Source: Actinomycetes bacterium (GTDB taxonomy: Bacteria > Actinomycetota > Acidimicrobiia > Acidimicrobiales > Acidimicrobilacustridaceae). From it: 64,000 nucleotides of DNA. Each line of letters opens with the position of its first letter. The stretch's first letter is position 1. Below, in pieces: positions 1 to 64,000 of the stretch. The DNA is taken from contig JAKOVH010000030.1 in NCBI GenBank assembly GCA_029782145.1, positions 124,001 through 188,000 of the forward strand. The letters run 5' to 3'. Below the pieces are notes generated by a model. It was given only the letters and a program-made list of their open reading frames with translations, did no database searches and was not told where the DNA came from. Both the position numbers and the translations under genes were made by a program.

Positions 1-975
1 CTGTTCAACCCCGACGTCAGCACCATGGAGACGTGCCCCGACGCCAAGGGCCAGCCGACCGGCATCGCCGACGTCTCGGCGCTGGCCAACGACGTCAACG
101 AGCAGTGCTCGCTGCACGCCTTCATCATCCAGGGCACCGCCGAGCCCTGCAGCCCCGAGGGCAAGCCGATCACCGGCAGCCGTGAGCTCACCGCCTTCGT
201 CGGCAACATCGACTACTACAAGACCATCGAGCCGAACCTGGTGGGGCTGTTCATGGTGCCCGGCGACCTGCCGACCACGGTGCAGTCCGCCACCTACCAG
301 ATCTCCGCGCAGCAGAAGGCCGGCGTGGAGTGGATCGGGGCGGTGAAGGTGTCGGGCCGCGACGAGCAGTCGGCCTTCACGCCGAAGGTGCAGCAGGCCC
401 GCAGCGGCAACGCCACCTACGTCTACAACGGCTCCAACGACGTGGCCATGATCAACATGCGCCGGGAGGCGGCCACCCAGGGCCTCGACTCGGTCAAGGT
501 GTGGGCCTGCTCGCTGGCCTGCTACACCGACAAGTTCAAGGCCGCCAGCGGCGACGTGCAGAACACCTACGTCTGGATGCAGTTCATCCCGTTCGAGGAG
601 AAGGGCTCCAACGCCGAGCTCGACAACTACCTCTCGAGCGTCGCCACGCCCGACTCGTTCGGGGCCCAGGCCTGGATGGCCGCGGTGCTGTTCCAGGAGG
701 CGGTCGACAAGATCGTCGAGAGCGACGGGCCCAACGCCATCACCCGGGCCAAGCTGCTCGAGGCGCTCAACGGCATCAACTCCTTCGACGCCAACGGCTG
801 GATGGGCGCCAAGGACCCGAAGGGCGGCTTCTCCGACTGCATGGTCGTGCTGAAGGTGGGAGCCAACGGCTTCGAGCGCCAGACCCCGTCGGAGAAGGGC
901 ACGCTCGACTGCAACCCGTCGTACATCACCAAGGTGACCCTCGACCCCGCGGCCGAGGCCCAGAAGATCCAGTGA
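1..975 (+). CDS. ABC transporter substrate-binding protein, liv type (5' end missing)
   Basis: The frame is open from base 1, so the protein begins outside the window; 324 residues are present. It looks like the C-terminal part of a periplasmic-binding-protein (Peripla_BP_6, LivJ/LivK-like) subunit that captures a substrate outside the membrane and delivers it to the permease encoded next. Support comes from alternating alpha/beta sequence, regular cysteine pairs typical of actinobacterial members, and the downstream permease and two ATPases. The signal peptide and lipobox lie upstream and cannot be seen. The substrate is not determinable: in steroid degraders such importers may carry acids rather than amino acids. 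A strong hairpin follows the stop and may set the binding protein's expression apart from the membrane genes. Confidence 0.85.
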   Translation: MFNPDVSTMETCPDAKGQPTGIADVSALANDVNEQCSLHAFIIQGTAEPCSPEGKPITGSRELTAFVGNIDYYKTIEPNLVGLFMVPGDLPTTVQSATYQISAQQKAGVEWIGAVKVSGRDEQSAFTPKVQQARSGNATYVYNGSNDVAMINMRREAATQGLDSVKVWACSLACYTDKFKAASGDVQNTYVWMQFIPFEEKGSNAELDNYLSSVATPDSFGAQAWMAAVLFQEAVDKIVESDGPNAITRAKLLEALNGINSFDANGWMGAKDPKGGFSDCMVVLKVGANGFERQTPSEKGTLDCNPSYITKVTLDPAAEAQKIQ

Positions 976-980
976 GCACG

Positions 981-1012
981 GTGGGGGCCGGCGCCACGGC
1001 GCCGGCCCCCAC
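981..1012 (+). terminator. Hairpin between binding protein and permease genes
   Basis: A near-perfect GC-rich inverted repeat (arms 981-995 and 998-1012) begins five bases after the binding-protein stop codon. No T-tract follows. It could be an attenuator or mRNA-stabilising stem giving more binding protein than permease, as is common in importer operons; that role is inferred. Confidence 0.55.
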
Positions 1013-1055
1013 CTGCTCCGACTGATCCGTCCGTCGACCGCATCCCGGGGGGAAC

Positions 1056-3335
1056 ATGCGGCTCAAGCTGTCACCCAAGGCGATCGCCGCAGTGGTCGTC
1101 GCCGCGCTCGTGCTCTACGTCATCGTGGCGAACTGGGCCGGCAACCCGATCAACGCCAAGAACCTCACGACGTTCCTCGTCGTGGGCATTTCGCTCGGCG
1201 GCATCTACGCCATCCTCGCCGGCGGCCTGGTGATGACCTACGCCACCACCGGCATCTTCAACTTCGCCCACGCGTCCATCGGGTGCTTCCTCGCCTTCGC
1301 CTACTGGCAGTGCTCGGTGAAGTGGGGGTGGCCCACCCTCGTGTCGCTGGTGGCCGTGCTGGGCATCCTCGCCCCCGCCATCGGCATCGGCCTCGACCGG
1401 CTGATCATGAGGCGGCTCAGGGACGCGTCGCTGGTCGTGCAGCTGATGGTCACCGTGGGCCTGATGCTGTCGTTCATGGGCATCACCCTCACCATCTGGA
1501 AGCCCACCACCGCCCGCACCCTGCCGCAGTTCTTCCGTGACTCGAGTGGCGTGAAGATCGGCGAGGTCACCGCCACCTGGCACCGCATCATCACCGTCGT
1601 GGTGGCCATCGGTGTGGCCGCGCTGCTGCGGTGGCTGCTCTACCGCACCCGCCTCGGCATCTCGATGCGGGCCGTGGTCGACAGCCGCAGCCTGGCGGGG
1701 CTCACCGGCGCCAAGCCCTCCGTGGTGTCGGGCACGTCGTGGGCGGTCGGCTGCATGACCGCCGGCCTGGCCGGCATCCTCATCGCCCCCGAGACGGGCC
1801 TCGTCGTCGAGAACCTGGCCCTGCTCATCGTGGTCGCCGCCGCGGCGGCGGCCATCGCCCAGCTCAAGAGCATCCCGTGGGCCATCGCCGGCGGCCTGCT
1901 CATCGGCCTGGCCAAGTCGTTCACCGCCGTGTTCGAGAAGTTCGACCAGAACTGGAGCTACGCCCCGGAGGCCATCCCGGCGGTGGTCCTGTTCATCGCC
2001 CTGCTGTTCCTCCCCGAGGCCCGCCTCGAGACCGGCAAGGTGAAGCTCACCAAGCGCACCGAGCGGCTCACCAAGCCGTGGGAGGCGCTGCTCGGTTCCG
2101 CGGTGGTGTTCGCCATCGTGTTCGCCTGGGCCCACGGCTGGATCCCGTGGTTCGGCACCACCTTCGGGCAGCGCTCCGACGTGTGGCTGGGCCGGGGCGC
2201 CTATTTCATGGTGCTCGGGGTCATCACCCTGTCGCTCGTGCCCCTCATCGGCTGGGCCGGCCAGGTGAGCTTCGCCAACTTCGCCATCGCCGGCATCGGG
2301 GCGGTGCTGTTCAGCCACTTCGGCGGCCAGAACGGCGACCCCATCGGCATCGTGCTCGTCATGGCGGTGTGCGCCCCGCTCGGGCTGCTGGTGGCCCTGC
2401 CCGCCCTGCGGCTCAAGGGCCTCTACCTCGCCCTGGCCACCATGGCCTTCGCCGAGTTCACCGACAAGGTGATCGTGCGCCACCCCAACATGATCGACCC
2501 GTCGGCGAGCGGCAACCTGTTCGAGCCGCTCAAGCTGTTCGGGTTCCGCATCAGCACCGACGCCGGCGACCGGCAGGCGTTCGTCATCTTCCTCGCCGCC
2601 GTGTTCTGCCTGTTCATGCTCGGGTTCATGCTCATGCGCCGCGGCCGCTTCGCCCGACGCTGGATCGCCCTGTCCGACAGCCCGGCGGCGTCGGCCACCA
2701 TCGGCGTGAACCTCACCGTGCAGAAGATGCTGGTGTTCGCCCTCTCTGGGGCCGTCGCCGGCTTCGCCGGGTGCATGCTCGGCCTGTCGTCGGGCGCGCT
2801 GCGCGTCGACTCGTTCCCGCTGTTCGCCGGCCTGCCGCTCGTGCTGCTCCTCGCCGTGCAGGGCGTGCGCTACCCGATCGCGGCGTTCATGGCCGTGGTC
2901 GGCCTCGCCCTGTTCCCGGCGGTCAACGAGCTGCTGGGCAAGCCGAGCTGGCTCAGCGCCATCGAGCTCATCGGCCCGGGCATCGCCGCGGTCACCATGG
3001 CGTTCCGTCCCGAGGGCGCGGTCTTCTACGCCGGCCGCGACCTCGCCGGTCTGTTGCCGTGGCGCCGCGACGCCCGCGAGGAGAAGGAGCTGGCCACGGC
3101 GAAGCTGCGCGAGCAGGACATCGGGCGCGACGAGATCGGCGAGCTCGGCCTCACCCGTGCGTTCACGGCCGACAAGGTCTCGCAGCTCGACCGGGTGCTG
3201 TGGGTGGCCGACGAGCTCGACGAGACGCCGCTGGTGCCCGAGGCCAGCGTCGTCGGCGGCTCGCCCGGCGACGGGCACGGGCCGAACGGCAACGGGCGAA
3301 CTCCGGTCGGGGCCGCACCGGAGGTGACGACATGA
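1056..3335 (+). CDS. Fused LivH-LivM-type ABC transporter permease
   Basis: The 759-residue inner-membrane protein combines both permease subunits of a branched-chain amino acid type importer. Residues about 1-325 resemble LivH, with repeated hydrophobic helices and a glycine-rich stretch near residue 50. Residues about 345-670 resemble LivM. Normally these are two proteins of roughly 300 residues each, so this is a genuine fusion. The last 90 residues are charged and Pro/Gly-rich, have no membrane character, and look like a cytoplasmic tail. The ATG at 1056 follows a G-rich ribosome-binding site. The stop overlaps the next start (ATGA), indicating translational coupling to the ATPase genes. 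Confidence 0.9.
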   Translation: MRLKLSPKAIAAVVVAALVLYVIVANWAGNPINAKNLTTFLVVGISLGGIYAILAGGLVMTYATTGIFNFAHASIGCFLAFAYWQCSVKWGWPTLVSLVAVLGILAPAIGIGLDRLIMRRLRDASLVVQLMVTVGLMLSFMGITLTIWKPTTARTLPQFFRDSSGVKIGEVTATWHRIITVVVAIGVAALLRWLLYRTRLGISMRAVVDSRSLAGLTGAKPSVVSGTSWAVGCMTAGLAGILIAPETGLVVENLALLIVVAAAAAAIAQLKSIPWAIAGGLLIGLAKSFTAVFEKFDQNWSYAPEAIPAVVLFIALLFLPEARLETGKVKLTKRTERLTKPWEALLGSAVVFAIVFAWAHGWIPWFGTTFGQRSDVWLGRGAYFMVLGVITLSLVPLIGWAGQVSFANFAIAGIGAVLFSHFGGQNGDPIGIVLVMAVCAPLGLLVALPALRLKGLYLALATMAFAEFTDKVIVRHPNMIDPSASGNLFEPLKLFGFRISTDAGDRQAFVIFLAAVFCLFMLGFMLMRRGRFARRWIALSDSPAASATIGVNLTVQKMLVFALSGAVAGFAGCMLGLSSGALRVDSFPLFAGLPLVLLLAVQGVRYPIAAFMAVVGLALFPAVNELLGKPSWLSAIELIGPGIAAVTMAFRPEGAVFYAGRDLAGLLPWRRDAREEKELATAKLREQDIGRDEIGELGLTRAFTADKVSQLDRVLWVADELDETPLVPEASVVGGSPGDGHGPNGNGRTPVGAAPEVTT

Positions 3336-4081
3336 GCCTGCTGTCGACCCACGACGTCGTGGTGCGCTTCGGCGTGCTGCACGCGGTGTCCAACGCCAGC
3401 CTCGACGTGGAGGAGGGCCGCATCACCGGCCTCATCGGCCCGAACGGCGCCGGCAAGACCACCCTGTTCAACGTCATCACCGGGCTCCAGGAGCCCACGT
3501 CGGGCAAGGTCGTGCTCGACGGGCGCGACATCACCGGCAAGAGCCCGTTCCGCCGGGCTCGCATGGGGATCGCACGCACGTTCCAGAAGCTCGAGGCGTT
3601 CAGCAGCCTCTCGGCCCGCGAGAACGTGCTGGTCGCCGCCGAGCAGCGCCGGGCGTGGGACCGGTCGAAGTTCGACCCCGGCCAGGTCGCCGACGAGATG
3701 CTCGACAAGGTCGGGCTGACCGGCGTCGCCGACTACATGGTGGGCACCCTGCCCACGGGGACCGCCCGCCTGGTCGAGCTGGCCCGAGCCCTGGCCTGCA
3801 ACCCGAGGGTCCTGCTGCTCGACGAGGCGTCGTCGGGTCTCACCGACGAAGAGACCGAGGAGATGGCCGTGCTGCTGCGCAGCCTCTCGGCCGAGGGGCT
3901 CGCCATCCTGCTCGTCGAGCACGACATGTCGTTCGTGATGGGCACCTGCGAGTACATCTACGTGCTCGACTTCGGGCGGGTGATCTCGACGGGCACGCCG
4001 GCGCAGGTGCAGTCCGACGCCAAGGTGCAGGCCGCCTACCTCGGCACGCTGGCCGAGGCCCCCACGGAGGTCCCGGCATGA
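3332..4081 (+). CDS. livG: ABC transporter ATP-binding protein LivG-like
   Basis: The 249-residue ATPase powers the liv-type importer. It carries the Walker A motif GPNGAGKT (about residues 35-42), a Walker B segment ending LLLDEAS, and the switch histidine in LVEHDM. The LivG hallmark is the conserved TFQ segment of the Q-loop (RTFQKLEAF). The signature region reads LPTGTARLVELARAL rather than LSGGQ, a degenerate form common in LivG subunits. The start overlaps the permease stop and its own stop overlaps the next gene by four bases, so the three genes are coupled. It should pair with LivF as a heterodimer. Confidence 0.92.
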   Translation: MSLLSTHDVVVRFGVLHAVSNASLDVEEGRITGLIGPNGAGKTTLFNVITGLQEPTSGKVVLDGRDITGKSPFRRARMGIARTFQKLEAFSSLSARENVLVAAEQRRAWDRSKFDPGQVADEMLDKVGLTGVADYMVGTLPTGTARLVELARALACNPRVLLLDEASSGLTDEETEEMAVLLRSLSAEGLAILLVEHDMSFVMGTCEYIYVLDFGRVISTGTPAQVQSDAKVQAAYLGTLAEAPTEVPA

Positions 4082-4797
4082 CCGCCATCCTCGAGCTGCG
4101 CAACATCCGCGGCGGCTACGGCACCATCGACGTGCTCCACGGGGTGAACCTGGCGGTCGAGCCGGGCCAGGTGCACGCCCTGCTCGGTCCCAACGGTGCC
4201 GGCAAGACCACCACCCTCGGCGTGTGCAGCGGCCAGATCGTGCCGTCGGGGGGCCAGCTCGTGGTGAGCGGGCGCGAGGTGCAAGGGGCCACCTCCGACG
4301 CCCTGGCCCGGGCGGGCGTGTGCCTGGTCCCCGAGGGGCGCGGCATCTTCCCGAACCTCACCGTGGCCGAGAACCTCCGGATGTTCACCCACGCCGGTGC
4401 CTCGTTCTCCGACGTGCAGGACAAGGCGTTCGGCCAGTTCCCCCGGCTCAAGGAGCGGCGCAAGCAGGTGGCCGGCACCATGTCGGGTGGCGAGCAGCAG
4501 ATGCTGGCCATGGCCCGGGCCATCGCCACCGAGCCGGCCCTGCTGCTGCTCGACGAGCTGTCGATGGGCCTCGCCCCCCTGATCGTCGAGGAGCTCTACG
4601 AGCGGGTGGCCGAGATGGCGGCCCAGGGCGTCTCGATCCTCGTGGTCGAGCAGTTCGCCCAGGCCGTGCTCGGCGTCGCCGACATCGCCTCGATCATGCT
4701 CCACGGCCGCGTCACCCGCACCGGACCACCGACCGAGATCGCCGAGGAGCTGGCCGAGGCCTACCTCGGCACGACCGCCGACCTCACTCCCGTCTGA
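4078..4797 (+). CDS. livF: ABC transporter ATP-binding protein LivF-like
   Basis: The second ATPase of the importer has 239 residues. It shows Walker A GPNGAGKTT (about residues 38-46), the LivF-typical PEGRGIFPNLTV Q-loop segment, the signature MSGGEQQM, Walker B LLLLDELSMG, and the switch segment VVEQF, where LivF proteins carry Q in place of the usual H/D pair. The ATG overlaps the LivG stop (ATGA). With LivG and the fused permease it completes the ABC importer; the binding protein at the window start is the presumed partner. Confidence 0.93.
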   Translation: MTAILELRNIRGGYGTIDVLHGVNLAVEPGQVHALLGPNGAGKTTTLGVCSGQIVPSGGQLVVSGREVQGATSDALARAGVCLVPEGRGIFPNLTVAENLRMFTHAGASFSDVQDKAFGQFPRLKERRKQVAGTMSGGEQQMLAMARAIATEPALLLLDELSMGLAPLIVEELYERVAEMAAQGVSILVVEQFAQAVLGVADIASIMLHGRVTRTGPPTEIAEELAEAYLGTTADLTPV

Positions 4798-4818
4798 CCC
4801 ATGGAGGACCACCAGCCA

Positions 4819-5184
4819 ATGACCGCCACCGAGATGGACACCAGCACCACCCCGTCGCCCCGTCTCCAGGAGTTCCAGAGCGAGGTCGACAAGCTCAAGG
4901 TCACCGGCGGGCGGGCCAACCCCGAGCGGGCGTGGCTCATCGTGTCGGGCATCGGCATGGTCGCCGGTGTGGCGATCACGCTGGTGACGTGGCTGGCCAC
5001 CCACGGCACCACCAGCAACCTCGAGATCGCCGACTACAACTCCCTCGGCACCTTCGGCCTCACGCTGGCCATCGTGTCGACCGGCGTGTTCGTGGTGATG
5101 TCGCTGCGCCGCTACTTCCGCTACTGGCTGGTGCGGCTGATCTTCGAGCAGCGCGAGCAGACCGACCGGCTGCTGCAGCGCTGA
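4819..5184 (+). CDS. Small two-helix membrane protein of unknown function
   Basis: A 121-residue protein with two predicted membrane segments: one around AWLIVSGIGMVAGVAITLVTW and one around FGLTLAIVSTGVFVVMSL. A hydrophilic N-terminus precedes them and a basic/acidic tail ending RLIFEQREQTDRLLQR follows. I do not recognise a named family. An upstream in-frame ATG at 4801 is possible, but its own sequence contains GGAGG about eleven bases before the ATG at 4819, so the later start is preferred. It sits 21 bases after livF and before the operon terminator, so it is probably co-transcribed and may be an accessory of the importer. Confidence 0.7.
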   Translation: MTATEMDTSTTPSPRLQEFQSEVDKLKVTGGRANPERAWLIVSGIGMVAGVAITLVTWLATHGTTSNLEIADYNSLGTFGLTLAIVSTGVFVVMSLRRYFRYWLVRLIFEQREQTDRLLQR

Positions 5185-5227
5185 GCCCGCCGCAGGCGGC
5201 GGCGTCCGGGTCGGCGGGTCCGGGCGG

Positions 5228-5277
5228 GTGACGAAGGCCCGAAGGGACCTCCCCTTCGGGCCTTTGGTCACTTCTTT
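5228..5277 (+). terminator. Rho-independent terminator of the liv-type operon
   Basis: A hairpin with stem core AAGGCCCGAAGGG / CCCTTCGGGCCTT, extended by GTGAC/GTCAC, runs from 5228 to 5271 and is followed by TTCTTT. This is the clearest intrinsic terminator in the window and separates the importer operon from the P450 gene. Confidence 0.9.
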
Positions 5278-5281
5278 GCCC

Positions 5282-5301
5282 AACGATCGTTTGGTTACGG
5301 T
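5282..5301 (+). promoter_or_regulatory. Palindromic operator candidate and -10 box before the P450
   Basis: AACGATCGTT (5282-5291) is a perfect 10-bp palindrome inside the near-symmetric CCAACGATCGTTTGG. It lies just upstream of TACGGT (5296-5301), a TAnnnT -10 candidate 47 bases before the P450 start. The position between probable -35 and -10 elements suits a repressor site; the regulator is unknown. Confidence 0.45.
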
Positions 5302-5348
5302 CACTCCCAGGCTCCGGGCCGAGGCCCGACACCCGAGGGGGAGCGCCC

Positions 5349-6629
5349 ATGACCGTGGTCGACCGCACCGGCATCGACGGCTCGAGCATCGACGTGCTCG
5401 ACCCGCAGCTCTACCAGGGTGACCCCCATCCCACCTACGAGTGGCTGCGGGACAACGACCCGGTCCACTGGGACGACAAGAACCAGCTGTGGGTCGTGTC
5501 CCGGTTCGACGACGTCGTCAGGGTCTCCATCAACCCCGAGGTGTTCTGCTCGAGCCGCGGCATCCGGCCCGACCCGTCGGTCGACCTGTCGCTGATCGGC
5601 TACGACGGCCACAAGCACCTCGAGCAGCGGCGCCTGATCAACAAGGGCTTCACGCCCCGCGCCGTGCGGACCATGGAGGGCCACATCCGCGCCCTCGCCG
5701 ACGAGGCCCTCGACCAGGTGGCCGAGCGGGGCGAGTGCGACTTCGTCACCGACATCGCCGTGTTCGTGCCCATCACCGTGATCGCCGAGCTCATGGGCCT
5801 GCCCCTCGAGGACCGCGAGCGGTTCTGGCGCTGGTCCGACGACATGATGGGCGCCGAGTCGGCCGCCGCCGGCCCGGCGGGCGACGCTGCCCGGGAGCGG
5901 GCCGCCGCGGCCTACACCGCCTACACCACCTACGTCTCGGGCATGATCGACGAGCGGGCGGCGCTCTACCACCGCCACAAGCGAGACGAGTCGCAAGGGC
6001 TGCGCACCGAGCCGCTGCCCGACGACCTGGTGATGAAGCTCGTGGCCGCCGCCGAGGAGGGCGCCCTCGTCGACGGGGGCGTGGAGTCCCAGCGCGACGA
6101 GCTGCTCAACTTCCTCGTGCTCGTGGTGGTGGCCGGCAACGAGACGACCCGCAACGCCATGGCCGGGGGCATGGTGGCGTTCTCCGAGCACCCCGACCAG
6201 TGGGCCCGGGTGGTCGCCGACCCCTCGTTGTGGGACACCGCCACCGACGAGGTCATCCGGTGGGTGTCGCCGGTGATGAACTTCGTGCGCACCGCCACCT
6301 GCGACAACGACCTGCTCGGCGTGCCCATCAAGGAGGGGGAGCGGGTGCTGATGCTCTACCAGTCGGCCAACCGCGACCCCCGCCACTTCCCGCAGGCCGA
6401 CGAGTTCCTGGTCGACCGGTCGCCCAACGACCACCTGGCCTTCGGCATCGGCAACCACTTCTGCCTCGGCGCCAACCTGGCCCGGCTCGAGGTGCGGGTG
6501 GTGTTCGAGCAGATCGCCAGACGCCTGCCCGACATGCGCGTGGCGCCCGGCGCCGGGCCCCGCTACACGCTGGCGTCGTTCGTGCGGGGCGTGGAGTCGC
6601 TGCCGGTGGTGTTCACGCCCGAGCGCTGA
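5349..6629 (+). CDS. Cytochrome P450
   Basis: A 426-residue soluble bacterial P450 that would hydroxylate a hydrophobic substrate with electrons from a ferredoxin. Visible motifs are the I-helix oxygen-activation motif AGNETTR (262-268), the K-helix ExxR (EVIR, 301-304) and the haem loop FGIGNHFCLG with the ligand Cys372. The C-terminal segment ending FVRGVESLPVVFTP resembles steroid/fatty-acid side-chain hydroxylases such as the CYP142/CYP125 group, but the exact family is not certain. The ATG follows a strong GAGGGGGAG site. No ferredoxin or reductase gene is adjacent, so redox partners must be encoded elsewhere. Confidence 0.93.
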   Translation: MTVVDRTGIDGSSIDVLDPQLYQGDPHPTYEWLRDNDPVHWDDKNQLWVVSRFDDVVRVSINPEVFCSSRGIRPDPSVDLSLIGYDGHKHLEQRRLINKGFTPRAVRTMEGHIRALADEALDQVAERGECDFVTDIAVFVPITVIAELMGLPLEDRERFWRWSDDMMGAESAAAGPAGDAARERAAAAYTAYTTYVSGMIDERAALYHRHKRDESQGLRTEPLPDDLVMKLVAAAEEGALVDGGVESQRDELLNFLVLVVVAGNETTRNAMAGGMVAFSEHPDQWARVVADPSLWDTATDEVIRWVSPVMNFVRTATCDNDLLGVPIKEGERVLMLYQSANRDPRHFPQADEFLVDRSPNDHLAFGIGNHFCLGANLARLEVRVVFEQIARRLPDMRVAPGAGPRYTLASFVRGVESLPVVFTPER

Positions 6630-6632
6630 CCA

Positions 6633-6680
6633 GGCCGGCCCGGTCGGCCCGGTCGGCCGGGCCGGCCGGCCGGGCCGGCG
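6633..6680. repeat. GGCC/CGG-rich repeat tract after the P450
   Basis: Immediately after the P450 stop, about 48 bases consist almost only of GGCC, CCGG and CGGTCGG units arranged as overlapping direct and inverted repeats. It can fold into several GC stems and may act as a transcription stop for the P450. No T-run follows. Confidence 0.4.
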
Positions 6681-6763
6681 GGACCGTCCGCTGGCGTCCC
6701 GACACCCCCGGGAATGGAACTAGGTTGCAGTCGCTTCGACGCGCCTTCCAGGGGGATCACCAC

Positions 6764-7672
6764 ATGGGCATGCCCACCGACGTCCCGATCATCGACACCA
6801 TGATCGGGTTCCCGGCCAAGGACATGAAGGCCCAGTACGCCTTCATCACCCAGCAGACCAAGGACAAGGAGTCCAAGGAGGGCTTCGAGTTCCCGGTCGA
6901 GTACATGTTCAAGGCGCCGCCCGACAAGGACCAGGCGCTGCGGGAGGCCGACGACCCCGTCGGCTTCACGCTCTCGCAGATGGACGCCTGGGGCGTCGAG
7001 ATCGGCATGGTGGGCGTGAGCGTCCGCGGCGCCGACGGCGTCTCGGACGGGGAGGCCACCGGCGTGGAGGCGCTCGAGCGCTACCCCGACCGCTTCATCG
7101 GCTCGGTCAACGCCGACCCCAACGAGGGCATGGGCGGCATCGAGAAGATCGTGAAGGCCTACGAGACCTACGGGGTGCGGGCCATCACCATGTTCCCCGC
7201 CGGGTGCTTCCCGCAGGTCGCCATCAACGACAAGAAGATGTACCCGATCTACGCCAAGGCGTGCGAGCTCGACATCCCGGTGTTCGTCTGCACCGGCATC
7301 CCCGGGCCCCGCGTGAAGTTCCAGGTGCAGCACGTCGAGCACGTCGACGAGGTCATGTACGACTTCCCCGAGCTCGTCTACGTGGCCCGCCACGGCTGCC
7401 AGCCCTGGACCGAGCTGATGGTCAAGCTCATGTTGAAGTGGCCGGGGCTGCACTACTCCACGTCGGCGTTCGCGCCCAAGCACTACGACCCGCGCATCAT
7501 CGACTACGCCAACACCCGCGGCGCCGACAAGGTGATCTACGCCGGCTACTTCCCGATGGGCCTGTCGCTCGAGCGGATCATGACCGAGATGCGCAACGTG
7601 CCGTTCAAGGACGAGGTCTGGCCCAAGTTCCTGCGCGGCAACGCCGCCCGGGTCCTCAAGCTCGACACCTGA
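6764..7672 (+). CDS. Amidohydrolase-fold protein with degenerate metal site
   Basis: The 302-residue protein resembles amidohydrolase 2 family TIM-barrel enzymes (decarboxylases and hydrolases acting on ring-derived acids). Family features are the N-terminal IIDTMIGFP segment, the central 'YPDRFIGSVNADP' region, the barrel strand 'YGVRAITMFPAG', the VARHG motif, and a C-terminal RGNAARVL helix that is typical of the family. The usual N-terminal HxH pair is absent (IDTMIG) and the usual late Asp in GSDYP is replaced (YAGYFPMG), so metal binding may be lost or altered. The ATG at 6764 follows GGGGGA with good spacing. A role next to the P450 in ring or side-chain degradation is inferred only. 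Confidence 0.75.
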   Translation: MGMPTDVPIIDTMIGFPAKDMKAQYAFITQQTKDKESKEGFEFPVEYMFKAPPDKDQALREADDPVGFTLSQMDAWGVEIGMVGVSVRGADGVSDGEATGVEALERYPDRFIGSVNADPNEGMGGIEKIVKAYETYGVRAITMFPAGCFPQVAINDKKMYPIYAKACELDIPVFVCTGIPGPRVKFQVQHVEHVDEVMYDFPELVYVARHGCQPWTELMVKLMLKWPGLHYSTSAFAPKHYDPRIIDYANTRGADKVIYAGYFPMGLSLERIMTEMRNVPFKDEVWPKFLRGNAARVLKLDT

Positions 7673-7690
7673 CCCAGGACACCCGCCACT

Positions 7691-7743
7691 GCTTCTGGTG
7701 GAGGTTCGTCCCCCGATTCGGTGGCCGAACCTCCACCAGAAGC
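7691..7743. repeat. Palindromic repeat, copy 1 (TTCTGGTGGAG family)
   Basis: An 18-bp perfect inverted repeat with arms GCTTCTGGTGGAGGTTCG (7691-7708) and its complement (7726-7743), separated by 17 bases. The outer arm TTCTGGTGGAG recurs in two other intergenic hairpins of this window (9846-9898 and 42312-42367). It follows the amidohydrolase stop and could terminate transcription or be a REP-like element. Confidence 0.8.
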
Positions 7744-7799
7744 GTGCACGGGGGGCGGGTTGGGCGGGTGATCGCTCGTAGGATTGGCACCCCCCGGGG

Positions 7800-7822
7800 G
7801 CATCTGATGGAGTGTCAGATGC
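7800..7822. promoter_or_regulatory. Shared 19-bp palindrome, site A (before ipdE1)
   Basis: ATCTGATGGAGTGTCAGAT (7802-7820), extended to GC...GC at 7800-7822, matches ATCTGAC-N5-GTCAGAT at 13 of 14 arm positions. It lies downstream of TAGGAT (7779-7784), a -10 candidate, and 41 bases before the ipdE1 start. The same palindrome precedes three other operons here, which suggests one TetR-like repressor. Confidence 0.75.
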
Positions 7823-7861
7823 GTCTGCCCCGTCCCCCGACCCCTGGTAGGTGAGCACCCC

Positions 7862-9046
7862 ATGGGCCTTCCCCGCGACGTCTCGAGCGTGCCCGACGAG
7901 GAGTTCCGGGACGAGGCCCGGGCATGGCTCGCCGAGCATCTGGTGGGCGAGTACGCCTCGCTGAAGGGCCGCGGCGGCCCGGGCGACGAGGAGGTCGGCT
8001 TCGACATCCGCGAGCGGTGGGAGCGGGTGCTGGGTGAGGCGGGGTGGATCGGCCTCGGGTGGCCCATCGAGTTCGGTGGCCGCAACGCCACCATCGGCCA
8101 GCAGATCATCTGGGCCGAGGAGTACGCCCGGGCCGAGGCGCCGGGCCGCGTGAACCACATGGGCGAGAACCTGCTCGGCCCCACCCTCATCGCCCACGGC
8201 ACCCGGGAGCAGTGCGACCGCTTCCTGCCCGGGATCCTCGACGGCACCGAGCGCTGGTGCCAGGGCTACAGCGAGCCCAACGCCGGCTCCGACCTGGCCA
8301 ATGTCCAGACCAAGGCCGTGCTCGACGGCGACCAGTGGGTCATCAACGGCCAGAAGGTCTGGACGTCGCTGGCCCACGTGTCGCACTGGTGCTTCGTGGT
8401 GGCCCGCACCGACCCCGGCTCGAGCCGCCACAAGGGCCTGTCGTTCCTGCTCGTGCCCATGGACCAGCCCGGGGTCGAGGTGCGGCCCATCATCCAGATC
8501 ACCGGTGGGGGCGAGTTCAACGAGGTGTTCTTCTCCGACGCCACCACCGAGGCCGGCCTCGTCCTCGGCGAGCCGGGCCAGGGCTGGGGCGTCGCCATGG
8601 ACCTGCTCGCCTTCGAGCGCGGCATCTCCACCCTCGCCCAGCAGGTCGGCTTCGAGCGCGAGCTCGACCACCTCGTCGCCGTGGCCCGCCAACGGGGCGT
8701 GGCCGACGACCCGGTCATGCGCCAGCGCCTCGCCGCCGCCCACACCGGACTGCAGCTCATGAAGTGGAACGGCCTGCGCTCGATGGGCTCGGGAGTTCCC
8801 GGCCCCGAGGCCTCGATCTCCAAGCTGTTCTGGGGCACGTGGCACCGCGACCTGGGCGAGCTGGCCATGGACATCCTGGGCATGGACGGCCAGCTCGCCG
8901 AGGGCTTCCCCTACGAGCTCACCCTCGACCAGAAGCTGTTCCTCTTCACCCGATCCGAGACCATCTACGGCGGCAGCAACGAGATCCAGCGCAACGTGCT
9001 GGGCGAGCGCGTGCTGGGCCTGCCCAAGGAGCCGAACCCGTCATGA
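7862..9046 (+). CDS. ipdE1: Acyl-CoA dehydrogenase IpdE1 (FadE30) orthologue
   Basis: A 394-residue FAD-dependent acyl-CoA dehydrogenase. Family marks are the GYSEPNAGSDLA segment (flavin/substrate loop), the 'INGQKVWTS' strand, and the C-terminal ETIYGGSNEIQRNVLGERVLGLP. The assignment to FadE30/IpdE1 of HIP degradation rests on overall resemblance and on the directly coupled ipdF, the same gene pair as in Mycobacterium (Rv3560c-Rv3559c). There it works as a heteromer with IpdE2 (FadE33); no clear ipdE2 is adjacent here. The ATG follows AGGTGAG at good spacing. Its promoter region carries the shared palindrome, so it is probably induced with the other HIP genes. The stop overlaps ipdF by four bases. 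Confidence 0.85.
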   Translation: MGLPRDVSSVPDEEFRDEARAWLAEHLVGEYASLKGRGGPGDEEVGFDIRERWERVLGEAGWIGLGWPIEFGGRNATIGQQIIWAEEYARAEAPGRVNHMGENLLGPTLIAHGTREQCDRFLPGILDGTERWCQGYSEPNAGSDLANVQTKAVLDGDQWVINGQKVWTSLAHVSHWCFVVARTDPGSSRHKGLSFLLVPMDQPGVEVRPIIQITGGGEFNEVFFSDATTEAGLVLGEPGQGWGVAMDLLAFERGISTLAQQVGFERELDHLVAVARQRGVADDPVMRQRLAAAHTGLQLMKWNGLRSMGSGVPGPEASISKLFWGTWHRDLGELAMDILGMDGQLAEGFPYELTLDQKLFLFTRSETIYGGSNEIQRNVLGERVLGLPKEPNPS

Positions 9047-9807
9047 GCCCCGCCGCCCCGGAGTACGTCGCCCCCCACGGCCTGCTGGCCGGCAAGAAGG
9101 TGCTCGTCACCGCGGCCGCCGGCACCGGCATCGGCTTCGCCGCGGCGAAGAAGGCGGTGGAGGAGGGCGCAACGGTCGTCATCTCCGACAAGCACGAGCG
9201 CCGCTGCGGGGAGTCGGCCGCCGAGCTCGGCGTGGTCGGCATCCCGTGCGACGTGACCGTCGAGGACGACGTGCAGGCGCTCGTCGCCGGTGCGGCCGAG
9301 GCCATGGGCGGCATCGACGTGTTCATCAACAACGCCGGCCTCGGCGGCGAGGTGCCCATCGTCGACATGACCGACGACCAGTGGAACCTGGTGCTCGACG
9401 TGACCCTGAACGGGACCTTCCGCTGCCTGCGGGCCGAGCTGCGGCACCTCTACGCCAACGGCGGCGGCGTGATCGTGAACAACGCCTCGGTGCTCGGGTG
9501 GCGGGCCCAGGAGGGCCAGGCCCACTACGCCGCGGCCAAGGCCGGCGTGATGGCCCTCACCCGGTGCGCCGCCATCGAGGCCGCCCCCCACGGCGTGCGC
9601 GTCAACGCAGTGGCGCCGAGCCTGGCCATGCACCCGTTCCTCGCCAAGGTCACCACCGACGAGCTGCTGGCCGAGCTCGAGCAGCGTGAGGCGTTCGGCC
9701 GGGCGGCCGAGCCGTGGGAGATCGCCAACGTGATGGTGTTCCTCGCTTCCGACTACAGCTCGTACATGACCGGCGAGGTCGTGAGCGTCTCCAGCCAGCA
9801 CCCCTGA
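9043..9807 (+). CDS. ipdF: HIP-pathway short-chain dehydrogenase IpdF
   Basis: A 254-residue SDR. It has an N-terminal extension (MSPAAPEYVAPHGLLAGKK), a nucleotide-binding loop AAAGTGIG, NNAGLGG, and the catalytic set Ser149, Tyr162 and Lys166 in NNASVLGWRAQ...HYAAAKAGV. The ending, SDYSSYMTGEVVSVSSQHP, closely matches mycobacterial IpdF (Rv3559c), which oxidises the 5-hydroxyl of the HIP-CoA bicycle. The start overlaps the ipdE1 stop (ATGA), so the two are translated together. A strong palindromic hairpin follows the gene in a convergent intergenic region. Confidence 0.9.
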   Translation: MSPAAPEYVAPHGLLAGKKVLVTAAAGTGIGFAAAKKAVEEGATVVISDKHERRCGESAAELGVVGIPCDVTVEDDVQALVAGAAEAMGGIDVFINNAGLGGEVPIVDMTDDQWNLVLDVTLNGTFRCLRAELRHLYANGGGVIVNNASVLGWRAQEGQAHYAAAKAGVMALTRCAAIEAAPHGVRVNAVAPSLAMHPFLAKVTTDELLAELEQREAFGRAAEPWEIANVMVFLASDYSSYMTGEVVSVSSQHP

Positions 9808-9845
9808 CGCCCTCCCGCGGCCTCGGTTCGCGCGTCTCCCCGGCT

Positions 9846-9898
9846 CGTTCTGGTGGAGGTTCGCCCCCCGGATCGGGGGGCGAACCTCCACCAGAACG
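9846..9898. repeat. Palindromic repeat, copy 2 (TTCTGGTGGAG family)
   Basis: A 24-bp perfect inverted repeat: arms 9846-9869 and 9875-9898, loop GGATC. The arm begins CGTTCTGGTGGAGGTTCG. It lies between the convergent ipdF and phosphotransferase genes, where it could end transcription from both sides. Confidence 0.85.
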
Positions 9899-9939
9899 GC
9901 GAAGGAGGCCCCGGCGCCCGGGCCCGGAGCGGCGGTCGG

Positions 9940-11301
9940 TCAGCGGAAGGTCTGGATGGGGAGGTGGGTGGCCATCGCCGAGCCCGGCGGGCCGAGCAGG
10001 GCGTGGGCCCGCAGGTTGCGGCGGTGGAACAGCCGCAGCAGGTCCTCGTCGTGGGCGCCGGTGTGAGCGTCGGCCAGCACGAAGCGCTCCAGCTCCTGTT
10101 CGCCGGCGAACCAGTCGTCGGGCCGGTGGCCGAGCAGCTCGTGCAGGTCGTCGAGGTCGGCCGCCGACGACGCCTCACCCACCTCAAGCACCCGGCTGGC
10201 GTGGCGGGCCTGCCGGAACAGCGCCCGCAGCCGGTAGCGCAGGAACTCGTCGTCGACGGCGTCCGGGCCGACCGACAGCGTGCGCAGCACCGTGGCCAGG
10301 TGGTCGACCGCGGTGGTGGCGCGGCTGCGCACCGCCTCGGGCTCCTCCACGGTGGGCAGCTCCACGTCGAGCAGCTCGGCCAGCGCCTCGGTGGCGAACA
10401 GGTTCGTCTCCAGGCACCACTGCATGTTGGTCATGAGGTCGGTCTCGGCGTTGGGCACCCGCACCGCCTGGCCCAGCGCCAGCTGGTTGGTGAGGGTGAA
10501 GGCGAAGTGGTGGCGCATGAGCGCGTCGAGGTCGACCGGCGTGCCGCTCAGCTCCTCGTAGCGGGCGTAGAGCTGGGGGAACGACCCGTAGCCCACGATG
10601 GTGTCGCGCATGCGCCACGCGGCCAGGTCCATCATCGGGTCGCCGATGTGGCCGATCTCGAGGTCGAGCACGGCGACGATGCACCCGGCCGCCTGGTGGA
10701 ACTGCCCGGAGTCCCACACGATCACCGACTCGCGGCCCCGTGAGCGGGGCGGGTTGCGGTGCAACCACCCGAGGCAGAACTCCATGAACGGGTCGGGGCC
10801 GTTCTTGGTCGAGCGGTAGACCGCCTCGTAGCGGCTCATGCCGAACCAGCCCGACTCGGTGGGGGAGGCGGCCCGCATGATGCCCGCGTCGGCGAACGGT
10901 TCGACGGATAACGAATGCATGCGAGCGAGGATCTGCAGGTAGTCGTCGACCGCGGCAGCCCGATCGGCATCGCTGGTGCCGGTGAAGTCCTGCTGGCCGC
11001 CGACCCGGTCCATCACGTAGGCCATCGGGTCGTCGATCCAGCCGTGGACCGCCGGGGTCGGGATGCCGGCGTCGTGGAGCATCGCCTGCAGCCGCATCTC
11101 GTGGTCGAGGGGGAAGATCAGCGGCATGTCGGTGCGGTCGCCCCGCACCACCAGCTCGAGCACCTCGCCGCCGCGCTCCACGTCGGCGAACCACACCGGA
11201 CGCCACCGGGGCTGGCGGCGCAGGTCGATCACCGTGCCGCCGAGCTCGGCTTCCAACCACGCCCGCACCCGCTCGGTCTGCTCGCCCCTCGAGTCGCTCA
11301 T
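9940..11301 (-). CDS. Aminoglycoside phosphotransferase-family kinase with altered catalytic loop
   Basis: A 453-residue member of the APH/choline-kinase-like family; relatives fused to or beside acyl-CoA dehydrogenase genes phosphorylate small hydroxy acids or alcohols. The metal-binding segment VLDLEIGHIGDPMMDLA is intact. The catalytic loop, normally HGDxxxxN (WGDSRPGN in the paralogue at 62284), reads VWDSGQFH: the catalytic Asp197 is kept, but the metal-ligand Asn is His202. About 100 extra C-terminal residues follow the kinase domain. ATG at 11301; 17 bases separate it from the upstream SDR stop, so the two are probably one operon. The substrate is unknown. Confidence 0.8.
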   Translation of the reverse strand: MSDSRGEQTERVRAWLEAELGGTVIDLRRQPRWRPVWFADVERGGEVLELVVRGDRTDMPLIFPLDHEMRLQAMLHDAGIPTPAVHGWIDDPMAYVMDRVGGQQDFTGTSDADRAAAVDDYLQILARMHSLSVEPFADAGIMRAASPTESGWFGMSRYEAVYRSTKNGPDPFMEFCLGWLHRNPPRSRGRESVIVWDSGQFHQAAGCIVAVLDLEIGHIGDPMMDLAAWRMRDTIVGYGSFPQLYARYEELSGTPVDLDALMRHHFAFTLTNQLALGQAVRVPNAETDLMTNMQWCLETNLFATEALAELLDVELPTVEEPEAVRSRATTAVDHLATVLRTLSVGPDAVDDEFLRYRLRALFRQARHASRVLEVGEASSAADLDDLHELLGHRPDDWFAGEQELERFVLADAHTGAHDEDLLRLFHRRNLRAHALLGPPGSAMATHLPIQTFR

Positions 11302-11318
11302 GGCGCCAGTCTGACCGC

Positions 11319-12074
11319 CTACGAGTCCTCGATGACGGGCGGGCGATCGCCGCCGCCGTGGGCGGCCACGTCGGCGCCGGTCACGTAGGACGCCAGGTCG
11401 GAGGCCAACCACACGGCCACGTCGCCGATCTCGGTGGGCAGGGCGAGGCGGCGGATGGGGATGAGGGCCTCCACCTCGGCCCGTCGCTCGCCCTCGCCGT
11501 AGAACAGCTCCGCCTGCTCGGTGAGGATGTAGCCACAGGTGATGGAGTTGACCCGCACGACCGGTGCCCACTCCATGGCGAGGGTCTGGGTGAGCTGCTT
11601 GAGCCCGGCCTTGGCCGCACCGTAGGCCGCCGCGGTGGGGGAGGGCCGCTGGGCGACGATGCTGCCCACGTTCACGATCGAGCCGCCCCCGGGCTGGTCC
11701 TTCATGTGGTGGTGGGCCCGCTGGGCCACGTAGAGCGGGGCCATGAGGTTGAGAGCCACGATGCGCTCCGAGAACCTCGGCGACGCCTCGGCGGAGTCGG
11801 CGGGGGGCGAGCCCCCGGCGTTGTTGACCACGCAGTCGAGCCGGCCGTGCACCGCCTGGGCGGCGTCGACGGCGGCCCACGCCGCCTCGCCGTCGCGCAG
11901 GTCGGCGGGCACGAACGCCCAGCCCTCGGGGAGGGGCGTCTCGGGTTCCCGACGGGCGCACACCACCACCGAGGCGCCGGCGTCGGCGAAGCGCTGGGCG
12001 ATGCCGCGGCCCACGCCCTTGGTGCCGCCGGTGACGAGCACCGCCTTGCCTGACAGGTCGATCTCGAGCGCCAC
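11319..12074 (-). CDS. Short-chain dehydrogenase/reductase
   Basis: A 251-residue NAD(P)-dependent SDR. Visible are the cofactor loop TGGTKGVGRGIA, CARRE (residues after beta-2), NNAGG, and the catalytic Ser in NVGSIVAQ with YGAAKAGLKQ supplying Tyr and Lys. The C-terminal SDLASYVTGADVAAHGGG is also typical. It starts at GTG 12074 after GGAAGGG. TAGGGT, a -10-like box, lies about 40 bases upstream (plus-strand 12112-12117). The substrate is unknown; placement beside HIP genes suggests a hydroxy- or oxo-acyl-CoA, which is inference. Confidence 0.88.
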   Translation of the reverse strand: MALEIDLSGKAVLVTGGTKGVGRGIAQRFADAGASVVVCARREPETPLPEGWAFVPADLRDGEAAWAAVDAAQAVHGRLDCVVNNAGGSPPADSAEASPRFSERIVALNLMAPLYVAQRAHHHMKDQPGGGSIVNVGSIVAQRPSPTAAAYGAAKAGLKQLTQTLAMEWAPVVRVNSITCGYILTEQAELFYGEGERRAEVEALIPIRRLALPTEIGDVAVWLASDLASYVTGADVAAHGGGDRPPVIEDS

Positions 12075-12196
12075 GACGGCCTTCCCTTCCTGCGGTGCGA
12101 ACCGGCTCGGGACCCTAGCCAACAGCTGCCGGCGGGTCCGATCCGGCCGGTCCGATGGGTGTGTGCCGCCAGGTGGGCCGGCCGGGCGGCCGAGGC

Positions 12197-12631
12197 TCAG
12201 CCGGCGATGTCGACCTTCGCCACGACGTGGGTCGGGTGCACCCTCACCACCATCTCCGGCGCGACGGCGTTGCGGCGGCCGTACTCCTCGGCGCGATCGG
12301 CGCCCATGTAGCGGCCGCCGATGCGCGTGCCCCAGGCGAGCAGCTCGTCGGGGTCCGTCGACGTGGTCGTGGTGCCGATGACGGTGACGAAGCTGAACGG
12401 CGGCCGCTCGTCGTCGACGCACAACGCCACCCGGCCGTCGCGCAGGATCGCCCGGCCCTTCACCGTGTCGGCCGAGGTCATGAAGACGATGTCGTCGCCG
12501 TCGAGGTCGAACCACACCGGCGCCACGTGGGGGCTGCCATCGGCCTTGGTGACGGCCAGCTTGGCCGTGCGAGCGGGGAGCGCGCCGAGGAAGTCCCGCC
12601 ACCAGCCGTCGGGGGCGTCGTGGTACGGCAT
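12197..12631 (-). CDS. PPOX/FDOR-family split-barrel flavin or F420 protein
   Basis: A 144-residue pyridoxamine-5'-phosphate-oxidase-like protein. The N-terminal half, 'RTAKLAVTKADGSPHVAPVWFDLDGDDIVFMTS', is the hallmark strand set of the split-barrel fold. The residues 'TVKGRAILRDGRVALCVDDERPPFSFV' resemble actinobacterial members (TIGR03618-like) that often use F420. It probably reduces an unsaturated small molecule or detoxifies a quinone; the substrate cannot be read from sequence. About 120 bases separate it from the SDR downstream. The region upstream, to the HNH gene, holds no further gene. Confidence 0.82.
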   Translation of the reverse strand: MPYHDAPDGWWRDFLGALPARTAKLAVTKADGSPHVAPVWFDLDGDDIVFMTSADTVKGRAILRDGRVALCVDDERPPFSFVTVIGTTTTSTDPDELLAWGTRIGGRYMGADRAEEYGRRNAVAPEMVVRVHPTHVVAKVDIAG

Positions 12632-12768
12632 GCCCGGTCCAACCCGCGGGCCTCACCGGCGATTCCTGAGCAGCGGGCGCGAGACCAGGGGGATGGCCAC
12701 CCGCGGGCCCGAGGACGCATGGCGGACCGCTGAGGGGCTGATCCGCTGGAGAAATCTGGCGGTTCGGG

Positions 12769-12797
12769 TTGCGGTGTGTACATCAGTTCGCTATGCT
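12769..12797 (+). promoter_or_regulatory. Sigma70-type promoter of the HNH gene
   Basis: TTGCGG (12769-12774), a 17-base spacer and TATGCT (12792-12797) form a good -35/-10 pair about 100 bases before the DUF222-HNH start. The 262-base gap 12632-12893 between the PPOX-like gene and the HNH gene otherwise shows nothing recognisable. Confidence 0.65.
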
Positions 12798-12893
12798 GGC
12801 GGTCTTCCCCTTCGGGACCGCTCAGGTCCCCAACCGTGTGAGAACCGTGCGTTGCTCGTCGTCGAGCAGCGTGGCGTTGGCTCGGAGAGGGGG

Positions 12894-14135
12894 ATGGCGA
12901 TGGCACCACCAGCAGCGTTGGCTGATGTGGTGGAGCGAGCGGCCGGCGTGCTGGCCGAGCTGGCGGTCGTCGATCTCGACGGCGTCGACGGCGCGGTGTT
13001 GGGTGAGGCGTTGGGTGGCCTGCAGCGGCTGCGGGGCCGCCTCGACGTGGCCGAGGCCAGGGTGCTGGGACGCTTCGACGCCGAGCGGGCGTGGGAACCG
13101 TCGGGGGCCAAGACCGCGGCGGCGTGGTTGGCGTGGACCCAACGGCTGCCGATCGGGGTGGCCCGCCAACGGGTCCGCCACGCAAGGGCGCTGCGGGCCC
13201 TGCCCGACGTCGAGGCGGCGTGGGGCGACGGGGACCTGGACCGGTCCCATGTGGTGGCGATGCTGTCGAAGCGCACGCCGCGCACCCGCGCCGTGTTCGA
13301 CGCCGACCACCGGGTGCTGCTCGACGCCGCGCTGCGCCTGGGGTTCAAGGACTTCACCAGCGTGTGCGACCGGTGGGAGCAGATCGTCGATCCCGACGGC
13401 GCCGAAGACGACGCCGCCGCCGAGCACGCGGCGCGGGAGGTGCACCTGGCCCAGTCGTTCGCCGGTATGTGGTTCGGCAAGCTCACCCTCGACCGCGTGT
13501 CGGGCGCGATCGTCGACGAGACCCTGCGCGCCATCGACCGCGAGCTGTTCGACGCCGACTGGGCCGCCGCCCGCCACCGCCTCGGGCGCACCCCCACCCC
13601 GGCTGACTTGGAGCGCACGCCGGCGCAGCGCCGGGCCGACGCGCTGGTGGAGATGGCCACCCGGGCCCGCACCGCCCCCGTCGACGGCCGCCGCCCGGCC
13701 CCGTTGTTCACGGTGGTGGTCGGCCTGGAGACGCTCGAGGGCCCGGTGCTGGAGCTGTTCAACCGCACCGCCCTCACCCCGGGCACCGCGGCACGGCACC
13801 TCACCGACGCAGACGTGGAGCGCATCGTGTTCGACCCGCCCTCGCGGGTCCTCGACGTCGGCGAACGACGCCGGTTCTTCCGCGGCGCGCTGCGCCGGGC
13901 GATCGAGGTGCGCGACCGCACCTGTTTCCACCCCAGCTGCGACGAGGTCCCCCAACGACCCGAAGCCGACCACATCCACCCGGCCGCCCACGGCGGCCCC
14001 ACCACCCAGGACAACGGCCGCTGGGGCTGCAGCTACCACAACCGCTGGCGCACCACCCACCCCGACCACGACGCCAGCATCGGCCAGGACGGCGACCATG
14101 CGCCGGGCGACGACCGCGCCCCGCCCGCCGCGTGA
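12894..14135 (+). CDS. DUF222-HNH endonuclease domain protein (13E12-repeat type)
   Basis: A 413-residue protein with an N-terminal alpha-helical DUF222 domain (about residues 1-300) and a C-terminal HNH nuclease domain. The HNH core is 'RTCFHPSCDEVPQRPEADHIHPAAHGGPT' followed by 'CSYHNRWR', supplying zinc-type cysteines and the catalytic His. This family is abundant and repeated in actinobacterial genomes and is often considered selfish or phage-derived; its biological role is not established. Two in-frame ATGs (12894 and 12900) follow GGAGAGGGGG and either could be used. It has its own promoter and interrupts the steroid gene cluster between the PPOX-like gene and echA20. Confidence 0.88.
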   Translation: MAMAPPAALADVVERAAGVLAELAVVDLDGVDGAVLGEALGGLQRLRGRLDVAEARVLGRFDAERAWEPSGAKTAAAWLAWTQRLPIGVARQRVRHARALRALPDVEAAWGDGDLDRSHVVAMLSKRTPRTRAVFDADHRVLLDAALRLGFKDFTSVCDRWEQIVDPDGAEDDAAAEHAAREVHLAQSFAGMWFGKLTLDRVSGAIVDETLRAIDRELFDADWAAARHRLGRTPTPADLERTPAQRRADALVEMATRARTAPVDGRRPAPLFTVVVGLETLEGPVLELFNRTALTPGTAARHLTDADVERIVFDPPSRVLDVGERRRFFRGALRRAIEVRDRTCFHPSCDEVPQRPEADHIHPAAHGGPTTQDNGRWGCSYHNRWRTTHPDHDASIGQDGDHAPGDDRAPPAA

Positions 14136-14216
14136 CGGGCACTCGGCGGCCCCGTGGCGCCCCCTCGGGTCACCGAGATCGGCCTCCTCGGCGACGCGGT
14201 CAGCGACCTCGGAGCA

Positions 14217-14248
14217 ATCTGACTGATCGTCAGATCACCGTGTAGCGT
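14217..14248 (+). promoter_or_regulatory. Shared palindrome, site B, with leaderless promoter of echA20 operon
   Basis: ATCTGACTGATCGTCAGAT (14217-14235) matches all 14 arm positions of the shared motif. It directly precedes TAGCGT (14243-14248), a -10 box eight bases before the echA20 ATG. The transcript therefore probably begins at or next to the start codon. A repressor on the palindrome would cover the -35 region. Confidence 0.78.
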
Positions 14249-14256
14249 CGCCGGCC

Positions 14257-15048
14257 ATGGGGATCGAAGTCAGCGTCGGCGATGACGGCATCGCCGAGGT
14301 CGTGCAGAACTGCCCACCGGTCAACGCCCTCACCGTGGCCCAGTGGTTCGAGCTGGCCGACCAGGTGCGCCGGCTGGGCGACGACCGCACCGTGCGGGCC
14401 GTCATCCTGCGGGGCGAGGGCCGGGGCTTCAACGCCGGCGTCGACATCAAGGAGATGCAGAGCACCGAGGGCTTCGACGCGCTCATCGGCGCCAACCGGG
14501 GCTGCTACGAGGCGTTCGCCGCGGTCTACGAGTGCAAGGTCCCGGTGATCGCCGCGGCGCACGGCCACTGCGTCGGTGGCGGCATCGGCCTGGTGGGCAA
14601 CGCCGACGTCATCGTCGCCGCCGAGGGCACCAAGTTCGGCCTGCCCGAGGTCGACCGCGGGGCGCTCGGTGCCGCCACCCACCTCAGCCGCCTGGTGCCC
14701 CAGCACAAGATGCGCGAGATGGTCTACACGTCGGCCAACGCCACGGCCGAGCAGCTCCACGCCTGGGGCTCGGTGTCCCGTGTGGTGCCGGCCGACCAGC
14801 TGCTCGACGCCGCCCGGGAGATCGCCGGCAACATCGCCGCCAAGTCGCCCACCGTCATCCGGGCCGCCAAGGAGAGCCTCAACGGCATCGACCTGTGGGA
14901 CGTGAAGCGGAGCTACCGCTTCGAGCAGGGGTTCACCTTCGAGCTGAACCTCTCCGGCGTGTCCGACGACCTGCGTGACGACTTCGTCGCCGAGGGCAAG
15001 ACCGCTGGCTCGAGCGGCGAGACGAAGACCGAGAAGGGGAAGCAGTGA
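14257..15048 (+). CDS. echA20: EchA20, ring-opening enoyl-CoA hydratase-family hydrolase
   Basis: A 263-residue crotonase-fold protein. Its place directly before ipdA, ipdB and ipdC is the conserved Mycobacterium order (Rv3550-3553). In that pathway EchA20 hydrolyses a ring carbon-carbon bond of the HIP-derived CoA thioester. Visible are the oxyanion-loop segment GRGFNAGVDIKEMQS, the second 'AAHGHCVGGGIGLVGNADVIVAAEGTKFGLPEVDRGALG' stretch and a C-terminal region ending KTEKGKQ. The ATG sits eight bases after a TAGCGT -10 box without a ribosome-binding site, so the mRNA is probably leaderless. The stop overlaps ipdA (GTGA). Confidence 0.9.
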   Translation: MGIEVSVGDDGIAEVVQNCPPVNALTVAQWFELADQVRRLGDDRTVRAVILRGEGRGFNAGVDIKEMQSTEGFDALIGANRGCYEAFAAVYECKVPVIAAAHGHCVGGGIGLVGNADVIVAAEGTKFGLPEVDRGALGAATHLSRLVPQHKMREMVYTSANATAEQLHAWGSVSRVVPADQLLDAAREIAGNIAAKSPTVIRAAKESLNGIDLWDVKRSYRFEQGFTFELNLSGVSDDLRDDFVAEGKTAGSSGETKTEKGKQ

Positions 15049-15917
15049 GCCCAGCGGCACCGAGATCGAAGCGCACCACCGAGGACGAGGCGGTCGCCAC
15101 CCTCGCCGACGGCATGACCATCGGCATCGGCGGGTGGGGCAGCCGGCGCAAGCCCATGTCCCTGGTGCGGGCCCTGCTGCGCAGCGACGTGAAGGACCTC
15201 ACCGTCGTGTCCTACGGCGGCCCCGACGTGGGCCTGCTGTGCGCGGCGGGCAAGGTCCGCAAGCTGGTCTACGGCTTCGTGTCGCTCGACTCCATCGCCC
15301 TCGAGCCCCACTTCCGCCAGGCCCGCCAGAGCGGCACCATCCCCGAGGTCGTGGAGTACGACGAGGGCATGCTCCAGTGGGGCCTCTACGCGGCGAGCCT
15401 GCGCCTGCCGTTCCTGCCGACCCGGGCCGGCCTCGGCTCCGACGTGGTCGTCAACGACCCCACCCTGAAGACGGTGCGCAGCCCCTACGCCGACGGCGAG
15501 GAGCTGCTCGCCGTTCCGGCACTCACCCTCGACGCCGCCTTCGTGCACCTCAACCGGTCCGACGAGCGGGGCAACGCCCAGTTCCTCGGCCCCGACCTCT
15601 ACTTCGACGACCTGTTCCTGGCCGCCGCCGAGCCGGGCCGGCGCTTCCTCTCGTGCGAGAAGGTCGTGCCCACCGCCGAGCTGCTCGAGAACGGGTCGTT
15701 CCACACCCTGAAGATCAACCGCTCCATGGTCGACGGCGTGATCGAGGCGCCCAACGGCGCCCACTTCACCAACTGCCAGCCCGACTACGAGCGCGACGAG
15801 GCGTTCCAGAAGGAGTACGCCCAGGCCGCCGGCGACCCCGAGGCCTGGAAGGCGTTCGTCGACACCTACCTCTCCGGCAGCGAGGCCGACTACCAGAAGG
15901 CGGTGGCGTCCCGATGA
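15045..15917 (+). CDS. ipdA: IpdA, alpha subunit of the ring-opening hydrolase
   Basis: A 290-residue class I CoA-transferase-fold protein, the usual length for IpdA. With IpdB it forms a hydrolase that opens ring C of the steroid-derived cyclohexenone CoA (COCHEA-CoA) rather than transferring CoA. Characteristic stretches are TIGIGGWGSRRKPMSLVRAL near the N-terminus, 'VVSYGGPDVGLLCAAGKVRKLVYGF', and the central 'GLGSDVVV'. It starts at GTG overlapping the echA20 stop and its stop overlaps ipdB (ATGA), so expression of both subunits is coupled. Confidence 0.93.
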   Translation: MSPAAPRSKRTTEDEAVATLADGMTIGIGGWGSRRKPMSLVRALLRSDVKDLTVVSYGGPDVGLLCAAGKVRKLVYGFVSLDSIALEPHFRQARQSGTIPEVVEYDEGMLQWGLYAASLRLPFLPTRAGLGSDVVVNDPTLKTVRSPYADGEELLAVPALTLDAAFVHLNRSDERGNAQFLGPDLYFDDLFLAAAEPGRRFLSCEKVVPTAELLENGSFHTLKINRSMVDGVIEAPNGAHFTNCQPDYERDEAFQKEYAQAAGDPEAWKAFVDTYLSGSEADYQKAVASR

Positions 15918-16693
15918 GCGACGTGACGACCTCCAGCGACGTGACCCTCGGCGAGATCTGCGTGGCGGCGGTGGCCGACACCTTCCGGGGCGACGGCGAG
16001 ATCTTCGCCTCCGGCATGGGCACCATCCCGATGCTCGGCGCTCGCTTGGCCCGGGCCACGTTCGAGCCCGACCTGCTCGTCTCCGACGGCGAGGCCTTCT
16101 TCGTGGCCAACGACCTGCCGGTCGGAGGCACCGACAAGCAGGTCGAGGGCTGGATCCCGTTCCGCAGCGTGTTCGACACCCTGTGGGGCGGTCGCCGCCA
16201 CGTCGTGATGGGCGCCACCCAGATCGACCGCTACGGCAACCAGAACATCGCCAACATCGGTCCGTGGGCCCAGCCCAAGGCCCAGCTGCTCGGCGTGCGG
16301 GGCGCCCCCGGCAACACCATCAACCACACCACCAGCTACTTCATCGGCAACCACACCAGCCGGTGCTTCGTCGAGAAGGTCGACACCGTGTCCGGCATCG
16401 GCTACGACCGGGCGGCCGAGATGGGGGAGTGGGTGAAGGCCCACCACGAGATCCGCCGGGTCGTCACCAACCTGGCCGTGCTCGACTTCGCCACACCCGA
16501 CCACCGCATGCGCCTGGCCTCGGTGCACCCCGGCGTCACCGTCGACGACGTCGTGGCGGCCACCGGCTTCGAGCTGGTCGTGCCCGACGACGTGCCCACC
16601 ACCCGCACGCCCACCGACGACGAGCTGCGGGTGCTGCGCGAGGTCCTCGATCCCCGCAGCTTCCGCGACCGCGAGCTCCCCAAGCCGGCCTGA
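15914..16693 (+). CDS. ipdB: IpdB, beta subunit of the ring-opening hydrolase
   Basis: A 259-residue CoA-transferase-fold subunit partnering IpdA. Family segments include GMGTIPMLGARLARATFEPDL, 'VVMGATQIDRYGNQNIANIG' and 'RGAPGNTINHTTSYFIGNHTSRCFVEKVD', the last highly conserved in IpdB. The ATG overlaps the ipdA stop; the stop shares one base with the next start (TGATG). Together IpdA and IpdB hydrolyse ring C in HIP degradation. Its presence is strong evidence that the organism mineralises steroids. Confidence 0.93.
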   Translation: MSDVTTSSDVTLGEICVAAVADTFRGDGEIFASGMGTIPMLGARLARATFEPDLLVSDGEAFFVANDLPVGGTDKQVEGWIPFRSVFDTLWGGRRHVVMGATQIDRYGNQNIANIGPWAQPKAQLLGVRGAPGNTINHTTSYFIGNHTSRCFVEKVDTVSGIGYDRAAEMGEWVKAHHEIRRVVTNLAVLDFATPDHRMRLASVHPGVTVDDVVAATGFELVVPDDVPTTRTPTDDELRVLREVLDPRSFRDRELPKPA

Positions 16694-17775
16694 TGCACCC
16701 CGCCCTGCAGACCCCGCTGCTCGACCTGCTCGGCTGCCGCTACCCGATCGTGCAGACCGGCATGGGCTGGGTGGCCGGCCCCAAGCTGGTGTCGGCCACC
16801 TGCAACGCCGGCGCCTTCGGCATCATCGCGTCGGCCACCATGACCTACGACGAGCTGGTGCGGGCCATCGCCGACGTGAAGCGCCGCACCAAGGCGCCGT
16901 TCGGCGTGAACATGCGCGCCGACGCCGACGACATCCGCGCCCGCATCGACCTGCTCATCCGTGAGGGGGTACCGGTGGCGTCGTTCGCCCAGGCCCCCAA
17001 GAAGGACCTCATCGAGCACCTCCACGACCACGGCGTGAAGGTCATGCCGTCGATCGGCGCCAAGCGCCATGCCGAGAAGGTCATGGAGTGGGGCGTCGAC
17101 GCCGTGCTCGTGCAGGGCGGGGAGGGCGGGGGCCACACCGGCTCGGTGCCCACCTCGCTGCTGCTGCCCGAGGTGGTCGACGTGGTCGGCGGGCGGGTGC
17201 CGGTCGTGGCCGCCGGCGGCTACTTCGACGGCCGGGGCCTGGTGGCGGCGCTGGCCTACGGCGCGTCGGGCATCGCCATGGGCACCCGCTTCCTGCTGAC
17301 CTCCGACTCGGCCGTGCCCGTCGAGGTCAAGAAGGCGTACCTGGGCACGCCCGTCACCGGCACCGTCGTCACCACCAAGATCGACGGCGCGCCCCACCGG
17401 GTGGTCCGCACCGAGCTGGTGGAGCAGATGGACTCGGCGTCGGCGGTCACCGCGGTGCCCAAGGCCATCGCCAACGCCGCCCGGTTCCGCAAGTACACCG
17501 GTCTCTCGTGGCTCCAGATGGCCAAGGAGGGCATGGCCATGAAGAAGCGCATGGACCTGCCCTGGGCCGAGGTCATCATGGCGGGCAACACGCCGATCCT
17601 CACCAAGGCCACGCTCGTCGACGGCGAGCTCGACGCGGGCATCCTGCCCACCGGCCAGGTGGTCGGCGTCATCGACGACCTGCCCAGCGCCGAGGAGGTC
17701 GTGTCCCGCATCGTCGCCGAGGCCGAGTCGACCCTCGACCGCCTCGCCGGCCGCACCCCCGGAGGAGCTTCGTGA
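16693..17775 (+). CDS. ipdC: IpdC, FMN-dependent reductase of HIP degradation
   Basis: A 360-residue nitronate-monooxygenase-like TIM barrel binding FMN. Visible are 'YPIVQTGMGWVAGPKLVSATCNAG' at the N-terminus, the phosphate-binding loop QGGEGGGHTG (about residue 140) and 'GTRFLLTSDSAV'. In Mycobacterium the orthologue follows ipdB and reduces the ring intermediate before ring opening. It is coupled to ipdB by TGATG and to the downstream MaoC gene by GTGA, forming one translational chain from echA20. Confidence 0.92.
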   Translation: MHPALQTPLLDLLGCRYPIVQTGMGWVAGPKLVSATCNAGAFGIIASATMTYDELVRAIADVKRRTKAPFGVNMRADADDIRARIDLLIREGVPVASFAQAPKKDLIEHLHDHGVKVMPSIGAKRHAEKVMEWGVDAVLVQGGEGGGHTGSVPTSLLLPEVVDVVGGRVPVVAAGGYFDGRGLVAALAYGASGIAMGTRFLLTSDSAVPVEVKKAYLGTPVTGTVVTTKIDGAPHRVVRTELVEQMDSASAVTAVPKAIANAARFRKYTGLSWLQMAKEGMAMKKRMDLPWAEVIMAGNTPILTKATLVDGELDAGILPTGQVVGVIDDLPSAEEVVSRIVAEAESTLDRLAGRTPGGAS

Positions 17776-18257
17776 CCACCGACGACACCGCTGCGCCGCG
17801 GGCCGCCACGGTCCTCGACGGGCCCGACGCGGTGAAGGCCGCGGTCGGCACCCACCTCGGCTTCAGCGACTGGCTGGAGATCACCCAGGACCGCGTCGAC
17901 CTCTTCGCCGACGCCACCGGCGACCACCAGTGGATCCACGTCGACCCGGAGCGCGCCAAGGAGGGGCCCTTCGGCGCCCCCATCGCCCACGGTTACCTCA
18001 CGATGTCGCTCTCGAACTTCTTCCTGCCCCAGATCGTCGAGACGCGGGGCTTCTCGGCCGGCATCAACTACGGGGTCGACAAGGTGCGGTTCCCCTCGCC
18101 GGTGAAGGTGGGCGAGCGCATCCGGGCCGGGGCCGAGATGGTGGAGGTCACCGAGGTCAAGGGCGGCCTCCAGACGCTCGTGCGCATCACCATCGAGATC
18201 GAGGGCGGCGAACGGCCGGCCTGCGTCATCGACTCCATCAGCCGCTGGCTGTACTGA
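17772..18257 (+). CDS. MaoC-like hotdog-fold enoyl-CoA hydratase
   Basis: A 161-residue single-hotdog (R)-specific enoyl-CoA hydratase. The catalytic motif is clear: DATGDHQWIHVDPERAKEGPFGAPIAHGYLTMSL, with the Asp and His of the hydratase dyad. The size fits the dimeric MaoC type. It starts at GTG overlapping the ipdC stop and ends the echA20 operon. It probably hydrates an unsaturated CoA ester produced during breakdown of the opened HIP rings. In Mycobacterium no maoC is fixed at this exact position, so its exact step is inferred. Confidence 0.88.
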   Translation: MTTDDTAAPRAATVLDGPDAVKAAVGTHLGFSDWLEITQDRVDLFADATGDHQWIHVDPERAKEGPFGAPIAHGYLTMSLSNFFLPQIVETRGFSAGINYGVDKVRFPSPVKVGERIRAGAEMVEVTEVKGGLQTLVRITIEIEGGERPACVIDSISRWLY

Positions 18258-18307
18258 CGCCGCAGCGGCTCACCGGATCCCCTCCCAAGCAGCGCCAAGG
18301 AACTCCC

Positions 18308-18336
18308 TTCACAACCCGACCTCGTCCTCGTACCGT
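18308..18336 (+). promoter_or_regulatory. Sigma70-type promoter before the reductase-like gene
   Basis: TTCACA (18308-18313), a 17-base spacer and TACCGT (18331-18336) lie 32 bases before the ATG at 18369. A GAGGGGGGACGGGGAGG purine tract, serving as ribosome-binding site, follows. Confidence 0.6.
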
Positions 18337-18368
18337 GGAGCAGCGAGGGGGGACGGGGAGGTCGGGAG

Positions 18369-20069
18369 ATGGCCCCAGGTCCGAACGACGCACCGGTCAT
18401 CGGCATCGTGGCCGCCGACGGCACGACCCGCGCCTGCCTGGCGGGGGAGTGCACCAAGCGCTACGGGGCCGACTACACGGTGGCGGTGTGGGCCACGCCG
18501 CAGGAGGCCGAGCACTGGCTGCAACGCCTGGCCGACGAGGGCGCGCCCGTCGCCCTGGTCGTGGCGGCCCGGTCGGCCGCCGACCCCGACGGGATCGAGG
18601 TGCTGGCCCGCAGCCGCGCCCTCCATCCCGCCGCCAAGCGAGCCATCGTCGTGAACTGGGGCGACTGGTCGCTCAGCAGCGAGGTGTTCGACGCGGTTGG
18701 CCGCGGCGCCGCCGACATGTACATCATCCGCCCGGAGCACGAGCGCGACGAGGAGTTCCACCGGGGCATCACCGAGGCCCTCGAGGACTGGAGCGCCAAC
18801 GCCGGCGGCGGCTTCGAGGCGGTGCAGGTGATCGGCGACCCGCGGTCGGCCCGGTGCTTCGAGCTCCGCGACACCTTCGGCCGCAACCACATCGCCAGCG
18901 GCTTCCACGACGCAGCCGCCGCCGACGGCCAGCGCCTCCTCGAGCAGTTGGGCCTCGAGTCGCCCCGGCTGCCCGTGGTGGTGCTGCGCTTCACCCCGGA
19001 GATGACGGTGCTGGAGGACCCCACGGACCTCGAGATCGCCGACGCCTTCGGGTTGATGGATCCCCTGTCGCCCGACGAGCACTTCGACGTCACCGTCATC
19101 GGCGCCGGCCCGGGCGGGCTGGCCGCCGCGGTGTACGCCGCGTCGGAGGGCCTTCACACCCTGGTGATCGAGGCCCAGGCGGTGGGCGGCCAGGCCGGCA
19201 CCAGCTCGCTCATCCGCAACTACCCCGGGTTCCAGCGGGGCGTGAGCGGCCACAAGCTCAGCTTCAGCGCCTTCCACCAGGCGTGGTCGTTCGGCGCCCG
19301 GTTCCACTTCATGCGCCACGCCACGTCGCTGTCCGCCGACGGCCCCGACCGGCTCGTCGGGCTGTCCGACGGCGGCACCGCCCGCAGCTCGAGCGTGGTG
19401 ATCGCCACCGGTGTCACCTACCGGCGCCTCGACGCGCCCGAGCTCGAGCACCTCATGGGCCGGGGCGTCTACTACGGCGCGGCGGTCACGGAGGCACCGG
19501 CCATGCGGGGTCGCCGCTGCTTCGTGGTCGGTGGTGGGAACTCCGCCGGCCAGGCCGCGGTCCACCTGGCCCGCTACGCCGAGCACGTCACCGTGCTGGT
19601 TCGGGGCGAGACGCTCGCCACCAGCATGTCCGACTACCTCATCCGCGAGATCGACGCCGCTCCCGGCATCGACGTGCGCTACCGCACCGAGGTGGTGGGC
19701 GGTGGGAGCGACGACCGCCTCGAGCGGCTGCGGCTGCGCGACCGGTCCACCGGTGCCGAAGAAGAGGTCGAGGCGGGCGGGCTGTTCGTGCTCATCGGCT
19801 CGTCGCCCGGCACCGAGTGGCTCGACGGCGCCGTGCTGCGCGACGAGTGGGGCTTCCTCTGCACCGGCAACGACCTCCTGCCCGAGGTGCTCGACGGCCG
19901 CACGCCGCTCCCGCTCGAGACGAGCATGCCCGGGGTCTTCGCCGTGGGCGACGTGCGCCGCGGGTCGGTGAAGCGGGTCGCGTCGGCGGTGGGCGAGGGG
20001 GCCATCGCCGTGCAGTACCTGCATCCGTACCTCGACGATCTCCGGAGGGCCGCATCGTCACCGGTGTGA
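18369..20069 (+). CDS. Three-part thioredoxin-reductase-like flavoprotein without the redox CxxC
   Basis: A 566-residue protein. Residues about 1-135 look like a response-regulator-type receiver fold. Residues about 150-230 look like a glutaredoxin/thioredoxin-like domain (EAVQVIGDPRSARCFELRD ... LPVVVLRF). Residues about 240-560 are a thioredoxin-reductase-like FAD/NAD domain with GAGPGG (245-250) and GGGNSAGQAA (388-397). The usual redox CxxC is replaced by RGVYYGAAVTEAP around 365-377, so it cannot reduce thioredoxin in the standard way. It may instead be a monooxygenase-like, sensory or NAD(P)H oxidase protein. The related CxxC-lacking fusions known to me are of uncertain function. Its stop overlaps the membrane-protein start (GTGA). 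Confidence 0.82.
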   Translation: MAPGPNDAPVIGIVAADGTTRACLAGECTKRYGADYTVAVWATPQEAEHWLQRLADEGAPVALVVAARSAADPDGIEVLARSRALHPAAKRAIVVNWGDWSLSSEVFDAVGRGAADMYIIRPEHERDEEFHRGITEALEDWSANAGGGFEAVQVIGDPRSARCFELRDTFGRNHIASGFHDAAAADGQRLLEQLGLESPRLPVVVLRFTPEMTVLEDPTDLEIADAFGLMDPLSPDEHFDVTVIGAGPGGLAAAVYAASEGLHTLVIEAQAVGGQAGTSSLIRNYPGFQRGVSGHKLSFSAFHQAWSFGARFHFMRHATSLSADGPDRLVGLSDGGTARSSSVVIATGVTYRRLDAPELEHLMGRGVYYGAAVTEAPAMRGRRCFVVGGGNSAGQAAVHLARYAEHVTVLVRGETLATSMSDYLIREIDAAPGIDVRYRTEVVGGGSDDRLERLRLRDRSTGAEEEVEAGGLFVLIGSSPGTEWLDGAVLRDEWGFLCTGNDLLPEVLDGRTPLPLETSMPGVFAVGDVRRGSVKRVASAVGEGAIAVQYLHPYLDDLRRAASSPV

Positions 20070-20908
20070 CCGCTCCGGCCACCACCCGGTGGCAGCCGGT
20101 CCACCGCGGGTGGGTGCCGGTCTACGCGCTCTTCCTCCTGCTCACCTTCGTGGCCAGCGTGGTGCTCTACGGCTTCTCCCGTGACACCGACCGGTGGTTC
20201 GCGTGGACCGTGCTGCCACCGGTGTCCGCCGCCTTCCTCGGCGGCGGCTACGCAGCCGGGTTCGTGCTGGTGGCCGGCACCGCGCGAGAGCGGACCTGGG
20301 CCGCCGCTCGCGCCGGGGTGGTGACGATCTTCGTCTTCGCCGTGGCCACCCTCGGTGCCACCCTCGCCCACCTCGACCGGTTCCACTTCGGCCGGACCGG
20401 TGCGGCGGGCTTCGCCGCCTGGCTGTGGCTCGCCGTCTACGTCGTGGTGCCGGTGGCGATGGCCGTGATGTTCCTCGTCCAGCGGCGGGTACCGGGCGAC
20501 GACCCGCCGGTCACCCGACCCCTCCCGGGCGGGCTGAGCGTCCTGCTCGCCGTGCAAGCGCTCGTGCTCGTGGCCACCGGGGTCGCCCTCCTGGCGGTGC
20601 CGGCACGCATCGCCGGCCACTGGCCGTGGGCGGTGACCCCGCTCACCGGCCGGGCGGTCGGGGCGTGGTGCCTGCCCCTCGGCGTCGCCGCCGCCCTGGC
20701 CCTGCGCGAGCGCGACGTGCGCCGGCTGCGGGCCGCCGCCCTCGCCTACGTGGTGCTCGGCGTGCTGCACCTCGTCGCCGTGCTGCGGTTCCGCCTCGAC
20801 GTCCGCTTCGGGGAGCCGGCCACCTGGGCCTACCTGGCGGTGCTGGTCTCCATGGTGGCAGCGGGCGGGTGGGGGCTCGTGCTCGCATCGCGGCCGGAGC
20901 CGCGCTGA
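20066..20908 (+). CDS. Eight-helix integral membrane protein of unknown function
   Basis: A 280-residue hydrophobic protein with about eight membrane helices, the first at 'VPVYALFLLLTFVASVVLYGF' and the last at 'AYLAVLVSMVAAGGWGLVLA', plus a short charged tail. I do not recognise a family. It starts at GTG 20066, overlapping the flavoprotein stop, so the two are probably made together. GGAGGG lies 16 bases upstream, too far for a typical site, which supports translational coupling. A quinone- or electron-transfer link with the flavoprotein would be speculation. Confidence 0.7.
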   Translation: MTAPATTRWQPVHRGWVPVYALFLLLTFVASVVLYGFSRDTDRWFAWTVLPPVSAAFLGGGYAAGFVLVAGTARERTWAAARAGVVTIFVFAVATLGATLAHLDRFHFGRTGAAGFAAWLWLAVYVVVPVAMAVMFLVQRRVPGDDPPVTRPLPGGLSVLLAVQALVLVATGVALLAVPARIAGHWPWAVTPLTGRAVGAWCLPLGVAAALALRERDVRRLRAAALAYVVLGVLHLVAVLRFRLDVRFGEPATWAYLAVLVSMVAAGGWGLVLASRPEPR

Positions 20909-20992
20909 CCGCGGTCGGGCCGGCGGCCCCCGTCGGCTGTGGTGGAATCCCTCCTGCGCGCCGGCACCGGCCGCCGCCACGAAGGGGGAGCC

Positions 20993-22150
20993 GTGAACAA
21001 CCCGATCGGTCCGCTGACCGCCGCCGACGAAGGCTTCACCCATCAGGTGGTCGACACCTTCGCCTCGGTGGGCACCAGCGACCTGGCCTGGACCGAGAAG
21101 GTGTGCGCCATGGCCGCGGCCAAGGACGGCAGCCTGCAGCTCGGGTTCGGCCTGGGCAAGTACACCAACCGCAACGTCATGGACTGCTACGCCGGCATCT
21201 CCCGCGGGCGCGAGCAGATCACCGTGCGGGGCAGCCGGCGCCTGTCCGACGATCCGGAGCTCCTCGGTGCCGGCCCGATCCGCTACGAGGTGCTCGAGCC
21301 CTACCAGCGGGTCCGGTTCAGCCTCGAGCCCAACGACTGCCAGCCCATCGCCTTCGAGTGGATCTACGAGACGGTGCTGCCGCCGCTGGTCGAGGACCGC
21401 ACGCACCAGCGGTCCGCCGGCCGCGTCTCGGCCGAGCTGGTGCGCTACCACCAGATCGGTGTGTGCTCGGGCTGGGTCGAGGTCGACGGCGAGCGCACCG
21501 AGCTGTCGCCCGACGGCTGGGTGTCGACGCGCGACCACTCGTGGGGCGTGCGCTACGACGTGGGCACGCCGGCCACCGACCTCGAGCCCGCCGGTGGCCT
21601 CGACGGCCGCCAGTTCCAGTTCGTGTGGAGCCCGGTGCTGATGGAGCGCCCCGACGGCAGCCGCTACGGCCTGTTCCTCAACGTGGCCCACGTGTCCGCC
21701 CGCGGGTTCCAGCAGCGCACCACCACCGGCTTGGTCGAGCACGTCGACGGCAGCGTCGAGCACATCGACGACGTCGAGTTCGACCTGGCCTACGACCCGG
21801 TCAACCGTCGCCTGAAGGGGGGCAGCCTGCACGGCACGATGCGCGACGGCACCGCCCGCCCACTGCAGGTCGAGGTCGTCTCCGACACCGGGTTCCACCT
21901 CGGCGCCGGCCTCTACTTCGGGTTCGACGGCCACCACCACGGCGAGTGGCGGGGGCCGTTGGTGGTGGAGGGCGAGCGCATCGCCGACTGCACCACGGCC
22001 GAGAACGCCCGGCGCCTGCACCAGATCCGCGACACCGTCGTGCGGGTGACCGACCCGGTCGGCGGCGGCGTGGGCACCGGCAACATGCAACCGATCGTCT
22101 TCGGCGAGTTCCCGCACCTCGGCCTCGACGCCGAGTCGTCGTTCATGTAG
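20993..22150 (+). CDS. Conserved hypothetical protein (beta-rich, lipocalin-like region)
   Basis: A 385-residue soluble protein I cannot assign. It is rich in aromatic and acidic residues with alternating beta strands, and contains 'HQIGVCSGWVEVDGERTEL' and 'GWVSTRDHSWGVRYD', reminiscent of lipocalin-like or hydroxyneurosporene-synthase-type (CrtC/DUF7064-like) beta proteins near hydrophobic-substrate enzymes. The DHSWG segment is a plausible active-site or ligand motif. The GTG at 20993 follows GGGGGAG at good spacing and is preferred over an upstream ATG-containing frame from 20939. It stands alone between the membrane protein and a convergent SnoaL-like gene. Confidence 0.75.
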   Translation: MNNPIGPLTAADEGFTHQVVDTFASVGTSDLAWTEKVCAMAAAKDGSLQLGFGLGKYTNRNVMDCYAGISRGREQITVRGSRRLSDDPELLGAGPIRYEVLEPYQRVRFSLEPNDCQPIAFEWIYETVLPPLVEDRTHQRSAGRVSAELVRYHQIGVCSGWVEVDGERTELSPDGWVSTRDHSWGVRYDVGTPATDLEPAGGLDGRQFQFVWSPVLMERPDGSRYGLFLNVAHVSARGFQQRTTTGLVEHVDGSVEHIDDVEFDLAYDPVNRRLKGGSLHGTMRDGTARPLQVEVVSDTGFHLGAGLYFGFDGHHHGEWRGPLVVEGERIADCTTAENARRLHQIRDTVVRVTDPVGGGVGTGNMQPIVFGEFPHLGLDAESSFM

Positions 22151-22167
22151 CCCGCCGCCGGGTCGGC

Positions 22168-22578
22168 TCAGTCGGGCTGGAAGAAGGGGTCGAGCTCGAT
22201 CTCGGTGGGTTGCTCGAAGAAGGCCCGGACGTGCACGACCTTGCCGTCGGCGTCGACCTTCCACACCTCGATGCCCTCGACCACGGCCGCCACGCCGTCG
22301 ACGACGCCCTCGTTGCGCATGTCGACCACGGCCTCGTCGCCGCCGGTGATGATCCGGGTGGGCACCAGGGTCCATTCACGCCCGGTCCGCAGCGAGTTGT
22401 CCCACGACCCCTCGGCTGCCGCTCGGCCGTGCTTGGGTGCCTTGCCCACCGGGTCCTCGAACACCACGTCGTCGGCGAACAGCTCGAGCCAGGCCTCCCG
22501 GTCGCGTGCGTTCCAGCGCTCGGCGTGGCGTAGCACGGCCAGCCGCGCCGGATGGATGGTGGCGTCGTCGTCGGTCAT
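22168..22578 (-). CDS. SnoaL/ketosteroid-isomerase-like NTF2-fold protein
   Basis: A 136-residue protein of the NTF2-like superfamily. The N-terminal helix 'LRHAERWNARDREAWLELFADDVVFEDPVG' is the classic opening of SnoaL/KSI-like domains, and the sheet includes 'VEGIEVWKVDADGKVVHVRAFFEQ'. Members isomerise or bind small hydrophobic ligands; an active-site Asp of the steroid isomerase cannot be placed with certainty. The ATG at 22578 is preferred because the family begins close to it. It is convergent with the hypothetical gene to its left (17 bases between stops) and divergent from the mycothiol-type gene to its right. Confidence 0.8.
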   Translation of the reverse strand: MTDDDATIHPARLAVLRHAERWNARDREAWLELFADDVVFEDPVGKAPKHGRAAAEGSWDNSLRTGREWTLVPTRIITGGDEAVVDMRNEGVVDGVAAVVEGIEVWKVDADGKVVHVRAFFEQPTEIELDPFFQPD

Positions 22579-22633
22579 GCGGCAGATTCTGGACGACCGC
22601 GCCACGGGCGGCGCGCCGGGCCACACTGTGGTG

Positions 22634-23356
22634 GTGGACAAGGCCTCGTTCATCGCCGCGACCGAGCGGGAAGGGGCGGCCGTGCTCGCCGCGGCCCGGT
22701 CCGACGTGGCGGCCCCGGTGCCCACGTGCGAGGGGTGGATCGTGGCCGATGTGCTGGGCCACCTCGGTCGGGTCCACCGATCGGTGTCGGAGATCATCGA
22801 ACGGCGGGCCCAGGAGATCCCGACCGTCGAGATCCCCCGGGCCCCGGAGGGCCCCGCCGTGCTGGAGTTCTTCGCCGAGGGCCTGGCCCGGGTGCTCGCC
22901 GCCCTCCGGTCGATCGAGCCCGACGAGCCCGTCTACAGCTGGTACGAGCACGGCACGGGCGGGTTCTACCACCGGCGCATGGCCCACGAGCTGGCCATCC
23001 ACCGCAGCGACGTCGAGTCGGCGTTCGGTGCACCCGGTCCCTTCGAGCCCGAGCTGGCCGTGGACGGGATCGACGAGTTCTACGACGTGCTCGTGCCGTT
23101 CTCGGCCCGGCGGTGGCGACGTCCGCTGCCGGCGGGGTCGCTCCACCTGCACCGCACGGACGGTCCGGGGGAGTGGCTGGTGCGTGCGGTCGACGGCACC
23201 GTCGTGGTGGCGCGGGAGCACGCCAAGGGCGACGCCGCCGTCCGCGGCTCGGCGTCGGACCTGTTCCGCTTCGTGTGGCACCGAGGTCTCGGGCCGTCCG
23301 TCGAGGTCCTGGGTGACGCCACGGTGGCCGACGAGTGGGCCGCCCTGGCACCCTGA
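22634..23356 (+). CDS. Maleylpyruvate isomerase family (mycothiol-dependent type) protein
   Basis: A 240-residue DinB-like four-helix protein of the actinobacterial TIGR03083 family. It opens VDKASFIAATEREGAAVLAAAR; the motif CEGWIVADVLGHLGRVHR and 'MAHELAIHRSDVESAFG' supply the metal-binding histidines typical of mycothiol-dependent isomerases. The substrate is unknown. Three consecutive GTG codons (22628-22636) are possible starts; the last fits the family N-terminus. An in-frame ATG at 22577 would overlap the divergent SnoaL-like start and is not favoured. Confidence 0.82.
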   Translation: MDKASFIAATEREGAAVLAAARSDVAAPVPTCEGWIVADVLGHLGRVHRSVSEIIERRAQEIPTVEIPRAPEGPAVLEFFAEGLARVLAALRSIEPDEPVYSWYEHGTGGFYHRRMAHELAIHRSDVESAFGAPGPFEPELAVDGIDEFYDVLVPFSARRWRRPLPAGSLHLHRTDGPGEWLVRAVDGTVVVAREHAKGDAAVRGSASDLFRFVWHRGLGPSVEVLGDATVADEWAALAP

Positions 23357-23377
23357 GGGCGAGGGGCCTGCATCCCG

Positions 23378-23674
23378 ATGGCAGCGATCGAGTTCAGCCC
23401 CGAGCTGCGGCCCGGCGTGGCCTCCGGCGACATCAGCCTCACCTACCGGCTGTGGCAGCGGCCCCGGGTGAAGGTCGGCGGCCGCTACCGCTCCGCCGGG
23501 CTGGTGGTCGAGGTGGACGACATCGAGCTCGTGCCCTTCTCCACCGTCACCCCCGACGACGTGCGCCGCTGCGGTGAAGCCGACCTCGACTCGCTCCGCC
23601 GCCGCACCGCCCATGCCGGTCCGGTCACCGACGACACCCTGGTGTTCCGCATCGAGCTCCACGTGGTCCACTGA
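23378..23674 (+). CDS. Small ASCH/PUA-like domain protein
   Basis: A 98-residue protein. The sequence 'SLTYRLWQRPRVKVGGRYRSAGLVVEVDDIELVPFSTVTPDDVRRCGEADLDSLRR' has the layout of ASCH domains, a PUA-like beta barrel thought to bind RNA or modified nucleotides. It begins 21 bases after the maleylpyruvate-isomerase-like gene, with a GAGGGG site before the ATG, so it is probably in the same transcript. The function is not known. Confidence 0.7.
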   Translation: MAAIEFSPELRPGVASGDISLTYRLWQRPRVKVGGRYRSAGLVVEVDDIELVPFSTVTPDDVRRCGEADLDSLRRRTAHAGPVTDDTLVFRIELHVVH

Positions 23675-23764
23675 TCCGGCCGGGGCGGTGGCTCGGTCGG
23701 CCGGCAGCCGTCGCCGGCCTCGTCGGCTCGTCCCCGTCGGCGGCGTCGCAGGCTCCGGTGGGCG

Positions 23765-23770
23765 TATCGT
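23765..23770 (+). promoter_or_regulatory. Leaderless -10 box before the oxygenase-like gene
   Basis: TATCGT (23765-23770) ends six bases before the ATG at 23777 and no ribosome-binding site intervenes. The spacing puts the transcription start at or beside the start codon. Confidence 0.5.
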
Positions 23771-23776
23771 CGGGCC

Positions 23777-24772
23777 ATGACGCCCACGGGGGAACTGCTC
23801 GACCGGCCCAGCGCGGTGCGCCTGCAGCCGGCCTACGACGACCCGGCCGCGGTGCTGTCGGTGATCCGAGCCATCGACCCGTTCTGGGCGATCGTGCGCT
23901 ACGCCGCCTCCGACACCGAGACCAAGGCGCTGGCCAGCGACGACCGCCGGTCGGTGTTCGTGCCACCGTGGTTCCGGCGCGACGTCGCCCTCCACGGTGA
24001 GGCGCTGGTCCCGCGCGGCGAGGTCATCCTCGGCAACCCCCGGTTCGTGCAGGCGGCCCACGACGTCTTCGGCCCCGACGCGGTGGTCGTGCCCACCACG
24101 GTGTACGTGAACGTGATGGTGCCCGGGCCGGTGCCGTTCGTCGCCCACACCGACGTCCCCGCGTTCCGCGGGGTGACACGCGACGACCACCCGCTCTGGC
24201 TGCTCATCCAGATGCACAACTCGGGGCTGTTCGAGCAGCACCGCATCAAGCTGGCCACCGCGGTGTCGTGGTTCTACGACGGCCCGGGCGGCGAGTTCCA
24301 CTACTGGCCCGAGGGCTTCGACCGACCCAACCAGACCATCGCCACCCCCTACGGCAACGTCGCCGTGGTGGCCGACAACGAGCGCACCTACCACGGCGTG
24401 GCGCCGGTGGGCGTGGAGGCGCCGGTCATCCGCGGCCTCACCCCGGACTCGCTGCTGCACCGGGTCGAGGGCGGCTGGGAGGTGTGCGAGGGCGGTGAGG
24501 CCCTGCACCGCGCCTCCGATGCCGACGTGCGCATCACCGTGTCGTGGAAGGCCGAGATCTACGCCGACGCCGACGACCGCCGGCGGGCCGAGCAGCACAC
24601 CGACGACATCGACCTCGACCACGTGGTGCGCGCGCTGGTTGCCGACATGCGGGGCCGGGGCGTCGAGGTCGACGTCCCCGACGATCCGCACCACGACGAG
24701 GCCTGGGTCGCGGCCGTGTCGTCGACCTACGGTCGCCGCCCACCCCAGCCCGTTCGGAACCACCGCATCTGA
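23777..24772 (+). CDS. Putative 2-oxoglutarate/Fe(II)-dependent oxygenase-like protein
   Basis: A 331-residue protein of unproven function. A non-haem iron site is suggested by HTD (His124 and Asp126, in PFVAHTDVPAFRG) and a distal histidine in TYHGVAP (His206), the HxD...H pattern of 2OG-Fe(II) oxygenases, within a beta-rich core (GEFHYWPEG, YGNVAVVAD). An arginine that could hold 2-oxoglutarate follows at VIRG (219). The C-terminal 70 residues are helical and charged. It has its own leaderless-type promoter and ends at a strong bidirectional hairpin. Confidence 0.6.
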   Translation: MTPTGELLDRPSAVRLQPAYDDPAAVLSVIRAIDPFWAIVRYAASDTETKALASDDRRSVFVPPWFRRDVALHGEALVPRGEVILGNPRFVQAAHDVFGPDAVVVPTTVYVNVMVPGPVPFVAHTDVPAFRGVTRDDHPLWLLIQMHNSGLFEQHRIKLATAVSWFYDGPGGEFHYWPEGFDRPNQTIATPYGNVAVVADNERTYHGVAPVGVEAPVIRGLTPDSLLHRVEGGWEVCEGGEALHRASDADVRITVSWKAEIYADADDRRRAEQHTDDIDLDHVVRALVADMRGRGVEVDVPDDPHHDEAWVAAVSSTYGRRPPQPVRNHRI

Positions 24773-24808
24773 CGCGTGAAGTGGTCGTCGGAGCGACCAC
24801 TTCACGCG
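24773..24808. terminator. Bidirectional hairpin between convergent genes
   Basis: A 15-bp perfect inverted repeat (CGCGTGAAGTGGTCG at 24773-24787, complement 24794-24808, loop TCGGAG) begins directly at the oxygenase-like stop codon. It lies between convergent genes. No long T-run is present. Confidence 0.7.
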
Positions 24809-24833
24809 GCGGATCGGGAACGGCCGGGCGGGG

Positions 24834-26081
24834 CTATGCCACGACGCCCTTGTCGCGCAGGGCGGCGATGGCGTCGGCGTCGAGGCCGAGCTCGGTGGAC
24901 AGCAGCTCGTCGGTGTGCTCACCCAGCCACGGCATGCGGGTCTCGGGGCCGTCGGCCATCTTCGTCATCTTGATGGGGTTGCCGGGCGTCAGCACCGGCT
25001 CGCCGCCGTCGGTGCGGGGGATCTCCACCACCATGTTGCGCTCGGCCAGGTGCGGGTCGGCGATGACCTGGGGCGGGGTGAGGCAGGGCCCCGCCGCCAC
25101 GCCCGCCTCGGCCAGCGCGAAGCAGGCCTCGAGGTTGGTCTTGTCGGCCGCCCACGCGCTGATGCCGGGGCGCAGCACGTGGTCCATGTGGTCGCGCCAG
25201 CCCTGCCGGGTGGACAGCCGCTCGTCGGTGACCCACTCGGGGTGGCCCACCAGGTTGGCCAGCCGCTCGAACTCGTGCTCGCGACCGCACTGCACGATGA
25301 ACCAGCCGTTGGAGGCCTCGAAGCCGTCGAGGATCATGGGCAGGCCCGCCCCCGGCTTCGGCCACGCGCCCATCGACCAGAAGTTCACGACGATGTCGGT
25401 CATGGCGACCATGGAGTCGAACATGGCGACGTCGACCCACTGGCCCTGGCCGGTGGCGTCGCGGTGGCGCAGAGCGGCGAGCAGGCCGATGGTGGCGAAC
25501 AGGGCGGTGCCGATGTCGCCGAGGGCGCCGACGGGCGACGGGGCCGGCGGCTGGCCCGGCGGGAGCTTGTAGCCGTAGATGCCCGACATGGCCTCGGCGA
25601 TGGCGGCGTAGGCGGGCCACCCGTCGTAGGGCGTGGGGGCGGTGTTGCCGAAGCCGGACACCGACACGTACACGACGGCCGGGTGCACGGCGGCGATGTC
25701 GTCGTAGCCGAGGCCCATCCGGGCGAGGGCCCCGCCCTTGAAGTTCTCGGCGACGATGTCGAACCTGGGGGCCAGGTCGAGGACGAGCTGCCTGCCCTCC
25801 GGGGCCTTGAGGTCGACGGCGATCGAGCGCTTGTTGAGGTTGTTGCGCAGGAAGGTGGCGCCGAGGTTGCGGCCTTCCGGGTCGGGCATGCCGGGCAGGG
25901 AGCCACGGCCGAGGTCGCCGCCCTTGGGGCTCTCGACCTTCACCACGTCGGCGCCCAGGCGGGCCAGCAGCTGGGTGGCGAAGGGCAGCGCCTGCATCTG
26001 CTCGAGGGCGAGCACCCGCACGCCGTCGAGGGGCTTGCCGAAGGGAAGGGCGTCGGCGTTTCCGGTGTCTCCGAGCTTCAT
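24834..26081 (-). CDS. Class III CoA-transferase (CaiB/BaiF family)
   Basis: A 415-residue formyl-CoA-transferase-type enzyme moving CoA between carboxylic acids. Conserved segments are LDGVRVLALEQMQALPFATQLLARLGADVVKVE, 'KRSIAVDLKAPEG', 'SGFGNTAPTPYDGWPAYAAIAEAMSG' and 'PVGALGDIGTALFATIGLLAAL', the last with the expected catalytic Asp region. It may activate steroid-derived acids without ATP. The ATG at 26081 is chosen because TAGGGT (plus-strand 26089-26094) ends seven bases upstream, a leaderless layout; an ATG at 26105 would add eight residues. Confidence 0.9.
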   Translation of the reverse strand: MKLGDTGNADALPFGKPLDGVRVLALEQMQALPFATQLLARLGADVVKVESPKGGDLGRGSLPGMPDPEGRNLGATFLRNNLNKRSIAVDLKAPEGRQLVLDLAPRFDIVAENFKGGALARMGLGYDDIAAVHPAVVYVSVSGFGNTAPTPYDGWPAYAAIAEAMSGIYGYKLPPGQPPAPSPVGALGDIGTALFATIGLLAALRHRDATGQGQWVDVAMFDSMVAMTDIVVNFWSMGAWPKPGAGLPMILDGFEASNGWFIVQCGREHEFERLANLVGHPEWVTDERLSTRQGWRDHMDHVLRPGISAWAADKTNLEACFALAEAGVAAGPCLTPPQVIADPHLAERNMVVEIPRTDGGEPVLTPGNPIKMTKMADGPETRMPWLGEHTDELLSTELGLDADAIAALRDKGVVA

Positions 26082-26088
26082 GCCGGCG

Positions 26089-26094
26089 ACCCTA
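26089..26094 (-). promoter_or_regulatory. Leaderless -10 box of the CoA-transferase gene
   Basis: On the minus strand TAGGGT is followed by seven bases and the ATG at 26081. The inverted repeat GGCGTGAACGCC lies just upstream of the box. Confidence 0.5.
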
Positions 26095-26138
26095 CCGGCG
26101 TTCACGCCAGGGCTCCGAGCCCCGAAGACGAGTCGGGG

Positions 26139-28226
26139 TCAGACCGGGACGACCTCGACGGGGATGCCGGTGAGCTGGCTCATGGTGCTGACCGGGTCGA
26201 AGGTGCCCGCACCGGTGGGCGCCAGGGCGTTGACGTTCACGCCGGGGAAGCGCCGGGCGACCGACAAGCCGGTGGCCGACGCGTTGCCGAAGCCGTGGGT
26301 CATGGCCACCACGCCCGGCCGGAGGGTGCCGTCGACGCGCACCGCCGCCTCCACCGCGCCGAAGCGGTTGGCCACCCGCACCCGGTCGCCCTCGCCGACA
26401 CCGAGGCGCTCGGCGTCGGCCGGATGGAGGTACAGCGGGTTGTCGGCTGCGCCCTTCTCCTTGAGCCGGCTCACGTTCTGCAGCGCGGAGTTGATGGTGT
26501 GCGACGTCCGGCGGGTGATGAGCTTGAGCTGGTCGGCGGGCTCGGCGGCCAGCTCGTCGAACAGCTCCACCGCCCGCTGTCGGGCCGGCTCGAGCATCGC
26601 GGGCGCGCCGTCGACGGTGCCGTCGTCGGTGCACCGGTCGAGGAAGCCGCCCGCCTCCGTGGGCGACAGCACGGCCACGCCCGCCTCCCGCTCCCGCAGC
26701 TCGGCCATCGACAGGCCGTGCTCGGCCAGGCTGCCGTCGTAGAGCATGGCCAGGATGTCGATGTCGGGCCCGAACACCGGCGTCACCCCCATGCGGGTGG
26801 CCAGCTCGGCGAGGATGTCGCGCTCGGCCCGGCGCTCGCCGCGCGGGGCCACCACCGGGCCGCTCCACTGCACGTAGGGCACCGGCTGGGTGCCCTGCAC
26901 GAACGTGTTGAGGTCCTCGCGCTCGAACCAGTCGGCGGCGGGCAGCACGTAGTCGGCGAGCTCACCGGTGGCGTTGCGGTAGTAGTCGATGGTGACGAGC
27001 AGGTCGAGGCCCTCGAACGCCTTGGCGAGGTCCTCACCGCCGCCGATGCTGAGCACCGGGTTGCCGGCCAGCACGATCAGCGCCCGTATGGGCTCCTCGG
27101 TGTCACGGATCATGTCGCCGAGCAGCGCCCCGGGCAGCCCGCCCATGGTGGGCCGGTAGCTGCCCCACGGGCTGTCGACGAAGGCCTCGGGCGTGACGTC
27201 GCGGGGCCGCGGCGGCGCCGCGACCCCCCGGGTGGCGGCGACGTTGCCGCCGGGACGGTCGAGGTTGCCGGTGAGCAGCACCAGCATCTGCAGCAGCCAG
27301 TAGGCGAGGGCGCCCTGGCGGCCCATGTTGACGCCCGTGGAGAGGTGCGCCGACGCGGTGGGGGCGGTGGCGAAGTCACGGGCGAGGCGCACGATGGTGG
27401 CGGCGTCGAGCCCGACGACGGGCGCCACCCGCTCGGGCGGGAACTGGCCGACGAACGTGCACAGCTCGTCGAGGGCGGTGACCCGGGCGGCGCCGTCGGC
27501 GTCGAAGCCGACGCTGCGGTCGATCTCGCACAGCATGGCGGCCAGCAGGTAGGCGTCGGTGTCGGGGCGCACCTGGAACGTCTCGCCGATCCTGGGCTCG
27601 ACGTGGCGGGGGTCGACGAAGCGCACCACGCCGCCCCGCGCCTCGATGGCCGCGAGCTGGCCCACCGGATCGGGCACCGACAGGAACGAGCCCTTGCTGA
27701 TCCTGGGGTTGGTGCCGAGCAGCAGGAGGTGGTCGGTGCGCTCGAGGTCGGGGATGAGGTGCAGCTGCGAGGAGCCCCACAGGAGCTCCCCGATGGCGAA
27801 CTTGTTGGCGCAGTCCTGGCTGCCGGCAGTGAAGACCCGGTCGGAGCCGAGCTGCAGGACGAACGCGCCGGCGGCGGGCCCGGCGGTGGCGTTGAACGCG
27901 GTCGGGTTGCCGAAGTACATGGCGAGCGCCGACGGGCCGTGCTGGTCGAGGATCGAGCGGAGACGCCGGGCGATGTCGTCGAGGGCGTCGTCCCAGCCGA
28001 CGTCGGCGAAGGCGCCGTCGGGCCCGCGCTGCTGGGGCCGGTCGACGCGGTCGGGGTCGAGGTGGACCTCGGTGGCGAGCAGGCCCTTGTTGCAGGCGAA
28101 CCCCTTGGTGACGGGGTGGTCGCGGTCGGGGCGGACCCGCTGGACGGTGCCGTGGTCGTCGACCTCGACGGTGACGCCGCAGCCGGCCTCGCACAGCCGG
28201 CAGTAGGTCCGCCCTGTCGAGCTCAC
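26139..28226 (-). CDS. Molybdopterin-dependent oxidoreductase (DMSO-reductase family)
   Basis: A 695-residue single-subunit enzyme. The N-terminal [4Fe-4S] ligands are Cys9, Cys12, Cys16 and Cys45 (YCRLCEAGC ... KGFACNKG). Molybdopterin guanine dinucleotide-binding segments follow (LLLGTNPRISKGS; 'HLSTGVNMGRQGALAYWLLQMLVLLTGNLDRPGGN'), with a C-terminal beta-barrel (HPADAERLGVGEGDRVRV). No twin-arginine signal is present, so it is cytoplasmic. The substrate is unknown; related enzymes oxidise or reduce small organics or formate. It starts at GTG overlapping the upstream LLM gene stop (GTGA), which ties the two together. Confidence 0.9.
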   Translation of the reverse strand: MSSTGRTYCRLCEAGCGVTVEVDDHGTVQRVRPDRDHPVTKGFACNKGLLATEVHLDPDRVDRPQQRGPDGAFADVGWDDALDDIARRLRSILDQHGPSALAMYFGNPTAFNATAGPAAGAFVLQLGSDRVFTAGSQDCANKFAIGELLWGSSQLHLIPDLERTDHLLLLGTNPRISKGSFLSVPDPVGQLAAIEARGGVVRFVDPRHVEPRIGETFQVRPDTDAYLLAAMLCEIDRSVGFDADGAARVTALDELCTFVGQFPPERVAPVVGLDAATIVRLARDFATAPTASAHLSTGVNMGRQGALAYWLLQMLVLLTGNLDRPGGNVAATRGVAAPPRPRDVTPEAFVDSPWGSYRPTMGGLPGALLGDMIRDTEEPIRALIVLAGNPVLSIGGGEDLAKAFEGLDLLVTIDYYRNATGELADYVLPAADWFEREDLNTFVQGTQPVPYVQWSGPVVAPRGERRAERDILAELATRMGVTPVFGPDIDILAMLYDGSLAEHGLSMAELREREAGVAVLSPTEAGGFLDRCTDDGTVDGAPAMLEPARQRAVELFDELAAEPADQLKLITRRTSHTINSALQNVSRLKEKGAADNPLYLHPADAERLGVGEGDRVRVANRFGAVEAAVRVDGTLRPGVVAMTHGFGNASATGLSVARRFPGVNVNALAPTGAGTFDPVSTMSQLTGIPVEVVPV

Positions 28227-29266
28227 CCGACGGTCTCGCGGTACTCGGCGACGATGGGGGCCAGCTCCGCCGGGGTGGCCCCGTGCATGATCACCCCGTC
28301 ACAGCCGAGGTCGAACTGGCCCCGGATGGCGGCCACGCACTGCTCGGCGCTGCCGGTGGCGCTCGGCGCCAGCCACTCGGCGGGGATGAGGGTGGCGGCG
28401 TGCTCGAGCTGCTCGGGGGTGCCCACCACGTCGAGGCCCCGCACGCCGGCGATGACCGGGTCGGCCAGGAAGCGCTCCAGCACGGCGGGGTCCCAGCCGT
28501 TGGTGCGCACCAGCAGATCGCCGTAGCCCTGGAGGTAGGTGCCCAGCCGGCCCACGGTCTTCATGAGCCGCTTGTCCTCCGGCACCCAGTCGCCGACCGT
28601 GGCGAAGCACGACCACACCTTCACCTCGTCGGGGTCCCGCCCGGCCTGCTCGGCGGCGGCCTTCACCGTCTTCACGCAGCGGGCCGTGGTCTCGTCGGTG
28701 AAGTACGTGTGCAGCACCACCTCGTCGAAGCAGCGCCCGCCCAGCTTCAGCGACTCGGGCCCGAACGCCACCAGGCCCATGGGAAGGTGCTCGTCGAGCC
28801 CGGCGTCGAGGTGCAGCACGGGGTACGTCCCGGCGGGCCCGTCGTGGCCGATGATCACCTCGCCCCGGAACAGGCGCCGCATGAGCCCGGCGAAGTCCTC
28901 CATCTGGGCGGTGGTGATGCGCCCGATGCCGAAGGCGTCCTGCATCGGCGCGATGCCACGGCCCAGGCCGAGCACGAAGCGCCCGCCGGTGAGGCTCTGC
29001 ATGGTGCGGGCGAAGCCGGCGGTGACGATGGGGTGACGGGTGTTGTGGTTCGTGGCCGCGGTGGAGATGGTGATGCGCTCGCTCACCGCCCCTGCCGCCC
29101 CGCACAGCGCAGCGGCCTCCTTCTTGTTGTACCGCTCGGACACGAAGCAGTGGCCCAGGCCCAGCGCCTCGGCGGCCGGCACCTCCTCGACCAGCTCCCG
29201 CGACGACGCCGGCTGGCCGGCCAGCGTGTAGAAGCCCAGCTCGTCCAGCACCCGCTCGTCACCCAT
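28223..29266 (-). CDS. LLM-class flavin/F420-dependent oxidoreductase
   Basis: A 347-residue luciferase-like TIM barrel. It shows 'GHCFVSERYNKKEAAALCGAAGAVSERITISTAATNHNTRHPIVTAGFARTMQSLTGGRFVLGLGRG', a typical actinobacterial LLM core with the GRFVLGLGRG loop. Such proteins use F420 or FMN to oxidise alcohols or reduce unsaturated compounds. ATG at 29266 after GGGGGAG. On the minus strand TACAGT is a -10 candidate upstream, with an 11-bp CGGAC-n-GTCCG palindrome (29283-29293) between it and the gene. It is translationally coupled to the molybdenum enzyme downstream. Confidence 0.88.
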   Translation of the reverse strand: MGDERVLDELGFYTLAGQPASSRELVEEVPAAEALGLGHCFVSERYNKKEAAALCGAAGAVSERITISTAATNHNTRHPIVTAGFARTMQSLTGGRFVLGLGRGIAPMQDAFGIGRITTAQMEDFAGLMRRLFRGEVIIGHDGPAGTYPVLHLDAGLDEHLPMGLVAFGPESLKLGGRCFDEVVLHTYFTDETTARCVKTVKAAAEQAGRDPDEVKVWSCFATVGDWVPEDKRLMKTVGRLGTYLQGYGDLLVRTNGWDPAVLERFLADPVIAGVRGLDVVGTPEQLEHAATLIPAEWLAPSATGSAEQCVAAIRGQFDLGCDGVIMHGATPAELAPIVAEYRETVG

Positions 29267-29342
29267 GGCTCCCCCTCGGTCGCGGACCGTCCGGAACTGT
29301 ACGCGCCCGCCAGGAACGGGGACCGACCGGGCGCCGGCTCGG

Positions 29343-30581
29343 TCAGCCCTTGAACGAGTAGGTCACCGGCATGCGCTTGGGCCCGCTCACCAGCATGGAG
29401 GCGGTGTTGAGGGTCGGGCCCGCGAGCTCGATGGTGTCGAGGCGGCTGAGCAGCTCGCGGAAGATCGCCCGGATCTCGAGCCGGGCGAGGTGGGCGCCCA
29501 GGCAGTAGTGGCGCCCGAACCCGAAGCCGAGGTGGCGGTCGGCGTCGGGGCGGGTGACGTCGAAGGTGAACGGGTCGGTGAAGACGCGCTCGTCGCGGTT
29601 GGCCGACTGGTAGGAGAGCAGCACCCAGTCGCCCTTGGTGAAGGAGTGGCCGGAGGCGAGGGTGTAGTCCTGCTGGGCGGTGCGCATGAAGTGCTTGACC
29701 GGGCTCACCCAGCGCACGATCTCGTCGGCGGCGCTGTCGATGAGCGATGGGTCGGCCTGGAGCTTGGCCAGCTGCTCGGGGTGCTGGAGCAGGGCGTGCA
29801 TGCCGCCGGCCACGGCGTTGGAGGTGGTGTCGTGCCCGGCGGTGGCCACGATGAGGTAGTAGCCGTAGGTGTCCATGTCCTCGAGCGGCTTGCCGTCGAT
29901 CTCGCCGTTGGCGATCACGGTGGCCAGGTCGGAGGTGGGATGCGAGCGCCGCTCGGCGTTGAGGCCGGTGAACATGGCGATGACGTCCATGATCACCGCC
30001 ATCTTCTGCTCGTCTTCGCCGACCCGCTCGAAGTCGGGGTCGCCGTCGGCGAACAGCTCCTGGGTGAGGCGCAGCATCTTGGGGAACTGCTCCTCGGGCA
30101 GGCCGAGGATGTCGAGGATGACCCGCAGCGGGTAGTTCATGGCCACGTCGGCGGCGAAGTCGCACGAGCCGCCCTTGGCCTGCATCTCGTCGACCGACCG
30201 CTTGGCCTGCAGCGCCACCTGGTCGGTGAGCTTCTTGATGGCGCCGGGCTTGAACCAGTCGTTGACCAGCGCCCGGTGCGCCCGGTGCTCCTCGCCGTCC
30301 ATCTGGATGAGCGTGTTGACCGGGCTCTCCAGGGCGGGTGCGTCGGGTGACGGCGGGTCGGCCATCACCACCGGCGCCGGCGCGTTGGTGAAGACGTCGG
30401 AGCTCTTCTCGACCTCCATCACCTCGGGCTGGCCCAGCACCGCCCAGAACGGCGCCCGGCCCGGGGCCTGCACGAGGTGCACCGGCCCCTCGGCCCGCAG
30501 CTCGGCGGCCACCGCGTGCCAGCGGTCGGGCTCGGCGTAGGCCGCCGGGTCGACGAAGATCAGGCCCCGATCGTCGGTCAT
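29343..30581 (-). CDS. Cytochrome P450
   Basis: A 412-residue P450. Motifs are AGHDTTS from residue 248, ExxR (EIVR, in DEIVRWVSPVKHFMRTA) and the haem loop FGFGRHYCLG with ligand Cys360. The region 'SPVKHFMRTAQQDYTL' is typical of actinobacterial P450s acting on steroid or terpenoid side chains. The residue run NTLIQMDGEEHRAHRALVNDWF is the C-helix. ATG at 30581 follows GGGAGGGAG. It is divergent from the synthase/thiolase operon; the 170-base gap holds the shared palindrome near the other gene. Redox partners are not encoded nearby. Confidence 0.92.
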   Translation of the reverse strand: MTDDRGLIFVDPAAYAEPDRWHAVAAELRAEGPVHLVQAPGRAPFWAVLGQPEVMEVEKSSDVFTNAPAPVVMADPPSPDAPALESPVNTLIQMDGEEHRAHRALVNDWFKPGAIKKLTDQVALQAKRSVDEMQAKGGSCDFAADVAMNYPLRVILDILGLPEEQFPKMLRLTQELFADGDPDFERVGEDEQKMAVIMDVIAMFTGLNAERRSHPTSDLATVIANGEIDGKPLEDMDTYGYYLIVATAGHDTTSNAVAGGMHALLQHPEQLAKLQADPSLIDSAADEIVRWVSPVKHFMRTAQQDYTLASGHSFTKGDWVLLSYQSANRDERVFTDPFTFDVTRPDADRHLGFGFGRHYCLGAHLARLEIRAIFRELLSRLDTIELAGPTLNTASMLVSGPKRMPVTYSFKG

Positions 30582-30720
30582 GTGGTCGCTCCCTCCCGTT
30601 CGGGCGCCGTTGGCGGGCCCGCCTGCGGACCGGCCGGTCCGTCGTGCCGTACAGCTTCGATCATCGCTGGTATCCGGTTCCAGTTCGCCCGGGCCGGGGC
30701 GCAGGCCGGCGGCCTGGGGC

Positions 30721-30744
30721 GTCTGACGGTCCATCAGATATCGT
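30721..30744 (+). promoter_or_regulatory. Shared palindrome, site C, with leaderless promoter
   Basis: GTCTGACGGTCCATCAGAT (30721-30739) matches 12 of 14 arm positions of the shared motif. TATCGT (30739-30744) overlaps its end and lies seven bases before the ATG at 30752. This is the same operator/-10/start geometry as in front of echA20. Confidence 0.75.
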
Positions 30745-30751
30745 GCCTGCC

Positions 30752-32143
30752 ATGCGCGGCATCGTCTCGTGGGGGGCCTACCTCCCGTACCGGCGGCTCG
30801 ACCGGAGCCACATCACGGCGTTCCTCGGGCAGGGGGGCGGCCGGGGCACCCGCACCGTCGCCTCCTACGACGAGGACACCACCACCATGGGGGTCGAGGC
30901 CGCCCGGCTGGCACTGACGGCCACCGACGCCACCCCGGAGCTCGTGGTGTTCGGCACCGTCGCCCCGGCCTACGCCGACAAGACCAACGCCACCAGCGTG
31001 CACGCCGCGCTGCGGCTGCCCGACGCCGTCCCGGCGCTCGACCTCGGCGCCTCCGTCCGCTCCGTCGTGGGCGGCCTGCGCCTCGCCCTGGCCGGCGGCG
31101 CCACGTCGCTCGTGGTGAGCGCCGACCTGCGCACCGGCCTGGCCGGTTCGGCCGACGAGGCCGCAGGCGGCGACGCCGCCGCCGCCCTCGTGGTGGGCGA
31201 GGGCGAGGGGGTCGTGGCCGAGCACCTCGGCGGCGCCAGCGTCACCGAGGAGTTCCTCGACCGGTGGCGCCAGCCCGGCGAGGTGCGCTCCAAGGTCTGG
31301 GACGACAAGTTCTCCGAGCTCACCTACGTCGGGCTGGGCCGCCAGGCGTTCAAGGAGGCGCTGGCCGCCACCGGCCTGGCCCCCGGCGACGTCACCACCG
31401 TGGCGGTGGCCGCCCCCACCGCCCGAATCGGCAAGGCGCTCGCCGGCAAGCTCGGCGTGGAGAAGGTGGCGGGCGACCTCACCGACACCGTCGGGGCCAC
31501 CGGCGCCGCCCAGCCCGGGCTGCTGCTGGCCTCCATGCTCGAGGACGCCGAGCCGGGCCAGGTGCTGGCCCTGGTCGTGCTCGCCGACGGCGCCGAGGTG
31601 CTGCTCTTCCGCACCACGCCCGCGCTGGCCTCGTTCACCCCGGCCCGACCGGTGGCCGCCCAGCTCGCGGCCGGCGCCCCGCTCACCTACAACCGCTTCC
31701 TCAGCTGGCGGGGGATGATCCAGCTCGAGCCGCCCCGCCGGCCCGAGCCCGCCCGCCCGTCGGGCACCGCCGCGGCCCGCAACGTGGAGTGGAAGTTCGG
31801 CTTCGTCGGCAGCCGCGACACCACCGACGGCATGGTGTTCCTGCCGCCGTCGCGGGTGTCCATCGACGGTGAGCGCACCGACGACATGGAGCCGGCCCCC
31901 ATGGCCGACGTGCAGGGCACCATCGCCACCTTCACCGTCGACCGCATGGCGTACTCGCCGAGCCCGCCCATCATCTTCGCCGTGGTCGACTTCGACGGGG
32001 GCGGCCGCCTGCCCATCGAGCTCACCGACACCGACCTCGAGGAGGTGGAGATCGGCGGTCGGGTCGAGATGACCTTCCGCAAGCTCTTCACCGCCGATGG
32101 CATCCACAACTACTTCTGGAAGGGGAAGCTGATCCGTGGCTAG
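30752..32143 (+). CDS. Cysteine-free HMG-CoA-synthase-like/DUF35 fusion
   Basis: A 463-residue protein. Residues about 1-330 resemble the thiolase-fold HMG-CoA synthase/KAS III family (opening GIVSWGAYLPYRRLDR; 'LVVSADLR', 'GDAAAALVVG'). Residues about 345-463 resemble a DUF35 OB-fold ('ADVQGTIATFTVDRMAYSPSPPIIFAVVDFDGGGRLP'). There is no cysteine anywhere. The nucleophile position reads LDLGASVRSVVGG, and the DUF35 zinc-ribbon cysteines are also replaced (WKFGFVGS...FLPPSRV). It therefore cannot do Claisen chemistry with an acyl-Cys; a retro-aldol or scaffold role is inferred. It overlaps the active thiolase gene by eight bases and is under the shared palindrome. Confidence 0.85.
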   Translation: MRGIVSWGAYLPYRRLDRSHITAFLGQGGGRGTRTVASYDEDTTTMGVEAARLALTATDATPELVVFGTVAPAYADKTNATSVHAALRLPDAVPALDLGASVRSVVGGLRLALAGGATSLVVSADLRTGLAGSADEAAGGDAAAALVVGEGEGVVAEHLGGASVTEEFLDRWRQPGEVRSKVWDDKFSELTYVGLGRQAFKEALAATGLAPGDVTTVAVAAPTARIGKALAGKLGVEKVAGDLTDTVGATGAAQPGLLLASMLEDAEPGQVLALVVLADGAEVLLFRTTPALASFTPARPVAAQLAAGAPLTYNRFLSWRGMIQLEPPRRPEPARPSGTAAARNVEWKFGFVGSRDTTDGMVFLPPSRVSIDGERTDDMEPAPMADVQGTIATFTVDRMAYSPSPPIIFAVVDFDGGGRLPIELTDTDLEEVEIGGRVEMTFRKLFTADGIHNYFWKGKLIRG

Positions 32144-33335
32144 TCATGGCATCCGCGACCGCGTGGCCATCGTCGGGATGGGCTGCACGAACTTCGTCGA
32201 GAACTGGGGCAAGAGCCTCGACGACCTGCTGATCGACGCCGCCAACGAGGCCTACGCCTCGGCCGGCGTCACCAAGGACGATGTCGACGCCTACTGGTTC
32301 GGCACCGCCCAGTCGGGCATGAGCGGCATCACCCTGGCCCGGCCGCTGCACCTCCACAACAAGCCGGTCACCCGGGTCGAGAACTACTGCGCGACCGGCT
32401 CCGAGGCGTTGCGCCAGGCCGCCTACGCGGTGGCCTCCGGCGCCTACGACCTCGCCATGGTGGTCGGCGGCGAGAAGGTCAAGGACACGGGCTTCCAGGG
32501 CCTCAACGCCTTCCCGATCCCCAACGACGGCACCGCCCGCACCCTCACCGCGGCGGCCATGTTCTCGATGATCGTGCCGGCCTACGGCCACAAGTACGGC
32601 GTCGACGACGACACCATGCGTTCGGTGCTCACCCACATCGCCCGCAAGAACCACTTCAACGGGGCCCGCAACACCCGCGCCCAGTTCCGCAAGGAGATCT
32701 CGGCCGAGCAGGTCGAGAAGGCGCCGAAGATGGCGGGCACGCTCGGCGTGTTCGACTGCGCCGGCGTGGCCGACGGCGCCGCTGCGGCGATCGTGTGCCG
32801 GGCCGAGGACGCCCACCGCTACACCGACACGCCCGTCTACGTGAAGGCGCTGTCGTTCGTGGCCGGCGACGGCTCGGGCCTCATCGACCCGAGCTACGAC
32901 TACACCACCTTCCCGGAGATCGCGGCGTGCGCCGTCGACGCCTACGCCCAGGCGGGCGTGAAGGACGCCCGGGCCGAGGTCGCCATGGCCGAGGTCCACG
33001 ACTGCTTCACGCCCACCGAGCTCGTGCTCATGGAGGACCTGCAGTTCTCCGAGCGGGGCACGGCGTGGCGCGACGTGCTCGACGGCGTGTTCGACCTCGA
33101 CGGCGAGCTGCCGGTGAACCCCGACGGCGGCCTCAAGAGCTTCGGCCACCCCACCGGCGCCAGCGGCCTGCGGATGATGTTCGAGGCGTTCCTGCAGCTG
33201 CGCGGCGAGGCCCCCGCCGAGCGGGCGATCTCCAGCCTGGTCGAGGGCCGCCAGCTCGCCCTCACCCACAACCTCGGCGGCTACCCCGGCGAGATGGTCA
33301 GCTTCATCTCGCTGCTCGGCGCCAGCAAGGACTGA
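32136..33335 (+). CDS. Thiolase-family acetyl-CoA acetyltransferase (SCP2-thiolase type)
   Basis: A 399-residue thiolase-fold enzyme. The nucleophile Cys85 is present (ENYCATGSEAL) and His338 sits in FGHPTGASG. The second cysteine region reads THNLGGYPGE rather than CxG, as in SCP-x/lipid-transfer-type thiolases. It probably cleaves a 3-oxoacyl-CoA. It starts at GTG 32136, overlapping the preceding Cys-less synthase-like gene, a pairing reminiscent of thiolase-HMGS-DUF35 complexes known from archaea. An AGGGGAAG site precedes the start. It lies in the unit controlled by palindrome site C. Confidence 0.9.
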   Translation: MASHGIRDRVAIVGMGCTNFVENWGKSLDDLLIDAANEAYASAGVTKDDVDAYWFGTAQSGMSGITLARPLHLHNKPVTRVENYCATGSEALRQAAYAVASGAYDLAMVVGGEKVKDTGFQGLNAFPIPNDGTARTLTAAAMFSMIVPAYGHKYGVDDDTMRSVLTHIARKNHFNGARNTRAQFRKEISAEQVEKAPKMAGTLGVFDCAGVADGAAAAIVCRAEDAHRYTDTPVYVKALSFVAGDGSGLIDPSYDYTTFPEIAACAVDAYAQAGVKDARAEVAMAEVHDCFTPTELVLMEDLQFSERGTAWRDVLDGVFDLDGELPVNPDGGLKSFGHPTGASGLRMMFEAFLQLRGEAPAERAISSLVEGRQLALTHNLGGYPGEMVSFISLLGASKD

Positions 33336-33362
33336 CACCTGCCCCGCCGGGCGCTCAGGCGC

Positions 33363-36035
33363 TCAGGCGGTGGTCGGGTCGGCCCAGCCGTCCAACACCC
33401 GTTCCAGGGCGTCGGCGGGCGCGGGGCTGCTCCAGAAGTACCCCTGCCCTCGGTCGCAGCCCAGGGCGACGAGGTGGTCACGCTGGTCGGCCGTCTCGAT
33501 GCCCTCGGCGACCACCGTGAGGCCGATGCCGTGGCTCATCTCGACGATGCCGCGGATGATCGCCCAGTCGGCGCGGTTCTCGGTCAGGCCACGGATGAAG
33601 GTCTGGTCGATCTTCAGCACCGACACGGGCAGCTGGCGCAGGTGGCCGAGCGACGAGTAGCCGGTGCCGAAGTCGTCCATGGCCAGCTCGACGCCGACAT
33701 CGCGCAGCTGGTTCAGGCGGCGGATGGCCCCGTCGGCGCCGGCGGTGAGCGCCGCCTCGGTGATCTCGAAGATGACCGCCGACGGGTCGACCCCGGCCTC
33801 GTCCAGCACGGCCGCCACGTCGGTGGCCAGGTCGTCCTGGGTGAGCTGGCGGGGCGAGAGGTTGACCGAGATGCGCGCCGGGTGGGCCCCTGCGCTGGTC
33901 TGCCACTCGGCGAGCTGGTGGCACGCCTTGCGCAGCACCAGGTCGCCGACCGGCACGATGAGCCCGGTCTCCTCGGCGAGGGTGATGAAGTTCCCCGGGC
34001 TGACCAGGCCCCGCTCGGGGTTCTTCCAGCGCACCAGCGCCTCGGCCCACACTTGGCGGTCGCCGTCGGGGGGCGCGTCCTGCAGGGGCAGGCAGGCCTG
34101 CCACACGACGATGAGCTCGTCGTCGTCGATGGCCCGTCGCAGTGCGGTCGCCTGGTCGATGCGGCGCCGCGCCTGGCGGCGCAGGTCGTTGTCGAACAGC
34201 TCGGTGTGGTCCGGGCCCCGGCTCACGGCGCGCTCGAGGGCGGCGTCGGCCTCCCGCAGCAGCTGGTCGGCGGTGCTGTCGACCACCGGGCGGACGGCGA
34301 CCCCGATGCTGGCCGTGACCTGCAGGGCGACGTCGCCCACGGTGAAGACCGGCGCCAGCGCGACCCGCACCCGGTCGGTGAGGTCGGTGATGTCGTCGAT
34401 GGTGCCGTCGGTGACCCGGAGCACGGCGAACTCGTCGGCGCGCATGCGGGCCACCACGTCGTCGGGGTCGCCGGCGCTGCGCAACCGCTCGGCGATGCCG
34501 ACGAGGAGCTCGTCGCCCACGTCGGTCCCGTAGCCCTCGACCAGCTCCTCGAACCCGTCGAGGTGCACCATCAGCACGCCGACGATGGCTCCCGTGCCGT
34601 CGAGGCGACCGATGGTCTGCTCGAGTCGGTCGCGCAGCAGCTCCCGGTTGGGGAGTGACGTGACGGGGTCGTTGAGGGCCATCACGACCTTCGGTGGCCA
34701 CAGGCGCCAGGTGCGGTCCATGGATGCGGTCAGCACCTCGGCGAAGCGGGCGAGGAGCGCCTGCTGGGCGGGGGCCAGCTCCGGGCCCTGCACGGCGAAC
34801 GAGGGCCGGCGGCCGGGCTGGGCGTCGAGGTGCACGGTGGAGGCCGGCCCGGCGACTCGTGCCGCGGCGGCGATGGCGGCGTCGGCGACCTCGTCGGGGT
34901 CGTCGCTGGCCAGGGCCAGCAGCGCCAGCTGGTGCAGCTCGTCGAGGTCCCGCGAGGAGGTGGGCGCCTCGACGAGCGCCCGGTCGGGCTCGAGCTCGGA
35001 CCCCGCCTCCAGCTCCGGCGCAGCCTCGAGCTCCGGCGCGGCCTCCATCTCGGGCGCGGCGTCCGGCTCCGGACCCAGCTCGAGCCCTAGCTCGGGCTCG
35101 GGCTCGGTGTCGAGGATGGTCCGGTCGAGGGCGAAGGACATCTCCGAGGCCAGCCACTCGAGCACGGTGAGCGCCTCGTCGGAGAACCCGGACACGAGTG
35201 GGCTGACGAGCGCCATGACCGCAACCGGCCGGTCGTGGTGACGCAGCGGCAGCACGCACAGCGACCGCAGCTGCTCGACGGGTGCTCCGTGGAGCAGGGT
35301 GAAGCACGGCTCGCGCTCCAGGTCGGCGACCACGACGGTCTTGCCGAGGGCGGCGGCGCGGGCGGCGGGCACGTCGTCGTCGACGTCGCACCAGAGGTCG
35401 GCGACGTACGGGGCCGCCGGGCCGGCGACGGTGACGGGGCGGACGGCGTCGTCGCCCACGGTCGCCACCCAGCCCAGGCTGAAGCCCCCCCGCTCGATCA
35501 CCGCCTCGCACACCGTGGCGTAGATCTCCTGGTCGGAGTCGGCGTGCAGGATGGCCGAGACCGCCCGGGCGAACATGGCGTAGAGGTCGGCCAGCTGCGC
35601 CACCTGCTTGCCCACCGCGGCCGGGTCGGTGAGGTCGCGCAGCACGGCGAGCGACAGCGGCCCGTCGTCGGTCGGCAGCGTGGCGATGGTGATGTCGACG
35701 GGCACGACCTCACCGTCGCGCCGGACACCTCGCAAGAGGCGCCCGCTGCGGTGGTCGGCGGGGTCGGGGTCCTGGCTGAAGCTCTCGCGGTGCAGCCGGT
35801 GCAGGTCGCGCAGCTCCTCGGGCACGAGCTTCTCGACCCGGCGCCCGACGAGCTTGTCCGGCGGGTAGCCGAACAGGGTGTGGGCGGCGTCGTTGGCCAC
35901 CACGATGCGACCGTCGGCGTCGCACACGACCACCGCCTCGGGCATGGCCCGCAGGGCCAGGGCGGCGAGCGACTTTGCGCCGGGGACACGTCCCTTCGGT
36001 CGCGGCGGCTCGTGCTTGGTCGGTCGGGCTCCCAC
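33363..36035 (-). CDS. PAS-GAF-(GAF)-GGDEF-EAL cyclic-di-GMP protein with degenerate GGDEF
   Basis: An 890-residue cytoplasmic signalling protein. The order is PAS (about 25-145), GAF (about 165-300), an acidic Glu/Pro/Ala linker with APELEA-type repeats (about 310-360), a second small GAF-like part, GGDEF (about 455-610) and EAL (about 625-880). The GGDEF signature reads RADEF, so cyclase activity is probably lost. The EAL site looks intact: EALVRW, ISVNLSP, the DDFGTGYSSL loop, LKIDQ and EGIE. It should therefore act as a c-di-GMP phosphodiesterase. No membrane segments. GTG start at 36035; a better-placed downstream start cannot be excluded. Confidence 0.9.
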   Translation of the reverse strand: MGARPTKHEPPRPKGRVPGAKSLAALALRAMPEAVVVCDADGRIVVANDAAHTLFGYPPDKLVGRRVEKLVPEELRDLHRLHRESFSQDPDPADHRSGRLLRGVRRDGEVVPVDITIATLPTDDGPLSLAVLRDLTDPAAVGKQVAQLADLYAMFARAVSAILHADSDQEIYATVCEAVIERGGFSLGWVATVGDDAVRPVTVAGPAAPYVADLWCDVDDDVPAARAAALGKTVVVADLEREPCFTLLHGAPVEQLRSLCVLPLRHHDRPVAVMALVSPLVSGFSDEALTVLEWLASEMSFALDRTILDTEPEPELGLELGPEPDAAPEMEAAPELEAAPELEAGSELEPDRALVEAPTSSRDLDELHQLALLALASDDPDEVADAAIAAAARVAGPASTVHLDAQPGRRPSFAVQGPELAPAQQALLARFAEVLTASMDRTWRLWPPKVVMALNDPVTSLPNRELLRDRLEQTIGRLDGTGAIVGVLMVHLDGFEELVEGYGTDVGDELLVGIAERLRSAGDPDDVVARMRADEFAVLRVTDGTIDDITDLTDRVRVALAPVFTVGDVALQVTASIGVAVRPVVDSTADQLLREADAALERAVSRGPDHTELFDNDLRRQARRRIDQATALRRAIDDDELIVVWQACLPLQDAPPDGDRQVWAEALVRWKNPERGLVSPGNFITLAEETGLIVPVGDLVLRKACHQLAEWQTSAGAHPARISVNLSPRQLTQDDLATDVAAVLDEAGVDPSAVIFEITEAALTAGADGAIRRLNQLRDVGVELAMDDFGTGYSSLGHLRQLPVSVLKIDQTFIRGLTENRADWAIIRGIVEMSHGIGLTVVAEGIETADQRDHLVALGCDRGQGYFWSSPAPADALERVLDGWADPTTA

Positions 36036-36127
36036 GCCGCTCTATCGACCTTCCTGGCGCGACGGTTGAGCAGAGTGGGCCGTTCGGCCGTGCCGGTGGT
36101 GGGCGCCCGATGTCATCGGAGCACGCG

Positions 36128-37276
36128 CTACAGGCGCTCGATGATGGTGACGTTGGCCTGGCCGCCGCCCTCGCACATCGTCTGCAGGCCGTAGCGGCCG
36201 CCGGTGCGCTCGAGCTCGTTGAGCAGCGTGGTCATCAGGCGCACGCCGGTGGCGCCGAGCGGGTGGCCGAGGGCGATGGCGCCGCCGTTGACGTTGACCT
36301 TGGCCGGGTCGGCGCCGGTCTCCTTCTGCCAGGCCAGCACCACCGAGGCGAACGCCTCGTTGATCTCGACGAGGTCGATGTCGTCGAGGCTCATCTTCGC
36401 CTTGGCCAGCGCGTGGGCGGTGGCGGGGATGGGGGCCGTCAGCATGTAGATCGGGTCGTCGGCCAGCACCGACAGGTGGTGGATGCGGGCCCGCGGCGTG
36501 AGGCCGTGGTCCTTCACCGCCTGCTCGCTGGCGATGAGCATGGCGGCCGAGGCGTCGGAGATCTGCGAGGCGCAGGCGGCGGTGAGCCGGCCACCCTCCA
36601 CGAGGGGCGGCAGCGAGCGGATCTTCTCCCAGTTCGGCTCTCGGGGGCCCTCGTCGTGGCGCAGCCCGTTGAGCTCGAAGATCTCCCGCTCGAAGCGGCC
36701 CTCCTCGCGGGCGCGGATGGCGCGCTCGTGGCTCTCGACCGCGAACCGCTCCATGTCGTCGCGGCTGATGTCCCACTTCTCGGCGATCATCTCGGCGCCG
36801 CGGAACTGGCTGACCTCCTGGGTGCCGTAGCGCTCGACCCAGCCGGTGGAGCCGGTGAACGGGTCGGTGAAGCCGAACTGCTCGCCGACGGTCATGGCTG
36901 CCGAGATCGGGATCCACGACATGTTCTGCACGCCGCCCGCGACCACGAGGTCCTGGGTGCCGCTCATGACGCCCTGGGCGGCGAAGTGCACCGCTTGCTG
37001 CGACGAGCCGCACTGGCGGTCGACGGTGGTGCCGGGCACGTGCAACGGCAGGCCCGCGGCCAGCCAGCACGTGCGGGCGATGTCGCCGGCCTGGCCGCCG
37101 ATGGTGTCGAGGCAGCCGAACACGACGTCCTCCACCGCGCCCGGGTCGACGCCCGTGCGGCCCATCAGCTCCTTCAGCGCGGCGGCGCCGAGGTCGGCGG
37201 GGTGCACCTGCGAGAGGCTGCCGCCCCGCCGGCCGACGGGGGTGCGGACGGTGTCGATGATGTAGGCCTCGGCCAT
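36128..37276 (-). CDS. fadA6: FadA6 thiolase of HIP degradation
   Basis: A 382-residue canonical thiolase. The nucleophile Cys89 is in [22 protein letters not shown], the His is in [14 protein letters not shown], and the second Cys is in [18 protein letters not shown]. The N-terminal [19 protein letters not shown] and the C-terminus closely match mycobacterial FadA6 (Rv3556c), which releases acetyl-CoA or succinyl-CoA units from the opened HIP rings. ATG at 37276 follows GAAGGGA. It ends the DUF35-ltp-fadA6 operon under palindrome site D. Unlike in Mycobacterium no kstR2 gene is beside it. Confidence 0.92.
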
Positions 37277-37314
37277 GGTCGTGTCAGTCCCTTCGCTCTG
37301 GGTGCTCTGCGTGC

Positions 37315-38517
37315 TCAGGTGGCCAGGATCGTGCACGAGCCGTGCCCGAACAGGCCCTGGTTGATGGCGAGGCCCACGCTGGCCCCTTCGACCTGGTGGC
37401 CCTCGCACCGGCCCTGCAGCTGGCGGGTCAGCTCGCAGACCTGGGCGATGGCCTGGGCGGGGATGGCCTCGCCGAACGACGACAGCCCGCCCGAGGCGTT
37501 CACCGGCACCCGGCCCCCGAGGGCGGTGACGCCGTCGCGCACGAGCTTGGCCCCCTCGCCCTCGGCGCACAGGCCGAGGTTCTCGTACCAGTCGAGCTCC
37601 AGCGCGGTCGACAGGTCGTAGACCTCGGCGCAGCTGATGTCGTCAGGGCCGAGGCCGGCCTGCTCGTAGGCGTTGTGGGCGATCGAGTCCTTGAACCCGA
37701 GCGCCGGCGGCGCCACCACCGCCCGGGAGTCGGTGGCGATGTCGGGCAGCTCGAGGCGCACCTGCGGGTAGGTCGGCGTGGTGTTGGCCACGGCCTTGAT
37801 GCGCACGGTGCCCTCCAGGGTGCCGAGCTTGCGCTTGGCGTACTCGGGGGTGCACACGATCAGCGCGGCGGCGCCGTCGGAGGTGGCGCACACGTCGAGG
37901 AGCCGCAGCGGGTCGCTCACGATGGGGGAGGAGGCGAAGTCCTCCAGGGTGAACTCCTTGCGGAACCGGGCGTAGGGGTTGTGCACGGCGGCCTTGGAGT
38001 TCTTCACCTTCACCATGGCGAAGTCCTCGGGCGTGTCGCCGAAGACGTCGATGCGTCGGCGGGCGTTCAGCGCGAAGAACGACGGGTTGGTGGCCCCGAG
38101 CAGGTGGAAGCGCTGCCAGTCCGGGTCCTCCTTGCGCTCGCCGCCCACGGGAGCGAAGAAGCCCTTCGGGGTGGTGTCGGCGCCGATCACCATGGCGACG
38201 TCGGCGAAGCCGGCGAGCAGCTGGGCCCGGGCTGACTGCAGGGCCTGGGCGCCGGACGCGCAGGCGGCGTAGGACGACGAGATCTGCGCCCCGGTCCAGC
38301 CGAGGGCCTGGGAGAAGGTGGAGCCCGAGACGAACCCGGGGTAGCCGTTGCGGATGGTGTCGGCGCCGGCGACGAACTCGATGTCGCGCCAGGCGACGTC
38401 GGCGTCGGCGAGGGCCTCGCGGGCGGCCACCAGGCCGTACTCCACGAAGTTGCGGCCCCACTTGCCCCAAGGGTGCATGCCGGTGCCGAGCACCACCAGG
38501 TCGCGGTCGTCGCTCAC
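37315..38517 (-). CDS. Lipid-transfer-protein-type thiolase (Ltp3/Ltp4-like)
   Basis: A 400-residue SCP2-thiolase-like protein. It opens SDDRDLVVLGTGMHPWGKWGRNFVEYG. Cys86 sits at the nucleophile position (SYAACASGAQALQSAR), and ADTIRNGYPGFVSGSTFSQ is well conserved. It resembles the Ltp3/Ltp4 pair of mycobacterial cholesterol clusters, where a DUF35 gene (Rv3521) also precedes them. GTG start overlaps the DUF35 stop (GTGA), so the two are probably a complex. The step is probably a retro-aldol or thiolytic cleavage; which one is unresolved. Confidence 0.88.
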   Translation of the reverse strand: MSDDRDLVVLGTGMHPWGKWGRNFVEYGLVAAREALADADVAWRDIEFVAGADTIRNGYPGFVSGSTFSQALGWTGAQISSSYAACASGAQALQSARAQLLAGFADVAMVIGADTTPKGFFAPVGGERKEDPDWQRFHLLGATNPSFFALNARRRIDVFGDTPEDFAMVKVKNSKAAVHNPYARFRKEFTLEDFASSPIVSDPLRLLDVCATSDGAAALIVCTPEYAKRKLGTLEGTVRIKAVANTTPTYPQVRLELPDIATDSRAVVAPPALGFKDSIAHNAYEQAGLGPDDISCAEVYDLSTALELDWYENLGLCAEGEGAKLVRDGVTALGGRVPVNASGGLSSFGEAIPAQAIAQVCELTRQLQGRCEGHQVEGASVGLAINQGLFGHGSCTILAT

Positions 38518-38966
38518 CGGGCACCTCCCGACGGGGCGGCGGGCGCCCAGGTCCAGACCCACTTCTCGACGCCGTCGTCGTCGGTGAACAGCACCTGCAG
38601 GTCGACCTCGACCTCCATGCCGATCTCGAGGTCGGCGGCCATGACGCCCTTGGCGACCTGCCCGAGGATCACCAGGCCCTCGGCCTCGAGCTCCACCGCG
38701 GCGAGGGCGTAGGGCTCGAACGGGTCGGCGGCCACGTAGGGGGCAGGCGGGGCGTAGTGGTTCTCGGTGTAGGACCAGATGCGGCCGCGGCGCGACAGCT
38801 CGGCGGGCTCGAGGTCGGTGCCGTCGCAGCCGGGGTTGGGGCAGGCGCCGGAACGGGGCGGGAACACGTAGGTCCCGCAGGCCGAGCACCGGGCGCCGAT
38901 CAGCGTGTAGGGCTCCTCGGTGGTGAACCAGCCGTCCACCGCCGGGACCCGCTCTCGGGTCGTCAC
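38514..38966 (-). CDS. DUF35 OB-fold zinc-ribbon partner protein
   Basis: A 150-residue DUF35 protein with a zinc ribbon (Cys27, Cys30, Cys42, Cys47 in ARCSACGTYVFPPR...ACPNPGC) followed by an OB-fold that binds acyl-CoA. Such proteins are obligate partners of thiolase-fold aldolases, and the next gene is one. It starts at GTG 38966; TAGATT (minus strand) lies six bases upstream, which suggests a leaderless message. The GAGGGG before GTG is too close to serve as a ribosome-binding site. It is the first gene of the operon under palindrome site D. Confidence 0.9.
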   Translation of the reverse strand: MTTRERVPAVDGWFTTEEPYTLIGARCSACGTYVFPPRSGACPNPGCDGTDLEPAELSRRGRIWSYTENHYAPPAPYVAADPFEPYALAAVELEAEGLVILGQVAKGVMAADLEIGMEVEVDLQVLFTDDDGVEKWVWTWAPAAPSGGAR

Positions 38967-38972
38967 CCCCTC

Positions 38973-38992
38973 AATCTAACGGTCCGTCAGAT
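38973..38992 (-). promoter_or_regulatory. Shared palindrome, site D, with leaderless promoter
   Basis: On the plus strand ATCTAACGGTCCGTCAGAT (38974-38992) matches 13 of 14 arm positions. Read on the minus strand its end overlaps TAGATT (38973-38978), a -10 box six bases from the GTG at 38966. The geometry matches sites B and C. Confidence 0.78.
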
Positions 38993-39016
38993 CCCGGGTG
39001 AAGCCGACCGTAGATA

Positions 39017-39045
39017 GTTGGACATACGAGTATCGTGCGTCCAAC
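39017..39045 (+). promoter_or_regulatory. Inverted repeat over the icmF promoter
   Basis: GTTGGAC (39017-39023) and GTCCAAC (39039-39045) flank ATACGAGTAT and TATCGT (39031-39036), a -10 candidate 35 bases before the icmF ATG. It looks like an operator distinct from the neighbouring shared palindrome. Confidence 0.55.
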
Positions 39046-39071
39046 GGAACGATCGCCCGAGAGGGAGTCCG

Positions 39072-42000
39072 ATGGCTGGAAGCGAGCTGCACGCGCCCGT
39101 GCACCCGGTGCGCGTGGTGACGGCCACGTCGCTGTTCGACGGCCACGACGCCGCCATCAACATCATGCGGCGGATCCTCCAGGCCCAGGGGGCCGAGGTG
39201 ATCCACCTGGGGCACAACCGGTCGGTCGGTGAGATCGTCGACGCCGCCGTGCAGGAGGACGTGCAGGCGGTGGCGGTGAGCTCCTACCAGGGCGGCCACG
39301 TCGAGTTCTTCCGCTACCTGGTCGACCTGCTGCGCGAGCGCGGCGCCGGCCACGTGCGGGTCTACGGCGGCGGGGGAGGGGTGATCATCCCGAGCGAGAT
39401 CGCCGAGCTGCAGGCCTACGGCGTGGCCCGCATCTTCTCGCCCGAGGACGGCGCCCGTCTGGGGCTGGCCCGCATGGTCAACCAGATCGTGGCCGAGTGT
39501 GACGTCGACCCGCTCACCCGGGGCCCGTCGCCGTCCACCGAGGCGCTCCTGACCGGCGACGCCCTCGCCCTCGCCCGCACCATCACCGCGCTCGAGCTCG
39601 GCGCGCTCGACCGCGTGGCCCACGACGAGGTGCTCGCCGCCGCGGCGTCGCTCGTGGTGTCGGTGCTCGGCATCACCGGCACCGGCGGCTCGGGCAAGTC
39701 GTCGCTCACCGACGAGATCATCGGCCGCTTCCGGCGCGACCAGGGCGACAAGCTCCGCATCGCCGTGGTGGCCGTCGACCCCACCCGTCGCCGCACGGGA
39801 GGCGCCCTGCTGGGCGACCGGATCCGGATGAACTCGGTCGACGGGCCCCAGGTGTTCTTCCGGTCGCTGGCCACCCGCTCCGGCGGCTCGGAGGTGCCCG
39901 AGCACCTCGACGACGTCGTCGCCGCCTGCAAGGCCGCCGGCTTCGACCTGGTCATCGTCGAGACCCCGGGCATCGGCCAGGGCGACGCCGGCATCGTGGG
40001 CCACGTCGACACGTCGCTCTACGTGATGACGCCGGAGTTCGGCGCCGCCAGCCAGCTCGAGAAGATCGACATGCTCGACCTGGCCGACGTGGTCGCCATC
40101 AACAAGTTCGACCGCCGCGGCGGCGAGGACGCCCTGCGCGACGTGCGCCGCCAGTTCGCCCGCGACCGCGAGCTCTTCGGCGCCGACCTCGACGAGCTGC
40201 CCGTGTTCGGCACCATCGCCTCGCGGTTCAACGACGACGGCGTCACCGCCCTCTACCAGCACCTCCGTGGGGTGCTCGCCGAGCATGGCCTGCCCGTCGG
40301 CGACGGCCAGCTGGCACCGGTCGAGGTCCGGGCGTCGTCGGGCTCCACCGTGGTCGTGCCGCCCGAGCGGGGCCGCTACCTGGCCGACATCGCCGGCACC
40401 GTGCGGGCCCACCACGCCGAGACCCGACGGCTGGCCGAGGTGGTGCGCGCCGCCCAGCGCCTCGGGTGGTCCGCGGCCCACCTGGCCGGCGCGGGGGCCG
40501 ATGCGGGCGGCCTGCCCGAGGTGGCCGCGGCGGCCCGGCGGGCCGTCCCCGCCGAGGTGCAGGCCGAGCTCGACGCGTGGCCGGCCGTGGTGGACGAGCA
40601 CCGCAGCGAGGAGCTGGCGCGCCGCTCGCTGTCGGGCACCCTGGTGCCCCGGGTGGCGGCGCCGACGTTCGCCGACGACGGCGACCTGGTGACCTTCCTC
40701 CGCTCGGAGAACCTGCCGGGCCGGTTCCCGTTCACCGCCGGCGTGTTTCCCCTCAAGCGCGAGGGCGAGGACCCCACGCGGATGTTCGCCGGCGAAGGGG
40801 ATGCGTTCCGCACCAACCGGCGGTTCCACCTGCTGTCCGCCGACATGCCCGCCACCCGGCTGTCGACCGCCTTCGACTCCGTCACCCTCTACGGCTTCGA
40901 CCCGGCCGAGCGCCCCGACATCTACGGCAAGGTCGGCAACGCCGGCGTGTCGATCTGCACCCTCGAGGACATGGAGGTCCTCTACTCCGGCTTCGACCTG
41001 TGCGACCCCACCACCTCGGTGTCGATGACCATCAACGGGCCCGCCCCGACGGTGCTGGCCATGTTCCTCAACACCGTCATCGAGCAGCAGCTCGACCGCT
41101 TCGAGGCCGAGCACGGCCGCCGCCCCGACGACGCCGAGGCCGCCGAGCTCCGAGCCGTCGCCCTGCGCACCGTGCGCGGAACCGTGCAGGCCGACGTGCT
41201 CAAGGAGGACCAGGGCCAGAACACCTGCATCTTCTCCACCGAGTTCGCCCTGCGCCTCATGGCCGACGTGCAGGAGTGGTTCGTCGCCAACCAGGTGCGG
41301 AACTTCTACTCGGTGTCGATCTCCGGCTACCACATCGCCGAGGCAGGTGCGAACCCCATCTCGCAGCTGGCGTTCACCCTCGCCAACGGCTTCACCTACG
41401 TCGAGTCGTACCTCGCCCGGGGCATGGACGTCGACGACTTCGCGCCCAACCTGTCGTTCTTCTTCAGCAACGGCATGGACCCGGAGTACACGGTGCTGGG
41501 TCGGGTCGCCCGGCGCATCTGGGCGGTGGCCATGCGCGACCGCTACGGCGCCAGCGAGCGCTCGCAGAAGCTGAAGTACCACGTGCAGACCTCGGGCCGC
41601 TCGCTGCACGCCCAGGAGATGGACTTCAACGACATCCGCACCACGCTGCAGGCGCTCATCGCCGTCTACGACAACTGCAACAGCCTGCACACCAACGCCT
41701 TCGACGAGGCGGTCACCACCCCCACCGAGGCCTCGGTGCGGCGGGCCATGGCCATCCAGCTCATCATCAACCGCGAGTGGGGCCTGGCCATGAACGAGAA
41801 CCCCAACCAGGGCTCGTACGTCATCGAGGAGCTCACCGACCTGGTGGAGGAGGCGGTGCTGGCCGAGCTCGAGCGCATCAGCGAGCGCGGCGGCGTGCTC
41901 GGCGCCATGGAGCTGGGCTACCAGCGGGGCCGCATCCAGGACGAGTCGATGCTCTACGAGCAGAAGAAGCACGACGGCTCGCTGCCGATCATCGGGGTGA

Positions 42001-42281
42001 ACACCTTCACCCGCGACGGCGACGGCGCCGATCAGGAGCCGGTCGAGCTCGAGCTGGCCCGCTCCACCGAGGAGGAGAAGCACCGGCAGCTCAGCCGCCT
42101 GGCCGAGTTCCGCACCGTCCATGCCGGCGACCGGCCGGCCGCCCTCGCCCGGGTGCAGCAGGCCGCCCTCACCGGCGGCAACGTGTTCGCCGAGCTGATG
42201 GACGCGGTGCGCTGCTGCAGCCTCGGGGAGATCACCGATGCCCTGTTCGAGGTCGGCGGCCGCTACCGCCGCAACGTGTGA
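39072..42281 (+). CDS. icmF: Fused isobutyryl-CoA mutase (IcmF)
   Basis: A 1069-residue adenosylcobalamin enzyme that interconverts branched and linear acyl-CoAs (isobutyryl/butyryl and relatives). The order is a B12-binding domain (about 1-140, with D23-G-H25 in SLFDGHDAAINIMRR), a MeaB-like G-protein chaperone domain (P-loop GTGGSGKSS at 203-211; 'ETPGIGQGDAG'; NKFDRRGG), a linker, and the TIM-barrel mutase domain (about 540-1069). Length and order match IcmF. ATG at 39072 with GAGGGAG is preferred over an upstream TTG at 39018, which lies inside the promoter repeat. It fits rearrangement of branched acyl-CoA from steroid side chains or valine. Confidence 0.94.
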   Translation: MAGSELHAPVHPVRVVTATSLFDGHDAAINIMRRILQAQGAEVIHLGHNRSVGEIVDAAVQEDVQAVAVSSYQGGHVEFFRYLVDLLRERGAGHVRVYGGGGGVIIPSEIAELQAYGVARIFSPEDGARLGLARMVNQIVAECDVDPLTRGPSPSTEALLTGDALALARTITALELGALDRVAHDEVLAAAASLVVSVLGITGTGGSGKSSLTDEIIGRFRRDQGDKLRIAVVAVDPTRRRTGGALLGDRIRMNSVDGPQVFFRSLATRSGGSEVPEHLDDVVAACKAAGFDLVIVETPGIGQGDAGIVGHVDTSLYVMTPEFGAASQLEKIDMLDLADVVAINKFDRRGGEDALRDVRRQFARDRELFGADLDELPVFGTIASRFNDDGVTALYQHLRGVLAEHGLPVGDGQLAPVEVRASSGSTVVVPPERGRYLADIAGTVRAHHAETRRLAEVVRAAQRLGWSAAHLAGAGADAGGLPEVAAAARRAVPAEVQAELDAWPAVVDEHRSEELARRSLSGTLVPRVAAPTFADDGDLVTFLRSENLPGRFPFTAGVFPLKREGEDPTRMFAGEGDAFRTNRRFHLLSADMPATRLSTAFDSVTLYGFDPAERPDIYGKVGNAGVSICTLEDMEVLYSGFDLCDPTTSVSMTINGPAPTVLAMFLNTVIEQQLDRFEAEHGRRPDDAEAAELRAVALRTVRGTVQADVLKEDQGQNTCIFSTEFALRLMADVQEWFVANQVRNFYSVSISGYHIAEAGANPISQLAFTLANGFTYVESYLARGMDVDDFAPNLSFFFSNGMDPEYTVLGRVARRIWAVAMRDRYGASERSQKLKYHVQTSGRSLHAQEMDFNDIRTTLQALIAVYDNCNSLHTNAFDEAVTTPTEASVRRAMAIQLIINREWGLAMNENPNQGSYVIEELTDLVEEAVLAELERISERGGVLGAMELGYQRGRIQDESMLYEQKKHDGSLPIIGVNTFTRDGDGADQEPVELELARSTEEEKHRQLSRLAEFRTVHAGDRPAALARVQQAALTGGNVFAELMDAVRCCSLGEITDALFEVGGRYRRNV

Positions 42282-42311
42282 GCCCCCGTCGCTCCCGTCC
42301 CTCCCGTCCCT

Positions 42312-42367
42312 CCCGTTCTGGTGGAGATCTACGACCACATGCGCACGTAGATCTCCACCAGAACGGG
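42312..42367. repeat. Palindromic repeat, copy 3 (TTCTGGTGGAG family)
   Basis: A 22-bp perfect inverted repeat: arms 42312-42333 and 42346-42367, loop of 12 bases. The outer TTCTGGTGGAG/CTCCACCAGAA is shared with copies 1 and 2, but the inner stem is different (ATCTACG/CGTAGAT) while remaining perfectly paired. It follows the icmF stop. Confidence 0.85.
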
Positions 42368-42379
42368 GTCGGGGGGCGG

Positions 42380-42928
42380 GTGCCGTCGAGGTCCGTGGCG
42401 GGCGACGGCTCACTGGGGTTCGACCCCATCGCCGAGGCCCGCCGGCAGTGGGTGGCCCACGGCTGGGCCGACGCCGCCGAGGGCATGGAGGTCGTCACCT
42501 CCGTGATGCGGGTGCACCAGCTGCTGCTCGCCGCCGTCGACGAGGTGCTGGCGCCCTTCGGGCTCACCTTCGCCCGCTTCGAGCTGCTCACCCTGCTGTC
42601 GTTCACCAAGGAGGGCGCCCTGCCGCTCGGCAAGATCGGTGCCCGCCTGCAGGTGCACCCCACCAGCGTCACCAACGCCGTCGACCGCCTCGAGGGCGAG
42701 GGACTGGTGCGGCGCGACCCCCACCCCACCGACCGGCGCGCCGTCCTGGCCACGCTCACGCCCGAGGGGCGCGAGCTGGCGGCCCGGGCGGCGGACGCGC
42801 TGAACCGGCAGATCTTCACCGCCCTGCCGCTGGGGGAGGCCCAGCTGGGCCGGGTCACCAAGGCCCTGCGGTCGCTGCGCTCGGCGGCCGGCGACCCCGA
42901 CGCCTCCGGCCGGGCCCTCGACCGCTGA
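42380..42928 (+). CDS. MarR-family transcriptional regulator
   Basis: A 182-residue winged-helix regulator. The DNA-binding region is 'GALPLGKIGARLQVHPTSVTNAVDRLEGEGLVRRDPHPTDRRAVLATLTPEGREL', a clear MarR HTH and wing. Flanking helices mediate dimerisation. There is no early ATG: GTG at 42380 or 42395 is the likely start. It begins right after the hairpin behind icmF, so it may be partly co-transcribed with it; it could act on the inverted repeat before icmF, which is inference. Confidence 0.88.
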   Translation: MPSRSVAGDGSLGFDPIAEARRQWVAHGWADAAEGMEVVTSVMRVHQLLLAAVDEVLAPFGLTFARFELLTLLSFTKEGALPLGKIGARLQVHPTSVTNAVDRLEGEGLVRRDPHPTDRRAVLATLTPEGRELAARAADALNRQIFTALPLGEAQLGRVTKALRSLRSAAGDPDASGRALDR

Positions 42929-42940
42929 GCCCGGCGCGGC

Positions 42941-44140
42941 TCAGACCTCGATCGGCAGCTTCTGGTAGCCCCGCACGGTGCTGGTGTAGAGCAGCTCGGC
43001 GGCGTCGCGGTCGACGGTCCACTCGGGCCAGCGCTTGAGCGTCTCCTCCAGCCCGATGCGACCCTCCAGGCGGGCCAGCGCCGCGCCCAGGCAGAAGTGG
43101 ATGCCGTAGCCGAAGGTGACGTGCATCTCGAGCTTGCGGTGGATGTCGAGCTGGTCGGGGTTCGGGTAGCGGCGCTCGTCGCGGGCCGCCGCCCCGTTGA
43201 GCAGCAGCACCTTCGACCCGGCGGGGATGGTCGTGCCGTGCAGGGTCACCTCCCGAGTCGACCAGCGGGCGTTCACCGGCGAGGGCGGCTCGAGGCGCAG
43301 CACCTCCTCGACGGCCTGGGGCACCAGCGAGGGGTCGGCGGCCACCTCCGCCCGCTGGTCGGGGTTGGCGTCGAGGGCGTCGGCCGCCCACCCGAGCAGA
43401 CGGGCGACGGTCTCGGTACCGGCGGAGAACAGCAGGGTGCCGAAGTCGAGCAGCTCCCTCTCGGTGAGCCGGCGCACGTGGCCGTGCTCGTGGACCTCGG
43501 CCTGCAGCAGCTCGGTGAACATGTCGTCGCGTGGGTGGCGGCGCCGCTCGTCGAACTGCTCGGCGAGGAGGCCGGTGACGGCCTGCATGGCCGCCAGCGA
43601 CGTCTCGTTGAACACGCCGACGCCCTCCTCGATGTGGAAGAACTGGTCGACGGTGTGGCGCCACGTGTCGATCTCGGTCTCGGGCACACCGAGCATGGCG
43701 GCGATGATCGTCGGGGGCAGCACGGCCGCGAAGTCCTGCACGTAGTCGAACCGGCCGGCGCCGACCTGGGCGTCGAGCAGGTCGCCGGCCACCTGGCGGA
43801 TGCGGTCCTCGAGCTGCGACACCGCCCGCCCGGTGAAGGCGCGCGACACCAGCTTGCGCAGCAGCGTGTGCTTGGGCGGGTCGAGCAGGATGATCAGCCC
43901 CGTCTCGATCGGCTTGGGCGACATGAGCTCGAGGGTGGTGCCGTGGTTCGAGCTGAACGTGTCGTGGTCGCGCAGCGCGTCGACCACGTCGTCGAACCGG
44001 CTGAGGACCCAGAAGTCGTAGCGGTCGTTGTGCCAGACCGGGGCCTCGTCCCGGAGGCGCTTCCACAGCGTGTAGGGGTCGTCGCGCAGCGACGGGTCGA
44101 GGGGATCCCAGTACAGGGCGCTGCTCCCGTCGGTGCTCAT
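42941..44140 (-). CDS. Cytochrome P450
   Basis: A 399-residue P450. Motifs are AGTETV from residue 240, the ExxR in VEEVLRLEPPSPVNARW and the haem loop FGYGIHFCLG with ligand Cys350. The C-helix/B'-loop region ILLDPPKHTLLRKLVSRAF is well preserved. The I-helix uses AGTETV rather than AGxxTT, as some xenobiotic- and terpene-oxidising P450s do. The ATG overlaps the upstream SDR stop (ATGA), so the pair probably oxidises the same molecule, for example alcohol formation and then oxidation to ketone. The substrate is unknown. Confidence 0.92.
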   Translation of the reverse strand: MSTDGSSALYWDPLDPSLRDDPYTLWKRLRDEAPVWHNDRYDFWVLSRFDDVVDALRDHDTFSSNHGTTLELMSPKPIETGLIILLDPPKHTLLRKLVSRAFTGRAVSQLEDRIRQVAGDLLDAQVGAGRFDYVQDFAAVLPPTIIAAMLGVPETEIDTWRHTVDQFFHIEEGVGVFNETSLAAMQAVTGLLAEQFDERRRHPRDDMFTELLQAEVHEHGHVRRLTERELLDFGTLLFSAGTETVARLLGWAADALDANPDQRAEVAADPSLVPQAVEEVLRLEPPSPVNARWSTREVTLHGTTIPAGSKVLLLNGAAARDERRYPNPDQLDIHRKLEMHVTFGYGIHFCLGAALARLEGRIGLEETLKRWPEWTVDRDAAELLYTSTVRGYQKLPIEV

Positions 44141-44916
44141 GTCGTCCACTGCCCTCCGTTGACGCTGATGTGCTGGCCGGTGACCGCGGCGGCGAGGTCG
44201 GAGCAGAGGAACAGCACCGCGCCGGCGCACTCGTCCGGCGTGGGCATGTGCCGCAACGGCAGCGAGGCGTTGCGCTGCTCGAGCCACTCCTCGGGGGTGA
44301 TGCCCGTGCGGGCGGCCTGGTCGGCCGCGGCGTGCAGGATGTTCTCCCCGGCCACGCCACCGAGGAGCACGCCGTTGACCCGGATGCCCCACGGGCCGAC
44401 CTCCACGGCGAGCGTGCGGGCCGCGGCGGCGAGGGCGGCCTTCGACGCCGTGTACGCGCCCAGCGACGGTGTGGTGTTGACCACGGCGCCGCTGTTCACG
44501 AGCACGATGGCGCCACGGCCCTGCTGGCGCATCACCGGCACCGCCGCCTCCACGAGGTGCAGCGCCCCGTAGAGGTTGACGTCGAAGACCCGCTGCCAGC
44601 TGGCGTAGTCGGGCTCGGCCACCGGCGCCCAGTCGCCCTCGTGGTGGGCGTTCTGCACCAGGTGGTCGAGGCGGCCGAAGCGCTCGACCGTCGCCTCGAT
44701 CAAGGCCCGGCACGAGCCGCGGTCGGCGATGTCGGTGGGCACCACCAGCGGTTCCCGGCCGAGGGCCCGGACCTCGTCGGCCACCGATGCCAGCCGCTCC
44801 TCGCGGCGGGCGGCCAGCACCACGTCGACGCCGTGGCGGGCGAAGCCCAGCGCGATGCTGCGGCCCATCCCCGGCCCGATGCCGGTGACCACGGCGACGT
44901 CGTCCTCGCCGAACAC
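44137..44916 (-). CDS. Short-chain dehydrogenase/reductase coupled to a P450
   Basis: A 259-residue SDR with VTGIGPGMGRSIA, AARREERL, VQNAH in place of NNAG, 'VLVNSGAVVNTTPSLGAYTASKAALAAAARTLA' (Ser-Tyr-Lys) and the C-terminal GQHISVNGGQWTT. The altered QNAH may affect substrate range. GTG start at 44916; the gene is translationally coupled to the P450 that follows. It is divergent from another SDR across a 69-base region with a palindrome. Confidence 0.87.
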   Translation of the reverse strand: MFGEDDVAVVTGIGPGMGRSIALGFARHGVDVVLAARREERLASVADEVRALGREPLVVPTDIADRGSCRALIEATVERFGRLDHLVQNAHHEGDWAPVAEPDYASWQRVFDVNLYGALHLVEAAVPVMRQQGRGAIVLVNSGAVVNTTPSLGAYTASKAALAAAARTLAVEVGPWGIRVNGVLLGGVAGENILHAAADQAARTGITPEEWLEQRNASLPLRHMPTPDECAGAVLFLCSDLAAAVTGQHISVNGGQWTT

Positions 44917-44927
44917 GCCGTTGTTCC

Positions 44928-44940
44928 TATCATCTAGATG
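44928..44940 (+). promoter_or_regulatory. Divergent promoter with CATCTAGATG palindrome
   Basis: TATCAT (44928-44933) is a good -10 box for the rightward gene and overlaps the perfect palindrome CATCTAGATG (44931-44940). One bound regulator could control both divergent SDR genes. A related TCTAGAT appears at 47602-47608 before the hydratase gene. Confidence 0.5.
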
Positions 44941-44985
44941 TTTCTGTCACCAGGGGCCGAACGTCCCGAACCGAGGGGGAGCGCT

Positions 44986-45855
44986 GTGAGCGACGACGAC
45001 TTCCGAGACCGCTACGGGCCGTGGGCCCTCATCGCCGGCGCCTCGATGGGCATCGGTCGGGCGCTCTCTCACGAGGCCGCCCGGCGGGGGCTCGACGTCG
45101 TGCTGCTCGCCCGCGGCAAGGAGCAGCTCGAGGCCACCGCCGCCGAGGTGGCGGCCGAGCACGGGGTGCAGGTGCGCACGGTCGCCGCCGACCTGGCCGC
45201 CGACGACATCGGCCGGGTGGTCGACGAGGCCACCGCCGACCTCGAGATCGGGCTGTTCGTCTACAACGCCGCGGTGGGCCCCAACGCCCCGTTCGTCGAG
45301 GGCGACCTCGACCTGCACCTGCTCAGCGTCGCCGTCAACTGCCGCACGCCCGTGGTGCTGTGCCACCTGCTCGGCGGCAAGATGGCGGCGCGGGGCCGGG
45401 GCGGCATCGTGATGATCAGCTCCATGGGCGGCACCCAGGGCGCGGTGAACTTCAGCACCTACAACGCCGGCAAGGCCTTCGAGTGGATCCTCACCGAGAG
45501 CCTCTGGACCGAGCTCGGCGACGTCGGCGTCGACGCCACGTGCGTGCTCGTGGGGGCCACCTCGTCGCCCAACTACGACGCCTTCAAGGAGACGCTCGAC
45601 CCCGAGCTGTGCAACCGGCCCGACACCGACGACCCCCTCGACCGGGCCCGTAGCCGGCTGATGCGGCCCAGCTCGCCCGAGGAGGTGGCGGTCGCCTCCT
45701 ACGACGGGCTGGGCAAGGGGCCGGTCACCTACGCCAGCCCCGACGACGAGTTCGTCTCCCGCACCTGCTTCTCGCTGCCCCGCGACGAGGCCACCCTGGT
45801 GTGGCGCGGGCTGCAGGAGACCTCCACCCGCCGTCCCGATCGGATCGCCAGGTGA
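44986..45855 (+). CDS. Short-chain dehydrogenase (ketoacyl/steroid reductase type)
   Basis: A 289-residue SDR. The classic pattern is present: IAGASMGIGRALSHEAARRGLDVVLLARG, YNAAVG in place of NNAG, 'MISSMGGTQGAVNFSTYNAGKAFEWIL' (Ser, Tyr and Lys). The C-terminus is longer than usual. GTG 44986 follows GAGGGGGAG and matches the family N-terminus; an in-frame ATG at 44938 would begin inside the promoter. Its stop overlaps the next start (GTGA). Confidence 0.87.
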   Translation: MSDDDFRDRYGPWALIAGASMGIGRALSHEAARRGLDVVLLARGKEQLEATAAEVAAEHGVQVRTVAADLAADDIGRVVDEATADLEIGLFVYNAAVGPNAPFVEGDLDLHLLSVAVNCRTPVVLCHLLGGKMAARGRGGIVMISSMGGTQGAVNFSTYNAGKAFEWILTESLWTELGDVGVDATCVLVGATSSPNYDAFKETLDPELCNRPDTDDPLDRARSRLMRPSSPEEVAVASYDGLGKGPVTYASPDDEFVSRTCFSLPRDEATLVWRGLQETSTRRPDRIAR

Positions 45856-46874
45856 GCCGGCGGCTGAAGGTCGTCCAGTGGACGACCGGCAAGACGGGCA
45901 GCGCGGCGGTGCGGGGCATGGTCGGCCACCCGATCCTCGACCTGGTGGGCTGCTACGCCTGGTCGCCCGACAAGGTCGGGCGCGACGTGGGCGAGCTGGC
46001 GGGCATCGACCCCATCGGCGTCACCGCCACCGACGACGTCGAGGCGCTGCTCGCCCTGCGGCCCGACTGCGTCTCCTACATGGCCTACCGGCCGAACTTC
46101 GACCACCTCGAGCGCATCCTCGAGTCGGGCTGCAACGTGGTGACCACCATGTACATGCTCGCCGGCCACGGCTACGGCGAGGAGGCCACCCAGCGCATCC
46201 GGGAGGCGTGCGACCGGGGCGGCTCGTCGCTCTACGCCAGCGGCATCTACCCCGGCCACGCGGTGATGGTGGCCATGGCCGCCAGCGCCATGTGCAGCCG
46301 CATCGAGCGGCTCTCGGTGCTGGAGTCGCTCGACATCCAGGGCTACGCCAACGAGCAGATGTTCCGGGCCCAGGGCTTCGACCTCGACCCCGACGACCCC
46401 GCGGCGTACCAGGCGTGCGAGAGCGCGTGCGGCTCGTTCAAGGAGCAGGTCCCCGTCGTGGCCGAGGCCATGGGCGTCGAGGTCGACCGGGTCGGGTTCC
46501 GGGTCGAGTTCGGGGTGGCGAACGCCGACACCGATTTCGGCTTCATGACCCTGCAGAAGGGGCGGATCGCCGCGTTCAAGGGCACCGTGTTCGGCGAGAA
46601 GGACGGCCGGTCGATCATCGAGTGCAGCTTCGTGTGGAAGCTCGGCGAGGACATGACCCCCAACTGGCCGGTCACCCACGGCTACGTCATCGAGCTCGAC
46701 GGCGTGCCGGGCGTGCGGGTGCGCCTCGAGCCCCAGGGCGACCACCTCGACGGCACCGTCACCACCGCCATGCCGTGCGTCAACGCCATCCCCATGGTGT
46801 GCGCCGCACCCCCGGGCATCGTCAACCACATGGAGCTGCCCTTCGTCCGCGGCATCGGCCAGTTCCGCGCCTGA
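45852..46874 (+). CDS. Dihydrodipicolinate-reductase-like NAD(P)-binding protein
   Basis: A 340-residue Rossmann protein. The N-terminal VVQWTTGKTGSAAVRGMVGHP matches the actinobacterial DapB-like/2,4-diaminopentanoate-dehydrogenase-like group, which does not make lysine. Further family marks are 'GCNVVTTMYMLAGHGYG', 'LYASGIYPGHAVMVAMAASAMC' and a C-terminal 'AMPCVNAIPMVCAAPPGI'. Such genes are frequent beside lipid and steroid catabolism genes, but the substrate is unknown. GTG start overlaps the SDR stop. Confidence 0.82.
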   Translation: MSRRLKVVQWTTGKTGSAAVRGMVGHPILDLVGCYAWSPDKVGRDVGELAGIDPIGVTATDDVEALLALRPDCVSYMAYRPNFDHLERILESGCNVVTTMYMLAGHGYGEEATQRIREACDRGGSSLYASGIYPGHAVMVAMAASAMCSRIERLSVLESLDIQGYANEQMFRAQGFDLDPDDPAAYQACESACGSFKEQVPVVAEAMGVEVDRVGFRVEFGVANADTDFGFMTLQKGRIAAFKGTVFGEKDGRSIIECSFVWKLGEDMTPNWPVTHGYVIELDGVPGVRVRLEPQGDHLDGTVTTAMPCVNAIPMVCAAPPGIVNHMELPFVRGIGQFRA

Positions 46875-46889
46875 CCGCTCTTCCCCGGA

Positions 46890-46921
46890 TCGAACGTGGT
46901 CGCTGGGGCAGCCACGTTCGA
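46890..46921. terminator. Hairpin between convergent genes
   Basis: TCGAACGTGG (46890-46899) and CCACGTTCGA (46912-46921) form a 10-bp perfect stem with a 12-base loop between two convergent stop codons. Probably a bidirectional terminator. Confidence 0.6.
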
Positions 46922-46932
46922 GCCGGCCAGAG

Positions 46933-47439
46933 TCAGGAGACGTCGGCCTCGGACGCCATGCGGGAGTCGGGTGACCGCCAGTCGGTCGACACCTTCCGGT
47001 GGCGGATCAGCCACCGGTCGCCCACCGGCACCAGGAGGTCGCGGTAGCGGCCGTGGTGGTCGAGGCCGACCTCGGTCACCACGGTGAAGTAGGAGTCGAC
47101 CCGGGCCTGCTCGGGCGTGAGCTCCACGAACCGGGTGTTGGTCAGCAGGTGCCGCACGATGCGCTTCACGCCGGTGGCGGCGGCCTCGGCCTTGAGCGCG
47201 GCCCGCCGGGCCTCGTCGTCGGCGGCATCGGACGCCGCGGCGCTGGCCACCGCCCCTCCACCGAGGAAGCCGAGGATGGCGTCTCGCCCGTGGAGCGGCT
47301 CCCGGCCCCGCACCTCCAGCACCCCGTCGTCGGCGAACGCGCCGGCGAGGTCGTCGAGACGGAAGGCGTCGCCCGACCAGTTGTAGAGCGCCAGCGTGTC
47401 CCGGATGCGCTCTCGTGCCACCAGCTCCCACAGCTCCAT
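46933..47439 (-). CDS. SnoaL-like NTF2-fold protein
   Basis: A 168-residue NTF2-like protein: 'ELVARERIRDTLALYNWSGDAFRLDDLAGAFADDGVLEVRGREPLHGRDAILGFLGGG' and 'NTRFVELTPEQARVDSYFTVVTEVGLDHHGRYRDLLVPVGDRWLIRHR'. This is the SnoaL_4/dehydratase-like layout common near steroid and aromatic degradation genes. ATG 47439 is preferred: TACGCT lies eight bases upstream on the minus strand, a leaderless layout, whereas a start at 47484 would fall inside the palindrome. The function is unknown. Confidence 0.82.
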   Translation of the reverse strand: MELWELVARERIRDTLALYNWSGDAFRLDDLAGAFADDGVLEVRGREPLHGRDAILGFLGGGAVASAAASDAADDEARRAALKAEAAATGVKRIVRHLLTNTRFVELTPEQARVDSYFTVVTEVGLDHHGRYRDLLVPVGDRWLIRHRKVSTDWRSPDSRMASEADVS

Positions 47440-47447
47440 GCCCGGCG

Positions 47448-47453
47448 AGCGTA
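47448..47453 (-). promoter_or_regulatory. Leaderless -10 box of the SnoaL-like gene
   Basis: On the minus strand TACGCT is followed by eight bases and the ATG at 47439, with no ribosome-binding site between. Confidence 0.5.
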
Positions 47454-47465
47454 CGACCTCCCCTC

Positions 47466-47574
47466 CGCTGGCTCGATCCATCACCTCATGAGGTGATGGA
47501 TCGAGCCAGCGGTCGGTGGGGCGGGGATCGCTGGCTCGATCGGTGGTCCCATCGGGTGATGGATCGAGCCAGCG
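47466..47574. repeat. Tandem pair of 46-bp palindromes between divergent genes
   Basis: 47466-47511 is a perfect 46-bp palindrome (arm begins CGCTGGCTCGATCCATCACC). 47529-47574 is a second element with the same outer 12-bp arms and an identical right half, but a mismatched left inner half. Seventeen bases separate them. They sit between two divergent gene starts, so termination is an unlikely main role. Confidence 0.85.
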
Positions 47575-47579
47575 GTCGC

Positions 47580-47609
47580 TTGACAGGTGTTAAGTCATAC
47601 GTCTAGATC
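47580..47609 (+). promoter_or_regulatory. Promoter of the enoyl-CoA hydratase operon
   Basis: A consensus TTGACA (47580-47585) is followed after 17-18 bases by CTAGAT/TAGATC (47603-47609), eight to nine bases before the ATG at 47618. No ribosome-binding site is present, so the message is probably leaderless. Confidence 0.65.
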
Positions 47610-47617
47610 TTTGGCGC

Positions 47618-48448
47618 ATGACGTCCGTCACGTTGGCCTCGCCGCACCCGAACGTCGTCGTCGAGCGCGACGGCCACGTGGTGACGGTCACCCTCGACCG
47701 GCCGGAGTCGAAGAACGGCTGCACGGGCGACATGTGGGTCGCCCTGGGCGCCGTCTTCCAGGACATCCGCTTCTCCGGCGCCCGGGCCGTGGTGCTCACC
47801 GGCGCGGGCGGCGAGTTCTGCAGCGGGGCCGACCTGAGCGGGGCCGGCGCCCCGGCCGAGGGCGAGGCCGGCAGCGGCAGCGGCGGCCCGTCGGGCTCGA
47901 TGCTCGACTCCATGCGGGTGCTGGCCGACGTGGTGCTGTCGATCCACACCTGCCCGGTGCCGGTGGTGGCCAAGGTCGACGGCCTCTGCGTGGGCGCCGG
48001 GCTGGGCCTCGCGCTCGCCGGTGACCTCACCTGGTGCTCCGACCGGTCCCGCTTCTCGGCCATCTTCGCCAAGCGGGGCCTCAGCCTCGACTTCGGCACC
48101 TCGTGGCTCCTGCGCCAGCGGCTGCCGGTGCACAAGGCCAAGGAGCTGGCCCTCACCGCCAAGATCGTCAGCGGCCCGGAGGCCTTCGCCCTGGGCCTGG
48201 TCAACGCGGTGGTGCCGGCCGACGAGCTCGACGCCGCCGTCGCCGAGGTGGTTGCCACCATCGCCGGCGGCCCGCCCATCGCTCTGCAGTCCACCAAGCG
48301 CGAGCTCGACAACGCGGCGGCGTCGTCGCTCGCCCACGCGCTGGAGGCCGAGGCGCTCGCCCAGAGCGTGAACGTGCAGACCGAGGACATGCGGGAGGCC
48401 CTGCTCGCCTGGTTCGAGCGCCGCCCGGCCGAGTTCAAGGGACGGTGA
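47618..48448 (+). CDS. Enoyl-CoA hydratase/isomerase family protein
   Basis: A 276-residue crotonase-fold enzyme: 'VVTVTLDRPESKNGCTGDMWVALG', the oxyanion segment GAGGEFCSGADLSG, and 'AKVDGLCVGAGLGLALAGDLTWCSDRSRF' with GLSLDFGTSWLLRQRLP, the usual second catalytic region. An unusual Gly/Ser/Glu-rich insert (about residues 75-92) follows the first oxyanion loop. It has a strong TTGACA promoter and is coupled to the carboxyltransferase (GTGA). Confidence 0.88.
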   Translation: MTSVTLASPHPNVVVERDGHVVTVTLDRPESKNGCTGDMWVALGAVFQDIRFSGARAVVLTGAGGEFCSGADLSGAGAPAEGEAGSGSGGPSGSMLDSMRVLADVVLSIHTCPVPVVAKVDGLCVGAGLGLALAGDLTWCSDRSRFSAIFAKRGLSLDFGTSWLLRQRLPVHKAKELALTAKIVSGPEAFALGLVNAVVPADELDAAVAEVVATIAGGPPIALQSTKRELDNAAASSLAHALEAEALAQSVNVQTEDMREALLAWFERRPAEFKGR

Positions 48449-49962
48449 CGGTGACCGAGATGGAGTTCGACGGATCCGAGGGCTGGGACGGTGCCCTGGA
48501 CGACCTGGAGAAGCGGCGGGCGGTCTCCCGAGCCATGGGTGGCGAGGAGCGCCTGGCCAAGCACCGGGCGGCGGGCAAGCTCGACGCCCGCGCTCGCGTC
48601 GCCCACCTGCTCGACCCGGGCTCGTTCCTCGAGCTGGGCACCCTGGTGGGCGGCGAGGACGCCCCCGCGGACGCCATCGTCATGGGCTCGGGCCGCATCG
48701 ACGGCCGTCCGGTGATGGTGGCGGCCGAGGACTTCACGGTGAAGGCCGGCACCATCAGCTCGGCGGCCAACGCCAAGCGCTACCGGGTGGCCGACATCGC
48801 GGTCACCGACCGGGTGCCGTGCATCATGGTGCTCGAAGGCGCCGGCTTCCGGGCCGAGGGCGGGCGCCACACCCGCACGCCCACCGACCTCATCGCCCAG
48901 GCCCGCTGCTCGGGTCGGGTCCCCCTCGTCACCGCCGTGCTCGGCGCCTCGGCCGGCCACGGCGCGCTGGTGGCGCCCATCTCCGACTTCACCGTGATGA
49001 GCCCCACCGGGTCGATCTTCACCGCCGGGCCGCCGGTGGTGTACGAGTCGCTCGGCGAGCAGATCTCCAAGGAGGACCTGGGCGGCCCCGACGTGGCGCT
49101 GGCGAGCGGGCTGATCCACAACCTGGGCGCCGACGACGCCGCCGCCCTCGCCATGGTGCGGGCCTACCTGAGCTACTTCCCGTCGTCCGCGTGGAACTAC
49201 CCGGCGCACGTCGAGGGCGGCGACGACGGGCCCCGGTCGGTGGCCGAGCTGCTCGACGTCGTGCCCCGCAACGGCCGGCGGGTCTACGACATGCGCCACG
49301 TGATCGACGTGGTGTTCGACGCCGACTCGGTGTTCGAGGTCCAGCCCGCCTTCGGCACGTCGGTGATCACCGCCCTCGCCCGCCTCGGCGGCCACCCGGT
49401 GGCCGTCGTCGCCAACCAGCCGCTGGTGCTGGCCGGCTCGGTGAGCGCCGACGGCGCCCAGAAGGCCGCCCACTTCATGGAGGTGGCCGACTCGTTCCAC
49501 CTCCCGATCGTGTTCCTGGCCGACAACCCCGGGGTCATGCCGGGCAGCGCCTCGGAGAAGCAGGCCATCCTGCGGGCCGGGGCCCGCATGTACGCCGCCC
49601 AGGCCCGGGCCCAGACGCCCCGGTTCACCGTCACCCTCCGCAAGGCCTACGGCTTCGGCTCGATGGTGATGGGCATGATCCCCTTCGACGGGCAGTCGGC
49701 GGTGTTCACCTGGCCGGGGGCGACGATGGGCGCCATGGGCGCGGCGGCCATGAGCCGGGCGCGGGGCTCCGACGTCGACGAGGCGGAGATGCTGCGGGCC
49801 ATGGAGCTCGAGGCGTCGTACAACTCGGCGAGCACGTTCGGCGGCGACGAGCTGATCGACCCGCGTGACACCCGCAACGTGCTGCTGCACTCGCTCGAAC
49901 GTGCGCTGCACCGCCGCCAGGAGGCGCCCACGCCGGTGTGCCGCATCGGCGTGACGCCGTAG
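48445..49962 (+). CDS. Acyl-CoA carboxylase carboxyltransferase (beta) subunit
   Basis: A 505-residue carboxyltransferase of the propionyl-/methylcrotonyl-CoA carboxylase beta type. Two crotonase-like halves are visible: 'GGRHTRTPTDLIAQARCSGRVPLVTAVLGASAGHGALVAPISDFTVM' in the N-half and 'FLADNPGVMPGSASEKQAILRAGARM...TLRKAYGFGSMVMGM' in the C-half, both typical. No biotin carboxylase or biotin carrier gene is nearby, so the alpha partner is encoded elsewhere or the protein acts as a decarboxylase or hydrolase. GTG 48445 overlaps the hydratase stop; GTG 48451 and ATG 48460 are alternatives. Confidence 0.88.
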   Translation: MTVTEMEFDGSEGWDGALDDLEKRRAVSRAMGGEERLAKHRAAGKLDARARVAHLLDPGSFLELGTLVGGEDAPADAIVMGSGRIDGRPVMVAAEDFTVKAGTISSAANAKRYRVADIAVTDRVPCIMVLEGAGFRAEGGRHTRTPTDLIAQARCSGRVPLVTAVLGASAGHGALVAPISDFTVMSPTGSIFTAGPPVVYESLGEQISKEDLGGPDVALASGLIHNLGADDAAALAMVRAYLSYFPSSAWNYPAHVEGGDDGPRSVAELLDVVPRNGRRVYDMRHVIDVVFDADSVFEVQPAFGTSVITALARLGGHPVAVVANQPLVLAGSVSADGAQKAAHFMEVADSFHLPIVFLADNPGVMPGSASEKQAILRAGARMYAAQARAQTPRFTVTLRKAYGFGSMVMGMIPFDGQSAVFTWPGATMGAMGAAAMSRARGSDVDEAEMLRAMELEASYNSASTFGGDELIDPRDTRNVLLHSLERALHRRQEAPTPVCRIGVTP

Positions 49963-49993
49963 CGGGGCCGACGAGCAGAGGGGAGTGCACGCC

Positions 49994-51724
49994 ATGACCA
50001 CCGACGAGGCCGCACCGGCCACAGCGGCCGCACCGGCCGCGCCGTCGATGGGCGAGATCATCCAGCAGCTGCGCGGCAGGCTGACCGTGCCCGGCGCCCT
50101 GTTCGAGGTCGTCGAGGAGGACGTGCGGGGCACCACCATGCCCGTCTTCCGGAACCGGGCCCGCTCGCTGGGGGAGCTGCTGGCCGGCTCGCAGCGCTTC
50201 GGCGAGCGCACCTACCTGGTGCAGGACGACCGGCGCGCCACCTACGCCACCGTGCTGCGCCAGGCCGAGGCGCTCGCCGCCGCGCTCCAGCACGAACACG
50301 GCGTCGGGCCCGGCGACCGGGTCGGCATCGTGGCGGCCAACCGGTGGGAGTGGGTCGTCGCCTTCTGGGCCGCCGTCAGCGCCGGTGCCGTGCCGGTGGC
50401 GTTCAACAGCTACTGGACGCCCGACGAGATCGCCTACGGCGTGGCGCTCACCGAGCCGGTGCTGCTCGTGGGCGACGACGCCCGCCTGGCGCGCGTCGAC
50501 GGCCTCGACGCGATGCCGCCGGTCCTCTCCATGGACACCGACCTGCCCCGCGTCCTCGAGCGTCACGACGGCCAGCGGCCCGAGCCCGTCGAGGTCCACG
50601 AGGACGACCCGGCGGCGCTCATCTTCACCAGTGGCACCACCGGGCGGCCCAAGGCGGTGACCCTCAGCCACCGGGGCATCATCGGCTTCACCCAGGTCAA
50701 CGCGGTCAACGACGCCCTGGCCGGCGTGGCCATGGGCGGACCGGTGCCCCAGGCCGGCGACGAGCTCCCCCTCAACGACCAGGTGTGGCTCGTCACCTCG
50801 CCGCTGTTCCACACCTCGATGCTGTTCGGCGCCGTCATCACGGGGGTGGTGCGGGGCATGTCGCTCGTGCTGGTGCCGGGCCGCTTCGATCCCGAGCGGG
50901 TGCTGCAGGTGATCGAGCGAGAGCGGGTCAACATGTGGATGGCGCTGGGCAGCGCCGCCCCTCGCGTCTGCGCCTCGCCCGACCTCGGGCGCTACGACAC
51001 CAGCAGCGTGCAGTACGTCGGCGTGGGCGGTGCACCGGTGAGCCCCGCCGTGCAGCAGCGGGTGCGGGAGGCGTTCCCCAGCACCTCGGGCATGATCGGC
51101 ATGGGCTACACCAGCACCGAGGGCTGCGCGGTGGTGGCCAACATCGGCGGCCCCGAGTTCCTGGCCCATCCCACCTCCACCGGCCGGGCCACCCTCACCA
51201 CCGCCATCGAGCTGCGCGACGAGCTCGACCGGCCGGTGCCCGACGGCGAGCTGGGCGAGGTCCACGTGCGCAGCCCGTACGTGATGCTCGGCTACTGGCG
51301 CGACCCCGAGGCCAGCGCCGCGGTGCTGAAGCCCGGCGGGTGGCTGGCCATGGGCGACATGGCCCGCATGGTCGACGGCCTGCTCCACATCGACTCCCGG
51401 GCCCGCGACATGATCCTGGTGAGCGCCGAGAACGTGTCGCCCACCGAGGTCGAGTACCGCCTCGACGAGCACCCCGACGTGGTGGAGGCCGCCGTGTTCG
51501 CGGTCGACGACGCGGTCACCGGCGACGCCGTGTGCGCCGTGGTGGTGGTCGACCCGGGCAGCTCCACCACGGCCGACGACCTCGAGGCCTGGTGCGGCGA
51601 GGTGCTCGCCCACTACAAGGTCCCGACCCGCTGGCACCTGGTGCACGAGCCGCTGCCCCGCACCCCCACCGGGAAGCTGGTCAAGCACCGCATCCGCGAC
51701 CAGGTCGAGCCGGCCGACCGGTGA
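49994..51724 (+). CDS. AMP-dependent acyl-CoA synthetase (FadD-like)
   Basis: A 576-residue ANL-family ligase that activates a carboxylic acid to its CoA ester via an acyl-adenylate. Motifs are the P-loop TSGTTGRPK (212-220), the adenine motif GYTSTEGC, the hinge GDMARM...DSRARDMILVSAENVSPTEVE, and the catalytic Lys561 in PRTPTGKL. The acid could be a steroid-derived or branched fatty acid. ATG 49994 follows GAGGGGAG with eight bases spacing. It lies 31 bases after the carboxyltransferase and precedes a binding lipoprotein gene, suggesting an uptake-activation unit. Confidence 0.92.
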   Translation: MTTDEAAPATAAAPAAPSMGEIIQQLRGRLTVPGALFEVVEEDVRGTTMPVFRNRARSLGELLAGSQRFGERTYLVQDDRRATYATVLRQAEALAAALQHEHGVGPGDRVGIVAANRWEWVVAFWAAVSAGAVPVAFNSYWTPDEIAYGVALTEPVLLVGDDARLARVDGLDAMPPVLSMDTDLPRVLERHDGQRPEPVEVHEDDPAALIFTSGTTGRPKAVTLSHRGIIGFTQVNAVNDALAGVAMGGPVPQAGDELPLNDQVWLVTSPLFHTSMLFGAVITGVVRGMSLVLVPGRFDPERVLQVIERERVNMWMALGSAAPRVCASPDLGRYDTSSVQYVGVGGAPVSPAVQQRVREAFPSTSGMIGMGYTSTEGCAVVANIGGPEFLAHPTSTGRATLTTAIELRDELDRPVPDGELGEVHVRSPYVMLGYWRDPEASAAVLKPGGWLAMGDMARMVDGLLHIDSRARDMILVSAENVSPTEVEYRLDEHPDVVEAAVFAVDDAVTGDAVCAVVVVDPGSSTTADDLEAWCGEVLAHYKVPTRWHLVHEPLPRTPTGKLVKHRIRDQVEPADR

Positions 51725-51773
51725 GCGCAGCGGCCCGCCCACCGAGATGCACGCGCACGAAGGACACCGGACC

Positions 51774-53159
51774 GTGAAGAGGACCAGCCCCGCTGTCGCC
51801 CTGCTGCTCGCCCTCGCCGTGCTGGCGACGGCCTGCGGCAGCGGCCGCAGCTCCACGCCCGACGACAGCCCGGGCACCACCGCCGCGGTGCAGACCGGTG
51901 GCGTGCCGCAGTTCGGCGACCTGCCCAGCCCGTGCGGGCCGGGCGAGCCGTCGGGCACCCCGGACGCCGCCGTCGACGCCACCAGCGTCACCATCGGCTA
52001 CGGCGACGACGCCGGCTACCAGGGCAGCCCCGGGCTCAACCACGAGGCCGGCGACGCGGTGAAGGCCCTCATCGGCTGGTGCAACCAGCAGGGCGGCATC
52101 AACGGCCGGCAGGTGAAGGGCGTCTACTACGACGCCAAGATCACCGAGGCCGGCAACGTGATGGCCGAGGCGTGCCAGCAGACCTTCTTCATGGTCGGCC
52201 AGTTCTTCGCCCTCCCCGGAGCGGCCGAGCAGAAGCGCATCGGCTGCGGGCTCCCCACCGTGCCCGGCGTGATCCCTGCCGCCGATCTGTCGAACGCCCC
52301 GCTGATGGTCGCGCCCTATCCGTCGAACATCTTGCAGTTCAACGTGGCCGGCGCCGCCCAGCTGGCCCAGCAGTTCCCCGAGCAGGTCACCAGGACCGGC
52401 ATCATCGTGTCGGACTTCCCCGCCTCCATCGACAACATGGAGAAGTTCAGGGGCTCGGTCACGACCGTCGGGTGGAAGTTCCTCGACTGCATCCAGACCA
52501 CCCCGGTCAGCGGGGTGGCCGACTTCCGCCCCTACGTGCAGTACATGAAGGACTGCGGGGCCGAGGTGGTGTGGGCCGGCACCGTGGCCACCGGCCTGCA
52601 GAACCTGCTCGACGCCGCCGACCAGCTCGACTTCCACCCGATCTGGATCACACCGGAGACCACGTACAGCGAGCAGCAGGCCCAGTGGAACCGGTCCGGC
52701 CACGCCGACAACCTCTACGTCTCCAACTCCTTCACACCGCTCGAGCACGCCCCCGAGGGCAGCGCCAACGCCGCCTACATCGACGTGGTCACTGGCGCCG
52801 GCGGCGACGTGTCGTTCCCCGGGCAGGTCTCCGCGTCGGCGTTCCTGCTGTGGGCCACCGCGGCCAAGGCGTGCGGGAACGACCTCACCCGGGCGTGCGT
52901 GATGAGCGAGCTGGAGAAGATCGACTCGTGGACCGCGGGCGGGCTCAGCTCCGAGCAGCGCCCGGCGTCCAACGACGTGGGCACCTGCGCCGTGCTGCTC
53001 AAGGAGCAGGGCACCGAGTGGGTGCAGGTGTCGCCGGAGCAGCCCGGCCAGTTCGCCTGCGACCCGGCGTGGCGCGTCACGGTCGACCCGCCGGTCACCA
53101 GCGTGGCCAGCCTGAAGCTCGACGACCACGGCGTGGCCCAGAAGAACGCGGGCGGGTGA
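51774..53159 (+). CDS. Substrate-binding lipoprotein, ABC liv type (orphan)
   Basis: A 461-residue secreted lipoprotein. The signal peptide VKRTSPAVALLLALAVLATAC ends in lipobox LATAC, with Cys21 as the lipid-anchored residue, followed by a Ser/Thr/Pro-rich linker. The mature part resembles Peripla_BP_6 binding proteins (SVTIGYGDDAGYQ..., GWCNQQGGINGRQVKGVYYDAKITEAGNVMAEACQQTFF). No permease or ATPase adjoins it, so it may feed the importer whose genes open this window or act as a sensor. GTG 51774 is chosen as the signal-peptide start. Its stop overlaps the next gene (GTGA). Confidence 0.88.
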   Translation: MKRTSPAVALLLALAVLATACGSGRSSTPDDSPGTTAAVQTGGVPQFGDLPSPCGPGEPSGTPDAAVDATSVTIGYGDDAGYQGSPGLNHEAGDAVKALIGWCNQQGGINGRQVKGVYYDAKITEAGNVMAEACQQTFFMVGQFFALPGAAEQKRIGCGLPTVPGVIPAADLSNAPLMVAPYPSNILQFNVAGAAQLAQQFPEQVTRTGIIVSDFPASIDNMEKFRGSVTTVGWKFLDCIQTTPVSGVADFRPYVQYMKDCGAEVVWAGTVATGLQNLLDAADQLDFHPIWITPETTYSEQQAQWNRSGHADNLYVSNSFTPLEHAPEGSANAAYIDVVTGAGGDVSFPGQVSASAFLLWATAAKACGNDLTRACVMSELEKIDSWTAGGLSSEQRPASNDVGTCAVLLKEQGTEWVQVSPEQPGQFACDPAWRVTVDPPVTSVASLKLDDHGVAQKNAGG

Positions 53160-53938
53160 CCGACGTGGGCGAGCACCTCCACGTCGAGGACCACGGCGGC
53201 ACCCGGCTGCTGACCATCGACCGGCCCGAGGCCCGCAACGCCATGCACGCGCCGCTGCGGCGCGCGCTGCGGGCCGCCCTCACCGAGGCCGACGCCGACG
53301 ACGCCGTGCGGACGGTGGTGCTCACCGCCGTCGACCCGGTCTTCAGCGCCGGGGTCGACTTCAAGCTCGTCGAGCGCGGCCCCGACAACGCCGCCGGGCC
53401 CGCCGACAACCCGGCCGCCACCCTGCGGGCCATGCGCACGCCGGTGATCTGCGCCGTCAACGGGGCCTGCGTGTCCGGCGCGCTCGAGGTGGCGCTGAGC
53501 GCCACCTTCGTGGTGGCCTCCGAGCGGGCCCGCTTCGCCGACACCCACGCCCGGCTCGGGGTCGTGCCCACCTGGGGCCTCACCGCCCTGCTGCCCCGAG
53601 CGGTCGGTGCGCGCACGGCGCGGGAGATGTCGATCACCGGCGACTTCGTGGGCGCCGACGAGGCTCTGCGCCTCGGTCTGGTCAACCACGTGGTGGCCCA
53701 CGACGAGCTGCTGCCGTTCGCCCTCGACCTCGCCGGCCGGGTGGCGCCCACCGCCGCGGTGGGCGACATGCTCGAGCTCTACCGGCGCGGCGACGACCTC
53801 ACCCTGGCCGGAGCTCTCGCCGCCGAAGCGGCGTTCAGTGCCGGCCGCCGCTACGACCTCGACGCCTTCACCGAGGCGGGGCGGGCCACCGCGGCTCGCC
53901 ACCGCGGCGGGACCGATCCCGAGGAGGGACCACGATGA
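53156..53938 (+). CDS. Enoyl-CoA hydratase/isomerase family protein
   Basis: A 260-residue crotonase-fold enzyme: 'LLTIDRPEARNAMHAPLRRALRAAL', DPVFSAGVDFKLVERG (oxyanion loop) and 'TPVICAVNGACVSGALEVALSATFVVASERARFADTHARLGVVPTWGLTALLPRAVGARTAREM'. The ADTHARLGVVP stretch is typical of actinobacterial hydratases beside acyl-CoA dehydrogenase pairs. It is coupled by GTGA to the binding lipoprotein and by ATGA to the next dehydrogenase, opening a long degradation operon. Confidence 0.88.
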   Translation: MTDVGEHLHVEDHGGTRLLTIDRPEARNAMHAPLRRALRAALTEADADDAVRTVVLTAVDPVFSAGVDFKLVERGPDNAAGPADNPAATLRAMRTPVICAVNGACVSGALEVALSATFVVASERARFADTHARLGVVPTWGLTALLPRAVGARTAREMSITGDFVGADEALRLGLVNHVVAHDELLPFALDLAGRVAPTAAVGDMLELYRRGDDLTLAGALAAEAAFSAGRRYDLDAFTEAGRATAARHRGGTDPEEGPR

Positions 53939-55062
53939 CCGTGACGCTGCTGCCGTCGCCGAGCGAGGAGCAGGCGATGCTGCTCGACGCCTCGGTGCGG
54001 TTCATGGAGGCGGCCGTGCCGCTCGCGACCGTGCGGGAGCGGGCCGACGGCGCCGACCACGACGACGCCGGCTACCGGCGCGCCGCGGCCGAGCTGGGCT
54101 GGTTCGGCCTGCTGGCCGACGAGGCCCGAGGCGGCGGCTCGGCGTCGGGCAACGGCGTGCTCGACGCCGCCCTGGTGGCCGCCGAGCGGGGCGCCCGCCT
54201 CCAGCCGGGGCCCTACCCCGGCCACAGCGCGGTGGTCCACGCCCTGGACGCCGCCGCCGCCGTCGGCGCCGAGCACGAGCAGGTGCTCGGCGAGCTGGTC
54301 AGCGGGGCGGCCTGGGCCACCTGGGCCTTCGACTCCGGCGCATCCTGCGAGCTGCGGGCCGTCGACCGTGGCCTCGAGCTGCACGGCGAGGTGCCGGTCG
54401 TGGCCGAGGCCGACCTGTGCGCCTGGCTGCTCGTCACGGCCCGCTCGGCCGACGGCCTCACCCAGGTCCTGGTGCCGGCCGACGCCGCCGGGGTGACTGT
54501 CCGTCGGCTGGAGGGGCTCGACGTCAGCCGCCACTGGGGCGCCGTGCGCTTCGACGGCGTGGCGGTGGGCGCCGGCGACCTCGTGGGCACCGCGGGGCCA
54601 GCCTCCGAACGTCTCGTCGCCGAGCAGGCCCGTCTGGCCGCGGTGCTCACCGCGGCCGAGTCGGTCGGCACCATGCGCGCCGACCTCGACGCCGCCGTGC
54701 AGTACGCCAAGGACCGGGTGGCGTTCGGTCGGCCCATCGGCTCGTTCCAGGCGGTGAAGCACCTGCTCGCCGACCTGAGCCTGTGGGCCGAGATGGCGAC
54801 GGGGCTGGTCGTGGCGGCGGCCACGTCGCTCGGGCACGGCGACGCCGGCGGCCCCGAGCAAGCCCACGCCGCCAAGGCGTTCGTGGCCGAGAAGGGCATC
54901 GAGGTCGCCCACGGCTGCTTCCAGGTGTTCGGCGGCATCGGGTACACGTGGGAGCACGACCAGCACCTGCACCTGCGCCGCCTGGCGGCCGACGCCGAGA
55001 GCTTCGGCTCGGCGGCGTGGCACCGTTCCCAGCTGCTCGACGCCGCGGGGGTCTCCCGATGA
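53935..55062 (+). CDS. Acyl-CoA dehydrogenase subunit (FadE, short type)
   Basis: A 375-residue acyl-CoA dehydrogenase-fold protein of the type that pairs with a second subunit in alpha2beta2 steroid acyl-CoA dehydrogenases. Visible are AELGWFGLLADEARGGGSASGNGVLDAA, 'YAKDRVAFGRPIGSFQAVKHLLADL', and the ending CFQVFGGIGYTWEHDQHLHLRRLAADA. Overlapping starts and stops with both neighbours (ATGA) and the following 422-residue partner argue for co-assembly. Closely similar to the gene at 57051. Confidence 0.88.
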   Translation: MTVTLLPSPSEEQAMLLDASVRFMEAAVPLATVRERADGADHDDAGYRRAAAELGWFGLLADEARGGGSASGNGVLDAALVAAERGARLQPGPYPGHSAVVHALDAAAAVGAEHEQVLGELVSGAAWATWAFDSGASCELRAVDRGLELHGEVPVVAEADLCAWLLVTARSADGLTQVLVPADAAGVTVRRLEGLDVSRHWGAVRFDGVAVGAGDLVGTAGPASERLVAEQARLAAVLTAAESVGTMRADLDAAVQYAKDRVAFGRPIGSFQAVKHLLADLSLWAEMATGLVVAAATSLGHGDAGGPEQAHAAKAFVAEKGIEVAHGCFQVFGGIGYTWEHDQHLHLRRLAADAESFGSAAWHRSQLLDAAGVSR

Positions 55063-56327
55063 CCGGCACCGATCGTCCCGACCTCGACTCGTACCGCGCC
55101 GCCGCTCGGGTGTGGATCGAGGCCAACCTCGTGCGGCGCCCCACCGCCGAGGCGCCCCGCCGCAAGCCGTGGGAGATCGAGGAGCAGACCCCCGAGGAGC
55201 TCGCCGAGCAGCGGGCCCTGCAGCGCAGGCTGCACGAGGGCGGCTACGCCGGCATCACGTGGCCGGTCGAGTACGGCGGCCAGGGCCTCACCCGTGAGCA
55301 TGAGCGTGCCTTCCTCGACGAGGCGGCCGGCTACGTGCTGCCCGACCTCGGCATCGCCGGCGGCGCCACCTTCGGCGTGTGCGCCCCCACCATGCTCGCC
55401 CACGCCTCGCGCGAGTTCCTGCGCCGCCACATCCCACGCGTGCTGGCCGGCGAGCTGATCGTGTCGCAGTTCTTCTCCGACCCCGACGCCGGCTCGGACC
55501 TCGCCGCCGTGCGCACCCAGGCCGTGCGCGACGGCGATCGCTGGATCCTCAACGGCTCCAAGATCTGGAGCAGCGGCGCCTACTACGCCGACGCCGGCAT
55601 GTGCCTGGCCCGCACCAACTGGGACGTGCCCAAGCACCGCGGCCTCACCTGGTTCCTCGTGCCCACCGACGCGCGGGGCCTCACCATCGAGCGCATCCGC
55701 CAGATCAACGGCGACAGCGAGTTCTGCCAGGAGTTCCTCGACGACGTCGAGCTCACCGACGACGACGTCATCGGCGAGGTCAACGGCGGCTGGACCGTCA
55801 CCCAGACGATGCTGCTCTACGAACGCGGCGCCGGCTCGGCCGGTGGCGGCAGCGCCGCCCACACCGGGCTGCGCGCCGACCTCGCCGAGCTGCTCGCCGA
55901 GGTCGGCACCGACGACCCGCAGGTGCTCGACCTGGTCGCTCGCAACCACGTCGACGACCTGGCCCGGGCGGCCCTCGGGCGCCGGCTGCTCGCCCTCATG
56001 ACCGCCGACCCCACCAGCGCCGGCAGCCTGGCCTCCTACGGCAAGCTCGCCTCCGGCGTGCTCGACCCCGTCCGGGCCAACCGCATGATGGAGATCGCCG
56101 GGCACCGGGCCCTCGCGTGGGGTGAGCCGTCCGAGGCGGGGGCCCACGCCGCCCTCGGGCTGCTCAACAGCCGGTTCATGGCCATCGCCGGCGGCACCAG
56201 CCAGATGCAGCGCAACACCATCGGCGAACGGGTCCTGGGCCTTCCCCGCGAGCCCTCGTTCGACCGGAGCAAGCCGTTCCGCGAGGTGGTCCGCGACGCC
56301 CGGAACTGGTCGGGAGCCGTGGGTTGA
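55059..56327 (+). CDS. Acyl-CoA dehydrogenase subunit (FadE, long type)
   Basis: A 422-residue acyl-CoA dehydrogenase. Segments: GGYAGITWPVEYGGQGLTREHERAFLDEA, FFSDPDAGSDLAAVRTQAVRDGDRWILNGSKIWSSGAYYADAGMCLARTNWDVPKHRGLTWFLVPTDA, and the terminal GGTSQMQRNTIGERVLGLPREPSFDRSKPFREVVRDARNWSGAVG. It is the FAD-rich partner of the preceding subunit. ATG overlaps the upstream stop; its own stop overlaps the TetR start (TTGA). Closely similar to the gene at 58204. Confidence 0.9.
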   Translation: MTGTDRPDLDSYRAAARVWIEANLVRRPTAEAPRRKPWEIEEQTPEELAEQRALQRRLHEGGYAGITWPVEYGGQGLTREHERAFLDEAAGYVLPDLGIAGGATFGVCAPTMLAHASREFLRRHIPRVLAGELIVSQFFSDPDAGSDLAAVRTQAVRDGDRWILNGSKIWSSGAYYADAGMCLARTNWDVPKHRGLTWFLVPTDARGLTIERIRQINGDSEFCQEFLDDVELTDDDVIGEVNGGWTVTQTMLLYERGAGSAGGGSAAHTGLRADLAELLAEVGTDDPQVLDLVARNHVDDLARAALGRRLLALMTADPTSAGSLASYGKLASGVLDPVRANRMMEIAGHRALAWGEPSEAGAHAALGLLNSRFMAIAGGTSQMQRNTIGERVLGLPREPSFDRSKPFREVVRDARNWSGAVG

Positions 56328-56968
56328 CGGCGGTCAGCGAGGCGCAGGTCGGGCCCCGGCCGCGGTCGGCGGCCCAGGCCGCCACCCGGCAGCGGCTGCT
56401 CGACGCGGCCCGCCAGCTGGCCGCCGCCGGCGGCTACGGCGCCGTCACCATGCGGGCCGTGGCCGACCGCGCCGGCGTGTCGCCGCCGACCGCCTACCAG
56501 TACTTCGCCTCGCGCGACCACGTGCTCGTCGAGCTGCTCACCAGCCTGAGCGGCGGCGCCACCGCCGTGTTCACCACCCGCCCGAGCCGCCGGCGCGACC
56601 CCGTCGAGCGCACCGTCGCCACGCTGCGGCGGGTGGTGAAGCTGGTGGAGCAGGAGCCGCAGCTGTTCGTCGCCATGATCCGGGCCTACCTCTCCGGGAC
56701 GCCCGAGGCCCGCACCGCCAGCGCGGCCATGCGCTCGTCGATGCGGTCGTGGATCGACAGCGCCCTCGGTGACACCCCGGTGCGAGACCGCGCCGACGTG
56801 GTCGCCCTGCTCGAGGCCGTGCTCTTCACCGGCCTGGCCGGCCTGGTGATCGGCGGCCGCACGCCGGCCGACCTGGGCGACGACCTCGAACGGGCCGCCC
56901 GGCTCCTGCTGGAGCGCGTGCCGGACCCGGCGCCCGCAGCAGGCGGCACCCCAAATACCTCTATATGA
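56324..56968 (+). CDS. TetR-family regulator inside the dehydrogenase operon
   Basis: A 214-residue TetR. The HTH is 'GAVTMRAVADRAGVSPPTAYQYFASRDHVLVELL' (about 40-75), a KstR-like layout, followed by a ligand-binding helical domain (EQEPQLFVAMIRAYLSGTPEARTAS ... AVLFTGLAGLVIGGRTPADLG). The only plausible start is TTG 56324, overlapping the dehydrogenase stop; no ATG or GTG lies close by. A -10 candidate (TATGAT, 56964-56969) overlaps its end and could start the next unit. None of the ATCTGAC-N5-GTCAGAT palindromes is near it. Confidence 0.87.
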   Translation: MTAVSEAQVGPRPRSAAQAATRQRLLDAARQLAAAGGYGAVTMRAVADRAGVSPPTAYQYFASRDHVLVELLTSLSGGATAVFTTRPSRRRDPVERTVATLRRVVKLVEQEPQLFVAMIRAYLSGTPEARTASAAMRSSMRSWIDSALGDTPVRDRADVVALLEAVLFTGLAGLVIGGRTPADLGDDLERAARLLLERVPDPAPAAGGTPNTSI

Positions 56969-56969
56969 T
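56964..56969 (+). promoter_or_regulatory. Promoter -10 candidate after the TetR gene
   Basis: TATGAT lies in an unusually AT-rich spot (CTCTATATGATT) in otherwise GC-rich DNA, about 80 bases before the dehydrogenase start at 57051. No convincing -35 is seen. Confidence 0.45.
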
Positions 56970-57050
56970 TCGCAGCTGGTCGGCGGTCGCCAACGCCGGT
57001 CGTGGGGAGAGGTCGGCGTGCCGCCGGCCGGCGCGGCAGGGGAGGCCAGC

Positions 57051-58187
57051 GTGGACGAGGACCTGAACGACGAGCAGCAGCTCCTGCTCGACGCCACCGC
57101 CCGCTTCACCGAGGAGGCCTACCCGATCGCCCGGCTGCGGGCCTGCGCCCACGACGACCCGGGGGTGGCCGCCGCCTACCGGCGCCAGGCGGCCGAGCTG
57201 GGCTGGTTCGGCCTGGTGGTGCCGGAGGCCCAGGGCGGTGGCAGCGCGTCGGGCAACGGCGTGGTCGACGCCGCTCTCGTCGCCTACCGCCGGGGCCGGC
57301 GCCTGCAGCCGGGCCCGTTCGTGGGCACCAACGTGGTGGCCGCCGCCGTCGCCGCGGCCGGTGGCGACGAGCACCGCAACAACGTGCTGCCCGCCCTGGT
57401 GGCCGGCGAGGTGTCGGCGTCGTGGGCCTACGGGGCGGCGCCGGCCCTGCCGGCCCGAGCGGGCGAGATCACCGCCACCGCCACCGCCACCGCCTCCGCC
57501 GACGGCCACCGGCTGAGCGGTCGGGCGACCTTCGTGGAGGACCCCGGCCCCGACGGCTGGCTCCTCGTCACCGCGACCACCGCCGAGGGTGCCGCCCAGT
57601 TCCTGCTCCCGGTCGACGCCGCTGGGGTCGAGGTGGTGGCCCTCGAGTCGCTCGATCTCAGCCGCCGCTTCGTCGAGGTGCGCCTGCACCACGCCGTCGC
57701 TCCACCGGCCAGCGCGGTGGGCCAGCCGGGCGGCATCGACGAGCAGCTCGCCGACCAGCTCGCCCTGGCCGCCGTGCTCACCACGGCCGAGACGGTGGGC
57801 GCCATGGCCTTCGAGCTCGAGATGACCGTGCAGTACGCTAAGGACCGCATCGCCTTCGGCCGCCCCATCGGCTCGTTCCAGGCCATCAAGCACCTGCTGG
57901 CCGACACCAGCCTCAACCTGGAGATGAGCAAGGCGCTCACCCTGGCGGCCGCCGCGTGCGTGGGCGAGGGCGACCCCCACGGGCGGCAGCTGGCCAGCAT
58001 GGCCAAGGCGTTCGTGGGCGACTGCGGCATCGAGCTGGCCCAGGGCTGCTTCCAGGTGTTCGGCGGCATCGGCTACACGTGGGAGCACGACCAGCACCTG
58101 TTCCTGCGCCGCATCTCCACCGACGCCGCCTTCCACGGCGACCCCGCCTGGCACCGCGAGCGGCTGTGCCAGCTGGCCGGCATCTGA
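57051..58187 (+). CDS. Acyl-CoA dehydrogenase subunit (FadE, short type), second copy
   Basis: A 378-residue paralogue of the protein at 53935: AELGWFGLVVPEAQGGGSASGNGVVDAA, YAKDRIAFGRPIGSFQAIKHLLADT, and CFQVFGGIGYTWEHDQHLFLRR are nearly the same. An alanine/threonine repeat (ITATATATASADG) marks a surface loop near residue 145. GTG 57051 after GGGGAGG is chosen because it aligns with the paralogue start; GTG 57018 with GGGGAGAGG is an alternative adding 11 residues. Its partner is the 420-residue protein encoded next. Confidence 0.87.
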   Translation: MDEDLNDEQQLLLDATARFTEEAYPIARLRACAHDDPGVAAAYRRQAAELGWFGLVVPEAQGGGSASGNGVVDAALVAYRRGRRLQPGPFVGTNVVAAAVAAAGGDEHRNNVLPALVAGEVSASWAYGAAPALPARAGEITATATATASADGHRLSGRATFVEDPGPDGWLLVTATTAEGAAQFLLPVDAAGVEVVALESLDLSRRFVEVRLHHAVAPPASAVGQPGGIDEQLADQLALAAVLTTAETVGAMAFELEMTVQYAKDRIAFGRPIGSFQAIKHLLADTSLNLEMSKALTLAAAACVGEGDPHGRQLASMAKAFVGDCGIELAQGCFQVFGGIGYTWEHDQHLFLRRISTDAAFHGDPAWHRERLCQLAGI

Positions 58188-58203
58188 GCGAGGGGACGAC
58201 ACC

Positions 58204-59466
58204 ATGAGCGACGACACGATCGGCGTCGAGGAGTTCCGGGTCCAGGCCCGGGCCTGGCTGGCGGCCAACCTCGAGCCCTGGCCCGACCCCGACCACATCC
58301 CGAGGGGTGGGGAGGACCCCGGCCCGGAGAAGGTGGCGGCCAGCCGGGTGCTGCAGCGCAAGCTGTTCGACGCCGGCTACGCCGGCATCACCTACCCGAC
58401 GCAGTACGGCGGCGCCGGCCTCACCCCGGCCCACGAGCGGGTGTTCGCCGAGGAGGCCCGCCCCTACCAGCTGCCCGACTTCGGCGGCGCCGGGCAGGTC
58501 ATGTTCACCGCCATCGGCCGATCGCTGCTCGACCACGGCTCGCCCGAGCTGCTGGCCCGCCACATCCCGCCGCTGCTGCGGGGCGACGAGCTGTGGTGCC
58601 AGTTCTACTCCGAGCCCGAGGCTGGCTCCGACCTCGCCGGCATCCGCACCACCGCCCGGCGCGACGGCGACACGTGGGTGATCAACGGCTCGAAGATCTG
58701 GAGCACCGGCGCCCACCACGCCGACTGGGCCATGTGCCTGGCCCGCACCGACTGGGACGTGCCCAAGCATCGGGGCCTCACGTGGTTCGTCGTGCCCACC
58801 GACGCCCCCGGGGTCACCGTGCGCCCGATCACCCAGATCGACGGCACCGCCGGCTTCTGCGAGGCGTTCCTCGACGACGTCGTCGTCCCCGCCACCGCCA
58901 TCATCGGCGAGCTGAACCAGGGCTGGACCGTCACCCAGACGATGCTCGTCTACGAGCGCGGCGCCGGGCAGTCCCGCTCCCAGAGCGTCGAGCCCCGCGT
59001 CCTGGCCCCCGACCTGGTGGAGCTGGCCCGCCGCTCGGGCCGCCTCGACGACCCCGTGGCCCGCCAGCTCGTCGCCCGGGCCCACGTCAACGACAACGCC
59101 CTGTACCACCTCGGGCGCCGGCTCGGCGCGGTGATCCGCAGCTCGCCCACGCCGCAACCGGCGCTGGCGGCCTACGGCAAGCTCGCCATCGGCACCCTCC
59201 AGCCCATCCGGGCTCGCATCGCCCTCGAGCTCGGCGGCGCCGGCGCCCTGATGTGGGAGCCCGACGAGCGCGACGACGCGGCCGGCACGGCCACGAGCTA
59301 CCTCAACGCCCGCCAGGCGTCCATCGCCGCGGGCACCAACGAGGTGCAGCGCAACGGCATCAGCGAGCGGGTGCTGGGCCTGTCGCGCGAGCCCACGTTC
59401 GACGCCAACAAGCCCTTCTCGGAGGTGGTCCGCGACGCCCGGCACTGGGACCACAAGGTCGGCTGA
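58204..59466 (+). CDS. Acyl-CoA dehydrogenase subunit (FadE, long type), second copy
   Basis: A 420-residue paralogue of the protein at 55059: AGYAGITYPTQYGGAGLTPAHERVFAEEA, FYSEPEAGSDLAGIRTTARRDGDTWVINGSKIWSTGAHHADWAMCLARTDWDVPKHRGLTWFVVPTDA, and GTNEVQRNGISERVLGLSREPTFDANKPFSEVVRDARHWDHKVG. ATG at 58204 follows GAGGGGACGACACC. It most likely forms a heteromer with the preceding subunit. One base separates it from the thiolase-like gene. Confidence 0.9.
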   Translation: MSDDTIGVEEFRVQARAWLAANLEPWPDPDHIPRGGEDPGPEKVAASRVLQRKLFDAGYAGITYPTQYGGAGLTPAHERVFAEEARPYQLPDFGGAGQVMFTAIGRSLLDHGSPELLARHIPPLLRGDELWCQFYSEPEAGSDLAGIRTTARRDGDTWVINGSKIWSTGAHHADWAMCLARTDWDVPKHRGLTWFVVPTDAPGVTVRPITQIDGTAGFCEAFLDDVVVPATAIIGELNQGWTVTQTMLVYERGAGQSRSQSVEPRVLAPDLVELARRSGRLDDPVARQLVARAHVNDNALYHLGRRLGAVIRSSPTPQPALAAYGKLAIGTLQPIRARIALELGGAGALMWEPDERDDAAGTATSYLNARQASIAAGTNEVQRNGISERVLGLSREPTFDANKPFSEVVRDARHWDHKVG

Positions 59467-59467
59467 G

Positions 59468-60640
59468 GTGGCCGACCGCACCCCCGTCATCGTCGGCGTC
59501 GGCCTCAGCGACTACCCGGTCGCTCCCCACCTCGACGAACCCCAGCACCACGCGCTGGCCATGCAGCGGGCGCTCGCCGACAGCGGCCTGCGCAAGGACG
59601 AGATCGACGGCTACATGTGCGCCGGCGGCGGCACGCCCAGCGTCGACGCCGCCGCGTCCATGGCCGAGTACCTCGGCATCCGCCACCGGTGGCTCGACGG
59701 CACCATGACCGGCGGCTCGGCGTTCGAGTACTTCACCCAGCACGCCGTCGCCGCCATCGGCAAGGGCCTGTGCGACACCGTGCTCATGACCTACGGGTCG
59801 GACTTCCTCAGCCGCCTGGGCCGCACCCTCGGCACCAAGGGCTTCCGGGGCGCCGGCGAGCGCACACCCGGCCCGGCCCAGTTCGAGGCGCCCTACGGCA
59901 ACGTGCTGGTGGGCAACTACGCCATGGTCGCCCAGCGCCACATGGCCGAGTTCGGCACCACGTCGGAGCAGTTGGCGGAGATCGCCGTGGCCGTGCGCCA
60001 GCACGCCGAGATGAACCCGCTCGCGCGCTACCGCGACCCCATCACGGTCGACGACGTGCTCGGCTCCCGAATGGTGGCCGACCCGCTGCACCTGCTCGAC
60101 TGCTGCGCCGTCACCGATGGCGGGGGAGCGGTCATCATCACCACCGCCGAGCGGGCCCGGGACCTGCCCCACGTGCCGGTCAGCGTGCTGGGCGCGGCGG
60201 CAGCCCAGACCCACTGGAACATCAGCCAGTTGCCGGACTTCACCCGCTCGGCGGTGGCCACGTGCGGGCCCGAGGCGCTGGCCATGGCCGGCGTGACGGT
60301 GGCCGACATCGACACGGTGCAGCTCTACGACAGCTTCACCATCACCGTGCTCGTGATCCTCGAGGACATGGGCTTCTGCGCCAAGGGCGAGGGCGGCCCG
60401 TTCGTGGCCTCGGGCCTGCTCCGGCCCGGCGGGGCGCTGCCGCTCAACACCGACGGCGGCGGGCTGAGCTCGTGCCACCCCGGCATGCGGGGCATCTTCC
60501 TGCTGATCGAGGCGGTGCGGCAGCTGCGCCACGACGCCGGCGAGGCGCAGGTGCCGGGCTGCGAGGTTGCCCTCGCGGTGGGCTCAGGGGGGATGATGTC
60601 GTGCATGGGGGCAGTGGTGCTGGGCCGGGGGGTTCGATGA
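59468..60640 (+). CDS. Thiolase-fold aldolase, Ltp2-like, lacking the nucleophile cysteine
   Basis: A 390-residue thiolase-fold protein. At the position of the thiolase nucleophile it reads DGTMTGGSAFEYF (residues about 77-89), without Cys. Conserved parts are PLHLLDCCAVTDGGGAVIITTAERARDLP, 'VQLYDSFTITVLVILEDMGFCAKGEGG' and 'LPLNTDGGGLSSCHPGMRGIFLLIEAVRQLR'. These match the Ltp2-type aldolases that split the steroid side chain by a retro-aldol reaction with a DUF35 partner. The DUF35 gene overlaps its stop, which supports the assignment. GTG start one base after the dehydrogenase stop. Confidence 0.87.
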   Translation: MADRTPVIVGVGLSDYPVAPHLDEPQHHALAMQRALADSGLRKDEIDGYMCAGGGTPSVDAAASMAEYLGIRHRWLDGTMTGGSAFEYFTQHAVAAIGKGLCDTVLMTYGSDFLSRLGRTLGTKGFRGAGERTPGPAQFEAPYGNVLVGNYAMVAQRHMAEFGTTSEQLAEIAVAVRQHAEMNPLARYRDPITVDDVLGSRMVADPLHLLDCCAVTDGGGAVIITTAERARDLPHVPVSVLGAAAAQTHWNISQLPDFTRSAVATCGPEALAMAGVTVADIDTVQLYDSFTITVLVILEDMGFCAKGEGGPFVASGLLRPGGALPLNTDGGGLSSCHPGMRGIFLLIEAVRQLRHDAGEAQVPGCEVALAVGSGGMMSCMGAVVLGRGVR

Positions 60641-61083
60641 ACGTGCTCCAGCTGGCCGACGCGCCCGAGCTGCACGTCGACGCCCGGCCGCTGCCGGCGC
60701 CCGACCACACGTCGGCCCCCTTCTGGGCCTTGGCCGCCGCCGGGTCGCTGGTGTTCCAACGCTGCACCGCGTGCGGCGCCGCCCAGTTCTACCCCCGGCC
60801 CCTGTGCATCCTCTGCGCCGGTGCGGTCGAGTGGGAGGAGGCGTCCGGCGAGGGCACGGTGCACACCTTCACCGTCGTGCGCCAGAACCTCGCCCCGCCG
60901 TTCGGCGACCTGGGCCCCTACGTGGTGGCCATGGTCGAGCTGGCCGAGGGCCCCCGGATGCTGTCCAACCTCACCCACGTCGAGCCCGACGACGTGCGCG
61001 TGGGCCTGCCCGTCACCGCCTACGCGGTGCGGGTCGACGACGAGCTCGCCATCCCCTTCTGGCGACCCTCGGAGGCACGGTGA
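60637..61083 (+). CDS. DUF35 OB-fold zinc-ribbon partner of the aldolase
   Basis: A 148-residue DUF35 protein. Its zinc ribbon has Cys43, Cys46, Cys57 and Cys60 (QRCTACGAAQFYPRPLCILC), followed by an OB-fold 'GTVHTFTVVRQNLAPPFGDLGPYVVAMVELAEGPRMLSNL'. It starts at ATG overlapping the aldolase stop (ATGA) and its stop overlaps the P450 start (GTGA). With the aldolase it should form the acyl-CoA-binding retro-aldol complex. Confidence 0.9.
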   Translation: MNVLQLADAPELHVDARPLPAPDHTSAPFWALAAAGSLVFQRCTACGAAQFYPRPLCILCAGAVEWEEASGEGTVHTFTVVRQNLAPPFGDLGPYVVAMVELAEGPRMLSNLTHVEPDDVRVGLPVTAYAVRVDDELAIPFWRPSEAR

Positions 61084-62291
61084 CGGTCGACGCCCTCAGC
61101 ACGAACCTGCTCGACGGCTCGTGGTACGCCACCGACGACGCTCACGAGATCTGGGCCCAGCTGCGCCGCGAGGCCCCCGTGCACCACGACGCCAAGGGCG
61201 ACCTGTGGGCGATCTCGAGGTACGACGACATCGTCGCCGTCGAGAAGGACCCGGCCACCTTCTCGAGCTACCGGGCGCCGGGCGTGCACGGCATGCACCT
61301 GCCGATGATGATCTCGATGGACGACCCCGAGCACCAGTGCCGGCGGTCGCTGGTGAGCCGCCGGTTCACGCCCCGCGCCGTCACCGCCCACGAGCCCATG
61401 CTGCGCCAGGTGTGCAACGACATCATCGACCGGGTGTGCGAGAAGGGCAGCGCCAACTTCGTGTGGGACATCGCCGCTCCGCTGCCGCTCATCATGATCG
61501 CCGAGCTGCTGGGCTTCGATCGCTCGATGCACGAGCAGCTCCTGGAGTGGTCCGAGGCGCTGGTCAACCCGGTCGAGGGCCGCTCCCGCGAGGAGGGCAT
61601 GGAGCACGCCATGGCCGTCACCATGGAGTTCGCCCAGGCCCAGCTGGCGGTCGCCGCCGACCGGCGGGCCAACCCCCGCGACGACGTCATCACCGCCCTG
61701 GCCACCGCCGAGATCGACGGCGAGCGCCTCGACGACGCCTCGCTCGTGCAGGAGACCCTGCTCGTGCTCATCGGCGGCGACGAGACCACCCGCCACGTGC
61801 TGAGCGGCGGCATGCTCGCCCTCGTCGAGCACCCCGACCAACGAGAGGCGCTGCGCACCGGCGCGGCCGACATGGCCACCGCGGTCGAGGAGATGATCCG
61901 CTGGGCGTCCCCCGTGCAGTGCATGGGCCGCACCGTCACCCGCGACACCACCTTCCGGGGCCAGCGGATGAGCGAGGGCCAGCAGGTGGCGCTGTTCTAC
62001 CCGTCGGCCAACCGTGACGAGGCCGTGTTCGCCGACCCCATGCGCTTCGACGTCACCCGCTCGCCCAACCCGCACATCGCCTTCGGCTTCGGCACCCACT
62101 TCTGCCTGGGCGCGTCGCTGGCTCGGCTCGAGTGCCGGGTGATGTTCGCCGAGCTGCTGCGGCGCCTGCCCGACATCGAGCTGGCCACCGACGAGCCGTT
62201 GCGGCGCCGCCCGTCGAACTTCGTGTCGGGCCTGGAGTCGCTGCCCGTCATCTTCACCCCCACCGCACCGGAGGGCCGCACCGATGGCTGA
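61080..62291 (+). CDS. Cytochrome P450, CYP142-like
   Basis: A 403-residue P450. Motifs are GGDETTR (232-238), ExxR in AVEEMIRWASPVQCMGRT, and the haem loop FGFGTHFCLG with ligand Cys342. The C-terminal segment ending RRRPSNFVSGLESLPVIFTP closely resembles CYP142, a steroid C26/C27 hydroxylase, as I recall it. Being in an operon with acyl-CoA dehydrogenases and an Ltp2-like aldolase is consistent with terminal oxidation of a sterol side chain. GTG start overlaps the DUF35 stop and its end overlaps the next gene by eight bases. Confidence 0.9.
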   Translation: MTVDALSTNLLDGSWYATDDAHEIWAQLRREAPVHHDAKGDLWAISRYDDIVAVEKDPATFSSYRAPGVHGMHLPMMISMDDPEHQCRRSLVSRRFTPRAVTAHEPMLRQVCNDIIDRVCEKGSANFVWDIAAPLPLIMIAELLGFDRSMHEQLLEWSEALVNPVEGRSREEGMEHAMAVTMEFAQAQLAVAADRRANPRDDVITALATAEIDGERLDDASLVQETLLVLIGGDETTRHVLSGGMLALVEHPDQREALRTGAADMATAVEEMIRWASPVQCMGRTVTRDTTFRGQRMSEGQQVALFYPSANRDEAVFADPMRFDVTRSPNPHIAFGFGTHFCLGASLARLECRVMFAELLRRLPDIELATDEPLRRRPSNFVSGLESLPVIFTPTAPEGRTDG

Positions 62292-63366
62292 CGAGCCTCT
62301 CGACATCACCCTGCCCTGGCGCCGAGACCCGGCGGAGGTGGAGGCGGCGCTGCGGCGCTGGGCCCGCGACGTCCGGGGCGAAGGGGCGCAGGTCGCCGAG
62401 CTGCGGGTGCCCGACAGCGGCATGGCGAACGACACCGTGCTGTTCCTGCTCGACGACGAGCCGCTGGTCGCCCGGCTCGCCCCCCACCCCGAGGCGCCCT
62501 ACCCGACCTTCCCCCGCTTCGACCTGCACTTCCAGCGGCGGGTCCTCGAGCTGGTGCGCGAGCGCACCGAGGTGCCCGTGCCCGAGGTGGTCCACCTCGA
62601 GGAGCGCGAGGACTACGTCGGGGTGCCGTTCCTCGTGGTGCGGGCGGTGGAGGGCGACGTCCCGGGCGACAACCCGCCCTACCTGCTCGACCCCGGCGGC
62701 TGGTTCCTGCAGGGCACCCCCGAGCAGTGGGCGACGCTCGAGCGCACCACCATCGAGGTGCTGGTGGCCCTGCACCGCATCGCCGCCGCCGACGACGACA
62801 CCGCCTTCCTGCACCACGACCTTCCCGGCGACACCGCCCTCGCCCGCCAGCTCGCCCACCAGCGCGAGTACTACGACTGGGCCCGCGACGGGCGCACCAT
62901 CCCGGTGCTGGAGCGGGCCCTCGAGCGGCTCGAGGCCACCCTGCCGGACAACTCCAAGGCGGTGCTGAACTGGGGCGACAGCCGGCCCGGCAACATCATC
63001 TACCGCGACTTCGCGCCCGTCGCCGTGCTCGACTGGGAGATGGCCACCGCCGGCCCGCCCGAGGTCGACCTGGCCTGGGTGACGTTCTTCCAGCGGTTCT
63101 TCGCCAGCATGGCCGAGCAGTACGGGCTGCCGCCGGTGCCCGCCATGTTCCACCCCGACGAGACGGTGACCACCTACGAGGCCCTGTCGGGCGAGAAGCT
63201 CGACCGGCTGGCGTGGTACGAGGCCTTCGCCGGCCTGCGCTTCGGCATCATCCTGGCCCGGATCAGCCTGCGCAGCATCGCCTTCGGCGTGCAGGAGGAG
63301 CCGGCCGACCCCGACGACCTGGTGATGTTCGCCCCGCTGCTCGACCGGCTGGTGCAGGAGATCTGA
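62284..63366 (+). CDS. Aminoglycoside phosphotransferase-family kinase (FadE36-type)
   Basis: A 360-residue APH-fold protein with an intact catalytic loop NWGDSRPGNIIY and metal motif VLDWEMATAGPPEVDLAW. N-lobe signs are 'GMANDTVLFLLDDEPLVARLAP'. Such kinases are found beside or fused with acyl-CoA dehydrogenases; they may phosphorylate hydroxylated acyl-CoA or related alcohols. It overlaps the P450 stop by eight bases, so it is translationally coupled. Compare the altered loop in the homologue at 9940. Confidence 0.87.
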   Translation: MADEPLDITLPWRRDPAEVEAALRRWARDVRGEGAQVAELRVPDSGMANDTVLFLLDDEPLVARLAPHPEAPYPTFPRFDLHFQRRVLELVRERTEVPVPEVVHLEEREDYVGVPFLVVRAVEGDVPGDNPPYLLDPGGWFLQGTPEQWATLERTTIEVLVALHRIAAADDDTAFLHHDLPGDTALARQLAHQREYYDWARDGRTIPVLERALERLEATLPDNSKAVLNWGDSRPGNIIYRDFAPVAVLDWEMATAGPPEVDLAWVTFFQRFFASMAEQYGLPPVPAMFHPDETVTTYEALSGEKLDRLAWYEAFAGLRFGIILARISLRSIAFGVQEEPADPDDLVMFAPLLDRLVQEI

Positions 63367-63367
63367 C

Positions 63368-64000
63368 GTGCGCGCCGCGGCCCTGACCGTCGACCACGGC
63401 TTCGCCGTGGTCGACCTGCCCGAGCCCACGCCCTCGCCCGCCGACCTGGTGCTGCGGGTGGCGGCCTGCGGCATCTGCGGCTCCGACCTGAAGGCCCACG
63501 CCTTCCTGCCCGGCGGCACCGTGCTCGGCCACGAGTACTGCGGTGAGGTCGTCGCCGTGGGCGCCGAGGCCGGTGAGCAGGGCTGGCGGGAGGGCGCCTT
63601 CGTGGCGGCCATGCCGCTCGCCTCGTGCGGGCGCTGCCGGTGGTGCGTCGGCGGCCACCCCAACCACTGCGCCGCCTTCGACCCGCAGGGGGTGGGCGGG
63701 GCGCCGGGCGCCTTCGCCGAGTACGTGCGCGTCCCGGCCGCGTCCGCCGTCCGCCTCGATCCCGTCCTCGGCGACGCCGGCGCTCTCGTCGAGCCGTTGG
63801 CCGTCGGGCTGCACACGGCGCGGGCGGCCGACGTCCGCCCCGGCGACCGGGCGCTCGTGATCGGGGGCGGCAACGTGGGCGCGGCCGTGTCGACGTGGCT
63901 GCGCCGGCTGGGCGCGACCGAGGTGGTGGTCAGCGACCCGTCGGCCACCCGGCGCGACAGCGCCCACCTGTTCGGCGCCACCGACGTGCACGACCCGGCC
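63368..64000 (+). CDS. Zinc-dependent alcohol dehydrogenase (3' end missing)
   Basis: The frame is open from GTG 63368 to the window end, giving 211 residues of a medium-chain alcohol dehydrogenase. Visible are the catalytic-zinc motif CGICGSDLKAH, GHEYCGEV, the structural-zinc cysteines (SCGRCRWCVGGHPNHC), and the start of the Rossmann domain (DRALVIGGGNVGAAVSTWLRRLGATEVVVSD). It begins one base after the phosphotransferase stop, so it belongs to the same operon and may oxidise the alcohol made by the P450. Confidence 0.9.
   Translation, partial: MRAAALTVDHGFAVVDLPEPTPSPADLVLRVAACGICGSDLKAHAFLPGGTVLGHEYCGEVVAVGAEAGEQGWREGAFVAAMPLASCGRCRWCVGGHPNHCAAFDPQGVGGAPGAFAEYVRVPAASAVRLDPVLGDAGALVEPLAVGLHTARAADVRPGDRALVIGGGNVGAAVSTWLRRLGATEVVVSDPSATRRDSAHLFGATDVHDPA

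Follow-up and report, generated by a model that had tools for sequence, protein, structure and literature searches.

The closest described systems to the locus analysed here are complexes in which a thiolase is combined with an HMG-CoA-synthase-like (HMGS-like) protein and a DUF35 protein. The archaeal thiolase/HMGCS/DUF35 complex (PDB 6ESQ) contains these three modules and belongs to the mevalonate pathway. The PhlACB/CsATase acyltransferase (PDB 5M3K, 5MG5, 9SKH) combines an HMGS-like subunit without a nucleophile and a DUF35 subunit with a single thiolase-like subunit that is active: the nucleophilic Cys and the Glu are missing from PhlA, and the acting residues all belong to PhlC (PMC6392133). 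Activity requires expression of the full operon (PMC12955522). PhlA and PhlB are separate proteins, PhlB has a Cys4 zinc, and the enzyme acts on phenols without CoA. Benzoylsuccinyl-CoA thiolase BbsAB (PDB 7PXP) is a degradative thiolase with a DUF35 subunit whose zinc finger is intact; to our knowledge, it has no HMGS-like domain. The steroid aldolases Ltp2-ChsH2 and Sal-Shy (PDB 6OK1, 9MYR) also pair a thiolase fold with DUF35, in steroid degradation. Their catalytic residues are Tyr/Tyr in Ltp2 and Tyr/Cys in Sal, CtSal has Gly at the position of the thiolase nucleophile, and the partner DUF35 domains retain a zinc finger of the C4 or C3H1 type (PMC12329534).

Here, we describe a pair of overlapping genes, P1 and P2, in a 64,000-nucleotide stretch of an acidimicrobiial genome (the window). 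P1 and P2 share with the archaeal complex the same three modules and folds, and the thiolase nucleophile is Cys85 in both. Unlike the archaeal proteins, P1 fuses the HMGS and DUF35 modules, lacks the HMGS Cys, Glu, and His, and belongs to a clade without zinc ligands, and the pair lies in a degradation regulon. In contrast to PhlACB, P1 is fused and predicted to be zinc-free, and P1/P2 is located among CoA-ester degradation genes. What is new here is this fused, putatively zinc-free form of a known type of thiolase complex; an HMGS-like subunit without its nucleophile is not new in itself, PhlA being the precedent.

Table 1. Coordinates, within the window, of P1, P2, the operator sites, and the genes of the presumed regulon.
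Feature	Position	Strand	Remarks
Operator TCTGATGGAGTGTCAGA	7803..7819		upstream of acyl-CoA dehydrogenase 7862-9046
Operator TCTGACTGATCGTCAGA	14218..14234		upstream of EchA20-like gene / IpdA-like/IpdB-like operon
EchA20-like crotonase	14257..15048	+	PRK07938, 407 bits
IpdA-like CoA-transferase-fold subunit	15045..15917	+	PF01144
IpdB-like CoA-transferase-fold subunit	15914..16693	+	PF01144
Class III (CaiB-like) CoA-transferase	24834..26105	-	conserved neighbour of steroid-clade P1/P2
Operator TCTGACGGTCCATCAGA	30722..30738		1 mismatch to TCTGAC-N5-GTCAGA; 14 bp upstream of P1
P1, HMG-CoA-synthase-like/DUF35 fusion	30752..32143	+	463 aa, ATG 30752, no Cys
P1 residues 1-325, HMGCS/KAS III-like thiolase-fold domain	30752..31726	+	catalytic Glu/Cys/His replaced by V70/V102/A220
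P1 residues ~344-386, zinc-ribbon remnant	31781..31909	+	ligand positions D356, D359, S370, G373
P1 residues ~387-463, OB fold	31910..32140	+	Pfam OB_ChsH2_C
P2, SCP2-type thiolase	32136..33335	+	PRK06157, 576 bits; Cys85, His288-Asp-Cys290 (HDCF), His338 (GHP)
FadA6-like classical thiolase	36128..37276	-	PRK07801, 704 bits
Ltp-type thiolase	37315..38529	-	PRK06059
Separate DUF35 protein, zinc ribbon intact	38514..38966	-	zf-ChsH2
Operator TCTAACGGTCCGTCAGA	38975..38991		between DUF35-Ltp-thiolase (FadA6-like) operon and IcmF
IcmF fused acyl-CoA mutase/GTPase	39018..42281	+	downstream of 38975 operator

Lost sites in P1

As originally predicted, the P1 frame contains not a single Cys, and both the acyl-enzyme nucleophile and the four zinc ligands are gone. 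At the Cys frequency of 1.13% found in 30 window proteins, a Cys-free protein of 463 residues would arise by chance with a probability of about 0.5%, and 21 of the 66 sequences of the steroid-linked clade described below are likewise free of Cys. The specific losses point to more than composition. Glu82, Cys114, and His238 of the archaeal HMGCS align with V70, V102, and A220 of P1, and no aligned homologue has the respective Glu, Cys, or His at these positions, whether it keeps the ribbon Cys or lacks them, the replacing residues differing from one homologue to another. The four ribbon Cys of relatives align with D356, D359, S370, and G373, and a Pfam scan of P1 found no match to zf-ChsH2, the DUF35 zinc ribbon with four Cys or C3H1. 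Judged from these alignments, the active-site and ribbon losses are not due to chance, and P1 is unable to form an acyl-Cys, as had been proposed. Annotation models place P1-type proteins close to 'hydroxymethylglutaryl-CoA synthase', yet P1 is rejected as such an enzyme: in addition to the lost triad, it misses both equivalog cut-offs (TIGR00748, 119 bits vs 244; NF003274, 67 bits vs 353). The C-domain, on the other hand, exceeds the threshold of OB_ChsH2_C (46.9 bits vs 27.1).

The predicted structures, all modelled as single chains, agree with the assignment of P1 as an HMGS-like domain joined to a DUF35 OB fold. The AlphaFold2 model of P1, based on 36 homologues, has a pLDDT of 91.3 and a pTM of 0.92, and in it the HMGS fold is predicted to be intact. 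The best structural match of the N-terminal 325 residues is 6esq_I (Z 44.2, 1.7 A over 324 residues), and PhlA, with Z about 42, is also among the best matches. The last 144 residues, modelled separately (pLDDT 84.3), gave 21 Foldseek matches at E < 0.001, every one of them a DUF35 chain; PhlB, chains of 6ESQ (6esq_E/F), BbsA, and ChsH2 are the best of these, and MucABC, Shy, and Trf are also among them.

An SCP2-type thiolase next to P1

P2, a protein of 399 residues, overlaps P1 by 8 bp and retains Cys85 and His338, both as first described. Its score exceeds the cut-off of NCBIfam PRK06157 (NF004810), which is 403 bits. Cys85, His288, Cys290, and His338 are invariant among 139 classified P2 homologues, except for one gapped sequence. 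On this evidence P2 has the residues that a thiolase needs. Its best PDB match by sequence is 6esq_A, the thiolase of the archaeal complex (4e-50), vs 5e-21 for Ltp2 (6ok1). Together with the structural matches of P1, this bears out the suggested likeness to archaeal thiolase-HMGS-DUF35 assemblies. Wherever the flank of a homologue locus is long enough to judge, a P2-like thiolase adjoins P1; the three modules of the PhlACB or thiolase-HMGCS-DUF35 type are thus encoded together, as a fusion and an adjacent thiolase.

A shared operator and the link to steroid genes

The proposed shared operator is borne out by counts. The window has four sites with at most one mismatch to TCTGAC-N5-GTCAGA, whereas ten shuffles gave none. 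The 4.2-Mb genome has 12 such sites, nine of which fall within 218 kb of contig C2 (72.9-290.8 kb). The operator precedes P1 in 32 loci, all of them in a 66-member clade whose P1 lacks the four ribbon Cys, and in none outside it. One genome (G306) carries both a P1 copy without ribbon Cys, with the operator, and a copy with all four, without the operator. The window holds no match to CAAGNNCTTG, which we take to be the core of the mycobacterial KstR2 operator; membership in a KstR2 regulon was rejected, the shared palindrome being a different one. Part of the interest of the region is that, in uncultured Acidimicrobiia, C/D-ring genes stand under an operator that is unfamiliar. Elsewhere in the same genome (L071:3141-4775, at about 289.1-290.8 kb of contig C2), a DUF35 domain with an intact ribbon forms the N-terminal part of a fusion with a PRK07855-type lipid-transfer thiolase; an AMP-ligase and the operator site TCTGACGGATCGTCAGA adjoin it.

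The names EchA20, IpdAB, and FadA6 are used here on the basis of NCBIfam/Pfam matches and gene order rather than characterised reference proteins, and the EchA20 marker is defined as PRK07938 above its cut-off. The marker occurs in 60 of 63 genomes of the 66-member clade, vs 12 of 49 outside it: 1 of 11 genomes of other P1s without ribbon Cys and 11 of 38 genomes of P1s that retain them. Fisher's test gives p 9e-16 when ancestry is ignored; the clade arose once, and an independent-pairs sign test has no power here. A homologue of the class III CoA-transferase neighbours P1 in 27 of 42 clade loci, vs 1 of 35 others; in several relatives it is directly divergent from P1. In two loci (L113, L145), no more than about 6 kb separates P1/P2 from the EchA20-IpdA-IpdB-like genes. 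More generally, P1/P2 neighbourhoods are beta-oxidation-like, with acyl-CoA dehydrogenases, crotonases, CoA ligases, and a CoA-transferase.

Because the operator sites all fall in the clade and the EchA20 marker follows the same division, the C/D-ring link that the original prediction gave to the pair is real for the 66-member clade, not for the P1 family as a whole. A steroid link for the whole family was rejected, since 36 genomes of a 296-genome sample of the phylum have P1 without the EchA20 marker. Homologues that keep their Cys and have no steroid link had been named in advance as counterevidence; with respect to the ribbon they do exist outside the steroid clade (27 of the 38 genomes tested), and none keeps the nucleophile. 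Conversely, P1/P2 is absent from 14 of 26 EchA20-positive genomes in the phylum sample, which at a guess include mycobacteria, so the P1/P2 step either is not shared by all or is carried out in these genomes by other means. Two genomes (G331 and G332; L087, L092) have the EchA20 marker, yet the only P1 found in them has four ribbon Cys and no operator.

Spread and history of the family

The P1 family is wider than first supposed. In a phylum-wide sample of 296 genomes, 48 have a homologue, and at least 448 stretches of GTDB contigs contain one; PRK06157 scores above its cut-off in 47 of the 296, a distribution that nearly equals that of P1. Trees of P1 were quick maximum-likelihood trees with support by SH-aLRT only. 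In a tree of 121 sequences, the 66 members of the steroid-linked clade, all without the four ribbon Cys, form one nested clade; its cultured members are Thermomonospora echinospora and Actinocorallia populi. Another 16 sequences beyond it also lack the ribbon Cys, and distant members retain all four. When the ribbon columns are left out, the tree requires four changes of ribbon state rather than one, and a single loss is therefore not firm.

Since the HMGS triad is gone in all aligned homologues and the ribbon Cys are kept in some, the dead HMGS domain is a trait of the family and the loss of the ribbon came later. P1 would then clearly illustrate how the scaffold of a thiolase complex can lose its enzymatic site first and its metal site afterwards. 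Ribbon loss probably also preceded the steroid link, because the 16 other sequences without ribbon Cys mostly come from genomes without EchA20 and all lack the operator. Ribbon loss as a strict mark of a steroid role was rejected, as this sister group is mostly without EchA20. In two steroid-clade P1s with the operator (G036, L013/L065; and L154), the entire ribbon segment is deleted, beyond the loss of Cys.

Proposed role of the pair

We propose, with a probability of about 0.68, that P1/P2 is an obligate hetero-oligomeric thiolase, made of a dead P1 and an active P2, in the steroid C/D-ring regulon of the clade. P1 and P2 would assemble into a complex of the PhlACB or archaeal thiolase-HMGCS-DUF35 type. 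P2 would hold the sole active site and, going by its family, would cleave a beta-ketoacyl-CoA via acyl-Cys85, with His288, Cys290, and His338 also taking part in catalysis. P1 would unite subunits A (HMGS-like) and B (DUF35) in one chain and do the work of PhlA and PhlB together. On the analogy of PhlA, PhlB, and 6ESQ, it may be catalytically dead and metal-free, acting as scaffold of the complex and/or as part of a CoA-binding surface. A scaffold or CoA-ester role had been suggested at the outset and remains plausible. P1/P2 is a good, concrete candidate for the enzyme of a step in steroid catabolism at which a carbon-carbon bond is broken and to which none has been assigned.

Which step this could be is constrained by the FadA6-like thiolase. 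Most P1-positive, EchA20-positive relatives also have a FadA6-like gene, and P1/P2 should therefore do another thiolysis; in the clade of the window it would perform this beside the FadA6-like enzyme, presumably in the thiolytic direction. The substrate might tentatively be 2-methyl-beta-ketoadipyl-CoA, cleaved to propionyl-CoA and succinyl-CoA. SCP2-type thiolases act on alpha-methyl-branched substrates, and we prefer this compound because its alpha-methyl branch suits them and the step has no named enzyme. Crowe et al. proposed this reaction, the last thiolysis, without naming its enzyme (PMC5380842).

The alternative that survives best is that P1/P2 is itself the thiolase of the FadA6 step, which would convert the IpdAB product to MOODA-CoA and acetyl-CoA. 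The identity of that thiolase has been termed 'less clear', and FadA5 substitutes for FadA6 in vitro (PMC5380842). We consider this reading unlikely, as a duplicate is not needed where a FadA6-like gene is already present, and P1/P2 as a FadA6 replacement was rejected on this co-occurrence. Less probable still is that P2 is synthetic (Claisen) or a PhlC-like CoA-independent acyltransferase, and that the pair is merely co-regulated with steroid genes. The nearest solved complexes are indeed biosynthetic (6ESQ) or acyltransferases (PhlACB, MucABC), yet the neighbourhoods of P1/P2 are beta-oxidation-like and the operator ties the pair to degradation genes.

It is highly improbable that P1 still catalyses a reaction of its own, by a new chemistry without Cys in the HMGS pocket, and that an intermediate is channelled from it to P2. 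Residues such as R34, D40, D42, R127, E136, D141, W172, and R225, among others, are invariant across the family and the fold is predicted to be intact, which speaks for such chemistry; but all three catalytic residues are replaced by ones that vary between homologues, and PhlA shows that a dead subunit has precedent. The original suggestion of an Ltp2/Sal-type retro-aldol enzyme acting on a steroid beta-hydroxyacyl-CoA is disfavoured as the least probable of all, despite the shared superfamily, the match of P2 to Ltp2, the matches of the P1 C-domain to the ChsH2 and Shy DUF35 domains, and the position in a steroid regulon, because P2 is nearer to 6esq_A than to 6ok1 and, like its homologues, retains the thiolase nucleophile with the HDCF and GHP motifs, whereas CtSal carries a YDCY motif and a Gly where the nucleophile would stand (PMC12329534).

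Other features of the region

Between the CoA-transferase and P1 (26139-30734) lie a molybdopterin oxidoreductase, an LLM oxidoreductase, and a P450. TetR proteins are encoded in the region as well, one of them at 56324-56968. On the other side, a large sensor-like protein (33363-36035, minus strand; PAS/GAF/GGDEF/EAL by reading) is encoded between P2 and the FadA6-Ltp-DUF35 operon; in one relative (L109), P2 and this operon directly adjoin. Two long perfect inverted repeats, with arms of 25 and 24 bases, are located near gene ends at 9846-9898 and 47465-47512 and are possibly terminators.
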